NCBI GenBank assembly: GCA_950295325.1
Contig: OX485806.1
Location: 55,299,169-55,363,168, forward strand
DNA: 64,000 nucleotides
DNA from: Polytrichum commune
Taxonomy: Eukaryota > Streptophyta > Polytrichopsida > Polytrichales > Polytrichaceae
Direction of reading: 5' to 3'
Below the pieces are notes generated by a model, which searched no databases, was not told the origin of the DNA, and saw only the letters and a list, made by a program, of their open reading frames with translations. Position 1 is the first letter of the stretch. Each line of letters begins with the position of its first letter. A program made the position numbers and the translations under genes. Below are positions 1 to 64,000 of the stretch, piece after piece.

Positions 1-1456
1 AGTACATTAGAGGACTTCATAAGCATGGCATTTATTCCATCCGCCTAGTACTCTCTGTCTATGTAAGGTATGTGGATTACTCTGGGTTGGGCAAGTGGAC
101 CAATTAGAATCATGCCAACTGGGACATTGCTGGTTTGTCAAATTATTTGGGTCTACGTCTGCAACCACTTTTCATAGTGTTTTAGTAGGCAAATGTTACC
201 CATTTAGCTATTCGTTAGCAAATACTTATATGATATGTTGGAGTGGTTTTTGGTTTGTGTTGAAATGAAATGAAATTGAAGTGAATTTCATTTTTTGATA
301 CCAAATGTACTAGAATTATATCAAGATGATAACAGATGATTTTCACTCTGCACGAACTTGTACTATACAGATGTTAATCTCTTGCATATTCCATGCAGTG
401 AGTGTATGTGCACCTCATTTGAATATGTTACTCAAGGGCCATTATTACTCTACATATTTGCCCTTAATTAGCCATAGTGCCACATTGGGCCAATTTTCAT
501 TAAAGCAGGTTGAAATTGATTAGTCCTGTCACCAAATTGACCACTACTGTTTCCCAATAATGCAAATGCCAATCATGATTTGGAGTCTTTCTCCCATGGT
601 GTTTATGGAAGCATGTATAGCCTAGTCGTATTTGGATGTCATAGTGCTTCACTAGTCTTTCACTAGTCATTGCTTGCATATCCAACTAGTCATTCACTAG
701 TCATGCACTACGAGTTTTGTTTGGGCAGATGTTACTGGTGGTGTATTGCCGAGTAGGCGTGGCTTCCCAAGACTCAAAACCCATACATTCCCTAAACCCA
801 AATCCCAAATGCACCTACATGAAGATCACATCCTATATTGTGTCGTGATTGTTGACCAACTGACATTTAGCTAGAGTTCCAGCAGTGATGGAGGTAGAGG
901 CCACACTGCATTCACGAAGTTGGATTTTATACCATGGTCTGTAGGCTTCAACTAACATCCTTTCTTGGATGAGCACTAGAGTGATTCCTTTGGAACGACC
1001 ACCCTAAACCACGTTGCAATTTCTGATTGAACAGGCATGGGGGATTCTAGTGGCTCCAATTTCGGTACTTTTCTGCACGGTGACGGGACGTGAAATCTTC
1101 TGAAAGTATAGTCGATACATTTGAAAGTATTGGAGCCACTATAATGTTTAGTGTTTACTCCTACGGGAGATCCTACTAGTGTTTTCACATGTGGAAGGCC
1201 ATAAGCCAATTTTCACGTGGTCATCAAAGGATTGCGAGTTAATTCAAACGAGTGATGAGGTTTCATTGTGGGGAAAACCCTTGCCCAAGGTTTGGAAGAA
1301 ATGGCCATGTTGGGATGCTACCAACACTGTTATCATAGACCACCATGAGCCTAGAGTGGACTGCAACCCACAATCGAATGTGATCATCCCCCCCTTTCTA
1401 TGTTGAAAATATGAAGGATTTATTTGAGGACATAGATTATTTAAAGGAACACTTAT
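1..1456. other. Intergenic DNA, no gene recognised
   Basis: No reading frame here shows a domain, repeat composition or codon pattern that I recognise. The short ORFs (up to 77 codons, both strands) overlap each other and look like chance. The stretch has no obvious tandem repeat apart from short runs of cactagtc-like sequence around 645-705. It lies just outside the left inverted terminus of the composite MULE-like element, so it may be older flanking DNA. Confidence 0.5.
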
Positions 1457-1572
1457 GGCTAGCTCGGGAAACTTAGTAGTGTGAGCGTAGAGCGGAGAGC
1501 GGAAATTGGAGAGCGGAAAATTTTGAATTTGTTGGGTAAAAATAAGACAAGCAGTGCCTATTTCCGTGGAAT
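1457..1572 (+). repeat. Left terminal inverted repeat of MULE-like element
   Basis: It holds a G-rich block at 1481-1502 and a second block at 1557-1572. Both recur in inverted orientation near 12.2-12.34 kb. The spacing between blocks differs (about 92 bp from first to last base here, 148 bp on the right), so the ends have diverged or one has gained sequence. Confidence 0.6.
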
Positions 1573-2023
1573 TTATAGATAGTTTAATTCAATTTGTTGG
1601 AAGGCACCCCAATCCCGTGGAGATATTGACCCAACCTAGGTCGAGGAACAAACGGAGCCTAAAGGTGTGGAAGAATGTATTTGTTATGAAAGATCTTATA
1701 GTCTAGGTTTTGAAATGGTTTCATATTAAATTAGGGCTGACGTCATCAATTGAAATCAAACATCAAAACATATGTTGAAGAAGAAGTTGAATGGTACGGT
1801 ATTCATTCCAAGAACTCTTAGATGTCCAGAATTCCCATACCCAAATTTTTTGATTGGCCGAGATAATGTAGGTGAAGTTAGGTGCCAACCTCAAGACTTA
1901 CGAAAATGTGTATTCAGTTTAAGTAGCTATATACAAATTACTCTACTTTATTTCCATCTATACCCTATCGGCTGGGCATGTCCAATATGGATAAAATGAT
2001 TCAAAGATCATGCCATAGATAAC

Positions 2024-3401
2024 TGTGAGCCCAAAATCGGTGCCCATATGTTCAATTGATCCTGTGAAGTCGTTCTTATGTGATTTGGAAATTCTTTTAG
2101 TTACTTAAAAACTTAAAAAGAGTGTAAAGGTGGGTTTTGGTTTGGAGATGAGTTTTACCACTAGTTTAAGTGTTTAGTAGATTGGGAGTGAACGTATTTG
2201 ATTAAGGAGAGTGAAGGATTGACTGGGATTTGTTGTGAGGTGATGGCTGGGTTGAATGATTAGATTAGGCTAGGGTGTGTTAGAATTGGGTTGAGGAGAT
2301 GTCCGAATTAGGCTTGCCCAGGGTTCACTGTGGGATAAGGTCACTGTGACCTAGTTAATCCCGGAGCCAAGGTTACCCAAGGAGTTGAGTGGCCGCAGCT
2401 GGGACCTCTCTCTCAAATGTTGAAGCCAGGGGGGTTGCGGCAGTAGGTTGCCGAGGGAGGACTGCCTAACGGATTGCAGTCAATTCTGCACCGATGAGGA
2501 GAGGGGAGCAGCAAATAAGCAAGGAGGTGTGAAGGCGAGGGGCGAGAATGCGGCAATAACCGAGGCCGAATGAGGCAATGCGGGCACTTCAGGAGGTGGA
2601 GGGAGAGGCAGATTAAATGAAAACGAGGGGAGGTAGCTGGGATTGCTACCTCTCGGCCAAGCTCCAGAATTCTACATGCCAGATTTTGATTTTGATTCGG
2701 ACTCGGTTGTAATAATACTAGGTTTACCATTAGAATTCAGTTCTGATTCAGAAGGGGGGATTCAACCTCGGAGTTAGGATGTAGATGAGTGAGCGGCGGG
2801 CTTGCTGGAGGAAGGGAGGTTCCCTCATGCTCGTCGTCCGAGAGGGGAGTCTGGAGGTGGATCGACGATACAGGTCTTACAAACTACTGGTATAAAGCCT
2901 GGTGACGGGCGTTGACGGGCGGAGGGTCTGGCCAAACAACGCAGATTCTGCGGTAACTGGGAGTGACTGAGGTTATGCACTAGGGCTAATACCGATTCGA
3001 AGGGAGAGGCCCATGGGCCAGTAATGATAATTGGGCAATTAGGCAAGGGCAAGGGGTAGATCAAAAGGGTTAGGAGGGGGTAGCAAGGATTGGGAACCGG
3101 TTCCAGGGGGGAAGGGCCGTGGCTCTCAACCATGAGACATTGTGCAATTGGTTCACAAGACATTTAGTCTAGGCTACGGGTGGTAGTATAGTGAGTGGGT
3201 TAGTGGGTAAGGGGTGTAGGTTAGGAGATAATAACATTTCTTAATACTTGTAATTCATGCTATCAAATGGAAGTGATGATTTGGTGGGACATCCTATGAA
3301 CTTCACACATGTTAAGGGTTCAGTGAACAGTTAGCAGTGAATGTGGGCTCTAAGCCTCTACCCGGACTATGACGCTTAAGGGTGGGGGTTTAGGGCTGAC
3401 A
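2024..3401 (+). mobile_element. Solo LTR, TGTGAGCCC family
   Basis: The segment begins TGTGAGCCC and ends GGGCTGACA, so it has the TG...CA termini of an LTR. Its last ~45 bases (from about 3357, including cgcttaagggtgggggttta-like sequence) match the end of the interrupted LTR at 53755-53799, and the first nine bases match that LTR's start at 42463. The middle is too diverged to align by eye. The flanking pentamers (ataac and atctc) agree at only three of five positions, so a target duplication is not demonstrated. No internal gag-pol is attached, hence a solo LTR. Confidence 0.6.
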
Positions 3402-3900
3402 ATCTCCACCGCACACCAGCAGCTCTCCAATTCATCCCTTAGCTTAGCCAATGAATGCAATGACAAATCCCCCAAGTCCGACATAAGAGTCCTTTGCGAA
3501 ATCCGTGTGCTGACGTGGCGGCTATGTGAGAACCACATCAAGTTTAGTTGAAATTAAGTGATGAGATTATGTTCGCGTGGCAAACAAACCCTTGGGATAG
3601 CATTGGGACCCATCGCGTATTCATATTGAGCCAAACGAAGAGCATTGTACTCCGCACTTTTATCCACAATCATTTTCCATGCTTTGCAAGATAGCCTCAA
3701 ACTATGGATTAGCAAGAAACGGAGTTGGGTGTCCAATGTCGTCTCTGCACCCATATCCACATTTGCGGCATCCACCAACAAGTTTGGGACCAAGACCGTC
3801 AATTGTACATCTTCATCCAAATACAATGCAAGAGGCGCCATCAAGTCCGATTGGCGTGATCTTCCCCAACCTGATGCGCCAACCCCAATCGGTTACAAAA
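3402..3900 (-). pseudogene. Unrecognised coding fragment (minus strand)
   Basis: Two adjoining minus-strand frames look protein-coding. Around 3554-3880 the translation includes APLALYLDEDVQLTVLVP followed by a stretch ending in KSAEYNALRLAQYEYAMG. Around 3402-3541 a second frame contains SDLGDLSLHSLAKLRDELES. Both have the mixed hydrophobic and charged pattern of a helical protein, and I cannot assign a family. The first frame stays open upstream of its first ATG (3841). Lying between the solo LTR and the multi-exon gene on the same strand, it may be further exons of that gene or a separate captured fragment. No function is proposed. Confidence 0.35.
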
Positions 3901-4129
3901 TGAGACACATATATCATATGAATCCAACCCAACTGAAATGTGGCCGAGAGCTAAACCTTAACAAAAACATATTAACCATTCAAACCATTCAAAGTCACTC
4001 ACAACCTTAGGTTCTCTCAAGTAGAACTAAACTAGACAACCTCCAAAGTATATTCAACCCGTCCACCCGAACCTATAAAGAGAATTCAAATCAAACACCA
4101 ACCTAACATGAATAAGGGATTGACTGAGG

Positions 4130-4587
4130 TTTGCAAAAGGCACATGGAAAGTCAACAAATATATTTATAAATTTTTTTAGCAAAAACAATACATATGGGA
4201 TGGAGGTCCGAAATCTGGTCCTACATTCTTGAAGTAGGCCTAACAGAAAATCAAATCAAAAGACCATGTCATTCCGAATATTCACAACCGTTAATTTATT
4301 TTGTTTTTACCATGTGTGAAGACTTGCATGAATAGAAATCCATTGAAATAGCATTTGATTGAGGGCTTGGTCACATATGGCTTCACACTATACTTACAAA
4401 TCCGTGACCACATTACATAATTTTGGAGGTGTTTTGGGACGGCCTTTGGACACCTTCTTGTGGGCTCTCACAATTCATGGTCACGGCTCTAGGCTCGTGT
4501 GTAAATGTGGTTTGCAAAAGGCACATGGAAATTCAACAAATGAACTTATAGAAAACTCAAACATAAACAATACACAGGAGATGGAGG
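4130..4587. repeat. Pair of ~75-bp direct repeats
   Basis: The sequence beginning tttgcaaaaggcacatggaa occurs at about 4131-4205 and again at about 4511-4587, with clear similarity through the gatggaggt-like end. The two copies are about 380 bp apart. The DNA between holds no recognised gene. Confidence 0.6.
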
Positions 4588-4608
4588 TTCCAAATGCACG
4601 AGGCGTAG

Positions 4609-6545
4609 TCAAGGACTTGGACTACCATGTCTATCACTATCCTCGCCCTGATCGGCCTCTATGTCTAGGAAATCCAAAACTAGTTTGTTGAAAGGGCGGG
4701 TGGGACTAGGAGGTTGGGATGGTTCTTTTGCCAAAAGATGGGCAAGGTCCGCAGCATACGAAGGGAGCTCAAACGTCGTCGAAGAGGTTGCAAACATGTC
4801 CGCATTAAGGACACGAATCGGGCTGTCAATATGAACTCTGAAAATATAAAACGAGAAAACAAAAAAAAATTAGCACATGCCAAAAATCCGGAATGGTCAA
4901 GATAGAAATGAAAACAAACAAGTAAGAAGCCAAGAATGAATTTACACACACAGCAAATCAAAATTGTGCTTTGCCATCTTCCGGGGAGGAGGAGCAAAAA
5001 CCGATCCTCGTTGTGGGGCAACATGCTGAGAAGTGTGTTTTTGTTCAGTTTCACACATGGGGAGGAGGATGGACTTGAAGATGTCGATGTCCGACTCAAG
5101 CGCCACAATATGGCGTTGAATGAATCGACATGCAATGACAAAACCTCCTAGAATAACGAAATGCGAGAAGGTGAGCATAAGGGAAGGAATGAGAAATGGA
5201 ACAAGTAAAAAAGAAAGCAAAACAATAACGAACAAAGTCATAAGAAAGAAGGAGAAGAAAAACCAACCAAGGCCATATTGCCAATCCATGATAATGTCGT
5301 CCTTGTCACTGAGGGCAGAGAAAATGATGGAGAAGAACTCGGGACGCAGGGCCCCTACCCCACCGTCAAGAGACCTCTTGTCTTTCTACCAAGAGTTGGG
5401 GCCAAGTAGACATTTTCAATTAGCCGTTGGGCCTAGAAGCCTAGCAGCTTCAGACCATCATAACTTCCTTGTATGATGTTTGATACTAACACCCAACCAC
5501 TTCATCTTCATCTACGTTTCACGTAGATGCCGATGCACTCCTCACTTGCCCCATTCGAGCACGTATTAAGGAAGTTATGCCTGTTTGAACCTTGGCAATC
5601 TTGGAAATCACACCCAGACATTAGGATGAATACGACCCGCTCCAACCTGCAAATCAAAAATCCAAAGAAAAATATAAGAAGACAATTTTTGAATTAGAAT
5701 GAATAAACGGGAAAACAATAAAATATCGCACAAACCTTAGTAAGGAATTCTTGGATGCGACGGTAAGCTGGAGGGGGAACCTTGGACCGCATGAGATCCT
5801 CCATTAGCTCCCCCATGTCGACATTCTCAAGCAAAGACAGAGAAGACGACTTCTCCGAAGAAGTTGCGGAGGTATCCGGAGCAACGGCCTTCCTCTTGCG
5901 TGGCACGGAGGGAATGGTGACACTGCTATGGGAAGGAGCAGGAACATGGTCCCGAGAAGGGGCAGAAGGAGTTGCCGTTGGATTTCCGACAACTATGGTA
6001 GCTGGAGTGCGCTGAACAGAGGCTTTGGTGAAAGAACGGGTGGACACTTGACTAGAAGCCAATTTCTTACCCTTGCCTATGGCCTTCACCGGTGCAACCT
6101 CTTTGTCAATGGCGGGAGGAGGAGGATTCTCATCTTCATCCGACTCTTCCTCCAATTCAATGACCTCAGGGGCAGCGGAAACAAGGCTGTTGTAGAGGGG
6201 TTCTTCTACTTCGGGAACAAATCCACGAGAACAATCCAGGTACCAACCACCAGCGACCAAATGCACGTGTGGAAATTTTGCAAGTTGCATGGGCATGTAC
6301 ACACAAAGATTTGAGTTGTCATCGATCCACTCGTGAAGGAAAGACGGCAAGGACGAAGCTGGAAGAACATTCTTTACGATAAGCTCACGGTGAATGTACC
6401 TACGAAGTGAAGAAAATTAGAACAAAGAAATGGAGAGAAAAGAAACGAAGATATGAAGGACAAAAGAAAAAAGAAAAATAATTACCGGTAAGCAAGGCAC
6501 TTGATAGCAATGGGTCACTGCTGTCCATGGGTCAACACCATGGAA
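4609..6545 (-). CDS. Multi-exon gene of unknown function inside the MULE-like element
   Basis: Several minus-strand open blocks are joined by plausible splice sites. Going 3' to 5' on the plus strand they are: about 4609-4837 (ends at a TGA; acceptor tttcag), about 4951-5147 (acceptor ttctag), a short block ending at 5646 (acceptor tttgcag), about 5730-6399 (acceptor cttcgtag at its upstream end, donor after EFLTK), and an upstream block ending near 6497 at a gtaatt donor. The largest exon contains WIDDNSNLCVYMPMQLAKFP, an acidic EEESDEDE patch and a Ser/Pro/Thr-rich region with a basic PRKRK, suggesting a disordered, possibly nuclear protein. I recognise no domain. Its position between MULE-like termini suggests a captured host gene or an accessory element gene. 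Exon joins are inference and were not tested against a transcript. Confidence 0.4.
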
Positions 6546-6787
6546 GTTTTGGCAACACGATGATCAACACCATGGAAGTTCACCTTAGCCATTGGCTACC
6601 TACGAAGGGGAGAGTCCCGAATGCATGTGTAGGAGGGTTTGGTGACCTAGCCATGAGCTTGAAGGTCCGCGGTTTTGGGAGCTAACCATGCATGTGCGTG
6701 GGATGTGCAGGTTAGCGCTCGTGGCACTTGCTAGGTTGGAAAGGCGGTCAAGCTAGGTGAAGGAAAACTAGCAAGGGTTGCGACATA

Positions 6788-7870
6788 GACCCTCTCGGTT
6801 CCGAGAGGGTCTCACTCTAGTGCACACACAAAAAATTTCAACATAAGACCCTTGGGAGTCCACATACATTCACATACATAAGGCACCTCATACTTGTCAA
6901 AATCAAGTCCATACTATCGCCACCTCGACCCTCTCGGTTCGGAGAGGGTCGGACTCTACTGCATACACATAAAATTTCAACATAACAACCTAGCTAGTCC
7001 ACATACATACACATACACAAGGAATATCATACTTGTCAAAATCTGGTCCATACTACCACCACCTAGACCATGTCGGTTCCAAGAGGGTCGGACTCTAGTG
7101 CATACACAAAATATTTCAACATAAGTACCTACCTAGTCCACATACATACACATACACAAGGCACCTCATACTTGTCAAAATTTGGTCCACACTACCAAAC
7201 CCTAGACCCTCTCGGTTCCGAGAGGGCCCGACTCTAGTGCATACGCAAAACATTTCAACGTAGGTACCTACCTTGTCCACATACATACACATACACAAGG
7301 AACCTCATTCAAGTCAAAATCTGGTCCATACTACCGAACTCTAGACCCTCTCGGTTCCGAGAGGGTTGGACTCTAGTGCATACAAAAAAAAATTTAAGAT
7401 AAGAACCTAGATAGTCCACATACATACACATACACAAGGAACCTCATTGAAGTCAAAATCTGTTCCATACTACCGCCACCTAGACCCTCTCGGTTCTGAG
7501 AGGGTCCGACTCTAGTGCATACACAAAAAATTTCAACATAAGTACCTACCTAGTCCACATACATGCACATACATAAGGAACCTCATACTTGTAAAAATCT
7601 GTTCCATACTACCGAACCCTAGACCCTCTCGGATCCGAGAGGGTCGAACTCTATTGCAAACACAAAGAATTTCAACATAAGTACCTACCTAGTCCACATT
7701 CATTCAGATACACAAGGAACCTCAAACTTGTCAAAATTTGTTCCATACTACCGCCACTTAGACCCTCTCGGAACCGAGAGGGTCTCACTCTAGTGCACAC
7801 ACAAAAAATTTCAACATAAGACCCTAGCTAGTCCACATACATACACATACACAAGGAACCTCACTATCAT
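6788..7870. repeat. Eight-unit ~139-bp satellite with a conserved palindrome
   Basis: A unit of 137-140 bp recurs eight times. Each begins with a near-perfect palindrome of the form gaccctctcggttccgag plus agggtc (starts near 6789, 6929, 7066, 7205, 7345, 7483, 7621 and 7760), followed by ctctagtgcatacacaaaa-like sequence and a block rich in cacatacatacacatac. In most units changes in one palindrome arm leave the 9-bp stem largely intact; the third unit has mismatches. The array stops exactly where homology to the transposase gene of copy 2 begins (about 7860), so it has replaced or displaced the gene's 5' part. Confidence 0.9.
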
Positions 7871-10800
7871 ACATCTTTCCGATTCCTCCGATGGTGATGA
7901 ACCCCCCGTATCCACTCCCATTCACAAGCCATCCTCATCCTCCGTCCGTTCCACCTTTGTTACCCTGCCTCTTCTGTCTCCTCTTCCTCCCTCCCCAGCT
8001 AAACCCCCGAATTCCATTCTTCAATGTCTACGTACTCTTGCTTCCATGCCCGGTAGGAAGAACATCCTCAAGAAGCTTGATTATGACTCCTTACAAATTG
8101 AAGACGTGAATTTTCTGCCGCCTGGTTTTGATGGGATTCGAATGTTTGTCCTCCCCCCGTTGGTGTCTCTTCCTCTCATACCAAGGCTAAATCCATGGAC
8201 GGCATGGACAAACGCTATGACGGCCATGTTTGGACCAAAACCCAGACCACCAATATCACCAATGACATGGGCCTTTCTTTTCGCTCCTCCAGTTGCGTTG
8301 GCCACCTCCAATGCCATAATCCTCTTTGCGATTACCTCCAACGTGCTCATTGCACTTCCCCGGTTAATGAAACTGATTTCGACGGCTTCACAAAGGTGCC
8401 CTTTCCCGTTGGTGGTCCCTTCCCTTTGGGCTCCACTCTAAAGTGCAGGATCTGTAAGGAGCCCCCTACGTGCATTGCACCATGCCACGTCAAAATCTTC
8501 TATGTCCACGGCAATGACACAACTCAACGTGCGTGCATTCATCTTGGCAACCGTTGCCACCTAGTCAAGGTCGGCAACTGCAGAGATAGCCGCCAGCGCA
8601 TCGACGCCCTAATCGAAGAGCACGTCGAGCAAACGCCCCAAGCCACTCATAGCAAAATCGTCCTTGAAGCTAGCAAGGACCTTGTGGGTGAGTTCCTCCT
8701 CCGCAATGATAGTGATCCTCATCGCCTTCTCTCGTTGGAAGAACTTGAGCCTGTTTTTTATCGTTGGAAGGAGTTGAATTCCCCCCACCTCCTTAACAAG
8801 GTTATCAATTTCAAATACTTACGTAGGTTAGGGGTTATGGATGGCATTTCCAAGCTTTGAGGTGTCAGCAACTGGGCCTATGTCTAGCGTAATCAATTCC
8901 CGGCCCAGGGTGACGATACGGACAAAGTTTTTGTTTTCAAGATGTTTGAGGTCGACCCTGGCAGTGGGGTCGACTTGGTTAAGCGCATGCAACCTGGTGG
9001 GGATCTCGAGCATGGTTGGATCATGTCTGACCATGTCAAATGCGTCGCCAAATGGACCACCATGGCCTGCCACGTATACGACGGAACCTACCAACGCATC
9101 ATGACCATCGCTTGCTGCGACTTCCAATCCGAGGCCAAGGATGCTCAAGTTCTTTTCTAGCAGAACCTCAACCAAGTCATGTCCTGGCACGGTATCCCAC
9201 ATCCAAACTTCATAGGCTTCATGGTAGACAGTGCCCAAGCTAATTGGAACGTTGTGCGGTTCAGGAGATCCTAAAGTTCCAACGGAGGGCCGTGAGCGCA
9301 CTTGTTATTTTCACTGGAAACAATCGCTTCAGAAACATACGAAATCGTATATAAAACATGAGTTACAAGACCAACATAGACACCTTTGCCTTCAATATCG
9401 GAATGCGTCGTCTATGGAAGAGGCGGACACTAGGTACCTAGCTATCAAGGCTTGGTGGGCGTCGTCGAATTGTACAAGTGAGGATGGTCTCAAACACCTC
9501 CAACTATGGCTTGCTTTTTGGCACTTCTGCTACTTTCAATGGGGTGGTTTCATGGAATTGGTACATTTCCCTTGTGATTCATTTCTTTTTTCTGCATTTA
9601 TTTTCCTCTCTCTGTACTCCCTCTTATACTATATTTCTCCAATCAGGAAAAGGTATTGACCCAAGACCAGTTGGCCGAGATGCCGTCGTGCAATCTTGCG
9701 GAGTCCATCCACAACAAGTGGCTTCAAGCCTCTGGCAACAAGGGTGGAGATTTGTACGTGGCTACCGTGGACGACTACATTCGCGCCTTCTTACAAGTTG
9801 TTGCATACTACCAATTCCTTAAAGGTGGAGTTGGCGGTGATGGTCCAAGCAAAGAAGAACTGAAACTAAGGGGAGCTCAACGTCGAGCTCAGCGTATTGG
9901 CGACCCCATAGTGTTGCAGAAGGTCTTGCATGACATGCCCGGTGGGGAAGAGTTTGCACTCGCGATCCACACCTTGAGGGCGCCGAGGTGTTTGGATCGC
10001 AGAAGCGAAGATCGGACACTCCAATTGGTGATGATGGCGAGACGCACCGCCCCGATACCGTCAACTTCTCTCACCCTCCCCCCGCTAAGCGAGTCACTCG
10101 ATCTCAACCAGTACCACTACCTACTATCATTGAGGAGTTTTTCCCGTTTGTACAAGAGGTTCAAGTGCCTTCTCCAGTAGGAATTGGTTTTCATCGTGTC
10201 ACCGCCGTACAAGAAACCAAAGTAGATGTCTCTCTTTGGCATATTGCCCGCTACCGCATACCTCTAGGAAGTCTTGTTGGGCTAACCATGCGGGCACGAA
10301 GAAGAAGTGCACTGCAAGAATTGTCACCAATAATAAGAGCGTCCATGCGCCGACCTACACCGGTATGTGGCATCATTACACACTCAAAGCGGAGAAGCGC
10401 ATGGACTTCGTCTTTTGCCCAGACGACATCGAGCATTGTATAGTAGGGCCCTCGTCGGAAATGGGTCATGCCGTTCTTTGCTGATGATCAGAAACCTCCC
10501 ATTCCTCCAATCTGGCCCGTCAAGATTGGTACCAACCTCACCCGTTCTGAGATCTTCGCGCTTGAGAACGCAGGTTTTCAACTCCCACCAAATGAGCGCA
10601 TCACACCAACTCGACTCTTCACCAATTCCGCTCCCCCACCAGATATGTCTGGAATCCGTATTCCAGACAACCCAGACTTCATCCCTCCGACAAGATTGTC
10701 CAAGGTTGTTCGACGATCCATCAACGCACCTTCGGCAAAGCAGACGCAGATGGTTTGCCTCTGCTGAAGCTATGCATGGTACTGTTCCGAAATTAACTAT

Positions 10801-11103
10801 GATCCCTCAACTGGGCTTTGATTGCATTATCATTATGTAGTCCAAGTCAAAACCGCAACCCCCCATCTACCAAGTCATAGTGAGTTCTCTTCCAGAATGC
10901 AATTGCGAATGCTTCTTGGATATGATTTCCAAGTTTGCCGCAAACGAAATTCTTATCTGAATTGTAAGCATCTCTATTACATCTTCATCAAGGTTTCTAA
11001 TTTGGATGCGGAAGTGAATTTGTTCATTCACGCCCCGACCTTTAGCTTCAATGAAGTCAAACTCATCCTCGAAAGGGGTCTTTTGACACATTCTACTTCC
11101 TAG
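7860..11103 (+). pseudogene. MULE-like transposase with SWIM finger, copy 1 (broken)
   Basis: This aligns along its length with the minus-strand gene at 59156-62906. In order: an acidic LSDSSDGDE region (7872), a Cys/His-rich domain (about 8300-8560, GHLQCHNPLCDYL then CRICKEPPTC), a transposase-like core with GTYQRIMTIACCDFQSE (about 9080) and FMVDSAQANWNVV (about 9220), then ESIHNKW (about 9710) and a remnant SWIM finger (paired Cys near 10895, CKH near 10965). An intron near 9560-9650 is supported by copy 2. Breaks: a frameshift near 8155-8190 after a C run, another near 9255, in-frame TGA/TAG near 8858, 8886 and 9158, and further frameshifts after 9960. The stops compare with Arg, Gln or Trp-type positions in copy 2, as C-to-T or G-to-A change would give. 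Known SWIM-bearing MULE transposases bind and cut their own termini; this copy cannot be functional. Confidence 0.7.
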
Positions 11104-11274
11104 AATTCATCTCAGCCTACCAATACATTGTGTCCTACTAGATATGCCAATTGTGGATATTATGTGAACTCAAAATTGTTTGCGATAATAAATAAAATTC
11201 CATGGATTATTTTTATTCCCTTCAAGATGTTTTATTACAACACGGAATTGTGTCAAGCATGCCTATTATGTATA

Positions 11275-11815
11275 TCAACTATACTTCCGTGTTTCCATCC
11301 TCCTACATGCTTCGGACTTCTTTTCGTTGTCCCTTCTTGATGGAGGTGGACCCGGTCGAAGCAAATCAACGTACGAAACCGTTTTATCCCTCATTCGATT
11401 CTTCAATGGACGACGATGCGGCGGTAATCCTCTCATCCTATCGCAAAACGACAAAGACCTCGAACATTCGACTACCATCTTGACTTCCTGCTCCATGTCG
11501 ATTGACTTGTCTTCATTCAAATCATGCGCATCATTTGCCTCACTATTCATGCACCTTGTTTCGTCCTTCTCCTGCACATCACCTCGCATTTTTTTTTTTT
11601 GCATATCGTTTCTGTTCCTTCTGCATCCTAAACCTCCATGCTTGTGTGGATTGCGAAAATGGAGTGAGTTCGTAGTCATCACTATGTTGATTTCCAACAC
11701 CTATGTCATGTTCCGACGATGGATTAAAGGGAACATGGGCATCTCCTAGACTTTTAATCTCCTTCTCCCATCCTAGGCCAGCAAATATGTCTCTCCCCTC
11801 TCCCATTGTGTGCAT
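11275..11815 (-). pseudogene. Convergent ORF downstream of the transposase, unknown
   Basis: On the minus strand, facing the transposase gene, two frames join across an A run (t run at 11589-11600 on the plus strand). One reads HIGVGNQHSDDYELTP-like sequence and a basic KEQKRYAKKK; the other is acidic and then ends VSYVDLLRPGPPPSRR. The composition looks coding, but I recognise no domain. Autonomous Mutator elements of maize carry a second gene convergent to the transposase, so a two-gene layout is conceivable; the resemblance is positional only. It could equally be a captured exon or chance. Confidence 0.25.
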
Positions 11816-12191
11816 ATGTCTCTACATCCGTATTGGATGTGAGTATAACTTATGTCCTCATTTATATACAGCTGAAGATAATCTCTTCGACCACAAACAA
11901 TAAATTGTTGGAGTCCAAGCTCTAGAGTTGACTCACACATAGGACAAAGATAAAAGTGATGGAATAAAAACGAAGCAAGTTGATCACCCTTTCTATTTTG
12001 ATTGACTCATTCTTCAATTATACCAACATCGATAAAATTATTTTCATTCGTTCTTTCTTGGTTCATCATTGGTTTTATCATATACTTATTTGTTTTATCT
12101 TAATTTATATCATTTTAGTACTTCCCAATTTCCAAATGTAATGAGACCATTTCAAATTCAGGGCCTTTTGATTTTATTTTTGGATCTAGAT

Positions 12192-12364
12192 ATTCCACGG
12201 AAATAGGTCACAATTTCTACTATTTTTAGGAGAATGTTGAATATTCTAAGCATATTTGAGTCTTTTTTTAACTAATTCTAAATTTGATCTAAGAAGTTTA
12301 CTAAATTTAATTCCTCTCCGCTCCCCGCTCTACGCTCACATAGAAGTGTCGTTTTGGCCAGCTC
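12192..12364 (-). repeat. Right terminal inverted repeat of MULE-like element
   Basis: The blocks at 12192-12207 and 12318-12339 are reverse complements of the left-end blocks at 1557-1572 and 1481-1502 with one or no mismatches. The last ~25 bases, up to about 12364, are less similar to the left end. Confidence 0.6.
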
Positions 12365-12758
12365 TTCAAGGCCTCTATATGCACCAGGACGTTGGAAGTT
12401 TTTGGTTCACTTTCAATCTATCCAAAATGCAAGCAGGGGTGTGTGAATTGAATCAATTTTCAAAGAACATGGCAAACACAATTGTGCAAGTTCCAAGAGG
12501 TGAGGGGAGTTGTGAACTTGAAGTTCACAATGCACATTGTCCCCCCTCCTTTTAGTTGGTCGATGACTAATTGAATGTGGATTTTGCTTGCATGTGTAGG
12601 TGGTTCCCGGGAAGGAATTGCGGGGAAGGGGTGTGAAAGCAGGGGATAGAACATCAGGCAATACAACATTGCATGCACTCTAGGTTCATGCAATCCATTT
12701 CTGAAGTTTTTTAATACCAAATAAATGAAGTATGTGTTGTTGGGTGTGGGTTTTTGAG

Positions 12759-13259
12759 TCTATTATGGACGTCACATTGCAGGGCAAGGAAAACAATGTA
12801 GTTCCACACGAAAGACTGATTGCTGACACAATGCTAATTAGATATTTACATTGTATGAGGTATGTGATTGATTGTTTTGTGGATGGTGTATGGGTGCACT
12901 TCAATGTTGGGCAATCCGTGCATATGATGAGTCCAAAAAACAAGAAACGGAAGGTGGCCATTGGTAAAATCAGCGGTGTGGGGGTTGTGGATAAGTTTTA
13001 TTTCAAGGTCATTCCGGAGTTTTGCTACAAAGTGGACGTGACCACTGCTTACCTAGGTGATGTGAAACTTGCATATCCATATGAGAACGGAGACCAATGG
13101 TTAGTGCAAGATGTGGTCGGAGGATGCACACTGTGGAATGAAAGGAACGTGAGAGCAACATTATTTTCCTCCCACGTACTTATCAGGGAGGACATAGAGG
13201 GCTTCCGCACTGTAAACTCTCAACCCACATATGAACACGCCCATGCACGCCCAATTTGA
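12759..13259 (+). CDS. Unrecognised ORF of ~165 codons
   Basis: The frame from about 12732 is open to a TGA at 13257; the ATG near 12765 (MDVTLQGKENNVV) is a plausible start. The protein has alternating hydrophobic segments, a basic NKKRK (about residue 70) that could be a nuclear signal, and a compact C-terminal half with GDVKLAYPYENGDQWLVQD. It is not Cys-rich and has no membrane segment. I do not recognise it. It lies between the MULE-like right end and the solo LTR, so it may be a 3' exon of a transposon gene. Codon use looks natural and no stop interrupts it. Confidence 0.35.
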   Translation, partial: SIMDVTLQGKENNVVPHERLIADTMLIRYLHCMRYVIDCFVDGVWVHFNVGQSVHMMSPKNKKRKVAIGKISGVGVVDKFYFKVIPEFCYKVDVTTAYLGDVKLAYPYENGDQWLVQDVVGGCTLWNERNVRATLFSSHVLIREDIEGFRTVNSQPTYEHAHARPI

Positions 13260-13340
13260 AATATGTATTATTTTTCAAATATGATCCCCATGTTCATATT
13301 GAGTCTCCATCTTTAATGTTTGAATGGTAGTTGCATGCTT

Positions 13341-15605
13341 TGATGCACCCCGTGGGTCGTTCCCTTGCAATTTAACTCAAGAAGACTCACGGTGAGACAT
13401 CACGTAAATTTATATTCGCTTGAGAACTACCGTGCCTCATTAATATGTTCAGTCTCTAATTAATAATCCCTCTCTTCTCCTTATGATATGAATATAATTA
13501 TTGGAGTGAATATAATCTCATTATCTTAATTCTTACTCTCAATGTAAGGCATCATTGATAATAAGAACCATTAGATTTAAAGAAAGCTTCAAGAGGTGTA
13601 ACAATATCCGTGATAATAATATAGTATTTAATAAATTGTATGAATCCTTAATGTTAGTACTTCATAAACATTAATCACACAAATGATAATAATCTTATAA
13701 TGATGAGGAAGATCTAATATTCTTGAATCGTCCTTTTTAAGCTCAAGTGTTACTACTTATAATATTGTAACTTGACATGTATGCATATAGTAGTTATAAT
13801 TTCATAAACACATCATTGATTGTTTTGCAATGTCACGTTTAACATTCAAAGTGTTTTAATGACAAGAATAATTATAATTTTCTTGAGGTTTATTCAAGAG
13901 AAAGAACTCCTCTTTAATTGTTAATGACATCCAACAACTCACAAAGTATCTTAAGAGAAGAAGCATTTTTACTACAAAGTGTTTTTTAATGACAAGAAGA
14001 TAAACCTATCTCTCTTGAGTTTTGCTCAAGAGAGAGAGAGATCTTCTCTTAAATAGATAATCCTTCAAATTGTAATGACATCCAACAACTCACAAAGAAT
14101 CTTAAAGTAAGAAGCTTCAATAACAATTGTAATAAGTAGATTATCTTATATCAATATTACTTCATTCATATGTATTCAAACTTTGCTATGAGTTAATGTC
14201 TTCATCATTCTTGTTAATCATAAGTTCAACAATCAATATGTAGTATAATATGTATAATACTTATAAGTCAATTATGTAGTTATTGATAATAAGCTCCTCC
14301 TTTTTTGAAGGAGTTGCAATCGTTAAGTTGTTTTGCTTAAATCATAACATGCATATAATTCTTCAATCCTTCAATCACATGTATATTTATAATTCCCTTT
14401 TGAGGAGATCAATGATAAGTTCCGCTTTGAGAGATAATCTTATTTCCTTCACTCAAGTTGACAATCGCTTTCTCAATTCAATCTCTCTCAAAGTCCCATT
14501 GATTCTCCAATTTGTCTTGAGCGCTTTGTTCTCACCCTCACACTATCTTTTGAGTTCTTTCTCAAAAGAGTCTACTCAATCTACTCTACTCTCGGTTGCT
14601 CAATCACATAAGCTACAAAGTACCATTGACGACTCGTAGTTCAAATTGAGAGAGGTAGAAAGATCACACGCATTTGTAGAAAAGATAAGTGTATTGCAAA
14701 AGTTCCTCGAGAGGAGAGTTACAAAAGCTTCAAGTGATTATTGACACTCAAATTTAAGATAACTTCGTTGTGTAGAAAATGAGGTATAGGTCTCCTAAAT
14801 TGCTTCCCTTATATAGTTTTTTCCTTCTATCTCAAAATCTTTGTTTAAGTGATTGTAATCTTTTACTATCCTAGATAGCTATCTATCTTCACATTTGTAG
14901 ATGCTACTTATCCTAAACGGTTATAACCATTTCACTACACTAATGTTTTCACTACCAAGATTTCACTATATTCTCCTTGATAGTCAATCAAATCTTTGAT
15001 TGTATCAATTCCGATATTTGGTACTTGGAACATGCTCGTAGAATGTACCCTATTCCTATATTATCCTTAATGTCTTCATAATGTCTATGTATCTTAAGAA
15101 TCTAAAATTCTTATAATCATGTTCTCAAAATCCTACATTCTAATATATTCCATAATTATGTCTCTTCGGATATTCATACATCCTCAACATTCTAATATAC
15201 CCCTATATATCCTTTATATAATCCTATTATAAGTATTTCTAATTAAAAGTTCCATTGTGCTAAGTACTTAATCCCCTTCGCTAAATACTTAATCTCCTTG
15301 GCTAATACGTTGGGATCCTATAGCCGTAGGTACCGGCTCCTAAAGCCGCGCGTCCTCCTTGTAAAGCCGCGGAAAAGAGGGCCTATTCCCGTGGTCAACA
15401 TCCTCGGCACCATTCGTTCTCGGGCCTTTCCAGAGTCTTCTCTTCTCGGTATCCAACTGCTCCTTACTGCAGCTCCAGCCTTCCGATTCCAATGTTCCTC
15501 TTTTTGTTTGTTAAGACTCTCGCTCTGATTGTAAAACTTCTGTCCTTAATGCCTTCTAATTGCTTGTGATGCTCTCATTTGTAAGCATAATGTTTGTATT
15601 CAACA
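13341..15605 (-). mobile_element. Solo LTR (2.27 kb) with TGCTT target duplication
   Basis: This segment is the reverse complement of the LTR at 22748-24939 over its whole length. Both termini are recognisable: its right edge reads tttgtattcaaca, the complement of the TGTTGAGTACAACA start, and its left edge tgatgcacc is the complement of the ...CATCA end. The pentamer TGCTT is present at 13336-13340 and again at 15606-15610, a perfect 5-bp target-site duplication. Neither a primer site nor a polypurine tract adjoins it. It is therefore an independent insertion reduced to one LTR, not the partner of the 22.7-kb LTR. Confidence 0.9.
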
Positions 15606-15653
15606 TGCTTGAAGGGTATTGTAAACGCAATTTCTCTTGCTATGGCGGGACAA

Positions 15654-18258
15654 GTTATTGAGGAGATCATCGCGGAAGCGCATGAATAAGAAGGCCATCA
15701 TCAAACCTTCGAAAATACTTGGTTCACCATATTAAGTGCACCTTATTGGTGGCCAACAAGAAAAAATGACGTATCAAGTTATTGTGACGAATGTCCGGTC
15801 TGCTCACGACGAAATGAAGGACGGATACATGAACAAGAAAATGATACTTTAGTACTAGACTCGGTATCGGATGACGAGTCAACCACGGAAGAGAACCACG
15901 CAACGGATTGGAGAACACCTTATTTTAAGTACTTGAGAAATTGACAAGTACGTGGGGAAAATATTACCAATGAAAAACAACTTCAATGGGCAAATAAATG
16001 CAAGCGGTTCATTCTCAACGGAAGAACCTTGATAAGATTACTACCCAACGGAGATACGCGAATATGCGTCACACGAAGCCGAGGAGGAAAGATAATAGCG
16101 GCAACCCACAATGAAAAGGGCAAGCACTTGACCTTACCCATGACTAAACAATTAATATTCTTTAGTCCATATTGGTGGCCTACGATTGACAAGGACATCA
16201 AATATCATGCGGAGTATGAATGTGAAGAATGCATATTAGAACTCAATGGGAAGCAAGAAGAGATGAATCTAAAAGATAAACAAGTGACTATATTAAAGCA
16301 AATGTCACCATCGGATTGGAGAAAACCTTACCTCGAATATTTATTATTCGGAAAGGTAATGAGCAATGACTTAACTGGAAAAGAGAAGGAACGGATTGTG
16401 AATAGAAGTCAATTCTTCGCCATCATGAATAGGAAACTAATGAGATGATTTGTCGCCAACGAGATACCCAAGGAATGCATCTCGGAGAATTGGATACTAG
16501 AGTTTTTAAAGGAACTCAATGGGAAACATCAAACATATGAAGAGATGGTAGAAGAGGCAGCACAAGGACCATATTGGTGGCCTATTATGACTCACGACAT
16601 TCGAAGTTTTATCAAGCAAAATTCTAATTACAAGCAAAGAAATGGTACTACGCTAATTCAACCAAGGAGTGATTCAACCAAAGTAGATTGGAGAAAACTG
16701 ATAATGAAATATTTGAACCAAGGGAAAACCAAAGATCGAGATCTAATTGAACAAGAATATGGAACTTACTTCATGGAAGAAGGAGAATTATGAAAGGAAG
16801 TAAATCATGGAGAAAGTAAAATATGTATCGCGGGAGACCAAGTCAAGCATCTAATTAAAAGAGTACATGAGCAAAATGGTTGTCACCTCAACCTGAACGA
16901 TACAATTCAATAAATAATCAACAGGCCTTATTGGTGGCCTACCATAGTACAAGATACGGATGATTATATCAATGAAGAATGCCCAAAATGTAAGAAAAAC
17001 ACAACAGCTAAAATACAATGCGGGGCAGTTACTACCGATCCACATAAAGATTGGAGAATACCATTTATTGACTACCTATTACATGGGAGATTGACAACAC
17101 CGGCGACAGTTTCTCAAAGACAACAAATAGCGATAAGAAGTAGACATTTTCAACTAGTCAATGGGAACCAATTAATCAAGGAAGGAGCCGATGGGATGAA
17201 ACGGCGATGTGTCTCCGGACCAATAACCGAGGCGATCATCGCCGAAGCGCATGAAGGCATTGCGGGAGGACATTTCGCGGCGAACATCACATTACATAAA
17301 ATGTTGACCGTGCTTTATTGGTGGCCCACTATGAAAAGGGACGTTTATATGTATTGCAAACAATGCAACATATGCCAAATAGTGGGACCAAAAGTATCCA
17401 AGTCATCACAACCATTACACCCAATTATGCCTATGGAAGTATTCCAAAGATGGGGATTGGATTTTATAGGACCAATCAATCCACCGGCTAAAGGTACTAA
17501 AAACAAATACATCATTACCGCCATGGACTACACCACCAAATGGGTAGAAGCGAGAGCACTTAAATATAATACCGCAACATCTACCGCAAGATTCATATTT
17601 GAGGAGATCATCACCAAATTCGGATGTCCAATTAAACTAGTTAGTGACCAAGGGAGTCACTTTCTAAACGAGACAATCCAAAATCTTAACTAAGACATTT
17701 ATGGTTTTACATCGTAAATCGACAACTTATTAACCTCAAGATAACGGACAAACCGAGAGCACCAACAAAGTCATCAAGACAACACTTACCAAGATGGTAA
17801 ATGCCAATCGCACGGATTGGGACACTAAACTATATGCGGCATTATGGGCATATAGAACGGCGTACAAAGTTACTACCAAGCATACGCCATTTTCATTGGT
17901 ATTTGGAATAGAAGCATTACTTCCATTATCATTCATCTACAACGAGGAGAATCTACAACGGAATCAAGAATGGCATCCTGATCTTAAACGGAGAATGAAA
18001 CAATTAAAGACATTAGACTTGACCCGTATCAAAGCAAAGGAAAATATCGAGCATACTCAAACCATGAGAAAGAGAAAACAAGATAAAACTTTAATGGAAG
18101 GCAAGAGGTACAAACATTGCAAGAAACCCTCTTATGATACTAAGGAAAAGAACGGCGGAATTCATCAACAAAAGGAGAAATTAGATGAGAACAAAATTTC
18201 CAAATTTCACAAAGGACAAAAGATTTTGTGGCATCAACGCAAGATTTTGTGGATTTAG
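15654..18258 (+). pseudogene. Ty3/gypsy integrase with five tandem zinc-binding modules
   Basis: One frame runs from 15654 to 17693, interrupted only by five stops (about 15687, 15942, 16446, 16791 and 16911). It contains the motif YWWP followed by a Cys pair five times (about 15744, 16170, 16572, 16929, 17319). Linkers between carry DWR(K/T/I)P..YL and (I)..RS.(Q/H)F elements. The last module is a standard H-H-C-C integrase zinc domain (HEGIAGGH then CKQCNIC). It is followed by the catalytic core: the first Asp in LDFIGP, the second in VSDQGSHF, and the Glu after a frameshift between 17694 and 17742 in NGQTEST. Ty3/gypsy integrase inserts the cDNA into chromosomes and normally has one such module. 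The protease, reverse transcriptase and RNase H expected upstream are not present. Confidence 0.8.
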
Positions 18259-18742
18259 TACAAGACGACATTCACCCAGTAAAACCAACCACCCTAATGA
18301 CGACTCAAGTTATTCGTATGTTGAGAAGAAACCATGTGATTTTTACGAAGGACAAGGAAAAATTCTTACATCCCCGGATTATGAGGAAGTACACTACAAA
18401 ATGCTTGAGTGTTATCACATACAACCATTGAGAGTAGGGATTCACGATGAATTACCAACAAAAATTAAACCAGGGGTAATAATGGAAAATTACCCTATTC
18501 AACCTCTACCAAAAGGGACCTCGAATGAGCAATCAAACAATGGAATACAAACAATAAAAACGGAAGTTGTTATTCAAGTATTGACAAGGAGGAATAATCA
18601 CGACAAAAATGTGCCACACTTGGACGAATTAACTGCAAGCACACTTTATGATTATGATAAGATCACGTCAATCAAGGAAAATGCACATGTCATGTACAAT
18701 ACCACGAAGAGTGTCTGGAATCATAAACCCCAACCATGTTAA
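18185..18742 (+). pseudogene. Tail of integrase region / linker ORF, unknown
   Basis: An open frame overlaps the end of the integrase tail in a different phase and runs to a TAA near 18740. The translation is hydrophilic and contains IQPLRVGIHDELPTKIKP and a repeat-like YPIQPLPKGT. Two lysine/phenylalanine-rich repeats (fcgin.rfcg-like, 18225-18250) come from a short DNA duplication. No domain is recognised; it may be integrase C-terminal sequence read through a frameshift. Confidence 0.3.
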
Positions 18743-19365
18743 CCATGTTATGGTTACAATACATGTGTAAGGATTGGTACCTAATCTTTATGGTACTATT
18801 AACTTGTAATTGGTACTTACCATAATGGAATTCATCCATACATTCATCCAGCAATGACATTCACATTATCAATACATGCCTTCAACAAAAGGATTATATA
18901 ATTGAGCGGATATTGAAAACAATATTTCAATCACACTTTGAAGATATTCAGGGTTTTATACCAGAACCTTCAGAAATATTGTCAAATTCCGAGTTAAAAT
19001 CCAATTTAAATATTATTGGAGGAGTCCGCGCAAGGCAGACCCCAAGCAAGGAGGAAACATTACACAAGGTGGCGTCCTCTTTGGCTTACACCGGTATAAA
19101 ACAAATACCACAAGTTAGCCACATCAGATTATACCAGGTTATAACACCCAACAAGGACAACCACATAAGTTCAAGAACTCCAACCATATTAACAAACCTC
19201 ATCATGATCAGCACAAAGGCAACGAGCCTAACAGAATGGGAACTTAGGGTTATAGTGATTCATAATCCAAACCTACAACAACAAGTCCATCATAGTATAC
19301 ACAAACATTTTGGAGCAGCTGAGACAGTGAGTGAGTTCAGAGTTAGACTTTTCACTTTATCCACC

Positions 19366-20658
19366 ATGAGAACTCCAAGCAAGGAGAAGGGGAAGGCACC
19401 TCAGATGAGAGCAGTTGAAGATATAGTCTTTAGTACAGAGATGGCCGCGTTGGACTTTAAACCAACTCTGGAGGAGGAGACTTTTTGGCAGCTCATTGGA
19501 CTAGATCGATTTGTAACTAGAGGGACATGGGAGATTGTTAATATTCCAGTGATTCAGGAGATCATTACCAATTTAAATCTAGACACCATGGACTCTGTCT
19601 TGAATGGCCAACCATTTTCAATTTTTCCAAAGGACTGGAAGAACAAAATGAGAGCAGTTTTCTATCTTACGACATTCTCAGCAAGAAGGGAGCCAGGAAC
19701 GCCAAAGGTCAAGGCTGCAGACATCTTTCCTAACTTCAATGACAAAGTGAAAAACAAGACATGCATTTGCAAGATTGGGGACTGTACCATTATGGAAGCA
19801 AAGAGGCCATTGAGGTTCTTCAACTCCTTATTCTTGCTACGAACTACTGCTAATATTATTTCTTGTCAAGCAATTGCACACATTGCTGATGCTCTCAATG
19901 GGAAGTTAGTTGATTGGCCGACACTATTTAGAGAGATCATACTCACAGAGCTCAAGAATATCAAAGAAGAATTGTTTAAGGACAAGACCACGATGTTGAA
20001 ATCAATGATGGCACCCCCTCTTCCCATGTTAGTTATTGATGGGGGGTTGTTGACTGTTTCACAAGAAATTGAAGCAAGCATACTTATGCCAGCTAATCTC
20101 ATAGAAAAACCAGTTTCAAATAAAAGAAAGATAAGACCCTCAATGGAACTTACCCCAGGAGAGCCATCAGAAACGAAAGAAGCACCACAAATTTGTGTAG
20201 CCATGGCCACACCAACCATAGCAAAACCAGAAACCATTCCTAACATTGTTATAGATTTACGAAACCCTTTAGAGACCCAACCATACTCATTCAAGGCAGA
20301 GAGAGAAGTTCCAAAATCTGTGAGTACACCAATGGAACCAACAAGCAATCAAAATGTGCTTATAAGCACAATGGAGAAAGGTACTTCACAATCAGTTTTA
20401 GAACCATTAATGGACATTCTACAAAAATTCCGAAACACTACCCAGCTGTTGGAGAATTGGATTTCAGTCACCACACTTTCTTCCAATAGCACACAACACA
20501 ACTATGCGCTCATCACAGACTCGAAAAAATACAATCAATTATCACAGAGGGGAACTCCAAGGTTACAATATCATACTCTACAACTACACTACGCTCTGGC
20601 AGTAGTACAGTCTACTCTAATAGCCGCTACTCCTCAGCCGGCCGACACCGAATTTTGA
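19366..20658 (+). CDS. Extra ORF between integrase and 3' LTR (about 430 aa)
   Basis: The frame is open from about 18913 to a TGA at 20656. I favour the ATG at 19366 (MRTPSKEKGKAPQ), because the upstream part looks less protein-like; an ATG at 19204 is also possible. The first ~200 residues are a folded-looking, helical domain (TFWQLIGLDRFVTRGTW, then KDWKNKMRAVFYL). The last ~200 are Pro/Thr/Ser-rich and probably disordered. No stop interrupts it, in contrast to the integrase. Plant gypsy elements of the Tat lineage often carry additional ORFs after pol; the position fits that, and the function of such ORFs is not known. I do not recognise a named domain. Confidence 0.55.
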   Translation: MRTPSKEKGKAPQMRAVEDIVFSTEMAALDFKPTLEEETFWQLIGLDRFVTRGTWEIVNIPVIQEIITNLNLDTMDSVLNGQPFSIFPKDWKNKMRAVFYLTTFSARREPGTPKVKAADIFPNFNDKVKNKTCICKIGDCTIMEAKRPLRFFNSLFLLRTTANIISCQAIAHIADALNGKLVDWPTLFREIILTELKNIKEELFKDKTTMLKSMMAPPLPMLVIDGGLLTVSQEIEASILMPANLIEKPVSNKRKIRPSMELTPGEPSETKEAPQICVAMATPTIAKPETIPNIVIDLRNPLETQPYSFKAEREVPKSVSTPMEPTSNQNVLISTMEKGTSQSVLEPLMDILQKFRNTTQLLENWISVTTLSSNSTQHNYALITDSKKYNQLSQRGTPRLQYHTLQLHYALAVVQSTLIAATPQPADTEF

Positions 20659-20780
20659 GGCCATGGAGGAATCCTGCACAACCAAGCTGAACGAAATCAA
20701 GACTCAGCAAAACTCCAGAGCCCGCGGCCAACGACACCTGAGCAAGGACAGCTAAGGAGGGTGATTACCTTCAACAAAAG

Positions 20781-22715
20781 GTGGCAAACAAGAACATGGC
20801 TGCAGCAAATTCGCATGAGTCATTCCACGCCGCACACACACAGGATAGGCATCAACAGGAGTTGATCAGCTCTAAAGGGAAATCGCCGCCCCAACATGTC
20901 GACAACACAGCTGCGAAGACAGCAAATACTCTTAAGCACAACGCAACCATAGAAAAAATCGAAAGAAACCACCAAAACGCTGCAGCTACCCATCACCAAA
21001 TCATTCAGGACAACCAACAGACGTCGCCGCTCCACAACGCGGCAGCAGGAAGCAGTCACGAAAGCGCCGAAATATTTCAGACATCGTGCCATGAACTTCG
21101 ACAGCAATCAGTCCTCTCCTAGACCAAGTACGCCGCCGAAGAAAACCGGCATCACAGCGTCGCCGAGGAGAACCGGAATTTGACACAAAAATCAACACTC
21201 CAAGGCCAGACCGCAACAACAACAGATCAATCTTTGAAGTATCAATAGGTTAGAACTGAATGCGAGACAACAGAGGAACAGAGTCGCTGAAATGCGGCAA
21301 CCCTCACCCGGCAACTTAAAAAACAGGTTGAAACCTTACAAAGCCAACAAGAAGCAAGCAGCCAGGAATTTCAAAAACAGGTGGCGGCCTTGAAGAGCCA
21401 GCATGCAATCGAACTCAAACAGGTACTCATCGCTGAGAGAAACTAGCATCAACAACAAACATTACTTCTCCGAAGTGAGCATGCCGCCGAACTAGCCAAA
21501 ACCCACCAACTCACAAAGGAAATGGAACAGGCTGCCGAACAGAAGATTACCGTTATACAGGCCCAGTATGCCGCGGCACAACAGCTTGCGGCAAGCACCC
21601 AACAAATCAAACACAAATTCCAAGTACAGAGGGAAAAACTGTTGAGTGATAACCGCAATCGGAAGCAGATCGCCGCCGTCGCCACCAAACAGGAACTCAA
21701 CTGACTTCGGCACATTATCTCCGACCTTCGGAGAGACACGGCAAAAAAACTCCAGACTTTCCAGGTGGAAATCAAAGCTTACAACACCCAACTCCACATC
21801 TTAGCCACAAATACACATACAGATCCAGATAGAGTAAGGGAACTTACAAAGATTGAAGCTTTCGATCTCTGGGTACTGAAACAGCCTGCGACAGAGGACC
21901 AAATGTCTCCACAAACACTTTTGCACAGGGTCACATCAAAAATCCAGCATACTTTGAAGAACCTCAAAACAGAGTTATCCCAGGCTACACAAGAGCGAGA
22001 TGAGTTTCAAAATCAACTGGAGCAACAACAAGAAGAACATCCTCCGAAATGGGAAAACATGTTAGGGGACGTAAAAATCGAAGATACATCAAACCTCATC
22101 GCAACCACTATGAGAAATTTTTCAATACTACCATGCGTATAAACCTTTGGATCCGAGGAACAATTCCAGATTTTGTGTATGAAGGCCACTCCGACAGCCA
22201 AAGACCTTTTAGTTTTCATGTGGATCCTCAAAGATCTTACTATGCAAAAAGGAGTTGTTGAAATCACCACAACAAACCCTAACTTCTACCTTACAAAGTT
22301 TTGTGTCACAGCACTCACCCACATGGCAAAACACCATGAGGAATTCTACAGCAACATTGAGAATAGGAAGAGCCTTCCACAAATTGAACCTTATGATTCA
22401 GAAATCATAAAGGAGATCCAAGATCTGACAAATTCAAAATTTCCACAATTTCTAACGGCACTTGACGGATTGGCACAAGAAGATACTAGATTGCTACATG
22501 AGGCTAGCCACCAACACCACAACCTCATCAGAAAATTTCCGGATTCCTTTCCACAAGCATTTCACAGAATTCAACTACAAGGTTACATCACAAGGGCACT
22601 TGAGGATAGGAAAAACAATTTAGAGCAAAAACAGATCACTACACCACATGCTCGAACTCTCCTCTATCTTCCTCAATACGATCCAGGGAGTATGAGAATT
22701 CCTAAAAGATCCTGA
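20781..22715 (+). pseudogene. Coiled-coil second extra ORF of the gypsy element
   Basis: A single phase continues for 1.9 kb with about six in-frame stops (21120, near 21246, 21291, 21444, 21702 and 22140) and no frameshift. The middle (about 21310-21800) is a long Gln/Glu/Lys/Ala-rich heptad region typical of a coiled coil (for example QLKKQVETLQSQQEASSQEF). The last part (22150-22715) is a non-coiled helical domain containing KDLLVFMWILKDL and FPQFLTALDGLAQE. It ends 17 bases before the polypurine tract. A coiled coil followed by a compact domain recalls gag-like or structural proteins; this is only a guess. Confidence 0.5.
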
Positions 22716-22730
22716 GGGCAGGATCTCAAT

Positions 22731-22747
22731 TTGGGAGGGGGATAAAA
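22731..22747 (+). other. Polypurine tract of gypsy element
   Basis: The sequence ttgggagggggataaaa immediately precedes the TG of the LTR at 22748. Purine-rich tracts in this position prime plus-strand DNA synthesis in LTR retrotransposons. It fixes the orientation of the element to the left as plus strand. Confidence 0.85.
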
Positions 22748-24939
22748 TGTTGAGTACAACATTACATCAAGAACAAGCAAGTGGAAGTAGGAAGAGGAAC
22801 ACCGAAATCTCAATCTAACATCAAAGACAAGCAAGTGGAAGTAGAAGAGGAACACCGAAATTCAAAGGAACGGTCGAAGAATGCACTTCGGAGGCGAAGT
22901 AACCTCGACCACGGTTATAGGGTCCACTGTCACGGATATACGAGGAAGTCCCGCGGTTATAGGGTCCCTTACCCACAGCAATGGGTCCCCAGCGGCTTAG
23001 TGTAGGAAAACCTAGAATTTAGAGATAGGGACTATTATGTAAGTATGAAAGGGCTTATATGAGGAGTATATAGGGGTATATAGGGATATTATGAAGTATG
23101 TAGAACTAGAATTCCATCCCGTTAGTATAAGTATATGGGATTTTGTCAAAGACAATTATGAAAGAAGAATATTAAGCAATTACGAGAAGTATAAGGACAT
23201 ATAGGAATATGGTACATTCTACTAGTATGATCATTGGAATTTAAATCAATCAATATGAAGATTTGATTGATTCTCAAAAAGGATTTGGAATGTAGCCATG
23301 ACAAAGATATAGTGGAATCTTATAAAGACAAACATTATAGTGGTAAAACGGTTATAACCGTTTATGATAGATATCATCTACCTATGTCGGAGATAGGTAG
23401 TTATCTAGGAAAGTGGAGTTAACAACCACTTTAGATATAGATTTTGGGTTAAGAAGAAAAGACTATATAAAGGGAGTAATTTTAGGAGACTACACCTCAT
23501 TTTCTACACAATGAAGTTATCACAAATTTGAGTGTCAACAACACTTGAGTTACTTTTGTATCTCTCCTCTTGGAGCTCTTTTGCAATACATTATCTTTTC
23601 CACAAATGTGTGTGTGACCTTTCTCTCTCTCTTTCTCAAATTGAACTACGAGTTGTCAATTGGTACTTGTGACTTAAGTGATTGATAAAACGAGAGGAGA
23701 GTAGGTGTTTTGAGAAAAAACTCAAAGTATTAGTGTGAGAGTGAGAACAAAGCGCTCAAGAATAGTTGGAGTATCAATGGAACTTTGAGAGAAGTTGTTA
23801 TGAGTAGTAACGTCAATTTAACTTGAACGTCGGAATTACAATTAACTCTAAAAAATAGAACTTATCATTAAACTCCTCAAAAGGGAATTATAAATATATA
23901 TGTGATTGTATGTTGAAGAATTATATGCATGTTATGGACGATTAAAGTAAATTTCTTAACGATTACAAACTCCTTCAAAAGAGGAGGAACTTATTATCAT
24001 AAACTACATAATTGACTTACAAGTATTATGCATATTATATTATATAACATATGTTTGAGTATCGAACTTATTTTATGATTAACAAGAATGATGAAGACAT
24101 TAATTTACATCAAAGTTTGAATCTATATGAATGAAATAATCTACTTACTACAATTGTTATTGAAACTTCTTTCTTTAAGTTTCTTTGTGAGTTGTTGGAT
24201 GTCATTACAATTTGAAGGATTATCTATTCAAGAGAAGATCTCTCTCTCTCTTGAGCAAAACTCAAGAGAGATAGGTAAACTTCTCGTCATCAAGAAATAC
24301 TTTGTAGTAAAAGTGTTTTTTCTCTTAAGATACTTTGTGAGTTGTTGGATGTCATTACAAGTGAAGGATCAACTATCAAAGAGAAGATTTCTCTCTCTTG
24401 AATAACTCAAAAGAGTTATAATTATTATCGTCATCAAGAAACACTTTGAACGTAACATTGCAAAACAATCAATGATGTGTTCATGAAATTATAACTACTA
24501 TATGCATACATGTCAAGTTACAATATTATAAGTAGTAACACTTGAGCTTAAAAAGGAAGACTCAAGAATATTAGATCTTCTTCATCATTATAAGATTACT
24601 ATCATTCGTGTGATTGATGTTTATGAACTACGAACCTTAAGGATTCATATAACTTATTGAAAACTATATTATTATCGAGGATATTGTTACACCTCTTGAA
24701 GCTTTCTTTAAATCTAATGGTTCTTAATGATGCCTTACATTGAGAGTAAGAATTAAGATAATGAGATTGTGTTCACTCCAATAATTATATTCATATCATA
24801 AGGAGAAGAGAGGGATTATTAATTTGAGACCGAACATATTAATGAGGCACGGTAGTTCTCAAGCGGATATAAATTTACATGATGTGCATCGTGAGTCTTC
24901 TTAGCTAATTTGCAAAGGAACGATCCACGGCGTCCATCA
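22748..24939 (+). mobile_element. LTR of gypsy element (2.19 kb), shared between two internal regions
   Basis: It begins TGTTGAGTACAACA and ends CGTCCATCA. It is preceded by a polypurine tract (as a 3' LTR would be) and followed by a primer binding site (as a 5' LTR would be). The full length is matched in inverted orientation by the solo LTR at 13341-15605, and this confirms both ends. The layout internal-LTR-internal is what remains of tandem elements that shared or recombined through an LTR. The LTR holds a TATA box at 23464 and many AT-rich stretches after 23800. Confidence 0.85.
23464..23471 (+). promoter_or_regulatory. Putative LTR promoter TATA box
   Basis: The motif tatataaa followed by ggga sits about 717 bp into the LTR, with CT-rich sequence downstream (23560-23640). 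This is a typical place for the U3/R promoter of a long LTR. The inverted solo LTR has a related, slightly altered sequence near 14810. The transcription start, about 30 bp downstream, is inferred. Confidence 0.5.
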
Positions 24940-24942
24940 TTT

Positions 24943-24960
24943 TGGCGACCATGCTGGGGA
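24943..24960 (+). other. Primer binding site of gypsy element
   Basis: TGGCGACCATGCTGGGGA lies 3 bp after the LTR end. It begins with TGG, the complement of a tRNA CCA end, and the general form tggcgac...gctgggga is that of primer sites in plant Tat/Ogre-type elements. The tRNA identity is not determined here. Confidence 0.8.
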
Positions 24961-25141
24961 TTTCTTGCCATTAATGTGTCTCGGTGATTTTTAAGTGTGA
25001 AAGGGACGAAAGCAGAGGTTCTTGGCGAATGTGTTAACTAAGCACGTGGAGAATTACGCCAAGAAGAGCGGATAACCGCAACGTCATATCTACCAATTGA
25101 AACTTAACACGATTCGGAGATAATGCGCCTTACTAGTAAGA

Positions 25142-26280
25142 ATGTCAAATGAGACGAGACATATGGAAGACGACCGGGAGATACGTGATACGTTGAATGA
25201 ATTTAACTTCATCACTTTTTGCGAGGCAATACTCAAGGAGACCAAAATTCAAGAGAAATTCTATCAAGTGGAGATTGAGGAATCCCTACTCTACAAATTG
25301 TGGCACACAACGGGAGAAATTTCCAATGAACATCAAACAAAATTGGAACGTTAAATCAAAGGAGAAGATAGTGAACGACCAAAAGGAATTAATATCAAGT
25401 TGGCCATGGGAATATCCCGATTACATCAAAGAATCTAACAAAGCGGAAGAATGGATTAGCACCAAACGATTTCGTGACTTAATGGTATGTATGAACCAAG
25501 TATACATCGATCAAGCGTGGAGAAGTTTTGAAGAAAGGCGGATTAGTTTCACGTACCGATCAGAGTTTGAGAGAAGAATCAAAGACTCACCTGAAGAATT
25601 ACAAGCCATCATATTTTCTAAAGTGTGGAACAAAGGCAAGGATACGTTGTGGGAGTGCATACCGGGAACAACAAATCAAAGTGGGTACCATTATAATCTA
25701 GAAGGGTTCCTTTACGACCTATACTACACACGAGTAATGGTACCGGCTACGATCAATGATTCCTTGGTCTGAGAACGTCCATTGCCGCGATAACTTACGA
25801 GAAAGATTAGAAGAAGGATCCGAAGAAAAACAATTAATCGGACGACTTGAAGCCTCACATGTCGAAAGAGCAATTTTGAGGAAAATTGAGAAATCAAACG
25901 TGAAAGGAGTATACGTGATCGATGATCTTATAGAAGACCTAGACACTAAAGGAATTGTGAGTCATTGGCCTTGGGAGTACCCGGAGTTTAGTTGGGACAA
26001 AAAGGTCCTAACTCAATATGAAGGAGTAAAGAGGTTCCTAGATCGATACGACCCTAACCAATCTTCTTTTAAATGCCTAAATTCAACAATCTTAGCTTGT
26101 CGCCCGTTTGATCAAACGACCTTCATCCGCCCCGACTTCATCAACTTGACGCTTCATCCATTCCACGCCTCATCCACTCAATGCGGCCCTTCACTAGCGC
26201 CTTCATCAACTCGACATATAATCTGTTTGACATTGTCCTCCGCTCACGTCTTCATCAACTCAACACTGTGTTGACCTTTG
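25142..26280 (+). pseudogene. Gag-like 5' internal region, decayed
   Basis: After the primer site, frames at 25142-25354 and 25197-25772 overlap in different phases and then break into short blocks to about 26080. Recurring features are WPWEYP motifs (near 25405 and 25975: SSWPWEYPDYIKESNK and SHWPWEYPEFSWDKK) and charged helical stretches (FEERRISFTYRSEFERR). The two WPWEYP blocks suggest an internal duplication. Position directly after the LTR and primer site implies gag. I find no zinc knuckle or protease. The reading ends in a Cys/Ser-poor, cttcatcaac-repeated stretch at 26120-26270. Confidence 0.45.
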
Positions 26281-26839
26281 TTTCTTGATTAATTGTTTGA
26301 ATAATACTAACTAGTTGACTTTAATCTAATTTCTATCAATTTAATTTTTTCCTTATTAAACCGTGAACCTTAATTCAAATTGTGAGCAGTTTTGTTGGAA
26401 TATTATGGATGATAGTATAATGCATCTAAAATTTAAAGGTAAAAAATTACTGAGAAAGAACTATGCCAAATCTACGTAGTAGAGATTCTCTGTATCCACC
26501 TACAAATTTTTTTTTGTTATACTAGTAGCTCATTTTAAGATAACACCAGTCAATGCAACCAACATGATTCGATCCCGGATTAATGCATACCTAACATCAA
26601 TCTCTTACACTACTTGGATCCACAGACAAATGTCTTAAACTTTGGTTGCCACCTATATATTGATCGTTTAGGGTTGCTTCAAGCAAGGTTGTTTTCCCCT
26701 ACTCGACACAATGCCGTATAATTGTCTAATTATTTTAATAATTCTCCTTAACTAACATGAGCCTAATTCCTAACAACTAACTGTTCTTTTTAATAGAAGG
26801 TGAGCCTTAATTCAAACTACGAGCAGTATGGGTGGTTCA

Positions 26840-27379
26840 TACCGTAATCAAATGGTCGAACGAGTAGGGCAAACTATCAAGTAAGTTATGACCACATCTG
26901 TGTCTTTCATAGGCATTTCGAAGCACGTGAGTTGGTCCGCAATACATTTTATTTTGTTAATTTGATGGAGCATGTCATCACCTTCGTCCATCTTTATAGT
27001 GAAAAACTTACGTCTTATGATCAAAATGTTAGACAAGCTTTTGGTCTTGTGTATGTTGCATAATATCTTCCACATTTTTGTTGGTCCTTCGCATCATTTC
27101 ATGTGTGCCAACTCTCTGTCCACAAACCTCGTGGCAATAATGTTAAAGGTCTTTTTGCATTGTCACTCTTACTTCTTCTTGTCATTTGTCAATGGCGGTA
27201 TATGGAGGTAGCGCCTCTAAACTGTGCACAATCTTCCAAAAATCTTTGGTAGCTAACACCATCTTCAATTTGAACTTATGAAAGTTGATGTTATTGCCAT
27301 TGAATTTGTCAATCATTGTAATTTCTTTGTCCTCAACAAAAAAATATTTGAGGGCCCAAATGTAAATTTTTTTTGTCAT
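26840..27379 (-). pseudogene. Ty1/copia gag fragment
   Basis: The minus strand encodes two blocks typical of the copia gag polyprotein. At 27182-27379 there is FNGNNINFHKFKLKMVLATKDFWKIV, corresponding to the N-terminal F.G.NY..W...M motif. At 26848-27075 there is LSNILIIRRKFFTIKMDEGDDMLHQINKIKCIADQL, corresponding to the UBN2-type F...M.EG.....I...K....L motif. Stops and phase changes separate them, and no pol follows. A decayed 5' fragment of an inserted copia element is the simplest reading. Confidence 0.7.
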
Positions 27380-27599
27380 TCAATGTACCATAATCTTTAG
27401 AAATACTTAATCAAACTTTGATTTCACCTAAAGCTACATAAAATTTACCCCCTAATAAAACCATCACTTGTATGCTTAAAGGTTAAAATGAATCCTTTCC
27501 TTTCATAGATAAAAGAATTTAATGTGTTTAAAAACAAAAAAAAATCACTCAAATTCTAAATCGTTATTTTACACTCCACAAATGAAAAAAAATCGCTCA

Positions 27600-28680
27600 A
27601 AACTCTCAAGCTAGCAAACTTAAGCTTTTTGGAATCAAATCAATTCAAATTACTTACACTAAGTTGTTCCACATTTAGGTCAATACTCCAAACTGGTGCA
27701 AAAACCACTCAAAATTTACAAGGTGAAAAATTTAAGCTCCTTCGCATTCAAATACACTTAAGCCACTCAAAGAAGGTTGATCCTTACTAAATTCAATATC
27801 TTAACACTCTAAATTAATAAAATGATACTCAAAATCCTTAGGAATCAAATCTAAGCTCCTTGGCACTCGAATGAACTCAAATCACTCACATAGGATTGTA
27901 TTCATTCAAGTCAATACCTTAGTACTACAAATTGATGCCTAATTACTTCAAAAACTTCAAGGATACAAATCTTAGCTCCTCTGCATTCAAATGAACTCAA
28001 ATCATTTACACATGGTAGTATTCACTCAAGTCAACAACTTATTTCTTCATATTGGAGAAATAATACACAAAACCTTAAACGATGCAAATTAAGCTCCTTG
28101 GCATTTAATAGAGTCAAACCATTCAAAGAATGTCCGATTCACTCAAGTCGGCACCTCAACACTCCGGATTGATGAAATGTCACTCAAAACCTTCACCGAC
28201 GCAAATTTAAACTCCTTGGCATCTAAATGAATTAAAAATACTCATATAATATCTTATTCATTCAAATTAGCAGCTTAATACTTCAAATTGGTGAAATTTC
28301 ATTAAAAACCTTTAAGGAAGCAAATCTAAGCTCATTGGCGTTCATATCAACTTAAAGCACTAAAAAAATCAATCTCACTCAAGTGAACACATTAACACTT
28401 TGAATTGATGAAATAACACTCCAAGCCTTCAACGTTGCAAATCTAAACTCCTTGGCACTCAAATGAATTCAAACCACTCAAAGAATATCCAATTCATTCA
28501 AGTCAACACCTTTATACTTTGGATAAATATAATATCTTTTAAATCCATTAAATAAGAAAATTTAGGATGTTTGCCACTTAACTAAGATCAAATCACTCAC
28601 AAAAATTGGATCTCCACTCAAAAACAAATATGATCTACACTCATGCATTCAAAAGGAATAAATTCACACCAAATGAGCTC
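27600..28680. repeat. ~118-bp tandem repeat, about nine units
   Basis: A phrase close to aatctaagctccttggcact recurs near 27619, 27732, 27851, 27971, 28089, 28207, 28326 and 28443, with a weaker unit near 28559. The spacing is 113-120 bp. Units also share actcaaatcactca-like and ttcaagtcaacacctt-like segments. The copies are visibly diverged, so the array is old. It contains no credible reading frame. Confidence 0.85.
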
Positions 28681-31383
28681 TCTGATGTATCAACACTCCG
28701 CCAATGTGCTCCACAATGGTCTTCTCCTCCAAGAATGCTCCGATGTACTAGAAAATTGCTTTCAAACTCCAAGACTCCTCCAAAAATTCCAAACACCTCC
28801 AAAGCGCCTCCAATCAGATCCGGCCCTCTCCAAGCTCTTTTAAAATCGATATCCTTCCTCCAAAATGCACTGAGTTCATAACATGTTGAAAATAAAAGAA
28901 GAAGGTAGAGAGACCTACGTAGCAAGGTAATACACAACACACGTTGATGACATACAATGGAGAAAGTAATTAGAATCTTCGTTTATGCCTTTATTTATAT
29001 GAATATTTTACAACCAACATTGGCATCCCATTTGGGACAATGTCACTAGTGCAACCTAAAACTATCCTCCAATACATAGCTCATCAGCAATCGACTTGGA
29101 GAAGTAGACACTAGACTGTTTTTATTAGATAAATTTGGTAGATTCAACTAACTACATCAAATATAGACCATGGAAAAATCTCATGGTTTGGATTCTAGAA
29201 ACTTTTGGAAATTTCTTAGGATTCTATATGAATTTCATTTTGAACAAATCTTAGAACTCTAGGAGTTTTCTCCATGTCTTTCATTTTCATCCAACTTGTC
29301 ATGTCACCTTGTTTTCAGTTTCCTCCATAATTTTTGGTTTCATCCCTAGTTTCTAATTTCTAGTTTCATTGGAGGGGTGGATTTTTCATTGAAAACCTAA
29401 ATGACATGCATAGGTCATTATGAAATTAAACCCCTATATATGAGACATCTATAAAGAGAAAAAATGTATACAAACTAACGGTAGGCTAGAAAATTGCCTC
29501 ATGTATTTATGCTAGGTTTTTATATTTAATGTGAGAAACGTCTGCACGACATGCAATAAATATATATATCATAAATGAAATACATATGTTATTACACATT
29601 AAATCCACTATCATTTTCCAATGAAAATCATTATTTATTTTTACATGCATAGCATGTAACCCAACAATTGTAATAAACAAACAAAGACAAGAACACAATA
29701 ACTTAGTCACAATCGAGAGAGCAAAATTCCTAGGAGCCCATGAGGGATCCAAGAGCCTCTTGTTGTGAAATTTTAGAACCCAAATGCAAACCCTAACAAA
29801 TATGGATGGGGTAGTCATTGAGGACTATTACCACATGACAACTATGGATGAAAATGCCAATTGAATGAAACTAACATATTTTATTTTGTCATTTTTTCCC
29901 TAAACCTTAGGCCCCCTTTTGTACATGTCTTTTACTTCAAGATTCTAAATAACATTTTTAAAATGTACACGGTAGAGAAAAGTAATACCTTTCCTTTGTG
30001 TATATTATGTACATTAATGCTTCAAATTATACCTCTTTTTACACTCACATTGGTTTGTACATGGTATTACAAGTCCATTGAAGGCTCTCATATACATAAA
30101 TCTCTATATCTTACAACATGCATCAACTTAGTATATTTTGCACATTATTGTCTCTATAAAATCCTTTCTATGCACTCGCGTGTGGTTACACATGCATTGA
30201 TTGGTACACCCCTGGATTTATAATGTAGACCACAAGTATGGGCATGCACCATACCAAGCTTTGCATTTGTGCATATAAATTCATATTCAGGCTATCTTGC
30301 ATTGTTGTTGAATGTGTTGTCGTCAGAGACCAACCGGTTCAAAAGTAGGTTAAATGGTAATTATCCAAGTGATGGCCGTTCAATGTCAATGTATAGTAAA
30401 TATCCACAATGACTTCACTCACTTAGGATAAGGTTTAGCCTTCCCTTATAAGATTCATTGTAAATCAAGTCTTTAAATACATATTTAATTGAGATGAGAC
30501 CCACATGCCTTTGGAATTAGAGTGACGTAAAGTATGCAGACCTTTCATGGTCATTGTTTAAAGATTGGATTACTATGTTTGAGTGGTGTGTGGTTAGATG
30601 TGAATTTAAGAACAAACACCAAAAATGACATGTATTCTTTTAAGAGATTGGAGTACATGTTCAAAATTTGCTCACCATTCTAAGTTCAGTAGTCATCATA
30701 ATTTGAAAAAACCTATATGATTTTTGTAATACGCTCAAGAATCTTCACTTACATAATGGTTCTTATATTCAAATCAACTCTAGAAATTATGAAACAAAAA
30801 ATACAAGCAAGATTTGGAACTAACAATCATCTCTCACTAATTGCATGTTTCACATCCTAAGAGAAGTGGATGCATTGCTAAAAGTGTCCATTTAAGACAT
30901 GCTTGCCATAATGGATACAAAACCTTGCAGTGCTGGAAAGAGGAAGGACATTGTGCAAAGCTCCCTCCATTATTCTGCAATGGGAAGCCTTGTCATGCCA
31001 CCTACTACACCGCAATCAAATGATACCCTGACATTGTTCTCCACCCCCTCCACTCCCTTGACCCATTCCACTTCCAGCACACCCAAATATTGTTACCAGA
31101 ATACGCGTTACACTTTTGACCCACCATTTTCACCCTCCTACCAATCATCCCACAAAACATAAGCATTATAATGTCGATGGAGGTAGACATAACTCCTAAA
31201 AGACAAGGGGTATGCATCAAACATGTGTTATCGTGGTTTGGTGACCATTTGGAGTTCACATACAAAAGGTAACTATTAATGGTGATTTTAGACTACAATT
31301 ATACAGTTGGAATCAAGATAACTATGAAATATCATTGGAAATGAAATCAGAAAAATTTATTTTTCTATAATGATATTAACCTA
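28681..31383. other. Intergenic, with one half of a dispersed repeat pair
   Basis: No gene is recognised; the ORFs here lack coding character. The part from about 30520 to 30880 is similar, in the same orientation, to about 34710-35030: both contain tttgagtggtgt-, agagattgga- and actaattgcatgtttca-like segments in the same order and finish gagaagtgg(a/g)tgca. The pair flanks the pogo element and is probably an old dispersed repeat family. Confidence 0.5.
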
Positions 31384-31385
31384 TA

Positions 31386-33435
31386 CAGTCTAACCTTGAT
31401 AATATCACACCATCCGTTTCACCATAAAGTGTGATATAAACAAGGTGTGACATATTTGATAATGTCACATTTTGAAGATTTGTGCATAATGTGATATTAT
31501 CAAAAAAAAATAGGTAGAAAATCAAAATGAAATTACAATGTAAAAAAAAAAAAAAAAACAAACACAAGACTTCAATGTTTTTGAATGTAAAATATAATTC
31601 AAAATTGTGAATAACAACATGAGCACATCACAATGTGTCATTGAGATCAGGTAAAGACCTCTCACTAGAGACAAAGAAGCTTCTAATGTCACATTGTTTT
31701 AGTGATGTTAAATGTCCAACACCAATTCTAATGTGTTTGTCATGGATGTTTTCCATTCCTAACAACTCATGAGTGTTGAAAATCTGAGAACCTTGGCTAG
31801 CCATAAAATTCAAAACATCTTTAGCATATTTTTGTGCATCGCTTAGCTTCACTACTTTAGACTCATCATCATTGCTATTAACAATCAATGGGTATTCTTC
31901 CATGGAATCAAGTACATGTTCGCCATCTTGCACTAATTGCACAAGCTCCTCAATAGAATATTCCACCTCAAAATCATCTTCACCTTCCATGTTTATGTAC
32001 TCTAAAGGACTAAGCTTTTCTATAGGCTTGCCTTCAACATCCAAACCCAAATTCAATGCGGCGATGAGATTGCCCAATTCCAAAGCTGCTTCCTCCATTT
32101 TGGACTTCATACGTTCATCAGAATTGTTGATATCTGCATTCCACGCTGCAGGCAATATGGCAAACTTTCTCCAACAATTTCTAATGGTTTGATCATCTAA
32201 TTCATGCCATGCCGCCACACACCATAGCATTGCTTGAAATAGATCAACATTCAGTTTCCCCAAATCTTCATTTGAGTTATCAATTTGTTGCAAAGTCCAG
32301 GCAACAAGCTTGCGTTTATAGCACATTTTGAATGCTGCAATCACTCCTTGATCCAAAGGCTGAACAACTGAAGTCACATTTGGTGGAAGAAACAATATAG
32401 TGATATGGGAGAGTACAAAAGCATTAAATCCATCTATAACTTTTTTGACCTCACCATGAATATCATGGCTTCCTGCATTATCCATAATAATGCAAATTTT
32501 TCTATCTTGCAATGCCATTCTTCGGTTCTCACTCTTCACCCAATGTGTAAAAGCATCACCATTCATCCAGGCTGAATTGTTAGAATAATAGTGTACTATA
32601 CTATTTGGATCAAACTTCCGAGGAAAGCATCTGGGACGTGTTGATTTGTGAATGAAAACAAGCTTCAATCGCTCCTTCCCTGAGATATTAGTGCAAAGCC
32701 CCAATGTCACACGGTCCTTCTTTTTATTTCCTTTTGCCTTCCCAATATTCAAAGTCTTGCAAGGAGAGGCTTTATAATACAAACCTGTCTCATCAAAATT
32801 GAAGATGTCTTCAGGATCTTACTAGATTCTCCTATGCGACTATTGACTATAGAAACAGTGAAGACCGTGCCACATATCTTGAGATTTCTACATTGCAAAC
32901 CAATTGAACTAATTTAGCTTAAGTCGACACTACTCTGTACCAGCTCAGCTAAACCGTAGAACTTAACATCCTAAATTACTTCACACAAGCTGAAACCCTC
33001 AAAGACACATAGGTGAACACATGTGACGGAAGGTGGGGTGCATAGAGGCCAAGAAGTCTTGGCAGCGCCGTCAAAGACAACACCTTTGAGTGCCGTGTAT
33101 AGACAGCACCGTTCAGGGTTGGTGCACAGAGGCGGCTCATGACCCTTTGAATAACATTGCATTTATCACAGGGGTGGCTCATGACCCTTTTGGCTACTAC
33201 AATATGTCCATCCAACCATCACATACAATCCATACATCCAACCATCACATACAATCCATCCATATTTGATATTATCACATTTACACTAAGGATTTTGGAA
33301 AAAAAATAGTGACATTAACAAGGGTGATAGGGATAATAACGAGGGAGTTTTACACTAAGAAAATCGGTTTCAAACTTTTAGGTGACAGTATCAAGGTGTC
33401 CCATTAACAAGGGTGACATTATCAAGGTTAGACTG
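31386..33435 (-). mobile_element. pogo/Tigger DNA transposon with intact inverted ends
   Basis: The left end cagtctaaccttgataat and the right end attatcaaggttagactg are perfect inverted repeats of 18 bp, with further partial matching inward. Each end is flanked by TA (31384-31385 and 33436-33437), the target duplicated by Tc1/mariner/pogo elements. The enclosed transposase is on the minus strand. The element is about 2.05 kb. The region 32830-33400, where the N-terminal part should lie, has no matching frame but contains a 27-bp direct duplication (caaccatcacatacaatcca, about 33213 and 33240). Confidence 0.92.
31628..32825 (-). pseudogene. pogo/Tigger-type DDE transposase, N-terminus missing
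   Basis: The open frame covers 384 codons from 32782, and homology extends slightly upstream to FNFDETGLYY near 32810. Catalytic residues are visible: the first Asp in NFDETG, the second in IIMDNAGSHD, the third in QPLDQGV. This is a DDD triad of the DDE_1 (CENP-B/Tigger/pogo) family. TAG and TAA codons lie directly upstream of the NFDETG block, and I find no N-terminal helix-turn-helix DNA-binding domains. The catalytic half is uninterrupted, with an acidic C-terminal tail (EDDFEVEYSIEELVQLVQDGE). The gene normally excises and inserts the element; this copy is N-terminally truncated. Confidence 0.85.
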
Positions 33436-33437
33436 TA

Positions 33438-36400
33438 TATCGTCAAGTTTAATGAGATGTGTTTTGATTGGTTAATTTCATGGATGTTGTTGTATGGTGG
33501 AGAATGACAATATATATCAAATCAATAACCTTCCTACTTTCTTTTATCAATAAATTATGTAACGAAGGAAAATCTTTGATGTTTGAACATTTCAAATCCA
33601 TAGAGTAATATTGGTAATAAATATTTACAATACATCGAGAGAGGTGGTTTGAAACTTTAAATGTTACAAGTGGACAAAAAAGCTTTGCTCATAACTACTT
33701 TTTCAATTCCTCTTAGGTTACTTCCAAAAACACATGCAATCCACTTTGGGTTGATTAATCTTTTAAATGTTAAACTAAAAACCAAGTACTTGAGGAATAA
33801 TTTAATATGGGGATCATGCTGACCAAACAATAGACATGCACAATGTGTTTGGACGTTGCTGTAAATGTTTAGCTCCAAGTTGTCAACATGACACAAGGTG
33901 ACCCCATTCTCTCATTCAATTGAATGGTTGTGTTTCATTCTACATTTAGCATTTGACATGGGCCTCCACTACCTTACCTTCATAGGAATAAACCTAGAAA
34001 ATAGGGAGAAATTGACGCCAAATTGAATAATGAATAGTGCCGGTATGAATAATAAGAATATTGTTAAATTTGTTAATATTTTCAATGATAGTGTTGCTAT
34101 GAATAGTATTTCATTGAATAATACCATGATGAATGATGTTTATTGTGAATTATGCCGGGAGTATAAATCCATCCAAATTTCCAAGTTTCAACTTGAATAT
34201 ATGAATAGTTAATGGATACTTGTACTTTGTTTGGGGGGCACTTACCTTGGAATATGTCTATATGTTTACCTTGGAATATGTCTATTTGTTTAGGCACTTA
34301 CCTTAACAAAAATGGAAAACCATAGTATCAACATAATGTAAAAGCGAGTGTTATGAGGGGTGTCATTTTGTGCATAACTTGGGTTCACATGACTATTTAT
34401 GAAGGGCATGTTTGGCTTCATCACACCTACATGTGCTACCAACCACAAAACTTCATTCTATCTTGCCCCGGCCTATGTGACAGAGTCAAATGAGCTTTAT
34501 GACTCTAAACATGCCCACCAAAAATTAGATATGCCATAAATGTGATATCAATGTCCTTGTGCTCATAACGTAATTGCTAATCCAAGTAAAACATAGAACA
34601 ATTTATATGGATTATGTAAGGAACCATAGTGCTCAAAGTGTCCACAATAGATGCTTCTACATATGTTAATGTAGAAGCACAATCCATTGCACTGCCAACA
34701 CTGGTGGACCACTGCGGGTGTGACTAAGGAAGGTGTCCCTAACTCAAAGTCTGATCTTTCATGGACACTCATATTTGAGTGGTGTATGGATTTAGTGTGG
34801 TGTATGGCTTTAGTGTGACTAAAAAGACATGTTGCAAAGAGATTGGACTGCATGCTCAAATTTTGATAACCATTCTAATCTGAATAGTCAAATTAATGAG
34901 GACACTATTAATAACTATAGAATCTTCACTTTGACCTTTAAAAGGATATCCATACGAGATTGAGAAATTTGAATCTGCTCATCATCTCATACTAATTGCA
35001 TGTTTCATATCCTACGAGAAGTGGGTGCAGAGAGAAGAACATCTGTTCAAGACTCACAAACCTTAAACAAATTTCGAAATCCACTGCTAGTAGTGATTAT
35101 AGAACATGCTAGACTGTGACTAAAAATCCATAGGATCACCAGCAGCCTGTTAGACAACATTCCTTTAAACTGTACAACTCTGACATCCACACACTGGTAT
35201 GCAAGGTTAATTGAAAGAAACGGTTGCACCAGGAGACACTAGCCAAACCTGCTAGCAAAGCTGCGACGAACTAAAGTCCTTCAGATACTGATTGAATAAG
35301 TGCCATGTTATAGGGTGGCATGCAATGCTAAATTAGGAAAACAGACCAAAGGAACTTAATGAAAATACTTATGCTATCTGTCTACAGGAGTAAAATCCAT
35401 CTGCAGGAAAACCCCCATAGAGCAATTCAAGAGACAAGATATAATCCTGCTTCCCATAGATACAAGCAAGCATGAAACTTGTTCAGTGTCGCCGATAGAG
35501 CAAATACCTTGCGTAATGGTAAAGTACTTCTTGTGGTACAATCATGGGAGTGTACAGAGACCCAAAGCCACCCTTTGTCATCCAAACCTTCCTAGACTGG
35601 TACCAATACCAAGACACGCATACACTTATAGCAATTCCTGCAAGGCTGATAGTTTACATGGACCAATATCAACAATGGACCAACATCAAATAGAGGTGTA
35701 ACGTCCCAAGCAAATCAATTCATTGCTTCAAAACCTTTCGCAAGGGACAAATTTATGCCGTTGCTTGATCTTAACGTATAGACTAAAGCTTTGAGTACAT
35801 CCACAAGAATCAGCACAAACAAGGCCCTTACCATAACATATTAACAAAGAGAGTTAGGCCTACAGGGGTCCACTACAAGGGCCTCCTACAGCCCCAGGAA
35901 CCCCGAAGGATGGACATTCTTTTTGTTCATAAGAAACGACTCTACACAATTCACAATGGGCCAAGCAGGAGGTACTGCTTATACTGGACAGTGGCAGTGC
36001 GCAAATCCCAAACCCCGGGAGAAAGTGTTATTAAGCCATGACAGCACAAACGGTGCCATGGGACAGACAAAGAATGACCCCTAGTTTAACCTAGAAGAAC
36101 AACATGTTTCAGCTATACTTGCTTGACTACCTTTTAAAGTCCGATGAATTTTTGATAAATAAAACACAAGTCCTGGGATACAGGGAGGGGATTTATGAAG
36201 AACCCTGGCTTGTGCAAATCCCAGCTGGATTGTCCATGCCATCCCCAATAGTGCAGCTAGTTGCTGCTGCGACAGGCACCTTATTCTGTGTGCTTCGATT
36301 GCACCGCATCAGTGGGGCCTCGAACGTTGCTCCCTCGCAATATTTGCAAGATAAAACAGCAGCGCCCTGCGTATACCCACACCTGATCTTTGCAGTGTTT

Positions 36401-36591
36401 TTAATTTGCTTGGTAAAGTAACGCATGTATGCCACAACCTGCCTACTTAGTACAATACTCCACCCAAGAGTTATTAGAGGTCAGTATCTATGACCACCAG
36501 CTGCACTCTTGTTGAATAATATCCTCCTCTGCATCTGCAGCACAGGACAAACCTTGTAGAAAGAGTGCCTTCACAAATAGATGGGAGTGAA
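33438..36591. other. Intergenic DNA and probable TCP 3' flank
   Basis: No coding region is recognised. About 34710-35030 is the second copy of the dispersed repeat seen at 30520-30880. A short duplicated phrase, cttaccttggaatatgtcta, occurs at about 34241 and 34266. From about 35000 the base composition becomes more balanced and less repeat-like up to the TCP stop codon, as expected for a gene's 3' untranslated and flanking DNA; the transcript end cannot be placed. Confidence 0.45.
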
Positions 36592-38112
36592 CTATTGTGA
36601 GCTTGTAGGGTCATCGCCGCTGTCTCCTTGTTGATGCCCTGAGCCACCCATAGACTGTTGGTCAGGGTTCAAGTTGCGACTATATGCATTCAAAGCTGCC
36701 AGCATTCCTAAGTGCCCTTCACCACCAAGGCCTAACCCAGTTGCTGGCATTTGTTGACCGCCTTGCTGCAATAACATAGAACCAAGCGGCATGTGATGAC
36801 CCAAATGACCCCCTTGAAGCTCTAGGCCCACACCTCCCTGTATGTTGATCCTAGGCATCAGTGTCACACCGCTAGGCAGTACTGACGCTGTCAAAGGTAC
36901 CATAGCCCCGCTGCTGCTGGAAGTCGGAGGATTACCTTGTCCACTCCCGCCGCCTCCTGGTCCCAACTGAATCGATGTCCCCGCCGGCGCAGCCATTCGA
37001 TACCCCCCTGATGGGAACGTCCAAATTTGCTGCTCCGACGGGCCAGACATAACTCCAGGGGTGGTCCCGCTTGCGCTCACCGGCAGCATCCAGATCGTCC
37101 CTGGCATAGCGCCACTGCTCGACACCCCCGCGACAGCAGGTGCCACTGCCCACATGGCTGGCATCAGGCTCGACGAACCACCTTGCTGTTGTTGTTGCTG
37201 CTGTCCTTGCTGCATCGATTGCCTTGCGGTAGCTCGAACGGGCCTCACCGGCTCTGGCTCCTCCTTTAATCGCCCTAGGGGCGCAGGCCCTCGTGGCCTT
37301 TTCCGCAACCTACTGTCGGAGGAATCCAATCCTTCGCCGACCTCTGAAGGGGCCCCCACCAGATCCTGGTGCTGAAACCCCGCCATCATGTCGTGGCTCA
37401 TTCCAGGATCACCATGCCCCAAGCCCATGCGCCGGCTGGCGTCCATAGCTCTAGTAGCATCCATCACTCGCTCCTCCGCACTCGCCCCCCAATCGCTCCT
37501 TCCCCGCTGCACCTGCTCCTGCATCCTCGCACTCTGCAAATCAGCTTCCGTTGGACCGCCGCCAGTGCCGGCCAGGCCTAAGCTGCCATGCAACACTGTT
37601 CTACCAGCCACTGCCACAGCCATGCTCGCTGAGCTCCTCAGCGGGCCTTGAATGGACGAGGCTAAGGCCGGGACCGTGCCGGTTCCTGTTGCAGCTATGA
37701 TTGACTGCTCTGCTTGTTGTAGCAGCCACTCGATAGTCTCACCATCCGATTTGTGACCAAGCTCACGAGTGAGCTGAAATATTCGTGCTGCACATGTCGC
37801 CGGCATCCGTATCCGCCTACCGCGACCATCGACTTTAGTGTGCCTATCCTTCGTAGAGGATCGCTTCGGTGGTTGCTTTTTTGCAGCGGTGGCTGCCACT
37901 GAAGCCTGCTGCTGTAAAGGTGGCTGCTCTCCTGAAACAACAGCCATCGGTTCCTGGTGACGGGTCATCGACATACTGCCCATACCGCCTACGCCCCCAC
38001 TAGATTGTCCCTCGCTGCCGTATTCCTGCCCCATACCCGCCATAGCTAACGTGGCGTCCACCTGCGAGGACCCTGGGCCGCCCCCTAACCCCTGTCCTCC
38101 CATTGACGCCAT
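36592..38112 (-). CDS. Class I (PCF-type) TCP transcription factor
   Basis: This is a single-exon frame of about 506 codons from the ATG at 38112; the frame is open further upstream, but only with non-ATG codons. Residues about 80-140 are a TCP domain: basic region [17 protein letters not shown], then [29 protein letters not shown] as helix-loop-helix. The basic region has the four-residue-shorter form of class I. The rest is low-complexity: Gly/Met/Ser-rich N-terminus, a Gln run ([10 protein letters not shown]) near the middle, basic KRPRGPAP and Gly-rich C-terminus. Class I TCPs are nuclear, bind GTGGGNCC-like sites as dimers and act on growth and cell division genes in plants. No stop, frameshift or transposon interrupts it; it is the one clear host gene here. 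The specific orthologue is not assigned. Confidence 0.95.
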
Positions 38113-39060
38113 TGCCTGTGCCAGCCGCCCTGCATTCAACCTTGATCCTTTGTGACTGTCACTGAATATGCAACTCTTACGACGTACAGGTGTACAGTTG
38201 CACCATGCGCTCCTGCTGTGACTCCTATTGTCGATGATGCACCTGCTACGGTTTCAATGCTCAGCCTGAGCCATCTTCCTTCACCCGAATCTTTCAACAA
38301 TAACTCCACTAATTTGTTATAATGTTCTTTCCGGCGACCTGCAAGTACTGTACCAGCATCTTACCATCACCTCCTGCCCACTTAACCATGAGACAAGAAA
38401 TCAATCAACCAATCCAGAGCCATTTCCAACCTCATAGAGACCCTTCAGTGCTTCCAGTTGTACAGCAGCAAGAGTACCTGCCCGCTAATCGCAAATAGCA
38501 CCATCACCCGGTCCCTAACCTCCTCCTCCTCCTCCTCATGCCGCTGCACGCGTCACCTTTCAGCCCTCACCTTGAAACTGACACAACAACAACTCGCTTG
38601 GTAAATGCTCCAACCTGCACTTTACCACCTAGAAAACCAGCAACCTAGTCGCAGCCTCCAATCATCCTGAAACCCTTCTCTGTCCTATAAATCCGTCATT
38701 GCCCATAGTCTTCCTCTCGCCCCTCTCTCCTACTCGTCAAGATCTTCTCCATCACACCCACCTCCACTCCTTGGATCCCTCGACATGCAAATGTTCGTCA
38801 CGACCCGTCTCTTGTCATGTCATCTTCATTCAAACATTTAGGAAAGTATCCCGTAATGAAGATGTCCATCGTCGAGCGCTGGATCTCGCCAAGCAATAGC
38901 GATAAGATGTCTCATCAAGCACCTGCTGTCGAGGGCGGGGGGGAGCGCGGATGCACCAGTAACTTAAGGGGTGGGGGGGTCCATTATTTGCTCTTCCCCC
39001 CAGCCCGTCCCCTTAACCCACAACCCCCCACCACGCCCCCCCCCCCGGGGCAGCTGGTGA
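38113..39060. other. TCP upstream region with simple repeats
   Basis: The 5' flank of the TCP gene is pyrimidine-rich on the plus strand. It contains a cctcctcct microsatellite at about 38520-38538 and a G/C-homopolymer stretch at 38930-39055, including a run of at least 12 C near 39040. No TATA element is convincingly placed on the minus strand. The open frames here are composition artefacts. Confidence 0.5.
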
Positions 39061-42000
39061 AAAAATATACCCATGTTCCGTGTCAACGTCAAAGACGCAC
39101 CGGGCCAGGCAACTTTCGTTCAAAATGTACTTCTAAGTTGGAAATACGTTCAGAACAAATATGTACCAATCGAATGTGTTCAGACAATATTTGAATTTGT
39201 GTCAAAACCAAAGAAGCATCGCTTAATGTTATACACAACATAATTTGAGACTTTTTCAACAATGTTTGCATACCAAGATATTGTTAGATAAAGACATGCA
39301 AAAATGTCTTTCATCACTAGCATATTTACATCCTATTAGCAATTTTTCAATTTCAAAGAACAATAACAATACGATACATTCGGTTTCCCAATACAATTTC
39401 ACCTTTAGACAATATTCAAATAAACATTATTTTTATTGATTTTAATGTTGTGAATGGTGGGTTGAGCTATACCCCATGGAATTCATCCAAAGGCCTATGG
39501 GTCCATGCCAAGACAAAACATTGCCTAGGATTGTGCACATGATAACTTTTGGGATGCTTTAAATTAAGATTGTGTTGAATTCGCAACCATTAATGTACAT
39601 TCTAAGTTGTCATCTAGTTGCTATAGAGCATAGCACATGTTGTTATAGGGCATAACCAAAGTTGTTTGATAGTTTATAGAGTGGAATTTTGTCTTTGTCC
39701 ATTTATGTTGTATCCTAAGGTCGTGACAATGTTTATAGGACTCAACATGACAAGCATTAGATCTGTTTTTGGAGCACACTTAAGTTTCAAACTTCCATTG
39801 CTATTGGTAATATCTATAGCATTGTTTTTGAAAAATCTTTTCTCCACATGTTGATTTCAAGACCTCAAGACTTATGGCAGCTGCAACCAAAAGGTTATCC
39901 AAACCACCCAAAAATCTCAAGACAAACACAAAAATTAGGTATTCTAAGACTCTTGGTTGCATTTTTATAAAACCAAATCAATAGATGGAGTAGTTTAAGT
40001 GAGATTCTATGGTGTAAATGACATTGTAGTGTACAGGGTACCTCATCTCCATTGCCCAGGAAGACACAGACTACAAGTATAGATCTCAGTCGTTCATTGT
40101 AAATTGTTCGATGTCATCCATCCATTTTGATATTCAGAATATTTCAAATATGAGCTGCCGCTTGCGAAAGTCTTCATTTAATGGTCTACCTGTCCTCTTC
40201 CTCTTTTGGAAAAGGTAGGGTTTTTAAAAAAAAATTAGAGCATAATTTTGTTCTATACAGATATTGATGGAATGGGATTATTGTTTCCATGAGGGTATGA
40301 TTGTCTCTTACAGCCAGTTTACATGAGATCCCAAGTCTCAAGTCCCACTCATGTTAACAAGTCCCAAGAAGGAGGCAACTCCCAATTTGTTTTGCCTTAA
40401 GAGGCCATTATAATATCATTTTTATTATTTCATGTGTTGGATCCAATTTTTTGGCTTGACCCAACTTTTCAACACAAATCCCCAACCTCACCTTCAAAAA
40501 CATGTTGTCATATAGGCATCCATGTCGTACTTGAGAATAAAACTTGAATCCTATATGAAATGGTAAGTATCAACTTCCATGCTTGCAAAAAGAAAAAGAA
40601 AAAGATCCTTGAATTATCACTACCTCCATAAAATCTCTTGGAGAATATTATCGAATTTAAATACCTTTAGAAATCAATTCCTCATCGTTATGAAGGGGAC
40701 AAGTTCCTCCTTAGAAGTTGATGTGGCTAATCGCATCTGCCTCACCCGTATAGATCAAAACTTGAATAAACTCTGCACCAAAGAGGAAACAAATGAAAGG
40801 CTCGTCACTACATATAGTACTAACTACATTGTCTTCATCTATCACGCCAATAAAGATCTGTAGGATTCACCCCTACATACTCAAAGTGCCAACATAATAT
40901 GTCTAAAAGTTATCACCTTTAAAAGAAAAGCAACAAAAAATGTGTCAAATTTACCCCCATCCCAAAAGCTTGAATAAAAGCTTTGAACCATTTGAGAAAG
41001 AACTTAGACACCTAGGCTTTGAAGATGAGATCCAAGACATTGCACATTGCAGGCACCCTCGTAGAAGTACAAGCAACACCACATACTATCCCCCCTTTCC
41101 ACTATTTTAGCCCCTAATGATGTACCGACAACCATAGGTAATTTAAAACACACCGAATTTTCTATGCACGATCAAACAACACAAGCAACTCAAAAACAAT
41201 GAATTTGTGAAACCCGTGTTTTAAATTATTGAATGTTTAAGAAAAACATAAATATTAACAACACTTTGTTGTGCTTAGCATGTGAGCAGATGGTGTTTGG
41301 AATCAGACAATGCCAACAAAATAATTAGTACAAACAACCTAAGATCAAATGGTGCACAAAGGCTAGACAACCCATGAGGGAATTGTGCATAGGAATCAAA
41401 GAACTTCCAATGAATGATCTTTGCATTGGAATTAAATATCCCCTTTGGAAGACCTTTATGTTTGAGTTTGACATCTCCACCTAGAAGATATGAATCGAAG
41501 CTAGACAAATTTCAATAGATGAAAATTAATCATGGGAGTTGAACAATTCTCAATTAATAAACGAATCCAATTGGAATTAGGTGGTTCCAACAAAAATAAT
41601 GGATGAATAAATATAATTGGAAATAGACAATTCCAAATAGAATATTGGGTGAATGAATCAAGTTGGAATTTAAAAACTCCAACTAAAATTGTGGATGATT
41701 GATTCAAGTTGGTATTAGATTGATCCAACTAGAATAATAGATGAATGCATCAAGTTGGAATTAAATAATTCGAGTAAAGGATTGTGATAGTGCCCAAAGA
41801 TAAAATATTCATAATAGAACCAAAGATAGAGATATGAATGGAATATTATTACCATATGAGAAAAATGCCTTTGATATAAAAAAATAGGAAAAAGGTTGGG
41901 GGAGGAGAGATGATCATTTGCCTTTCTCCTATGGTCAAGTGGTTTCGATTTCATAACCAATTTCAACATTATGTTTAAATTGTAAAACATTTGTGTGTTT

Positions 42001-42457
42001 GAAATTGGCTCCTTTACCAACATTACTAGATTCCTCCCAATTCCACTAATTTAATGCCAATCCATATGCTTTCAACCCAACACCATAAATATAAATTGTA
42101 AATGCTCACATACCCCGTCTAAATTTGAAACATATTTTAATCTAGTTCATTACAAAACAATAAATTATACTCCCCCAAAATCACACAAAATATCTACATG
42201 TCCAATTACACTCGAACCCACATCATCTTTGCATTTATCCTCACCCTTGGCCCATCCTTATTAGAATGCAAAAAGACACTAAATAATACATTGTCAATTA
42301 CACACTTTGTATCTAATTTTTGTAGCCAACAACCACCACCCCAACACCATCACAAATCCATTCATGCATTAGACAAAATCCAAACCCAAATCCATACCAA
42401 AACCCCAAATCAAGTCCATTTTCATGCATTTTTTCACTTACATCACCAAAACCCCAA
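39061..42457. other. Intergenic DNA with a small minisatellite
   Basis: No gene is recognised. From about 41564 to 41790 five units of roughly 46 bp recur (caagttggaatta... and ...aataatggatgaatgcat). From about 42040 to 42457 the plus strand becomes strikingly poor in G, and this character resumes after the LTR insertion at 53805. Confidence 0.5.
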
Positions 42458-43289
42458 CTTGGTGTGAGCCCGAATTCATGCTCACAATTCATGTTAAACT
42501 TTATAAAACACTAAAACATGCGAATTAGGATGTCTTGAGTCAATTGAGGATTAGATGGGGTTGTTGTTTCCTTTGTTAGACTGTTGATTTGTTAAGCTAT
42601 TGGCTTGAGTTATTAAGTGCGAAAAAATAAAATTTAATTAATTAAGTTGGTTAGAGTTAAGGGATGCCATGCTCAAACGGCTTGAGGGTAGGGATGTGGT
42701 GTGTGTTAGAAGAGTATTGGTCGTTTAGTGTTAGGACTCTGTTCGTTTTGGGATGGGGGTCCAGATGTCCACCGGGCCCTAGAGTTTTCCGGCTCCTTGG
42801 AAAACTGTGCTAGCAGTTGAGCAAGGAGATTCGGAGGCAGCAGAAGAGAGTGTGGCGGCTGGAGCGCAGAGCACTGCCGCATTGGGTTGCAGGGTGAGAA
42901 GTTGGTGATTACACAAGGCTGCTGCCGACAAGGCTGCAATTCGGGGGAAAATAGAGCGGGATGGGTGTGAAGTCATGCAAGGGGTTGTTGCTGATTGGAA
43001 TCCACAAGGCTGGAGGGGAAAGCCACCCTCGAGGGGAGGAGTTGTGGAAGAAAGAAATGATGGCGGTAGAGACCAACAACTTCCTCGAGATGCGGCCAGA
43101 AGGGAGGAAACTAATGAATTGGTAGCTATAGGCGTAGATTCTTGAGGAGAGGCGGCTCGCTGATCAGTTGTAGGAGGCGCCGAGGAGCTGGTCTCAACAC
43201 ACCGCAACCAGCACACCGAACTGACAAATCATAAATTCTTACTGTTACTTACCTGATGGGTCGCAATGTGGGGAAGGGGCTAAGGGAAA

Positions 43290-43721
43290 TGTCACGTGAG
43301 GCGACATCGGGGGCTAAGTCACGTCAAATTAGGAGTAAATGGACTCCACTAGGAGTCCATGTGTGTTTGGATGGATTATGGACTCCATTGGGAGTCCTAG
43401 TTAGTTGTTCATCCACTCCATGGATGAAATCCACATAGGATTGGGGTTATGTGGAGAGGAAGGCATCTTGACTTGCCATTGTTGTCAAGTCAAGTCTTGT
43501 GAGTGTGTTTTGAGAGAGAGAGATCTTGTTGTTGCTATCTTATGGCTATGGTGTAGTAGATCATGAGTAAAGCCTTTTCATTCTTTCTCCATCACTTGCA
43601 CTCTTGGATTCTCCCTTTGTGGAGTGAGAGATAGCTTGACTCTTGTGTGTGAATTTCAGAGTTTCTTAAGCATTGTAAGGAGACTTCTTAGTTTCTTGAG
43701 CTTGGAGAGAGAAACCCTCAT
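43290..43721 (+). repeat. Left LTR block of methyltransferase element
   Basis: It starts TGTCACGTGAGG and ends AAACCCTCA, and is matched by 52620-53052. About a dozen substitutions and one small GA-repeat length difference separate the copies. The flank to the left (ggggctaagggaaa) differs from that of the right copy. Confidence 0.85.
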
Positions 43722-44130
43722 ACTTGACAACAATTCGCTTATTTTTCATTTTTGGTTGTATTTCTGAGCTAGAATGGCCCAGTAGTGAGAGCAAATGAGT
43801 GATATAAGTGTATGAAAGCTTAGTTTGCAATTCCTTGCAACCCTCAAGAAGATTTTGAGCAAAATCTCCACATTTCTCTTTTGGTGTCTCTTTGTGTTTT
43901 CTTGAATTGTTGATGGTTGAATCTTGAGACCAAATGGAATCTCAAGTCACATCTTTCTTGCTTGCAAATTGTGGAAGCAAAGTTTAATTTTTTTCATTTA
44001 AAACAAACACAACAAAAAATAAAAATAAAAATCCGATTTGTTTTTAATTTTTTTTGAGCTCCGGACGGATCCGGAGCTCACCGGACCCTCTTGGAGCTCT
44101 TGCCAGAGCTGGGGCAGCCGTGTGCAGACC

Positions 44131-44148
44131 GGGCCGGGGGCGGGCGGG
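44131..44148 (+). other. Potential G-quadruplex in the 5' leader
   Basis: The 18 bases gggccgggggcgggcggg contain four G runs separated by loops of one or two bases. This is a strong match to the usual G-quadruplex pattern, in an otherwise AT-rich leader about 0.8 kb before the gag start. Confidence 0.6.
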
Positions 44149-44339
44149 CGCCAGCTAGGCCCTGGTAGGGGCCCATGTAAGCCTTCCTTTTTTATTTTTT
44201 TATTTTTTTATTTTTGTTTTTGTTTTCCAACATTACTTTTACCAAAATTTGTTTTACAATTACTTTTCACCTTTTTACATTTTTTTAAATTTTTACATTT
44301 TTACTTTCACCTTTCAAACTTGGCATTTAATTCTCACAA

Positions 44340-44785
44340 ACTTTGAGGTTCAAATTTGGGGGCATACTAGCTCCGATTGGAGTGAAATTTGAGCCTATAT
44401 TGTGTGAAATTTGCCAAAGAATCCAATGGTGTAATTGGATTGTTGATTGGAATTCAAAATCATTGCTGAAATTATTAATTTCAACGCTGATTTTTGTTTT
44501 TGGGAGCAAATTAACTCCGAACGGAGTGAAATTTGAGCCTAATTTGTGTGAAATCTTCCTAGGAGTCCATTGGTGCAATTAGTTTGTTGATTGGAGTCTA
44601 TAATCACCTTGGAAATTAACATTTTCAACGCTGATTTTTGTTTTTGGGAGCAAATTAACTCCAAACGGAGTGAAATTTGAGCCTAATTTGTGTGAAATCT
44701 TCCTAGGAATCCATTGGTGCAATTAGTTTGTTGATTGGAGTCCATAATTACCTTGGAAATTAACATTTTCAACGCTGGTTTTTTA
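44340..44785 (+). repeat. Three 144-bp tandem repeats in the leader
   Basis: The phrase ggagtgaaatttgagcct begins at 44379, 44523 and 44667, exactly 144 bp apart. Units also share gtgtgaaatcttcctagga-like and ttcaacgctg(a/g)ttttt segments. Units two and three are nearly identical and unit one is more diverged. Confidence 0.9.
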
Positions 44786-44943
44786 ATTTTAATTACCAAT
44801 CTCAAACCTTTGCACAGTTTTGGAATTCTGGGGGCCTAAATAAACACTTGGCATTTGGCAAGGGATTGCCATTTAGATAGCTAGCAACAGGTGCAGGTTG
44901 CCATTACCTTGTAGATAGTTTCCGGTACTCAAGTGATTATTTT

Positions 44944-46722
44944 ATGGTGCAAACTAGGAGCCGATATTATCGATCTCCATCACCAGATTACTTGGAGGAC
45001 GTGCATACCACAAATCTTGAGCCAGAGGTAGATACCAACGAGGCTTTTGAGCCTATTTCGGCGTTGGACATTACTAGTAGGCTTCGGATTTGGAGTGTTG
45101 GCACGTTCGACGAAATGGACGACGATCACCACGGTTCAGTGCGTGATCGGTTCTCAGGTCGAGCTTTGGGCATTTCCTTGCCCGATTGGAAACTCCGGTT
45201 CCGTACCTGGATTAAGGAGAAACGCCAAAGGTCTTCCAATTTCAATGATTGGTATGCCTTTGAACTTCTGCCTTAGCACTTGGAGTATGAGGCACTCCAA
45301 ACTTACGAACGCTGGACAGAGGGTCATCAGCGACAACTTCGGGAGGTGGAGCAGTATTGGGAGGCCCGGGTTGAGCTTATTTCAGCCTTTAAAGATGGGG
45401 CGATTGCCACCTTAGCTCCACTCACATTAAAGGAGGAGGATCCACCGGAGGAGTCTAAGGACAAAGAACTGACACTTGGGCCAATAGTGGCTGGCAGTAG
45501 CACGGCTACCCTTTCACGGATGGCACGTGCTACACAGGCAGCATTGACAGTTGTTGGTCCACCACCTCCATTTAATTCCCTTACTAAATTTGTCGCACAT
45601 TTGGAGGTGGGATATGGTGGATTTCGGCGAGACCAGATGCAGCGCATTCAGGATTTCTGCCGAGAGAAGGATGACATTCCACGGACCATGTATACGCGAC
45701 TCACACGCTTTGCTGTTGAGTCGGGAGGTGTTTTTGCTGAGAGTCAGCTTGTCAAAATCTTTTTGTCTAAGATTGACAAGTGGCTACTTGAGTTGGCATC
45801 ACCTCGGATTATCCTCGACTACGAAGCCAGAGCTACGCTTGCACAAGCGTTTGCCGTGGTTGAGAGATGTGATCGGGCTCTCTGTCAACACGATGCCACA
45901 GACATGGTATCTTGGATGACAGAGAGTACGAAATCAAGAAGAATTGTCACAGCTACTAGTACTTTAGCTGAGACTCAAACCGTTAAGGAGCAAAATATTT
46001 TGCATTGTTGGGGTTGTGGAGAAGTTGGTCATTCGAAGAATGATCCCAATTGTCCTAAGAAGAAGAAAACCTAGCTTTTGGGAAAATTAAAACAAAAGAT
46101 AGAACCTGTAAAGGCATGGGACAATTCTAAAAAGAGACAATTGAAATGTAACCATTGTGGTGGCACTAATCACAATGTGGATCATTGTTTCCAACTTCAT
46201 CCTGAGATGCGGCCTGCCAGTTATGTCACTGGAAAATCTCCAAGGGAGCAGAGTCTTGAGGCTAAGGTGGCAAAGTTTGAGCAAAAGCTCAAATCTTCTG
46301 CATCTTTTGCTCAAATTTCTGAGCCGCATGCGGATGGTGGCACCTTGGATTCGGACATGTATATGTTTGGGACATCTGGAGAGGTGGTGGCTGCGGCTTC
46401 TACTCGATCACAAACATTGGCAAATGCGGTGGCTTCTACAAGTGGTGGTAGCAACGAGGTGTCACATCCTCGCCATGCCGGACCAGTGGATCAAGTTGGT
46501 CAAGCACGTTTACCTCTTTCATTTGGATTGGTAGACACCACTGTTGTTGGGGCTAAAAACCATGTACCTTTGAGAGATGGGGATTCCATCTCGAAGGATA
46601 TTACGCAAGTAATGTCATATAAAATTCTCCATATGCCATTTTTCTCGGGTTCGGAGTTGATGGCTCCGGATTTCAAGCCTGTTGGAGTTTTCCATTTAGC
46701 TGGGAAAATGTTAGAATGTTAG
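44944..46722 (+). pseudogene. gag of the methyltransferase element
   Basis: It begins with ATG (MVQTRSRYY), a common start for plant gypsy gag, preceded by AT-rich leader. A central helical region at about 45280-45900 (CREKDDIPRTMYTRLTRFA) matches the capsid-like retrotransposon gag pattern. It is followed by two zinc knuckles, CWGCGEVGHSKNDPNC near 46009 (the last spacing is six rather than four residues) and CNHCGGTNHNVDHC near 46150. Stops lie at 45274 (TAG), 46072 (TAG) and 46720 (TAG) in one unbroken phase. Gag packages the RNA; the zinc knuckles bind nucleic acid. Confidence 0.85.
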
Positions 46723-46728
46723 GCGGAT

Positions 46729-47433
46729 TTGCCATCCCTTCAAGTATCCCAAGCTGTTGTTGACGTACCTGTGGCTGAGGAGGTGGAGGACTTAGCCAAT
46801 TTGCGAGTGAGCCTTGCGGATGCGGCGATCATTGCTTTTGGTAAGTACATTGATATTCCTCCATCAACAATTTCAGCCGTGGACACGTCATTTTCGAATT
46901 ATGCAGCGGGAGCGACATATCTTGCAGATATTTCTGCAAGGCCTGCTCACGAGCGGCATAATTTGCAACCTGGAGTTGTACGGCTGATGAACGACAAATC
47001 TTTGTTTGTCGTTTTACGCGCGGATATTCCTACTATTTGTGTTACACCACTGAGAGTTATGATGGATTCCGGTGCTCAACCGGTTATGATTGGCAAAGGA
47101 CTTGCTGACAATCTTGGATTGATGCCAGCAAACTTAAATCCTTGTCCATTCACAATTGTGACTTCAGTAAGGGGCATTGAACGTGCAACAGGTTACACCA
47201 AGGCACCTCTACGTTTGATTTTTAATGTGGGGGCAGGACCTACCTACACTCATTTGTCAATAAAATGTGTTATTTCTAATGCTACCAACTATGATATACT
47301 TGTTGGTTAGCAAGCTCTTCATCCACTTGGCTTTGGTTTGGATAATTGGACTGAAGAGGCATGAATTAGACCGGGATGGTCTTCTGGAGATGGCAAGAAG
47401 GTATTTATTCCTGTAGCATTTGCAGCTACTTCT
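46729..47433 (+). pseudogene. Aspartic protease region
   Basis: The motif VMMDSGAQPVMIGKGLADNLGL (about 47055-47120) is the D-S/T-G active site of retropepsins followed by the usual hydrophobic segment. NYDILVG near 47290 matches the second conserved block. This is one molecule of an obligate dimer that matures the polyprotein. Stops: TAG at 47308 and TGA at 47362, both in the same phase as gag. Confidence 0.8.
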
Positions 47434-48873
47434 ATGACTATGGTTGCGGAGGCAATGTTTGGTTGTAGCGGTTCAGTTGCGGATTTGCCTTGTGCTCCAG
47501 TTTTGTTGGAGGAAACATTGGACTACACTTGTAATGCAGCAGAACAACAAATTTTGCCATCTTTACAAATTTCTGCTCGGCATTTCAAGAATCCACCTCC
47601 ACCATGGTGTACCCCTAAGGAGTTATCCGACCATTGTCAACACATTGTAGCGGATTTGGGGCTTGGAGAGACACCTCCAACGTCATCCTCAATTTCTTTT
47701 GCTCAACCCATTCGTTGGCAACCACCACCTGAAGGTATTGTCCTTATGAAAATCTTTGGGGGCATTGGCACTGGTTTGGCGGCAATGTTGGAGGCTGGGA
47801 TTACAGTTAGGCGATATATTCATGTGGATAATGGATATGCAGCCAACAGAACCGTCTGACACCACATCCAACAATTGTTGTTGAGGTACCCCGCACAATT
47901 GTCAGCCTCTGCCATTCTTGGATGTTGTGGTCAACTTTCTCAAGATGTCACTATGACTAGTGATGAGGATTTGAGAAGATTGGGCCACATGGATTTAATT
48001 ATTGCAGGATGGCCTTGTCAAGGCCATTCACGGGCAGGAACTGGCCAGGGTTTGGATGATCCTAAGTCTAGTTTGTTCACGGATTTTATGCGATTGATAC
48101 AATGGTGGTTTACCCACCAATCAATTCCGCCATGGTACATTTTTTAAAATGTGCCATTATTGGGTGATACACGGTACAAAGTGGTGAAGGATGGTGAGTA
48201 CATTAACCAAATTCTAAGTACTCCAACATTTCTGGATGTTGCATCCTTGAGATCCTTTGCTTATCGGCCTCGTTGGTTTTGGACCAATTTGGTATCACCT
48301 CAGGTGCTTTCAGCGGCGATCGCCCGCATTCCCCACCTTATGAATCGCAAGGTGGATGACATTTTAGATGATCATCGTGTTTCTTTAGTAGTTACCAAGG
48401 ATGACACCTTGCCATTTGCATTAATTAACAAGGTGGGAATTCCGGGAGGTGCACTACCTATTTTTGTGGCATATCCACGGTTTTTTGCATTTCGATCTCG
48501 TGGACCAGGCATGGTTTGGGATTCAAAATCCCAAACTCATGATGAACCTACGGTAGATGAGCGGGAACGCGCCATAGGTTTTCCTACAGGCACCACGGCT
48601 GCTCATGGGCTTCAGGAAGGTCAGAGACGTTTCCTATTGGGACAAACTATGGATCTCAAAAGCATGGTGTGGATAATTGGTATTTGTCTTGCTGCTCAAC
48701 AACGTATGGATTACCAATTGCTTCCTCTGAGGGCAAAAAATAATGGTCAGGGGGTAATGGAGCCGCAATCCAAGGATCACATGGAGGTCAATGACACCGA
48801 GGGATTATTTTCTTTGAAACAACATGTTGCGGAAGAGATTCGAGCCCAACGTGTTTTTTCGGCTTTGGCCTAA
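47434..48873 (+). pseudogene. C5-cytosine DNA methyltransferase domain inside gag-pol
   Basis: Between protease and reverse transcriptase lies a methyltransferase in the usual motif order. Motif I (AdoMet binding): IFGGIGTGLAAMLEAG near 47750. Motif IV with the catalytic Cys: IIAGWPCQGHSRAGTGQGL, Cys codon 48016-48018, followed by DDPKSSLF. Motif VI should be an E-N-V triplet; here the codon before NV is TAA at 48145 (YIF-stop-NV). Motifs IX-X: DEPTVDERERAIGFPTGTT and RRFLLGQTMD near 48545-48660. The spacing of motifs I and IV resembles DNMT3/DRM-type enzymes more than DNMT1 or bacterial ones; the motif order is not rearranged as in plant DRM. Further stops: TGA at 47857, TAA at 48871. Such enzymes add methyl groups to cytosine in DNA. 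This copy is dead as it stands. Confidence 0.9.
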
Positions 48874-49053
48874 GATTTTGGGAAGTTGGAGGCCCATAAA
48901 ATGTTTCCACTTCTATTTCTTGGTGACACTTCATATGTGGGTAGCTATTTAGCTACGCAAACTGATTGTAGTGGAGAGGATACGCATTTGGATTCAAGTG
49001 CAGATGAAGGGGGCAAAGGTGTTGTCCTCTCCACGGACTAGCAATCACAGGTT

Positions 49054-50712
49054 GTGCTGGCACCAAGTGGCAATCCTTCTATGAAGAAGAAAACCACGGA
49101 GTTTGATGATTGGCCAATTGAAGTGGGGCCAAAACTTACTGGTGTCGAAGCACAAAAGGTACGGGCATTTATTCACTTTTACTGTAATTGTTTTGCCTTT
49201 AGTCTTCATGATCTTGTAGGATATAAAGGTAAACCTATTCGTATTCAACTCGAGGACGACCATCCTATTTTCAGACGGCCGTACAGACTTAGTACATCTG
49301 AAAGGTTGGGTGTTCAAACTTGATGTCAAGAATTATTGGCAGCGGAATTGATTGAACTCTCTAATGGAGAGTATGTTTGTGTCACGATTATGCCTTCAAA
49401 GAAAGATATCTTTGGCAACTGGACGGAAAAACGGATGTGTGGTGATTATCGTCCAGTCAACCGCAAGACCAAGTTGGATCGATATCCAATGCCGATGCCA
49501 GAGGAGTTGTTTGATGCACTGGGATTTGCTAGAATCTTCAACACCCTGGATTTGAGGTCTGGTTATTATCAATTACCTTTGTTGTTGGGTGATCGGGTGA
49601 AGACCGCATTTTGGGGAATTGATAAAGATGGCAAGGATCAACTTTATCATTGGAAATTTTTACCATTTGGTCTCAAGAATGCACCAGCTGAATTTTAGTG
49701 GGTGATGGACCAATTATTGGATGATTTACCGTTTGCTAGATGTTACATTGATGATGTTATCATCTTTAGTAATAGTCCACATGATCGTGTAAGACATTTG
49801 CAAGCGGTATTTGAACGACTACAACGGTGGGGACTCCGTTTACATCATGACAAATGTAAGTTTTTCTATGATCAATTGCCCTATTTAGGCCACATGATTG
49901 TTCCTGGCGGTCTTGGTGTGCAACAGGCGACGGTGGATGTTTTGCACAAAATTCCCGCACCTAATGATGTACCATGACTTCGGGCATTTCTAGGATTGGC
50001 AAATTATTATAGAAGGTTTGTCAAAAACTTTAGTTTGATTGCCAAACCTCTCACCATTCTCACGGGGAAAGACCAACCATGGATTTGGAGTCGGAAACAA
50101 CAACAGGCATTTGATACATTGAAGCAGAGGCTCGGTTCAGCGCTAGTGCTTCGACGTCCGGATGTGTCTAGAGCTTTTCAATTGCACACGGATTGAAGTG
50201 CAATAGGATTGGGAGCGGTATTGACACAGAAAAATGAAGAGGGAAAGGAATATGTGGTGGCTTATGCATCTAGAAGCAATAATAGGGCTGAATCTAATTA
50301 TTCTTCTTATGAAGGCGAGGCCTTGGCGGCCATTTGGGCCATTGCACATTTTCGACCTTATTTGTATGGGCAAAAATTTACTTTGGTGACTGATCATCAG
50401 CCTTTAAAATGGCTTATAGAATCAGATAAATTCACCGGGAAACTTGCTAGGTGGGCATTGTTACTTTAAGAATATGACTTTGAAGTTGTTCACCGAGCAG
50501 GAATTGCCAACTTGGATGCAGACGGATTGTCTCGCAATCCAAGTTCTTCAGATGAGGATTTAACTGGAGCCAGGTGGCATGGAGATTGTGATCGTGAGGC
50601 AGTGTCGGGTTGGCATGTTGCCACATATCTCACAATGATGTCGGGATTGGCTGCTGAGATCCTTGTGGAATAACAAAATGAGGAGGTTGATAAATATCTC
50701 GTTGTTAGTGAT
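49054..50712 (+). pseudogene. Reverse transcriptase and RNase H
   Basis: Reverse transcriptase blocks run in order: MCGDYRPVNRKTKLDRYPMP (about 49435), FNTLDLRSGYYQLPL (about 49535), WKFLPFGLKNAPAEF (about 49650), the catalytic YIDDVIIFS (about 49743) and HHDKCKFF (about 49845). The primer-grip/connection LRAFLGLANYYRRFVKNF is at 49978. RNase H follows with the first Asp in LHTD (about 50190), the Glu in YEGEALAAIWAI (about 50310) and the Asp in TDHQPLKWL (about 50390). Stops: TAG near 49039, TGA 49321, TAG 49696, TGA 49975, TGA 50194, TAA 50467, TAA 50671. All catalytic residues remain and no frameshift occurs. Confidence 0.92.
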
Positions 50713-52185
50713 GTGTGGAAAGACCAAGCCGTCTTGCACAAACTTCAACAAGGGATATTTCCTATTGGACTATCTGCTATGGAGCGAGATAGAGTTAGCC
50801 ATCGAATAACAAGGTTTCGTTGGGCAAATGGCTTGTTATTTCGTGTGTGGCCGAACGGAACGAGGCGCATCATTCCAAGGCCAGATCAAAGAGCTTCTTT
50901 AGTGCGGCAAGTGCACGATGAGCTTGGACATTTTGGAGTGCGAAGGACACACTCTATGTTGCCCAACCAATATTGGTGGACTGGTATGTATCAACAGGTT
51001 GCCACTTATGTTTCTAGGTGTGAAGTATGTGACCGGGTCAGGTCAAGTTTTAATACTTTATCACCTCAACTTCAACCTTTACCTATTATGGGCTTGGGAT
51101 ATTGTTGGTCTTTGGATTTTGCCGGACCGCTTACTATCACTCCACGTGGGACAAAGTATGTACTTGTGATGGTGGAGCATTTTATTAAGTGGATTGAACT
51201 CGTGGCTCTTCCCCAAAATTCCTCAGAATTGGCGGCTATGGCATTTCTTGATCGAGTTTTGACACGGTTTGGAGCACCTGCAGAGGTGTTGACGGATCAA
51301 GGGAGAGAATTTCTTGGATCTTTCGAGGTTTTGTGTACTAAGGCTTTGATTGATCATCGAACAACTTCCAGAGATCACCCTGAGGCAGATGGCTTAGCTG
51401 AACGAGTTGTTCAGACTATCAAGCGCGGTTTGCGGAAGTATGGGTTGTTTCATGGCAACCATCGCGATTGGGACTTGATATTATCATGGATATCAATGGA
51501 TTACCGTTTCAGCAGGCAAGCATCTTTGGCATCCTATAGTCCTTACCAACTCTTGTATGGACGGGAATCAATTTTACCTAGCTCTGTGCGAGAGAAATTG
51601 GCTCCTGTGGTAGACTTGGATGATCCAGATGTTTGGGCTCAATGTCTTCATGACCGAGCAAAATTCTTTCAAAAGGCCATGCCTATGGCCATGGAGAACT
51701 TAAATATAGCTCAACATCGTGATACATTACGGTATGCCCAGATCCGCAGTGGAGCTTATCGACCTCAGGTTCGTAGATTTTCCAAGGGGGATTATGTTTA
51801 CTTGCAACGGGAGGCGCCTACAACATTGGATGTCAAGGCTGGGCGCACAATTTTGCGGGTAAAAGATGTTTTACCACGTGGTATATTATTGCTTGAAGGC
51901 AAGGATGGACAGGAATGTCATGAGCATTCAAAGAATTGTGCTCCATGTCACCTTCCCATCGACGGCTCTGTGCATCCCGAGTTGGCGGTTGTACCACAGG
52001 GTCTGCCTTGTTATGTGTGTGGAGAGAAGAAAGGAGCTACAACAATGTTATTGTGCGACCATTGTCAACGTGGATGGCACATGGCATGTTTGACACCTCC
52101 CCTTTTGACTCTTCCTTCTGGCAATTGGGTTTGTCCTCGTTGTCGGAAAGCCTCCCACTCTATGGGTGTTAATGGTCATGATTGA
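50713..52185 (+). CDS. Integrase with C-terminal PHD finger
   Basis: This is an uninterrupted frame of 490 codons, the best-kept part of the polyprotein (TTG and ATG near the start are not real starts; it is the tail of the pol frame). It has an H-H-C-C zinc domain (HDELGHFG to CEVC, about residues 70-115), catalytic core with LDFAGP, VLTDQGREF and the Glu in ADGLAERVV, and a C-terminal beta-rich tail (RRFSKGDYVYLQRE). The last ~70 residues form a complete PHD finger, Cys4-His-Cys3: CYVCGE, LLCDHCQRGWHMAC and WVCPRC (about 52009-52150). PHD fingers read histone H3 tails. Chromodomains occupy this place in chromoviruses; a PHD there suggests chromatin-guided integration (inference). Confidence 0.92.
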   Translation: MWKDQAVLHKLQQGIFPIGLSAMERDRVSHRITRFRWANGLLFRVWPNGTRRIIPRPDQRASLVRQVHDELGHFGVRRTHSMLPNQYWWTGMYQQVATYVSRCEVCDRVRSSFNTLSPQLQPLPIMGLGYCWSLDFAGPLTITPRGTKYVLVMVEHFIKWIELVALPQNSSELAAMAFLDRVLTRFGAPAEVLTDQGREFLGSFEVLCTKALIDHRTTSRDHPEADGLAERVVQTIKRGLRKYGLFHGNHRDWDLILSWISMDYRFSRQASLASYSPYQLLYGRESILPSSVREKLAPVVDLDDPDVWAQCLHDRAKFFQKAMPMAMENLNIAQHRDTLRYAQIRSGAYRPQVRRFSKGDYVYLQREAPTTLDVKAGRTILRVKDVLPRGILLLEGKDGQECHEHSKNCAPCHLPIDGSVHPELAVVPQGLPCYVCGEKKGATTMLLCDHCQRGWHMACLTPPLLTLPSGNWVCPRCRKASHSMGVNGHD

Positions 52186-52510
52186 GGACTTTGTGGATGT
52201 TTGCCACATGTCTTAGTGGTGAAGTTGTCATCTGGTTGGTCGGAAGTTTTATGGGATTGAAAATCATATTGGGAGAGTTATCAAAGAATTCAACATAAAT
52301 TGTTGAAGGCGATTAAGGATGGGGCTCACATTGCACCCAGCCTATAGTTCTTGGGTTACTTCCTCAACCATGAATTTAATTCCTTAGATTACCACTATCC
52401 AATTGGATATGTACAGATGTAGCAACAACTTCATCATGTTCAACATCTCTACCGATGAGTGTGTTTGTTCCTAGCCGATTGGAGGGGCTCCTTATCTGCT
52501 AGGGGGGCAC
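52186..52510 (+). other. 3' non-coding region with candidate polypurine tract
   Basis: No gene is seen after the TGA at 52183. A purine-rich stretch ctaggggggca at about 52498-52509 is the best polypurine-tract candidate. It adjoins the first ~106-bp block, not the TGTCACGTG start, which puzzlingly lies 110 bp further on. Confidence 0.55.
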
Positions 52511-52511
52511 T

Positions 52512-53161
52512 TGAAGAGGTGGTTGTTTGGCATATTAGTTTGCTATGTTTATTTTGCTAATTGATGTTGATGACGACACTCGATCTGTTGTGTTTAACGA
52601 GCTTAGTTTACACGACAGCTGTCACGTGAGGCGACATCGGGGGCTAAGTCACGTCAAATTAGGAGTAAATGGACTCCATTAGGAATTCATGTGTGTTTGG
52701 ATGGATTATGGACTCCATTGGGAGTCCTAGTTAGTTGTTCATCCACTCCATGGATGAAATCCACATAGGATTGGGGTTATGTGGAGAGGAAGGCATCTTG
52801 ACTTGCCATTGTTGTCAAGTCAAGTCTTGTGAGTGTGTTTTGAGAGAGAGAGAGAGCTTGTTGTTGCTATCTTATGGCTATGGTGTAGTAGATCATGATT
52901 ATAGCCTTTGCATTCTTTCTCCATCATTTGCACTCTTGGATTCTCCCTTCGTGGAGTGAAAAATAGCTTGACTCTTGTGTGTGAATTTCAGAGTTTCTTA
53001 AGCTTTGTAAGGAGACTTCTTAGTTTCTTGAGCTTGGAGAGAGAAACCCTCATCTTGAAGAGGTGGTTGTTTGGCATATTAGTTTGCTATGTTTATTTTG
53101 CTAATTGATGTTGATGACGACACTCGATCTGTTGTGTTTAACGATCTTAGTTTACACGACA
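52512..53161 (+). repeat. Right end: block A - LTR block B - block A
   Basis: Block A (about 106 bp, tgaagaggtggttgtttggc to tttacacgaca) occurs at 52512-52617 and 53056-53161 with one visible mismatch. Block B (52620-53052) matches the left LTR block. The junction A-B contains the palindrome gacagctgtc at 52614-52623. TGTC at the start of B and GACA at the end of A are inverted repeats, like LTR termini. The left end of the element has B but no A. Confidence 0.85.
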
Positions 53162-53804
53162 AAAAGGCAAAATCTGCCCAAGGCAGTGAGATGAATTGCT
53201 GAGGTGCCGGCTATGGAGTTGGGCCTTTGGGTTCAGTGACCACACCTAGGGCTCAAAGGCGAATGCGTGGGAGGCAGAACTAGCAGAGTGCGGCAGGGGT
53301 CTTGAGCTATCAACCACGGGTGGATTGGGTTGAGTCCAGGGGGCTCGGCCGAAGGAAGAAGTGGGCGGTGTCATCACCCACTGACTTAGGAAGTTGCTCA
53401 ATGGGCCCAAGAGTGGAGGGAGCCAAGGATGGACCAGTGTTAGGCACACTGTAGTATTGAGTCCAGTGTTAAAGTTCAGTGGGTGGGCATGTCTAAGTGA
53501 GGCTTATTCAAGTGGTGAACCTCAGTGAGAGGCATCACGTGATCAAGGCACTTGGGTTAGAATTTCTTAGATCACGACTTAGATTTGAATTGTTTTCACT
53601 TATGTGCAAATGAAGCCTAAGTATTTGTGAATGCTTGGCACCTCTATGTATTGAATAAAATGATTAGTGTTTTCTAGTTCTATCGTTGGAATAATGGGAA
53701 AGGATTATAAGATTATGGGAGGGTTCAAGTAAAGGAGCAAGTGAGCCTTGGGCTTCCACCCAGACTACAACGCATAAGGGTGGGGGTTTAAGGCTGACAC
53801 TTGG

Positions 53805-56800
53805 ACACCTTTATACTAGCCAAATGGAAACAATCAATTTCATACCTACACAAATACATGCTCACAACCACATTTCAAATCTATAAACCACTACCATATA
53901 CACCATCACCTATCCCAATGCACGGATGCCCAATACACACAAACCTGCAAACTTAAAATGGTCAATACATGACCAATAAAAAGAAATACACCACATGGCC
54001 CACTCAATTACCCACACCCATTTGCAACCTTTGTCCACTACAAGAAATTGTCACATGCCTCCACCTATTTTTCATGTGCACAAACACCACCCCCGATAAC
54101 ATCCGAACAACTAGAAAAAACAAAATGTATGGAAAATTCACAAACAATTGCTTTCCAATTGCTAGAACACGGGACATTCCTAATGAACATCGGCATCCAC
54201 CTCAGAAACCCACCAAATAGACACAATTGTTCCATGGCTTCATTTGTGTGTCCATACCACAAACCATACCAATGCCTTGCCAAACTTTGACTTGACATCT
54301 TTGTCATCATCACCATGTGCTCAGAGAAAACCACACATTATACCATCCAAAATTCAAGCTTATAATTCAATGAAATCATATTATGTTGAGATCACAATCC
54401 CACCCTGCCACCCAATGGGAGAAACCAAAACACCAACCTTTGTTGGATGCACTAGAATAGGCCAAATCGTATTAAATACACATTATCTTAGCAACAAACA
54501 TCCTAGGATGCATACGCATGTTGCCAACCACTTCAAATAATGCTACATAATTTTAATGCCCATACTCACATGCATGTAACCAATCCACCTTATAGATATC
54601 AAACACATCACACTACTCATCCAATATATAGAAACTATAAATGCATGAGCCAAAAAATTAATGTTTAAACAATTACAAACAAAACATCCAATAATGAACC
54701 TTGCAACATGCTACCCACACAAATAAATTAAAATTAATAACCAAATCCCAAGGAATCATGCTTGAGATTCAAACCCAATAGATGTTGCAATGAGTCAGAA
54801 CTACATGCCCTTATAACACCCGCCCTTAAGATACAAAACATTGGCAAACAAAACTTATAATCCTCCTAGCTAGGCCTACAATGTTTGTTTTGTTTGCTAT
54901 TATGGGGACCACCACCAACATGAGGGAGTAACACATGTCCAATAATGTTGCTCTATACACTTATTCCATGTTTAGAAATGATCTCGTGGGTATGATCAAG
55001 GCAAAGTGTTCCTCATTCACGCCAACACTAACGGTTGGCGTCACCTCTATCTCTACACCATCAATTATGACCCCACATGACTCCCACCACCTCCAACAAA
55101 AACCCATATTTTTGGATGTTTCACCTACATCACACAGAATGTCAACATGCTACATATTGGCATACCAAACTTAGAAATGTTATTAAACATCCATAACATT
55201 TTTTCAATTGGTTTTTTCCATGAAACCAACATGTTTAAAAATTGAAACACATTAATTACCTTGTATTAATGATTTTTTCCACTAATCACTTCACTACTCT
55301 ACACAACTCCAATTTTTTTTTGTCATTTACCACAACATTGGTTTTTTATCTATGATAACTTAAAATCTATATGTACCACAATGGCCCATTGCATAGACCA
55401 AACATGCATCAGACCCCTCTTGTACAAAACAACGAGATCATTACAATGGGGAGGATTTGAATGCCTTTCCCTCAAAAAAAAATTGGCAATAACTTCTCCA
55501 CATCTTCCCATCCACCCAAAAAAATCATCTGCCTCTACCACAACAACCCCTCAAATTCCCCATATATATATATATACATATATATACACACAACCAAAGC
55601 CATCCAATATTGTTGACATTTTCTCAACACCAAGTCCCAACTCATATAATAATGCACATTCAATGCCACTTAGGTGACCAACATTTAATATTTTTGTCCA
55701 CAAAGGCAAAGCACAAGAATATTTAAATCAATAACCAAACATTTTTAAATGCCAAACACCACTATGCACATGCGTTGCCTACTAGTACCTTTACCGTGAC
55801 CTTAAAGGATTCAAAAGTTCAATTATCCTTGATACCCAAAGAAAAAACTTCTTCAATATTGAAATCCATTGTAAATGCCTATGCCAACATTCCAACACGC
55901 AAACCCCATGCCTAGAAAAAATACCTAAATAACATCATCAAAAACATCACCCCAACATTCCATGACCCTTTATACCAAGAATTTGAATATTTCTACCACA
56001 TGTGCCAAATTCTTGATTTTTGTAAATACAACCACAAAAAATCTTTTACAAAATGGAGACCGCACCTTATTACCCAACGTGATATCCATCTTCTTAGCCA
56101 ATACCATGTATAAAATCTCCACCAACACCACCATCCCATACCCTTCAATAACAGAACAAAACAAACCAAATATGCAACAACATCCAAAAAAGATTAATGG
56201 AAGAACCAACTATACCTGCCAAATATATACATGTTGTACAACCATGTTTGCTCCCAAAAACACCTATGCCTAGTGGCCATTATGAAAAACTTAGGATAAT
56301 CCCCTTCATGAACAATGTTGACCTCATTTATAATGTGTACACCAATGCCATTACCATGTTTGTAGGCCCATAGTTTGGAAATACCCAATCGGTTGCTTGA
56401 GAAACAAGACCAATCTCAAGCAAACCCCCAAACCCTTACCTTTTTGTTTTTCTCCATTAAACTAATGTTTCATTGGCTAGAAAATGACAATCATGGATTT
56501 CATTTCAACACCTCTAACACCCAAACTAACTCCAGAACATGACAACTACGGATATCATTTATCAACACCTACCACATTTGCAAACCCAAATCATTAAATT
56601 GGAATGCTTAAATAAAATGGGAAGTTTGGAATTTAGCATCCCCAAACACACCCTCGTTGGTGCCCCACACACAAAAAACAAAAAAATTGTGACCTCATTT
56701 ATAAAGTTCAAACATTCCCCATTTTCTCGCAACCAAAACGTGCACATACCTTGGGATCCAATGTATCCCCTACCTTATATAGTCCACACAACAAACAACT

Positions 56801-56960
56801 ACCCTCCACATTATCAAGACCATATCCAATCACTCCATGACCATGTGCCACAAACTCCACATAGTTTACATCATCATCAAACCAAGCACAAAATACATAT
56901 TTTGAACAACATTTTTTTCAATACCAAACATCAAGAAATTGGATAAGGCAACCATACAAC
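53805..56960. other. Strand-asymmetric, G-poor region, no gene recognised
   Basis: The plus strand is dominated by A, C and T with very few G for about 3 kb, continuing the composition of 42040-42457 on the other side of the LTR insertion. The many ORFs reflect this bias. On the minus strand some phrases look faintly coding (GNGIGVHIINEVNIVHEGDYPKFF near 56300), and a related tttataaatgaggtca phrase recurs near 56325 and 56697 in the same orientation, but no family is recognised. A ta/tatata microsatellite lies at 55560-55588. Confidence 0.5.
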
Positions 56961-58700
56961 TAGGTAGAATACTATTAAAAATGCAACTATTTATGCGGGT
57001 GGTAAAAATACAAAATAAAATGATGCAATTTATTTTTGGAGTCACTACAATGTCCACCAATTGGTTTTAGGGCTATTGGCCTTGATGTTTGGTTGGTGAA
57101 AACATATATTTGAGAATCAATAATATAATTGAATTGACATATTATGATAAACAGGTGAAATTATTTATTTCGAGTTCTATCATTGTTGGATATTAAGTTT
57201 TGTATTATTATTATTTTGTTAATATGAATAGACTGTCATAAAAGAATTTGATGGCAGAGTGTCCAAACTAGGTGAATTGGAAGGATGTTTTGAGGTTTGC
57301 ATAAACTGGAGAAATATTTTTTTCTCTTGTGGGCCAAGGTTTTTATTTTATGGCTTTGGGAAATGAAACCTTTCACAAAATCCACAATTGTGTTGAGTTG
57401 TATATTAAAAATATTGATGGTATTTTGCATGATGAAAGTTAAATACTTCATGATATTCATTGAGTTGATTTGATATCATATTCATTGACTTAGTATTATT
57501 TTCCTCTTAAAGGTATATTTCAAAGAAAATGCATACCTAAGCCTTTTTTTTCATTGCAAACCTTTCTTACATTCTTGATTAAATGGGCTAATAGGTGAGG
57601 TGATGTTGTGGACTCCCAACTTGTTGGGTTTTTGCCCATGATTTATTGAAATTTTGATAAAATTCCATCTGATTCAAGAGGGGGCTTTGAGATTGTCCAT
57701 GGTGCCGTCACAAAAATCATGGAGAAAAACTTGAAGAAAAAACTAAACCAACCAGATGAGGTATTAAGCACGAAAATGAAACCAATACTATACCAACACC
57801 AATTGCATTTTTTACATTACCCCAAACTATTCCACCACCATTTTTTGGCCCCTCAAATCCAAATAGATTTGGACAAATAATGTTACACCTCAATGACTTT
57901 GCCTTAATTCTTAGTCCATCTCATATTACTTTCGCTTCATTATTAATATTTTTATTTTTCAATTCGAATAGGTGTGTTTGAATTTTTTGGATGAGTCCCA
58001 TTAGGCATGTGTAAAGGTTTTGGATGGATCCAATAATCCCAAGGTGTTTGTATTTGTGTTTTTTGGCAAATGGTGCAACCACAAATGGTTTCCACATTTG
58101 AAATTTGTCAAGAAACTTTGTGTGCACATAATTTTTTTGATTCAACCATCTTCCAATATTTTTCCAATGCATTTTGTGTTCCATATAAGTGTTGAGCATC
58201 TTACAACTTTGATCTAAGTATCCACATTTGTAGGTTGGCCAAACTCGCAAAGATTGATTTTCCATTGATAATTGTATATTTTGTAGTTCTTAAACAATCT
58301 CATATACTTGCTTGAAGGCCTACCAATTCCAAATGTTTCACTTTTTTGAATTTGATTCCATCATGGAATGATCACAATATAAGGACATCAAAACATTATG
58401 TGAATTTGGATGATGGTTATATTTTTAAAGATGCTTTGTTATTTTTTTTCTTGCAAAGGTGAAAACATAAGAGATGAAGTGGGGTCACATGCTACATTAT
58501 ATGGAGTTCTATTAGTAAATAGGGGATGAACAAGTTGTTTTATGATTACAACACTTACGGTACGTAGGTAATACCATACAACTGTTTTTGTCCTCATTTG
58601 TAAGTAATATCAAACATCAAATTGTATTACTCAAATCATGATGTTCATCCTTACACAACACCGACCACCACAATTTGATTTCAACAAATCGTGTGGTGTT
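56961..58700. other. Intergenic DNA, nothing recognised
   Basis: AT-rich sequence with T/G bias on the plus strand. Reading frames are short and without domain signals. A minus-strand frame at 57921-58265 (114 codons) is open but of unlikely composition (Trp, Lys and His-rich, no motif), and I do not call it. Confidence 0.45.
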
Positions 58701-59155
58701 TTAATGGACGAAGTTATTTTGCGAGCGGTGAGCGGTAACTTCCGAGATATTTTGATTAAAATATTATTTTAAGCAGTAAGTTCAGGGTATTTTTGGACTA
58801 CATATATTTTTAGTATTTTCTTTTCTAAACTTAGTGAACAGTGGGACCTATGACCGTGGGCAATTAAGGGCTCTGATACAGGAAAAAACGTTATTGTATC
58901 AGTGAGAAATATGGTTTAGGGTGTTAAATTAAACATTTGGAAGTAATATCAGTAATAAATATGGGTTTAGGTCAAGTCAAACACGTATTGTTTCAGTATA
59001 ATAAGAAATAGTGGTACTCCAAAAGGGTCACGCAACTTTGGAAAAAAGAAATACATGTGGTGCGTCAAATGTCTTGTAGTGGCCCTTTTAGTCTCACTAC
59101 ATTATGATTATAAAAAATCTTGCATACATATGTTTCTTCAAAGAAACAGAAAACT

Positions 59156-62100
59156 CTAAGAGTCAAGGTACTTCAATAAACCAGCCTGCAAAACTTGCTT
59201 CACTTCGTTGAAGCTAAAACTAGCTGCATGAATGAACGTGTCTGAATCTGAGTCCAAACCACACAGTACAGTAAACAAATAGTACAAATGCTTACAGTTG
59301 GCCCATTGACCCCGTTTTCCAATTGCCTTAGTTGCCATCTCCTTGAAGTTAGGACAAGTGCATGCTAGTAGCTGCGAAATCGTCAAGTAGTATTGCTGAA
59401 CCTTTGGGGGCGTGCCGGAATCCAACGAGACTATGCATCCTAAGGCAGGGGCTGGAAGCATGCACAATTTGTGCACTTTGGCTTTCAGTGATAGGGCTGA
59501 GGCACAATTATTGGCGTATTTTGTTGACAGGGCCTTCTTGTTGCGCCTAATCAACTTCCCTGAACGCCGGGTGGGAAACTCATCCGGATATGCAGGTGTC
59601 GTGTAGCTTGCTAAGTCCAAAGGTAACGGATGGTCCTGAAAAATTTTGGAAGGTGTCATTTCCTTCCGCTGGGGCAGTCTAAATCCTACATTTTCTAAGG
59701 AGAGGATCTCTTTGCAGGTTAAGTTGGTCCCCAACTTAACCGGCCATACCTCCGGAACGTTCGGGATTGAGACCACCCATCTTCTTTTTGTCCCCTTAAC
59801 GCATCTCTCAATGTCGTCATTGCAGAAAAAAAAGTCTTGAGGGTCCAATCTCTTCTTCCGAAAGTTATCCATGAGGCCTGAGTAGGTAGGTGCAGCGGTG
59901 CTCTTCCCGTCTTGTACAATCCGAGCGACGCACTTCTTCTTGGTGATTGCTTGTAGAGCAAAGCAAGCCTTCGCAGATGTCTTAGGCAGCCGTGCGATGT
60001 GCCACTGGGCAGGGTTGCATAATGTCTCCTCAATCGCGGTGACGTGGTGTCGATCCACCTGCTGCGGAGCTACGTGTGTTGGAAGTTGCGGCTGCTTTTC
60101 ATCTGCGTTTGTGGGAGAATCTGGAATTGTCACAGGAGGTGGAGAATCGTCAAGTCGGGCAGATCTGGTTTAGACGCGAGGTCGGGATATACTGATTTTG
60201 TCTGGCCTGTGAGATTCATGTTCGTCACCTAAAGCAGTGTCTGGTTTACGCTTCATAGAAACAAATACCTCTTCCCCTTCGAGGTGGGGAGTCCTGGTGC
60301 ACCACTCGTCACCGCCAGGCATCTTCAAGATGGCCTCATGCAGCGGTTTCGATATTCCTGTTTTTGCGACAGACCTCTGAGCACGCCTCAGCTTCAATTC
60401 CTCCTTCGAGGGTCCAGTTCCAGGGTTGTCTCCCTTCAGGAATTGGGAATATGTTGAGCACTGCATGAAAGCACGCACGAAATCATCGACTGTTGCCACA
60501 TAAAGGTCGCTGCCTCGATCGCCGGATTGCTGCTTCCACTTGTTATGGATAGATTCAGCAAGGTTACAGGATGACATTTCCGCTAGTTCAGCTTCACTTA
60601 GATTCTGCAATGCCCATAGAGTTCGATTTAGGTTTTAGGGGATATCAATGTCGTTGAATTATAAAGAGTGAAATATATAGGAAAGGATTTGGCAAGTAGA
60701 GACTTAACAACTCCATAAATCCACCCTATTGGCGGTAACGGAAATGCCATAAGGCCAGCTAGAGCTCCAGTCGAGGTAGAGCTTGTTCAGTTGCTGCACC
60801 GGATGACATCCACCATGCCCGAATTGCCAGAAACTTTGTCTCTGCCTCCGCCATCGATTTCGCATTCTTGTATTGCTGGCATAGTATTCGATGTTGATAT
60901 TGCAGGTCTTGACGGATATCGGCCTTGGTATGTTTCTCCAAGGACTGCGTCCAATGGAAAAGACAAGTCCTCTCTTTGTCTACCATCTTCTCAGGCGCAT
61001 CTCCACTTCCGTATGTGATTCGAACAACATTCCAGTTGGCTTGGGCACTGTCGGCCATGAAACCCTTAAAATTTACTTTGTGCACTCCATGTTGAGCCAT
61101 GAGAGCGTTCAAGTTCTTCCACACGACTGACTGGGCAGCAACATCTTCAGACTGCATGTCGCATACTGCGATGGTCATGACACGGCAATATGTGGAATCG
61201 TACACATGGCAAGCCATTGTGGTCCACGACCTGACCCGTTTGACATGGTCAAACATTATCCACGAGTTCTCCAGGTCACCACCGGGCTACATTCGTTTGA
61301 CGAGGTCGACGCCGCTGCCCGACCCAACTTCAAACATCTTGAAGACAAAAACCTTGTCCATGTTCGCTCCTTGCCCTGGAAACCTATTCTGCTGCACGAA
61401 CCTCCAATTGCTAGCACCGCGTAACTTGGTAATACTGTCCATGACTCCAAAGCGACGCATAGTCCTAAACGTGGTAACTGCGTTACGAATGTTGGGTGAG
61501 GTTAGGTGGTTACACCGATCGAAAATAACTTGCAGCTCGTCCAACTCCAAGATCTTTTGTGGGTCACCTTCTTTAGCAAGGAGGAGTGGACCCAGTACTT
61601 CCTTTGCAGTTTCAAGCACAATAGCAGAGCGAGTGGCTGAGGGGGTGCGTTCGACTTGATCCCCAATCAAGCTGTCTGTCAAATCGATGAAGTCCCGATG
61701 TTCACCTGACTTCATGGGATGGTCATGAGATCCCAAGTGCACACAAGCCCTCGTCATGTGAGGTGTCCCAGTAACATAGTAGATCTTGGCAGTGCAGACA
61801 GCTACACAGGTGGGAGGGACATTACAGGATTTGCAAACAACTGTGGAACCAGCGGGAGGTTTGGACCCTAATTCAAACAATTTCTCAGATAATCCTTCCC
61901 ACTCTGTTTCATTCACTTTGGAAGTCCTGTGGTCTCGCTGAAGATACTCACAGGCATGATTGTCGCAACGGAGGTGGCCCAAACAAGAAGATGTACGAAA
62001 CAAAAGCTTGAGATCATTCTGAATATTGGATGTAATTGTGCGAGACCAAGCATGGCCATCGTACCTTCTGTCTATTCCTCGAAGCTGCTTGGCCTTTGTA

Positions 62101-62906
62101 ATCTGCCCATGGTCACCTACAGGTGGAAATTCGAAGATAACGTCCCCATCGTAACGAGGGGGAAGGTAATCAACTTGCTGGAGTCTGATCGCATCAAAGT
62201 TAATTCGAGACAACACACTTTTGGACCGCTTACGAGCTCCAAGACGCATCAAGGAATGAATGATACTGAGAGCAGGACTTGCCACAACCTTGGCCTGACC
62301 AGGATGACTAGAGGGACTAACAGGAGGAGTTCTTTCCTGGCGAACTGCTTCTGTAGAGAGCGAAGGTCGGACTTCACTATCTGACTTTAAAACTTCTACA
62401 TCGCCGTCGGAATCATCACTCAACTCATAAATTGTATTTAGACCGGGCTCAATTTTGACCTTGGACAACAACGGTCTCTCAATGCTAATAGTGGACGACT
62501 CCCTAGGTGTTAGAAGTTCAGTCGAACAATCAAACATAGACTCAGAGATTCCATATACGCGATATTTTCCAGGCTTCAGCAACCAGAACGAACCGTCATC
62601 ACTCTCAACTCTAGTATGACGAACTGCATGTGAAACTAGACCGGTATGATCATCAAAAACTTCTTCTTCGACAAAGATAGTGACCTCACGATACTGAAAC
62701 CTCAAACTCAAAGTTGCACAAGTGACTATAGCATGACCGTCTTCACTTAATGGAAAGAGGACCGGAATAGAATGAGATTCAGCACGAAGGAGGGCCATAG
62801 TGTACGACAGAACTCTGATCAAAACAAGTCCTCTGAACATTGAAATGGTGATAATATATAACAGGAAAGGAATTACAGAGCCAACTGGCAACTTATGTAC
62901 TAGCAA
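59156..62906 (-). pseudogene. MULE-like transposase with SWIM finger, copy 2 (nearly intact)
   Basis: Segments, 5' to 3' on the minus strand: 62906-61287 (an ATG near 62799, MALLRAESHSIPV, is the likely start of this exon), 61286-60759, an intron of roughly 100 bp, 60610-60170, and 60169-59156, all in phase apart from the intron. Domains: a novel-looking N-terminal region, an acidic ELSDDSDGD stretch, a Cys/His-rich domain (GHLRCDNHACEYLQRDH and CKSCNVPPTCVAVC), a transposase-like core (STYCRVMTIAVCDMQSE; FMADSAQANWNVV; CLFHWTQSLEKH), ESIHNKW, and a SWIM finger (CTC near 59365, CKH near 59290). In-frame stops: TAG 61287, TAG near 60762, TAG near 60737, TAA 60170; copy 1 has Gln or Trp codons where the comparison can be made. 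No frameshift is seen. MULE identity rests on SWIM, the core pattern and terminal repeats; I could not run a search. Confidence 0.7.
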
Positions 62907-63155
62907 GCGGAATTACAGATGTTAATAGAGAGTCATGCATAGGAAGATGAAAGACGGCTGAAAAACCAATTTTAGATGCAAGTGCGAGATATGCAAGATA
63001 CTGAATAGTAGAATCCTATAACAAGCAAACATACATTCTAAACATTGATGATTATAATATATATTGGCAAATAAGGTCATAAGAATGACGGTCGCCACGA
63101 ATACTGTGGAGAGCATGATAATAGGCATACAATAATAAATCCTAAACAATTGGGA

Positions 63156-63584
63156 TTAACGACGAATACGCTTATGGGGCCCTTTGCCATTTTTGTCACA
63201 CTCATGTTTATGACAATGGTCAATCCCTAAACTACGAACTGCAGTGCATCCTGCGCATTCGAGTCCCTGACCTTGGGGACGTGGGGCACTCCCTAATAGA
63301 GATCTAGAGTAAATGCCCGGTTTAATAAATCCTACTCTAGAATAGGCATGAGTCTGTAAAGTAGATTTGTTCTCTATCAACGTTGCAACATCCGTTTGCA
63401 AAGATGGAATCCGGGGATGTGGACTCTGAACTGTGACCGCCGGAGTAACTGAGCAGTCAGGTGGGTTTAGACTCTTCATGTTGTCGATGTCTGCAAAACC
63501 GGGGAAAGACGACGTGGTGTGGATTTGTGATGAACTAGGAGCACGTAAAGGAGCAAGGCTCGGGAGACTTGAGTCAGTACCCAT
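63156..63584 (-). CDS. Upstream ORF with C-terminal Cys/His cluster
   Basis: A 142-codon frame starts at ATG 63584 (MGTDSSLPSLAPLRAP), upstream of the transposase on the same strand. The first ~100 residues are Ser/Pro/Thr-rich. The end has CAGCTAVRSLGIDHCHKHECDKNGKGPHKRIRR, a compact Cys/His cluster with a basic tail that could bind zinc and nucleic acid. It ends at a TAA at 63156, 250 bp before the next coding block. It may be a first exon of the transposase gene or a separate small gene. No family is recognised. Confidence 0.45.
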   Translation of the reverse strand: MGTDSSLPSLAPLRAPSSSQIHTTSSFPGFADIDNMKSLNPPDCSVTPAVTVQSPHPRIPSLQTDVATLIENKSTLQTHAYSRVGFIKPGIYSRSLLGSAPRPQGQGLECAGCTAVRSLGIDHCHKHECDKNGKGPHKRIRR

Positions 63585-64000
63585 TGGAGAAGAATATCAT
63601 GAGATGAGATGAAGGAATGGGTACAAGTAATCGGGTATTATATACACCTAGGGTGGACAGCAATGCCCGAATATATGATAACCTGATAGATCAATTAATA
63701 GTCAATAGTTATTTATGTAAATTCTAGACAACCTGTGTCATGTATGAATAGGATGTACTACAATAGTAGTCATCCCTTAATCACAACAATATAGCTGACA
63801 CCGATTAGGTAGATAGACAATAGCGGCGCCTTTTGTAGTGTTTTAATGCAGTGTGGATAAAATGAGGAATAAATAAAGAAACTGCAGGTTAATTATCTAA
63901 ATCCAAGATAATAGGAACATAATGATGGCGCATAGATGCTTGAGTATGGTTAGAGATGAACACTCGGTCGAGAGCGAGAATATATCGAGAAGAGAGGAAG
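63585..64000. other. 5' flank of copy 2, no gene
   Basis: Probable promoter region of the minus-strand genes. It contains tatataca-like AT-rich sequence near 63640 that could serve as a TATA element on the minus strand about 55 bp upstream of the ATG at 63584. No reading frame is seen. Confidence 0.35.

Follow-up and report, generated by a model that had tools for sequence, protein, structure and literature searches.

Few transposons are known to carry the very enzyme by which such elements are silenced, a recognised paradox, and the locus described here raises the question of whether a cytosine DNA methyltransferase (MTase) is a working part of a retrotransposon and, if so, what it does there. 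The window, by which we mean the whole 64,000-nucleotide stretch analysed, had been predicted to hold a C5-cytosine MTase embedded in a Ty3/gypsy polyprotein. The region 47434-48873 is indeed that of a C5-cytosine MTase: motif I (FGGIGTG), the PCQ and residues of motifs IX-X are present, and the coordinates are right. It shares one reading frame (44944-52185) with gag, retropepsin, reverse transcriptase (RT), RNase H and integrase. This frame contains no frameshift and 16 in-frame stops including the terminal one; those at 47857, 48145 and 48871 fall inside 47434-48873, and one of them hits motif VI. The element as a whole spans 43290-53161, starts with TGTCACG and ends with CACGACA (Table 1). 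Its domain order is gag-protease-MTase-(TAG)-RT-RNase H-integrase-PHD, the place of the MTase between protease and RT being read from the window frame and the Pfam domains of an open copy. The Pfam domains also put the integrase after RT-RNase H, which is the Gypsy Pol order. Our best reading is that the window copy is a decayed member of an autonomous, recently active Ty3/gypsy-type family carrying a DNMT3-like C5-cytosine MTase. The gypsy-borne MTase of the original prediction thus stands; a plain LTR element does not, given the split repeats, and the window copy itself is dead. The PHD finger, the TAG with its particular context and the split repeats are additions to that prediction.

Table 1. 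Features of the element, in window coordinates.
Feature	Position	Strand	Remarks
Left target-site duplication GAAA	43286..43289	.	right side AAAA 53162-53165, one mismatch; by eye
Repeat A1, 5' terminal repeat, begins TGTCACG	43290..43721	+	96.6% identical to A2
Putative self-primer ATTGTTGTCAAGT, possible RNA 5' end	43478..43490	+	complementarity
Putative primer-binding site ACTTGACAACAAT	43722..43734	+	complementary to 43478-43490, 13 nt
Leader: three tandem copies of 144-bp unit	44355..44786	+	
ORF1 frame Gag-protease-MTase	44944..49038	+	stop-broken here, open in some other copies
Gag: two CCHC zinc knuckles	46006..46188	+	by eye
Retropepsin, DSG motif	47035..47319	+	position from L031; E about 1e-3, below Pfam cut-off
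C5-cytosine MTase domain	47686..48750	+	motif I ~47752, PCQ Cys 48016-48018, VI ~48145, X ~48640
Conserved TAG then CAATCA (CARYYA), probable readthrough stop	49039..49041	+	
ORF2 frame RT-RNase H-integrase-PHD	49042..52182	+	1047 aa where open
Reverse transcriptase	49423..49899	+	PF00078 1.2e-30; position from L031
RNase H	50161..50475	+	PF17917; position from L031
Integrase, H2C2 and rve core	50881..51381	+	
PHD finger, C-terminus of ORF2	52009..52143	+	2e-10
Purine-rich tract GGGGGGCA directly before B1, possible plus-strand primer	52502..52509	+	by eye
Repeat B1	52510..52617	+	
B1-GC-A2 junction ACACGACA.GC.TGTCACG, palindromic core GACAGCTGTC	52610..52626	.	
Repeat A2	52620..53053	+	
Repeat B2, element end CACGACA	53054..53161	+	

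The genome searched comprises 408 Mb, with the window on contig C4. A DNA search with the MTase span returned 304 candidates, of which 40 were scored; all 40 (the window included) reached 92% identity or more across almost the entire span. Searching with PF00145, for which 123 of 352 candidates were scored, gave at least 123 matches above the cut-off (the rows not all confirmed as elements), one of them being an exon of the host gene DRM. With the human DNMT3A sequence as query, 150 of 299 candidates were scored and at least 154 matches lay at E up to 10, the DRM exon again among them. The domain could have grouped only with a nearby host gene and been absent from other copies; instead, it recurs in 40 of 40 scored DNA matches, and the host DRM is a distinct gene on another contig. 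By eye, 26 of the 40 RT matches listed (window included) have an MTase match at the expected distance. The other 14 lack one at the expected place among the matches listed, so some copies may be without the MTase.

At least two element subfamilies exist, and B (L038, L042, L050, L053 and others) is 55–60% identical to A over the MTase. A third lineage (L086/L088) lies on contig CADCWO010000201.1 of a genome labelled uncultured Synechococcales cyanobacterium AVDCRST_MAG81, from a sample that we take to be soil crust. On the L086 contig, an ORF of at least 1162 aa leads to TAG-CAATCA and then to a 1047-aa ORF2 with a PHD finger; the B1-GC-A2 junction is the same too. Identity between A and this contig is 67% over the MTase, 72% over the protease, 87% over RT-RNase H, 96% over the integrase core and 87% over the PHD finger, with synonymous sites near saturation. 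B2 was not found in L088, where the contig continues past A2; we read this as A1 and A2 having been collapsed in assembly. PF00145 has a single match in the AVDCRST_MAG81 genome (3 candidates), which is the element's own, and we infer that a eukaryote contig was binned with the cyanobacterium. The same position of the MTase in two subfamilies and in this second organism led us to reject a host gene or an assembly error next to the element as the explanation; nothing was found in its favour, and we give it almost no credence.

Many MTase-bearing copies are present in the same genome, at least one with both ORFs open. The 30 loci retrieved with MTase DNA include the window; in ten of them the MTase span is free of stops and the frame stays open to the conserved TAG, loci with indels giving false stop counts in this sample. 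One of five 9,991-base loci is fully open, with an ORF1 of 1386 aa and an ORF2 of 1047 aa; in a second, ORF2 is open and the ORF1 frame, at 1356 aa, starts 30 codons later. A1 and A2 are 99.6–99.7% identical in these two open loci over the 270–367 bases of A1 covered, compared with 96.6% in the window, and by this high identity in the open loci the family is judged to be recently active.

Selection was examined by comparing one A copy with four B copies. The MTase core gave w of 0.11–0.15 (dS ~1.9–2.6), the linker behind it 0.44–0.70 and the RT 0.07–0.08. Since dS is near saturation between the subfamilies, the MTase value is only rough, but it points to purifying selection, and hence to a gypsy-borne MTase that has been kept. 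Close pairs gave higher values (0.32–0.80 within A, 0.23–0.51 within B), as expected when fresh copies decay neutrally. Many copies are broken and w reaches 0.23–0.80 between close copies, as might be seen if the MTase were a functionless passenger captured by chance. However, with motifs I, IV, VI, VIII and X conserved in almost every one of ten sequences, which had been selected for open frames, and with the low w across deep splits between subfamilies, we consider this very improbable and have rejected it.

What kind of MTase is this? Pfam at 1e-3 gave no match for the stop-broken MTase pieces of the window copy. The corresponding part of an open copy, extended to the TAG, matched PF00145 at 5.1e-12 and human DNMT3A at 1.1e-7. 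The motifs run in linear order I to X, as in DNMT3 enzymes. Across the same ten open-frame sequences PCQG and FENV do not vary at all, and there is almost no variation in most of motif I or in the HRPRW.WTN, RERAMGF and QRRF.LGQ.MDL blocks. In a profile search of the PDB the best solved relatives were DNMT3A, DNMT3B and DNMT3C (1.4e-12 to 7.8e-10), followed by HaeIII (6.3e-7), HhaI, DRM (2e-5 and weaker) and DNMT2 (0.002); no row among the 58 with E up to 10 bore the name DNMT1 or CMT. Structure comparison with a poor model (mean pLDDT 51.9) placed DNMT3 chains in all of the best 50 listed, over ~340–380 columns. Motif IV, however, is AGWPCQG, with PCQ where DNMT3 has PCN, and its stretch is at least as close to the Dcm-type enzymes of Streptomyces and phages (40% over ~100 residues, compared with 28% over 194 to DNMT3A). 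Similarly, in a small tree DNMT3A joins host DRM, apart from the element MTase, on partial rows (166 residues of DNMT3A, only an exon of DRM, L083) and with one, L084, in the wrong frame. Profile and structure therefore favour DNMT3, whereas motif IV and the small tree point elsewhere, and DNMT3-like is the best label for what appears to be a weak kinship. Pfam found no ADD/PWWP or DUF3444 companion domain in ORF1, the PHD finger sitting on ORF2. Such companions are ADD/PWWP in animal DNMT3 and DUF3444 in non-flowering plants, and protist and algal DNMT3 are described as also lacking one in the available text of PMC12344493. A scan of viral contigs gave six weak matches, and those read in frame look prokaryotic. 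As a separate observation, a stretch like AGWPCQG..GLDDPRSGL is common to the element MTase and Streptomyces/phage-type C5 MTases (L080, L081, L082, L085, L087).

The host DRM exon matches DRM2 at 5.6e-52, and a single open frame at 36595-38253 (-), ~5 kb from the element, contains a TCP transcription factor domain (PF03634, 5e-29). On the strength of these two sequences the host is a streptophyte. Together with an assembly in which seven long contigs account for nearly all of the 408 Mb, they suggest a moss or another non-seed plant; mosses such as Polytrichum have n=7. The DRM exon was the only host gene that could be named among the matches listed in the DNMT3A protein search of this genome, and neither MET1 nor CMT stood out among them; as the search probably misses intron-rich host genes, such an absence means nothing. 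Two DUF3444 genes with the same split (C3:16542330-16544030 and C7:13466216-13467627) may be host DNMT3 genes, given that Physcomitrella DNMT3 carries DUF3444 according to the available text of PMC6453930.

Other repeats were noted in the window. Inverted arms at 13397-14848 and 23431-24885 are 79–95% complementary and lie ~8.6–11 kb apart, with retroelement-like ORFs between them, one of which is integrase-like (16914-18255, by eye). A 139-bp tandem repeat occupies 6786-7919, where seven 300-nt copies are spaced at 139-base steps. A 396-aa open stretch at 31631-32818 (-) resembles, by eye, a Tigger/pogo-type transposase. The ORF sets at 8132-10177 (+) and 59159-62912 (-) are related, with peptide stretches in common by eye, and probably belong to one transposon family.

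Compared with 15 other copies, the window copy has 93 private changes, and C>T or G>A accounts for 67 of them. These hit 13 of 196 CG, 15 of 202 CHG and 39 of 1055 CHH sites, so that the rate per site in CG and CHG is about double that in CHH. A methylated plant transposon would be expected to decay in this way, and the pattern is silent on which enzyme methylated it. Since the copy appears to have been methylated in the past, self-marking, if real, does not keep copies unsilenced. The MTase might instead serve self-restraint, marking new insertions for immediate host silencing so that less damage to the host preserves the family, an idea listed in the Discussion of PMC5890265. The presence of DRM in the host and the deamination-like decay are in keeping with this. 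However, copies are many and some are recent, and silencing of the plant type, carried out by host enzymes, accounts for the decay with no contribution from the element MTase. We therefore regard self-restraint as doubtful.

At the junction between MTase and RT, TAG followed by CARYYA is present in 30/30 A loci, window included (the L014 row is one base out of register, its letters agreeing), with CAATCA, CAACCA or CAATTA as the hexamer. All four B loci, chosen for an open MTase frame, have TAG-CAATTA, and there the preceding residues differ from those of A. CARYYA follows only one of the 16 window stops, the TAG at 49039, compared with 6 of 2434 codons in an open copy. The replicase of TMV likewise has UAG then CARYYA; CAR YYA after UAG is essential for TMV readthrough, readthrough of this type amounts to 32% in TMV and 11% in BNYVV, and candidate readthrough has been described for gypsy elements of rice (RIRE2) (PMC2754532). 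In contrast to both TMV and RIRE2, the stop here comes after an MTase and has both protease and MTase upstream of it. By analogy, TAG-CARYYA is probably a programmed readthrough stop that would leave the MTase on the abundant Gag-Pro side. Its conservation in all three lineages, in every copy checked, is a feature new to us. We consider it the strongest new point because it bears on where, and at what dose, the MTase is made: the stop would fix the dose of MTase relative to Pol, an argument that is itself new to us, and a location on the Gag side favours a role in the particle over one in the nucleus.

This location also bears on the possibility that the MTase modifies RNA, or the DNA of the host or of competitors (as a defence against other elements or viruses, for instance), and not the element's own cDNA. 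An antiviral role has been proposed for transposon methylases (PMC6338049), and RNA methylation has been considered for SymbioLINE (PMC5890265). Against this, a place in the Gag-Pro product would bring the enzyme together with its own cDNA, and its best structural kin are the DNA enzymes DNMT3, with DNMT2 far behind. We judge a target other than the element's own cDNA to be unlikely.

We then consider how such cDNA would be made and integrated. The repeats are arranged A1...B1-GC-A2-B2, a DIRS-like order, in five of six sequences (window, L031, L033, L034, L035). Neither the B-A-B set nor the B1-GC-A2 junction was found in L032; the junction is identical in L031, L034, L035 and L088 and has one change in L033. 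Plain LTRs were rejected because the piece beyond the right repeat, present in five of the six sequences (window plus five fetched loci), is element sequence. Target duplications were sought in ten copies, L027 and the 3′ end of L030 not being found. By eye, 4-bp duplications are exact in 6 of the 8 copies with both ends read and have one mismatch in the window and L017. As the duplications lie outside A1 and B2, these two repeats are the integration ends.

Just after A1, ACTTGACAACAAT is the exact complement of ATTGTTGTCAAGT inside A. The pair measures 13–16 nt in five sequences, its place fixed by the end of A1, and was matched in 0 of 500 mononucleotide shuffles for each. In L088 the pair, whose place was found by looking, is 13 nt long, has two compensatory differences and still pairs. 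No binding site for tRNA-Met turned up in the four sequences searched for one. These data suggest a putative self-priming site next to the 5′ repeat, and its halves, which covary in a second organism, are a feature new to us. Self-priming is described for Tf1/Sushi and the plant Tcn1 chromoviruses, Tcn1 being limited among plants to mosses and club-mosses (PMC6317226).

Given the purine tract and the priming site, reverse transcription by the usual rules would produce a repeat B-GC-A, yet integrated copies run from A at the left end to B at the right. This integrated form would result if the cDNA ends were joined into a circle that was then cut at GACA-GC-TGTC. It would also result from end repair on the internal junction, of the kind proposed for DIRS-type elements. 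Ngaro has split direct repeats, A1-[ORFs]-B1A2B2, as found here, but with a tyrosine recombinase (PMC8547959); our element instead has an rve integrase and a 4-bp target duplication, and Pfam found no tyrosine recombinase family in it. To our knowledge, Ngaro and PAT (DIRS order) lack target-site duplications, and the exact duplications in six of eight copies set the element apart from them. Split repeats, 4-bp target duplications and an rve integrase together are a combination new to us, and the junction data bear on the kinship of LTR-type and DIRS-type retrotransposons.

The integrase itself ends in a PHD finger. The 67-residue tail of ORF2 matches, among the best 60 of 102, the PHD fingers of CHD4, PHF12, PHF21A, KAT6A, lid, ATXR5, UHRF1 and AIRE. 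The PHD finger is present in subfamily A and in L088, the two whose 3′ parts were covered. Many such PHD fingers read the H3 tail unmethylated at K4. Pfam found no chromodomain after the integrase on ORF2, where Tf1/Sushi/Tcn1 elements have one; the PHD finger stands there instead and may have a targeting role in its place. A PHD finger ending an integrase is new to us. No report of one in a gypsy polyprotein was found among the literature matches listed, in a coverage mostly without subscription papers, and the words methyltransferase and PHD are absent from the available main text of the PMC6317226 survey.

The explanation that we favour, at a probability of roughly 0.55, combines a leaky stop, self-priming, an MTase that marks its own cDNA in the particle, integration through the junction and PHD targeting. 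Most ribosomes would stop at the TAG, giving MTase in Gag-like amounts that enters the particle, and readthrough would supply the Pol enzymes. The RNA 5′ end would prime first-strand synthesis at the site just after A1. The MTase would then methylate the finished double-stranded cDNA, probably at CG, and the methylated new copies would look like host DNA or be shielded until integration. The cDNA ends would be joined or restored, integrase would act at the GACA-GC-TGTC junction to produce the permuted integrated form, and the PHD finger would guide integration to nucleosomes that share one state of histone H3. Each of the PHD finger, the purine tract and the circle step may play the part proposed for it. 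A more specific joint reading, which we advance tentatively and think less likely than not, is of a self-priming gypsy family of non-seed plants with a virus-type leaky stop, in which the Gag-Pro MTase methylates cDNA in the particle, the rve integrase acts at a palindrome, GACA-GC-TGTC, that lies within the terminal repeat, as it would on a circle, rather than at the ends made by reverse transcription, and the PHD finger replaces a chromodomain in guiding the element on chromatin.

Precedents for a retrotransposon-borne MTase had been named for dinoflagellates and a charophyte, and both are reported in PMC5890265; retrotransposon DNMT3 in streptophytes and dinoflagellates is also mentioned in PMC12344493. 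The dinoflagellate SymbioDIRS-Dnmt3 and SymbioLINE-Dnmt likewise carry a C5 MTase, CG methylation having been shown for SymbioDIRS enzymes (PMC5890265), but these are DIRS or LINE elements, whereas ours is a gypsy element with an rve integrase. The closest described system is KnitGypsy-Dnmt3 of the alga Klebsormidium nitens, published in 2018, which has a gypsy domain set, DIRS-like repeats and, in its Pol ORF, a Dnmt3-related MTase that lacks introns and is under purifying selection (PMC5890265). We group our element with it because the Figure 4 legend there gives repeats as in DIRS and gypsy domains, both of which match. Here, an in-frame stop separates the MTase from the RT, the MTase remaining in the polyprotein frame. 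Moreover, the host is different, and readthrough stop, PHD finger, self-priming and target duplication go unmentioned for KnitGypsy-Dnmt3 in the available text of PMC5890265. The kind of element thus appears to be already known, as likened by description, and the novelty lies in the added features.

Among the literature matches listed, subscription papers being mostly outside coverage, none was found to describe a gypsy element with an MTase in a land plant. Transposons with DNA methylases are stated to be absent from land plants such as tracheophytes in the available text of PMC6338049; if the host is a land plant, this statement would need narrowing. The family is abundant, partly intact and recently active, and offers testable parts in a defined stop, a covarying priming site and clear integration ends. 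If the joint reading is true, it would represent a replication cycle that mixes those of DIRS-type and LTR-type elements and has persisted in at least two hosts.
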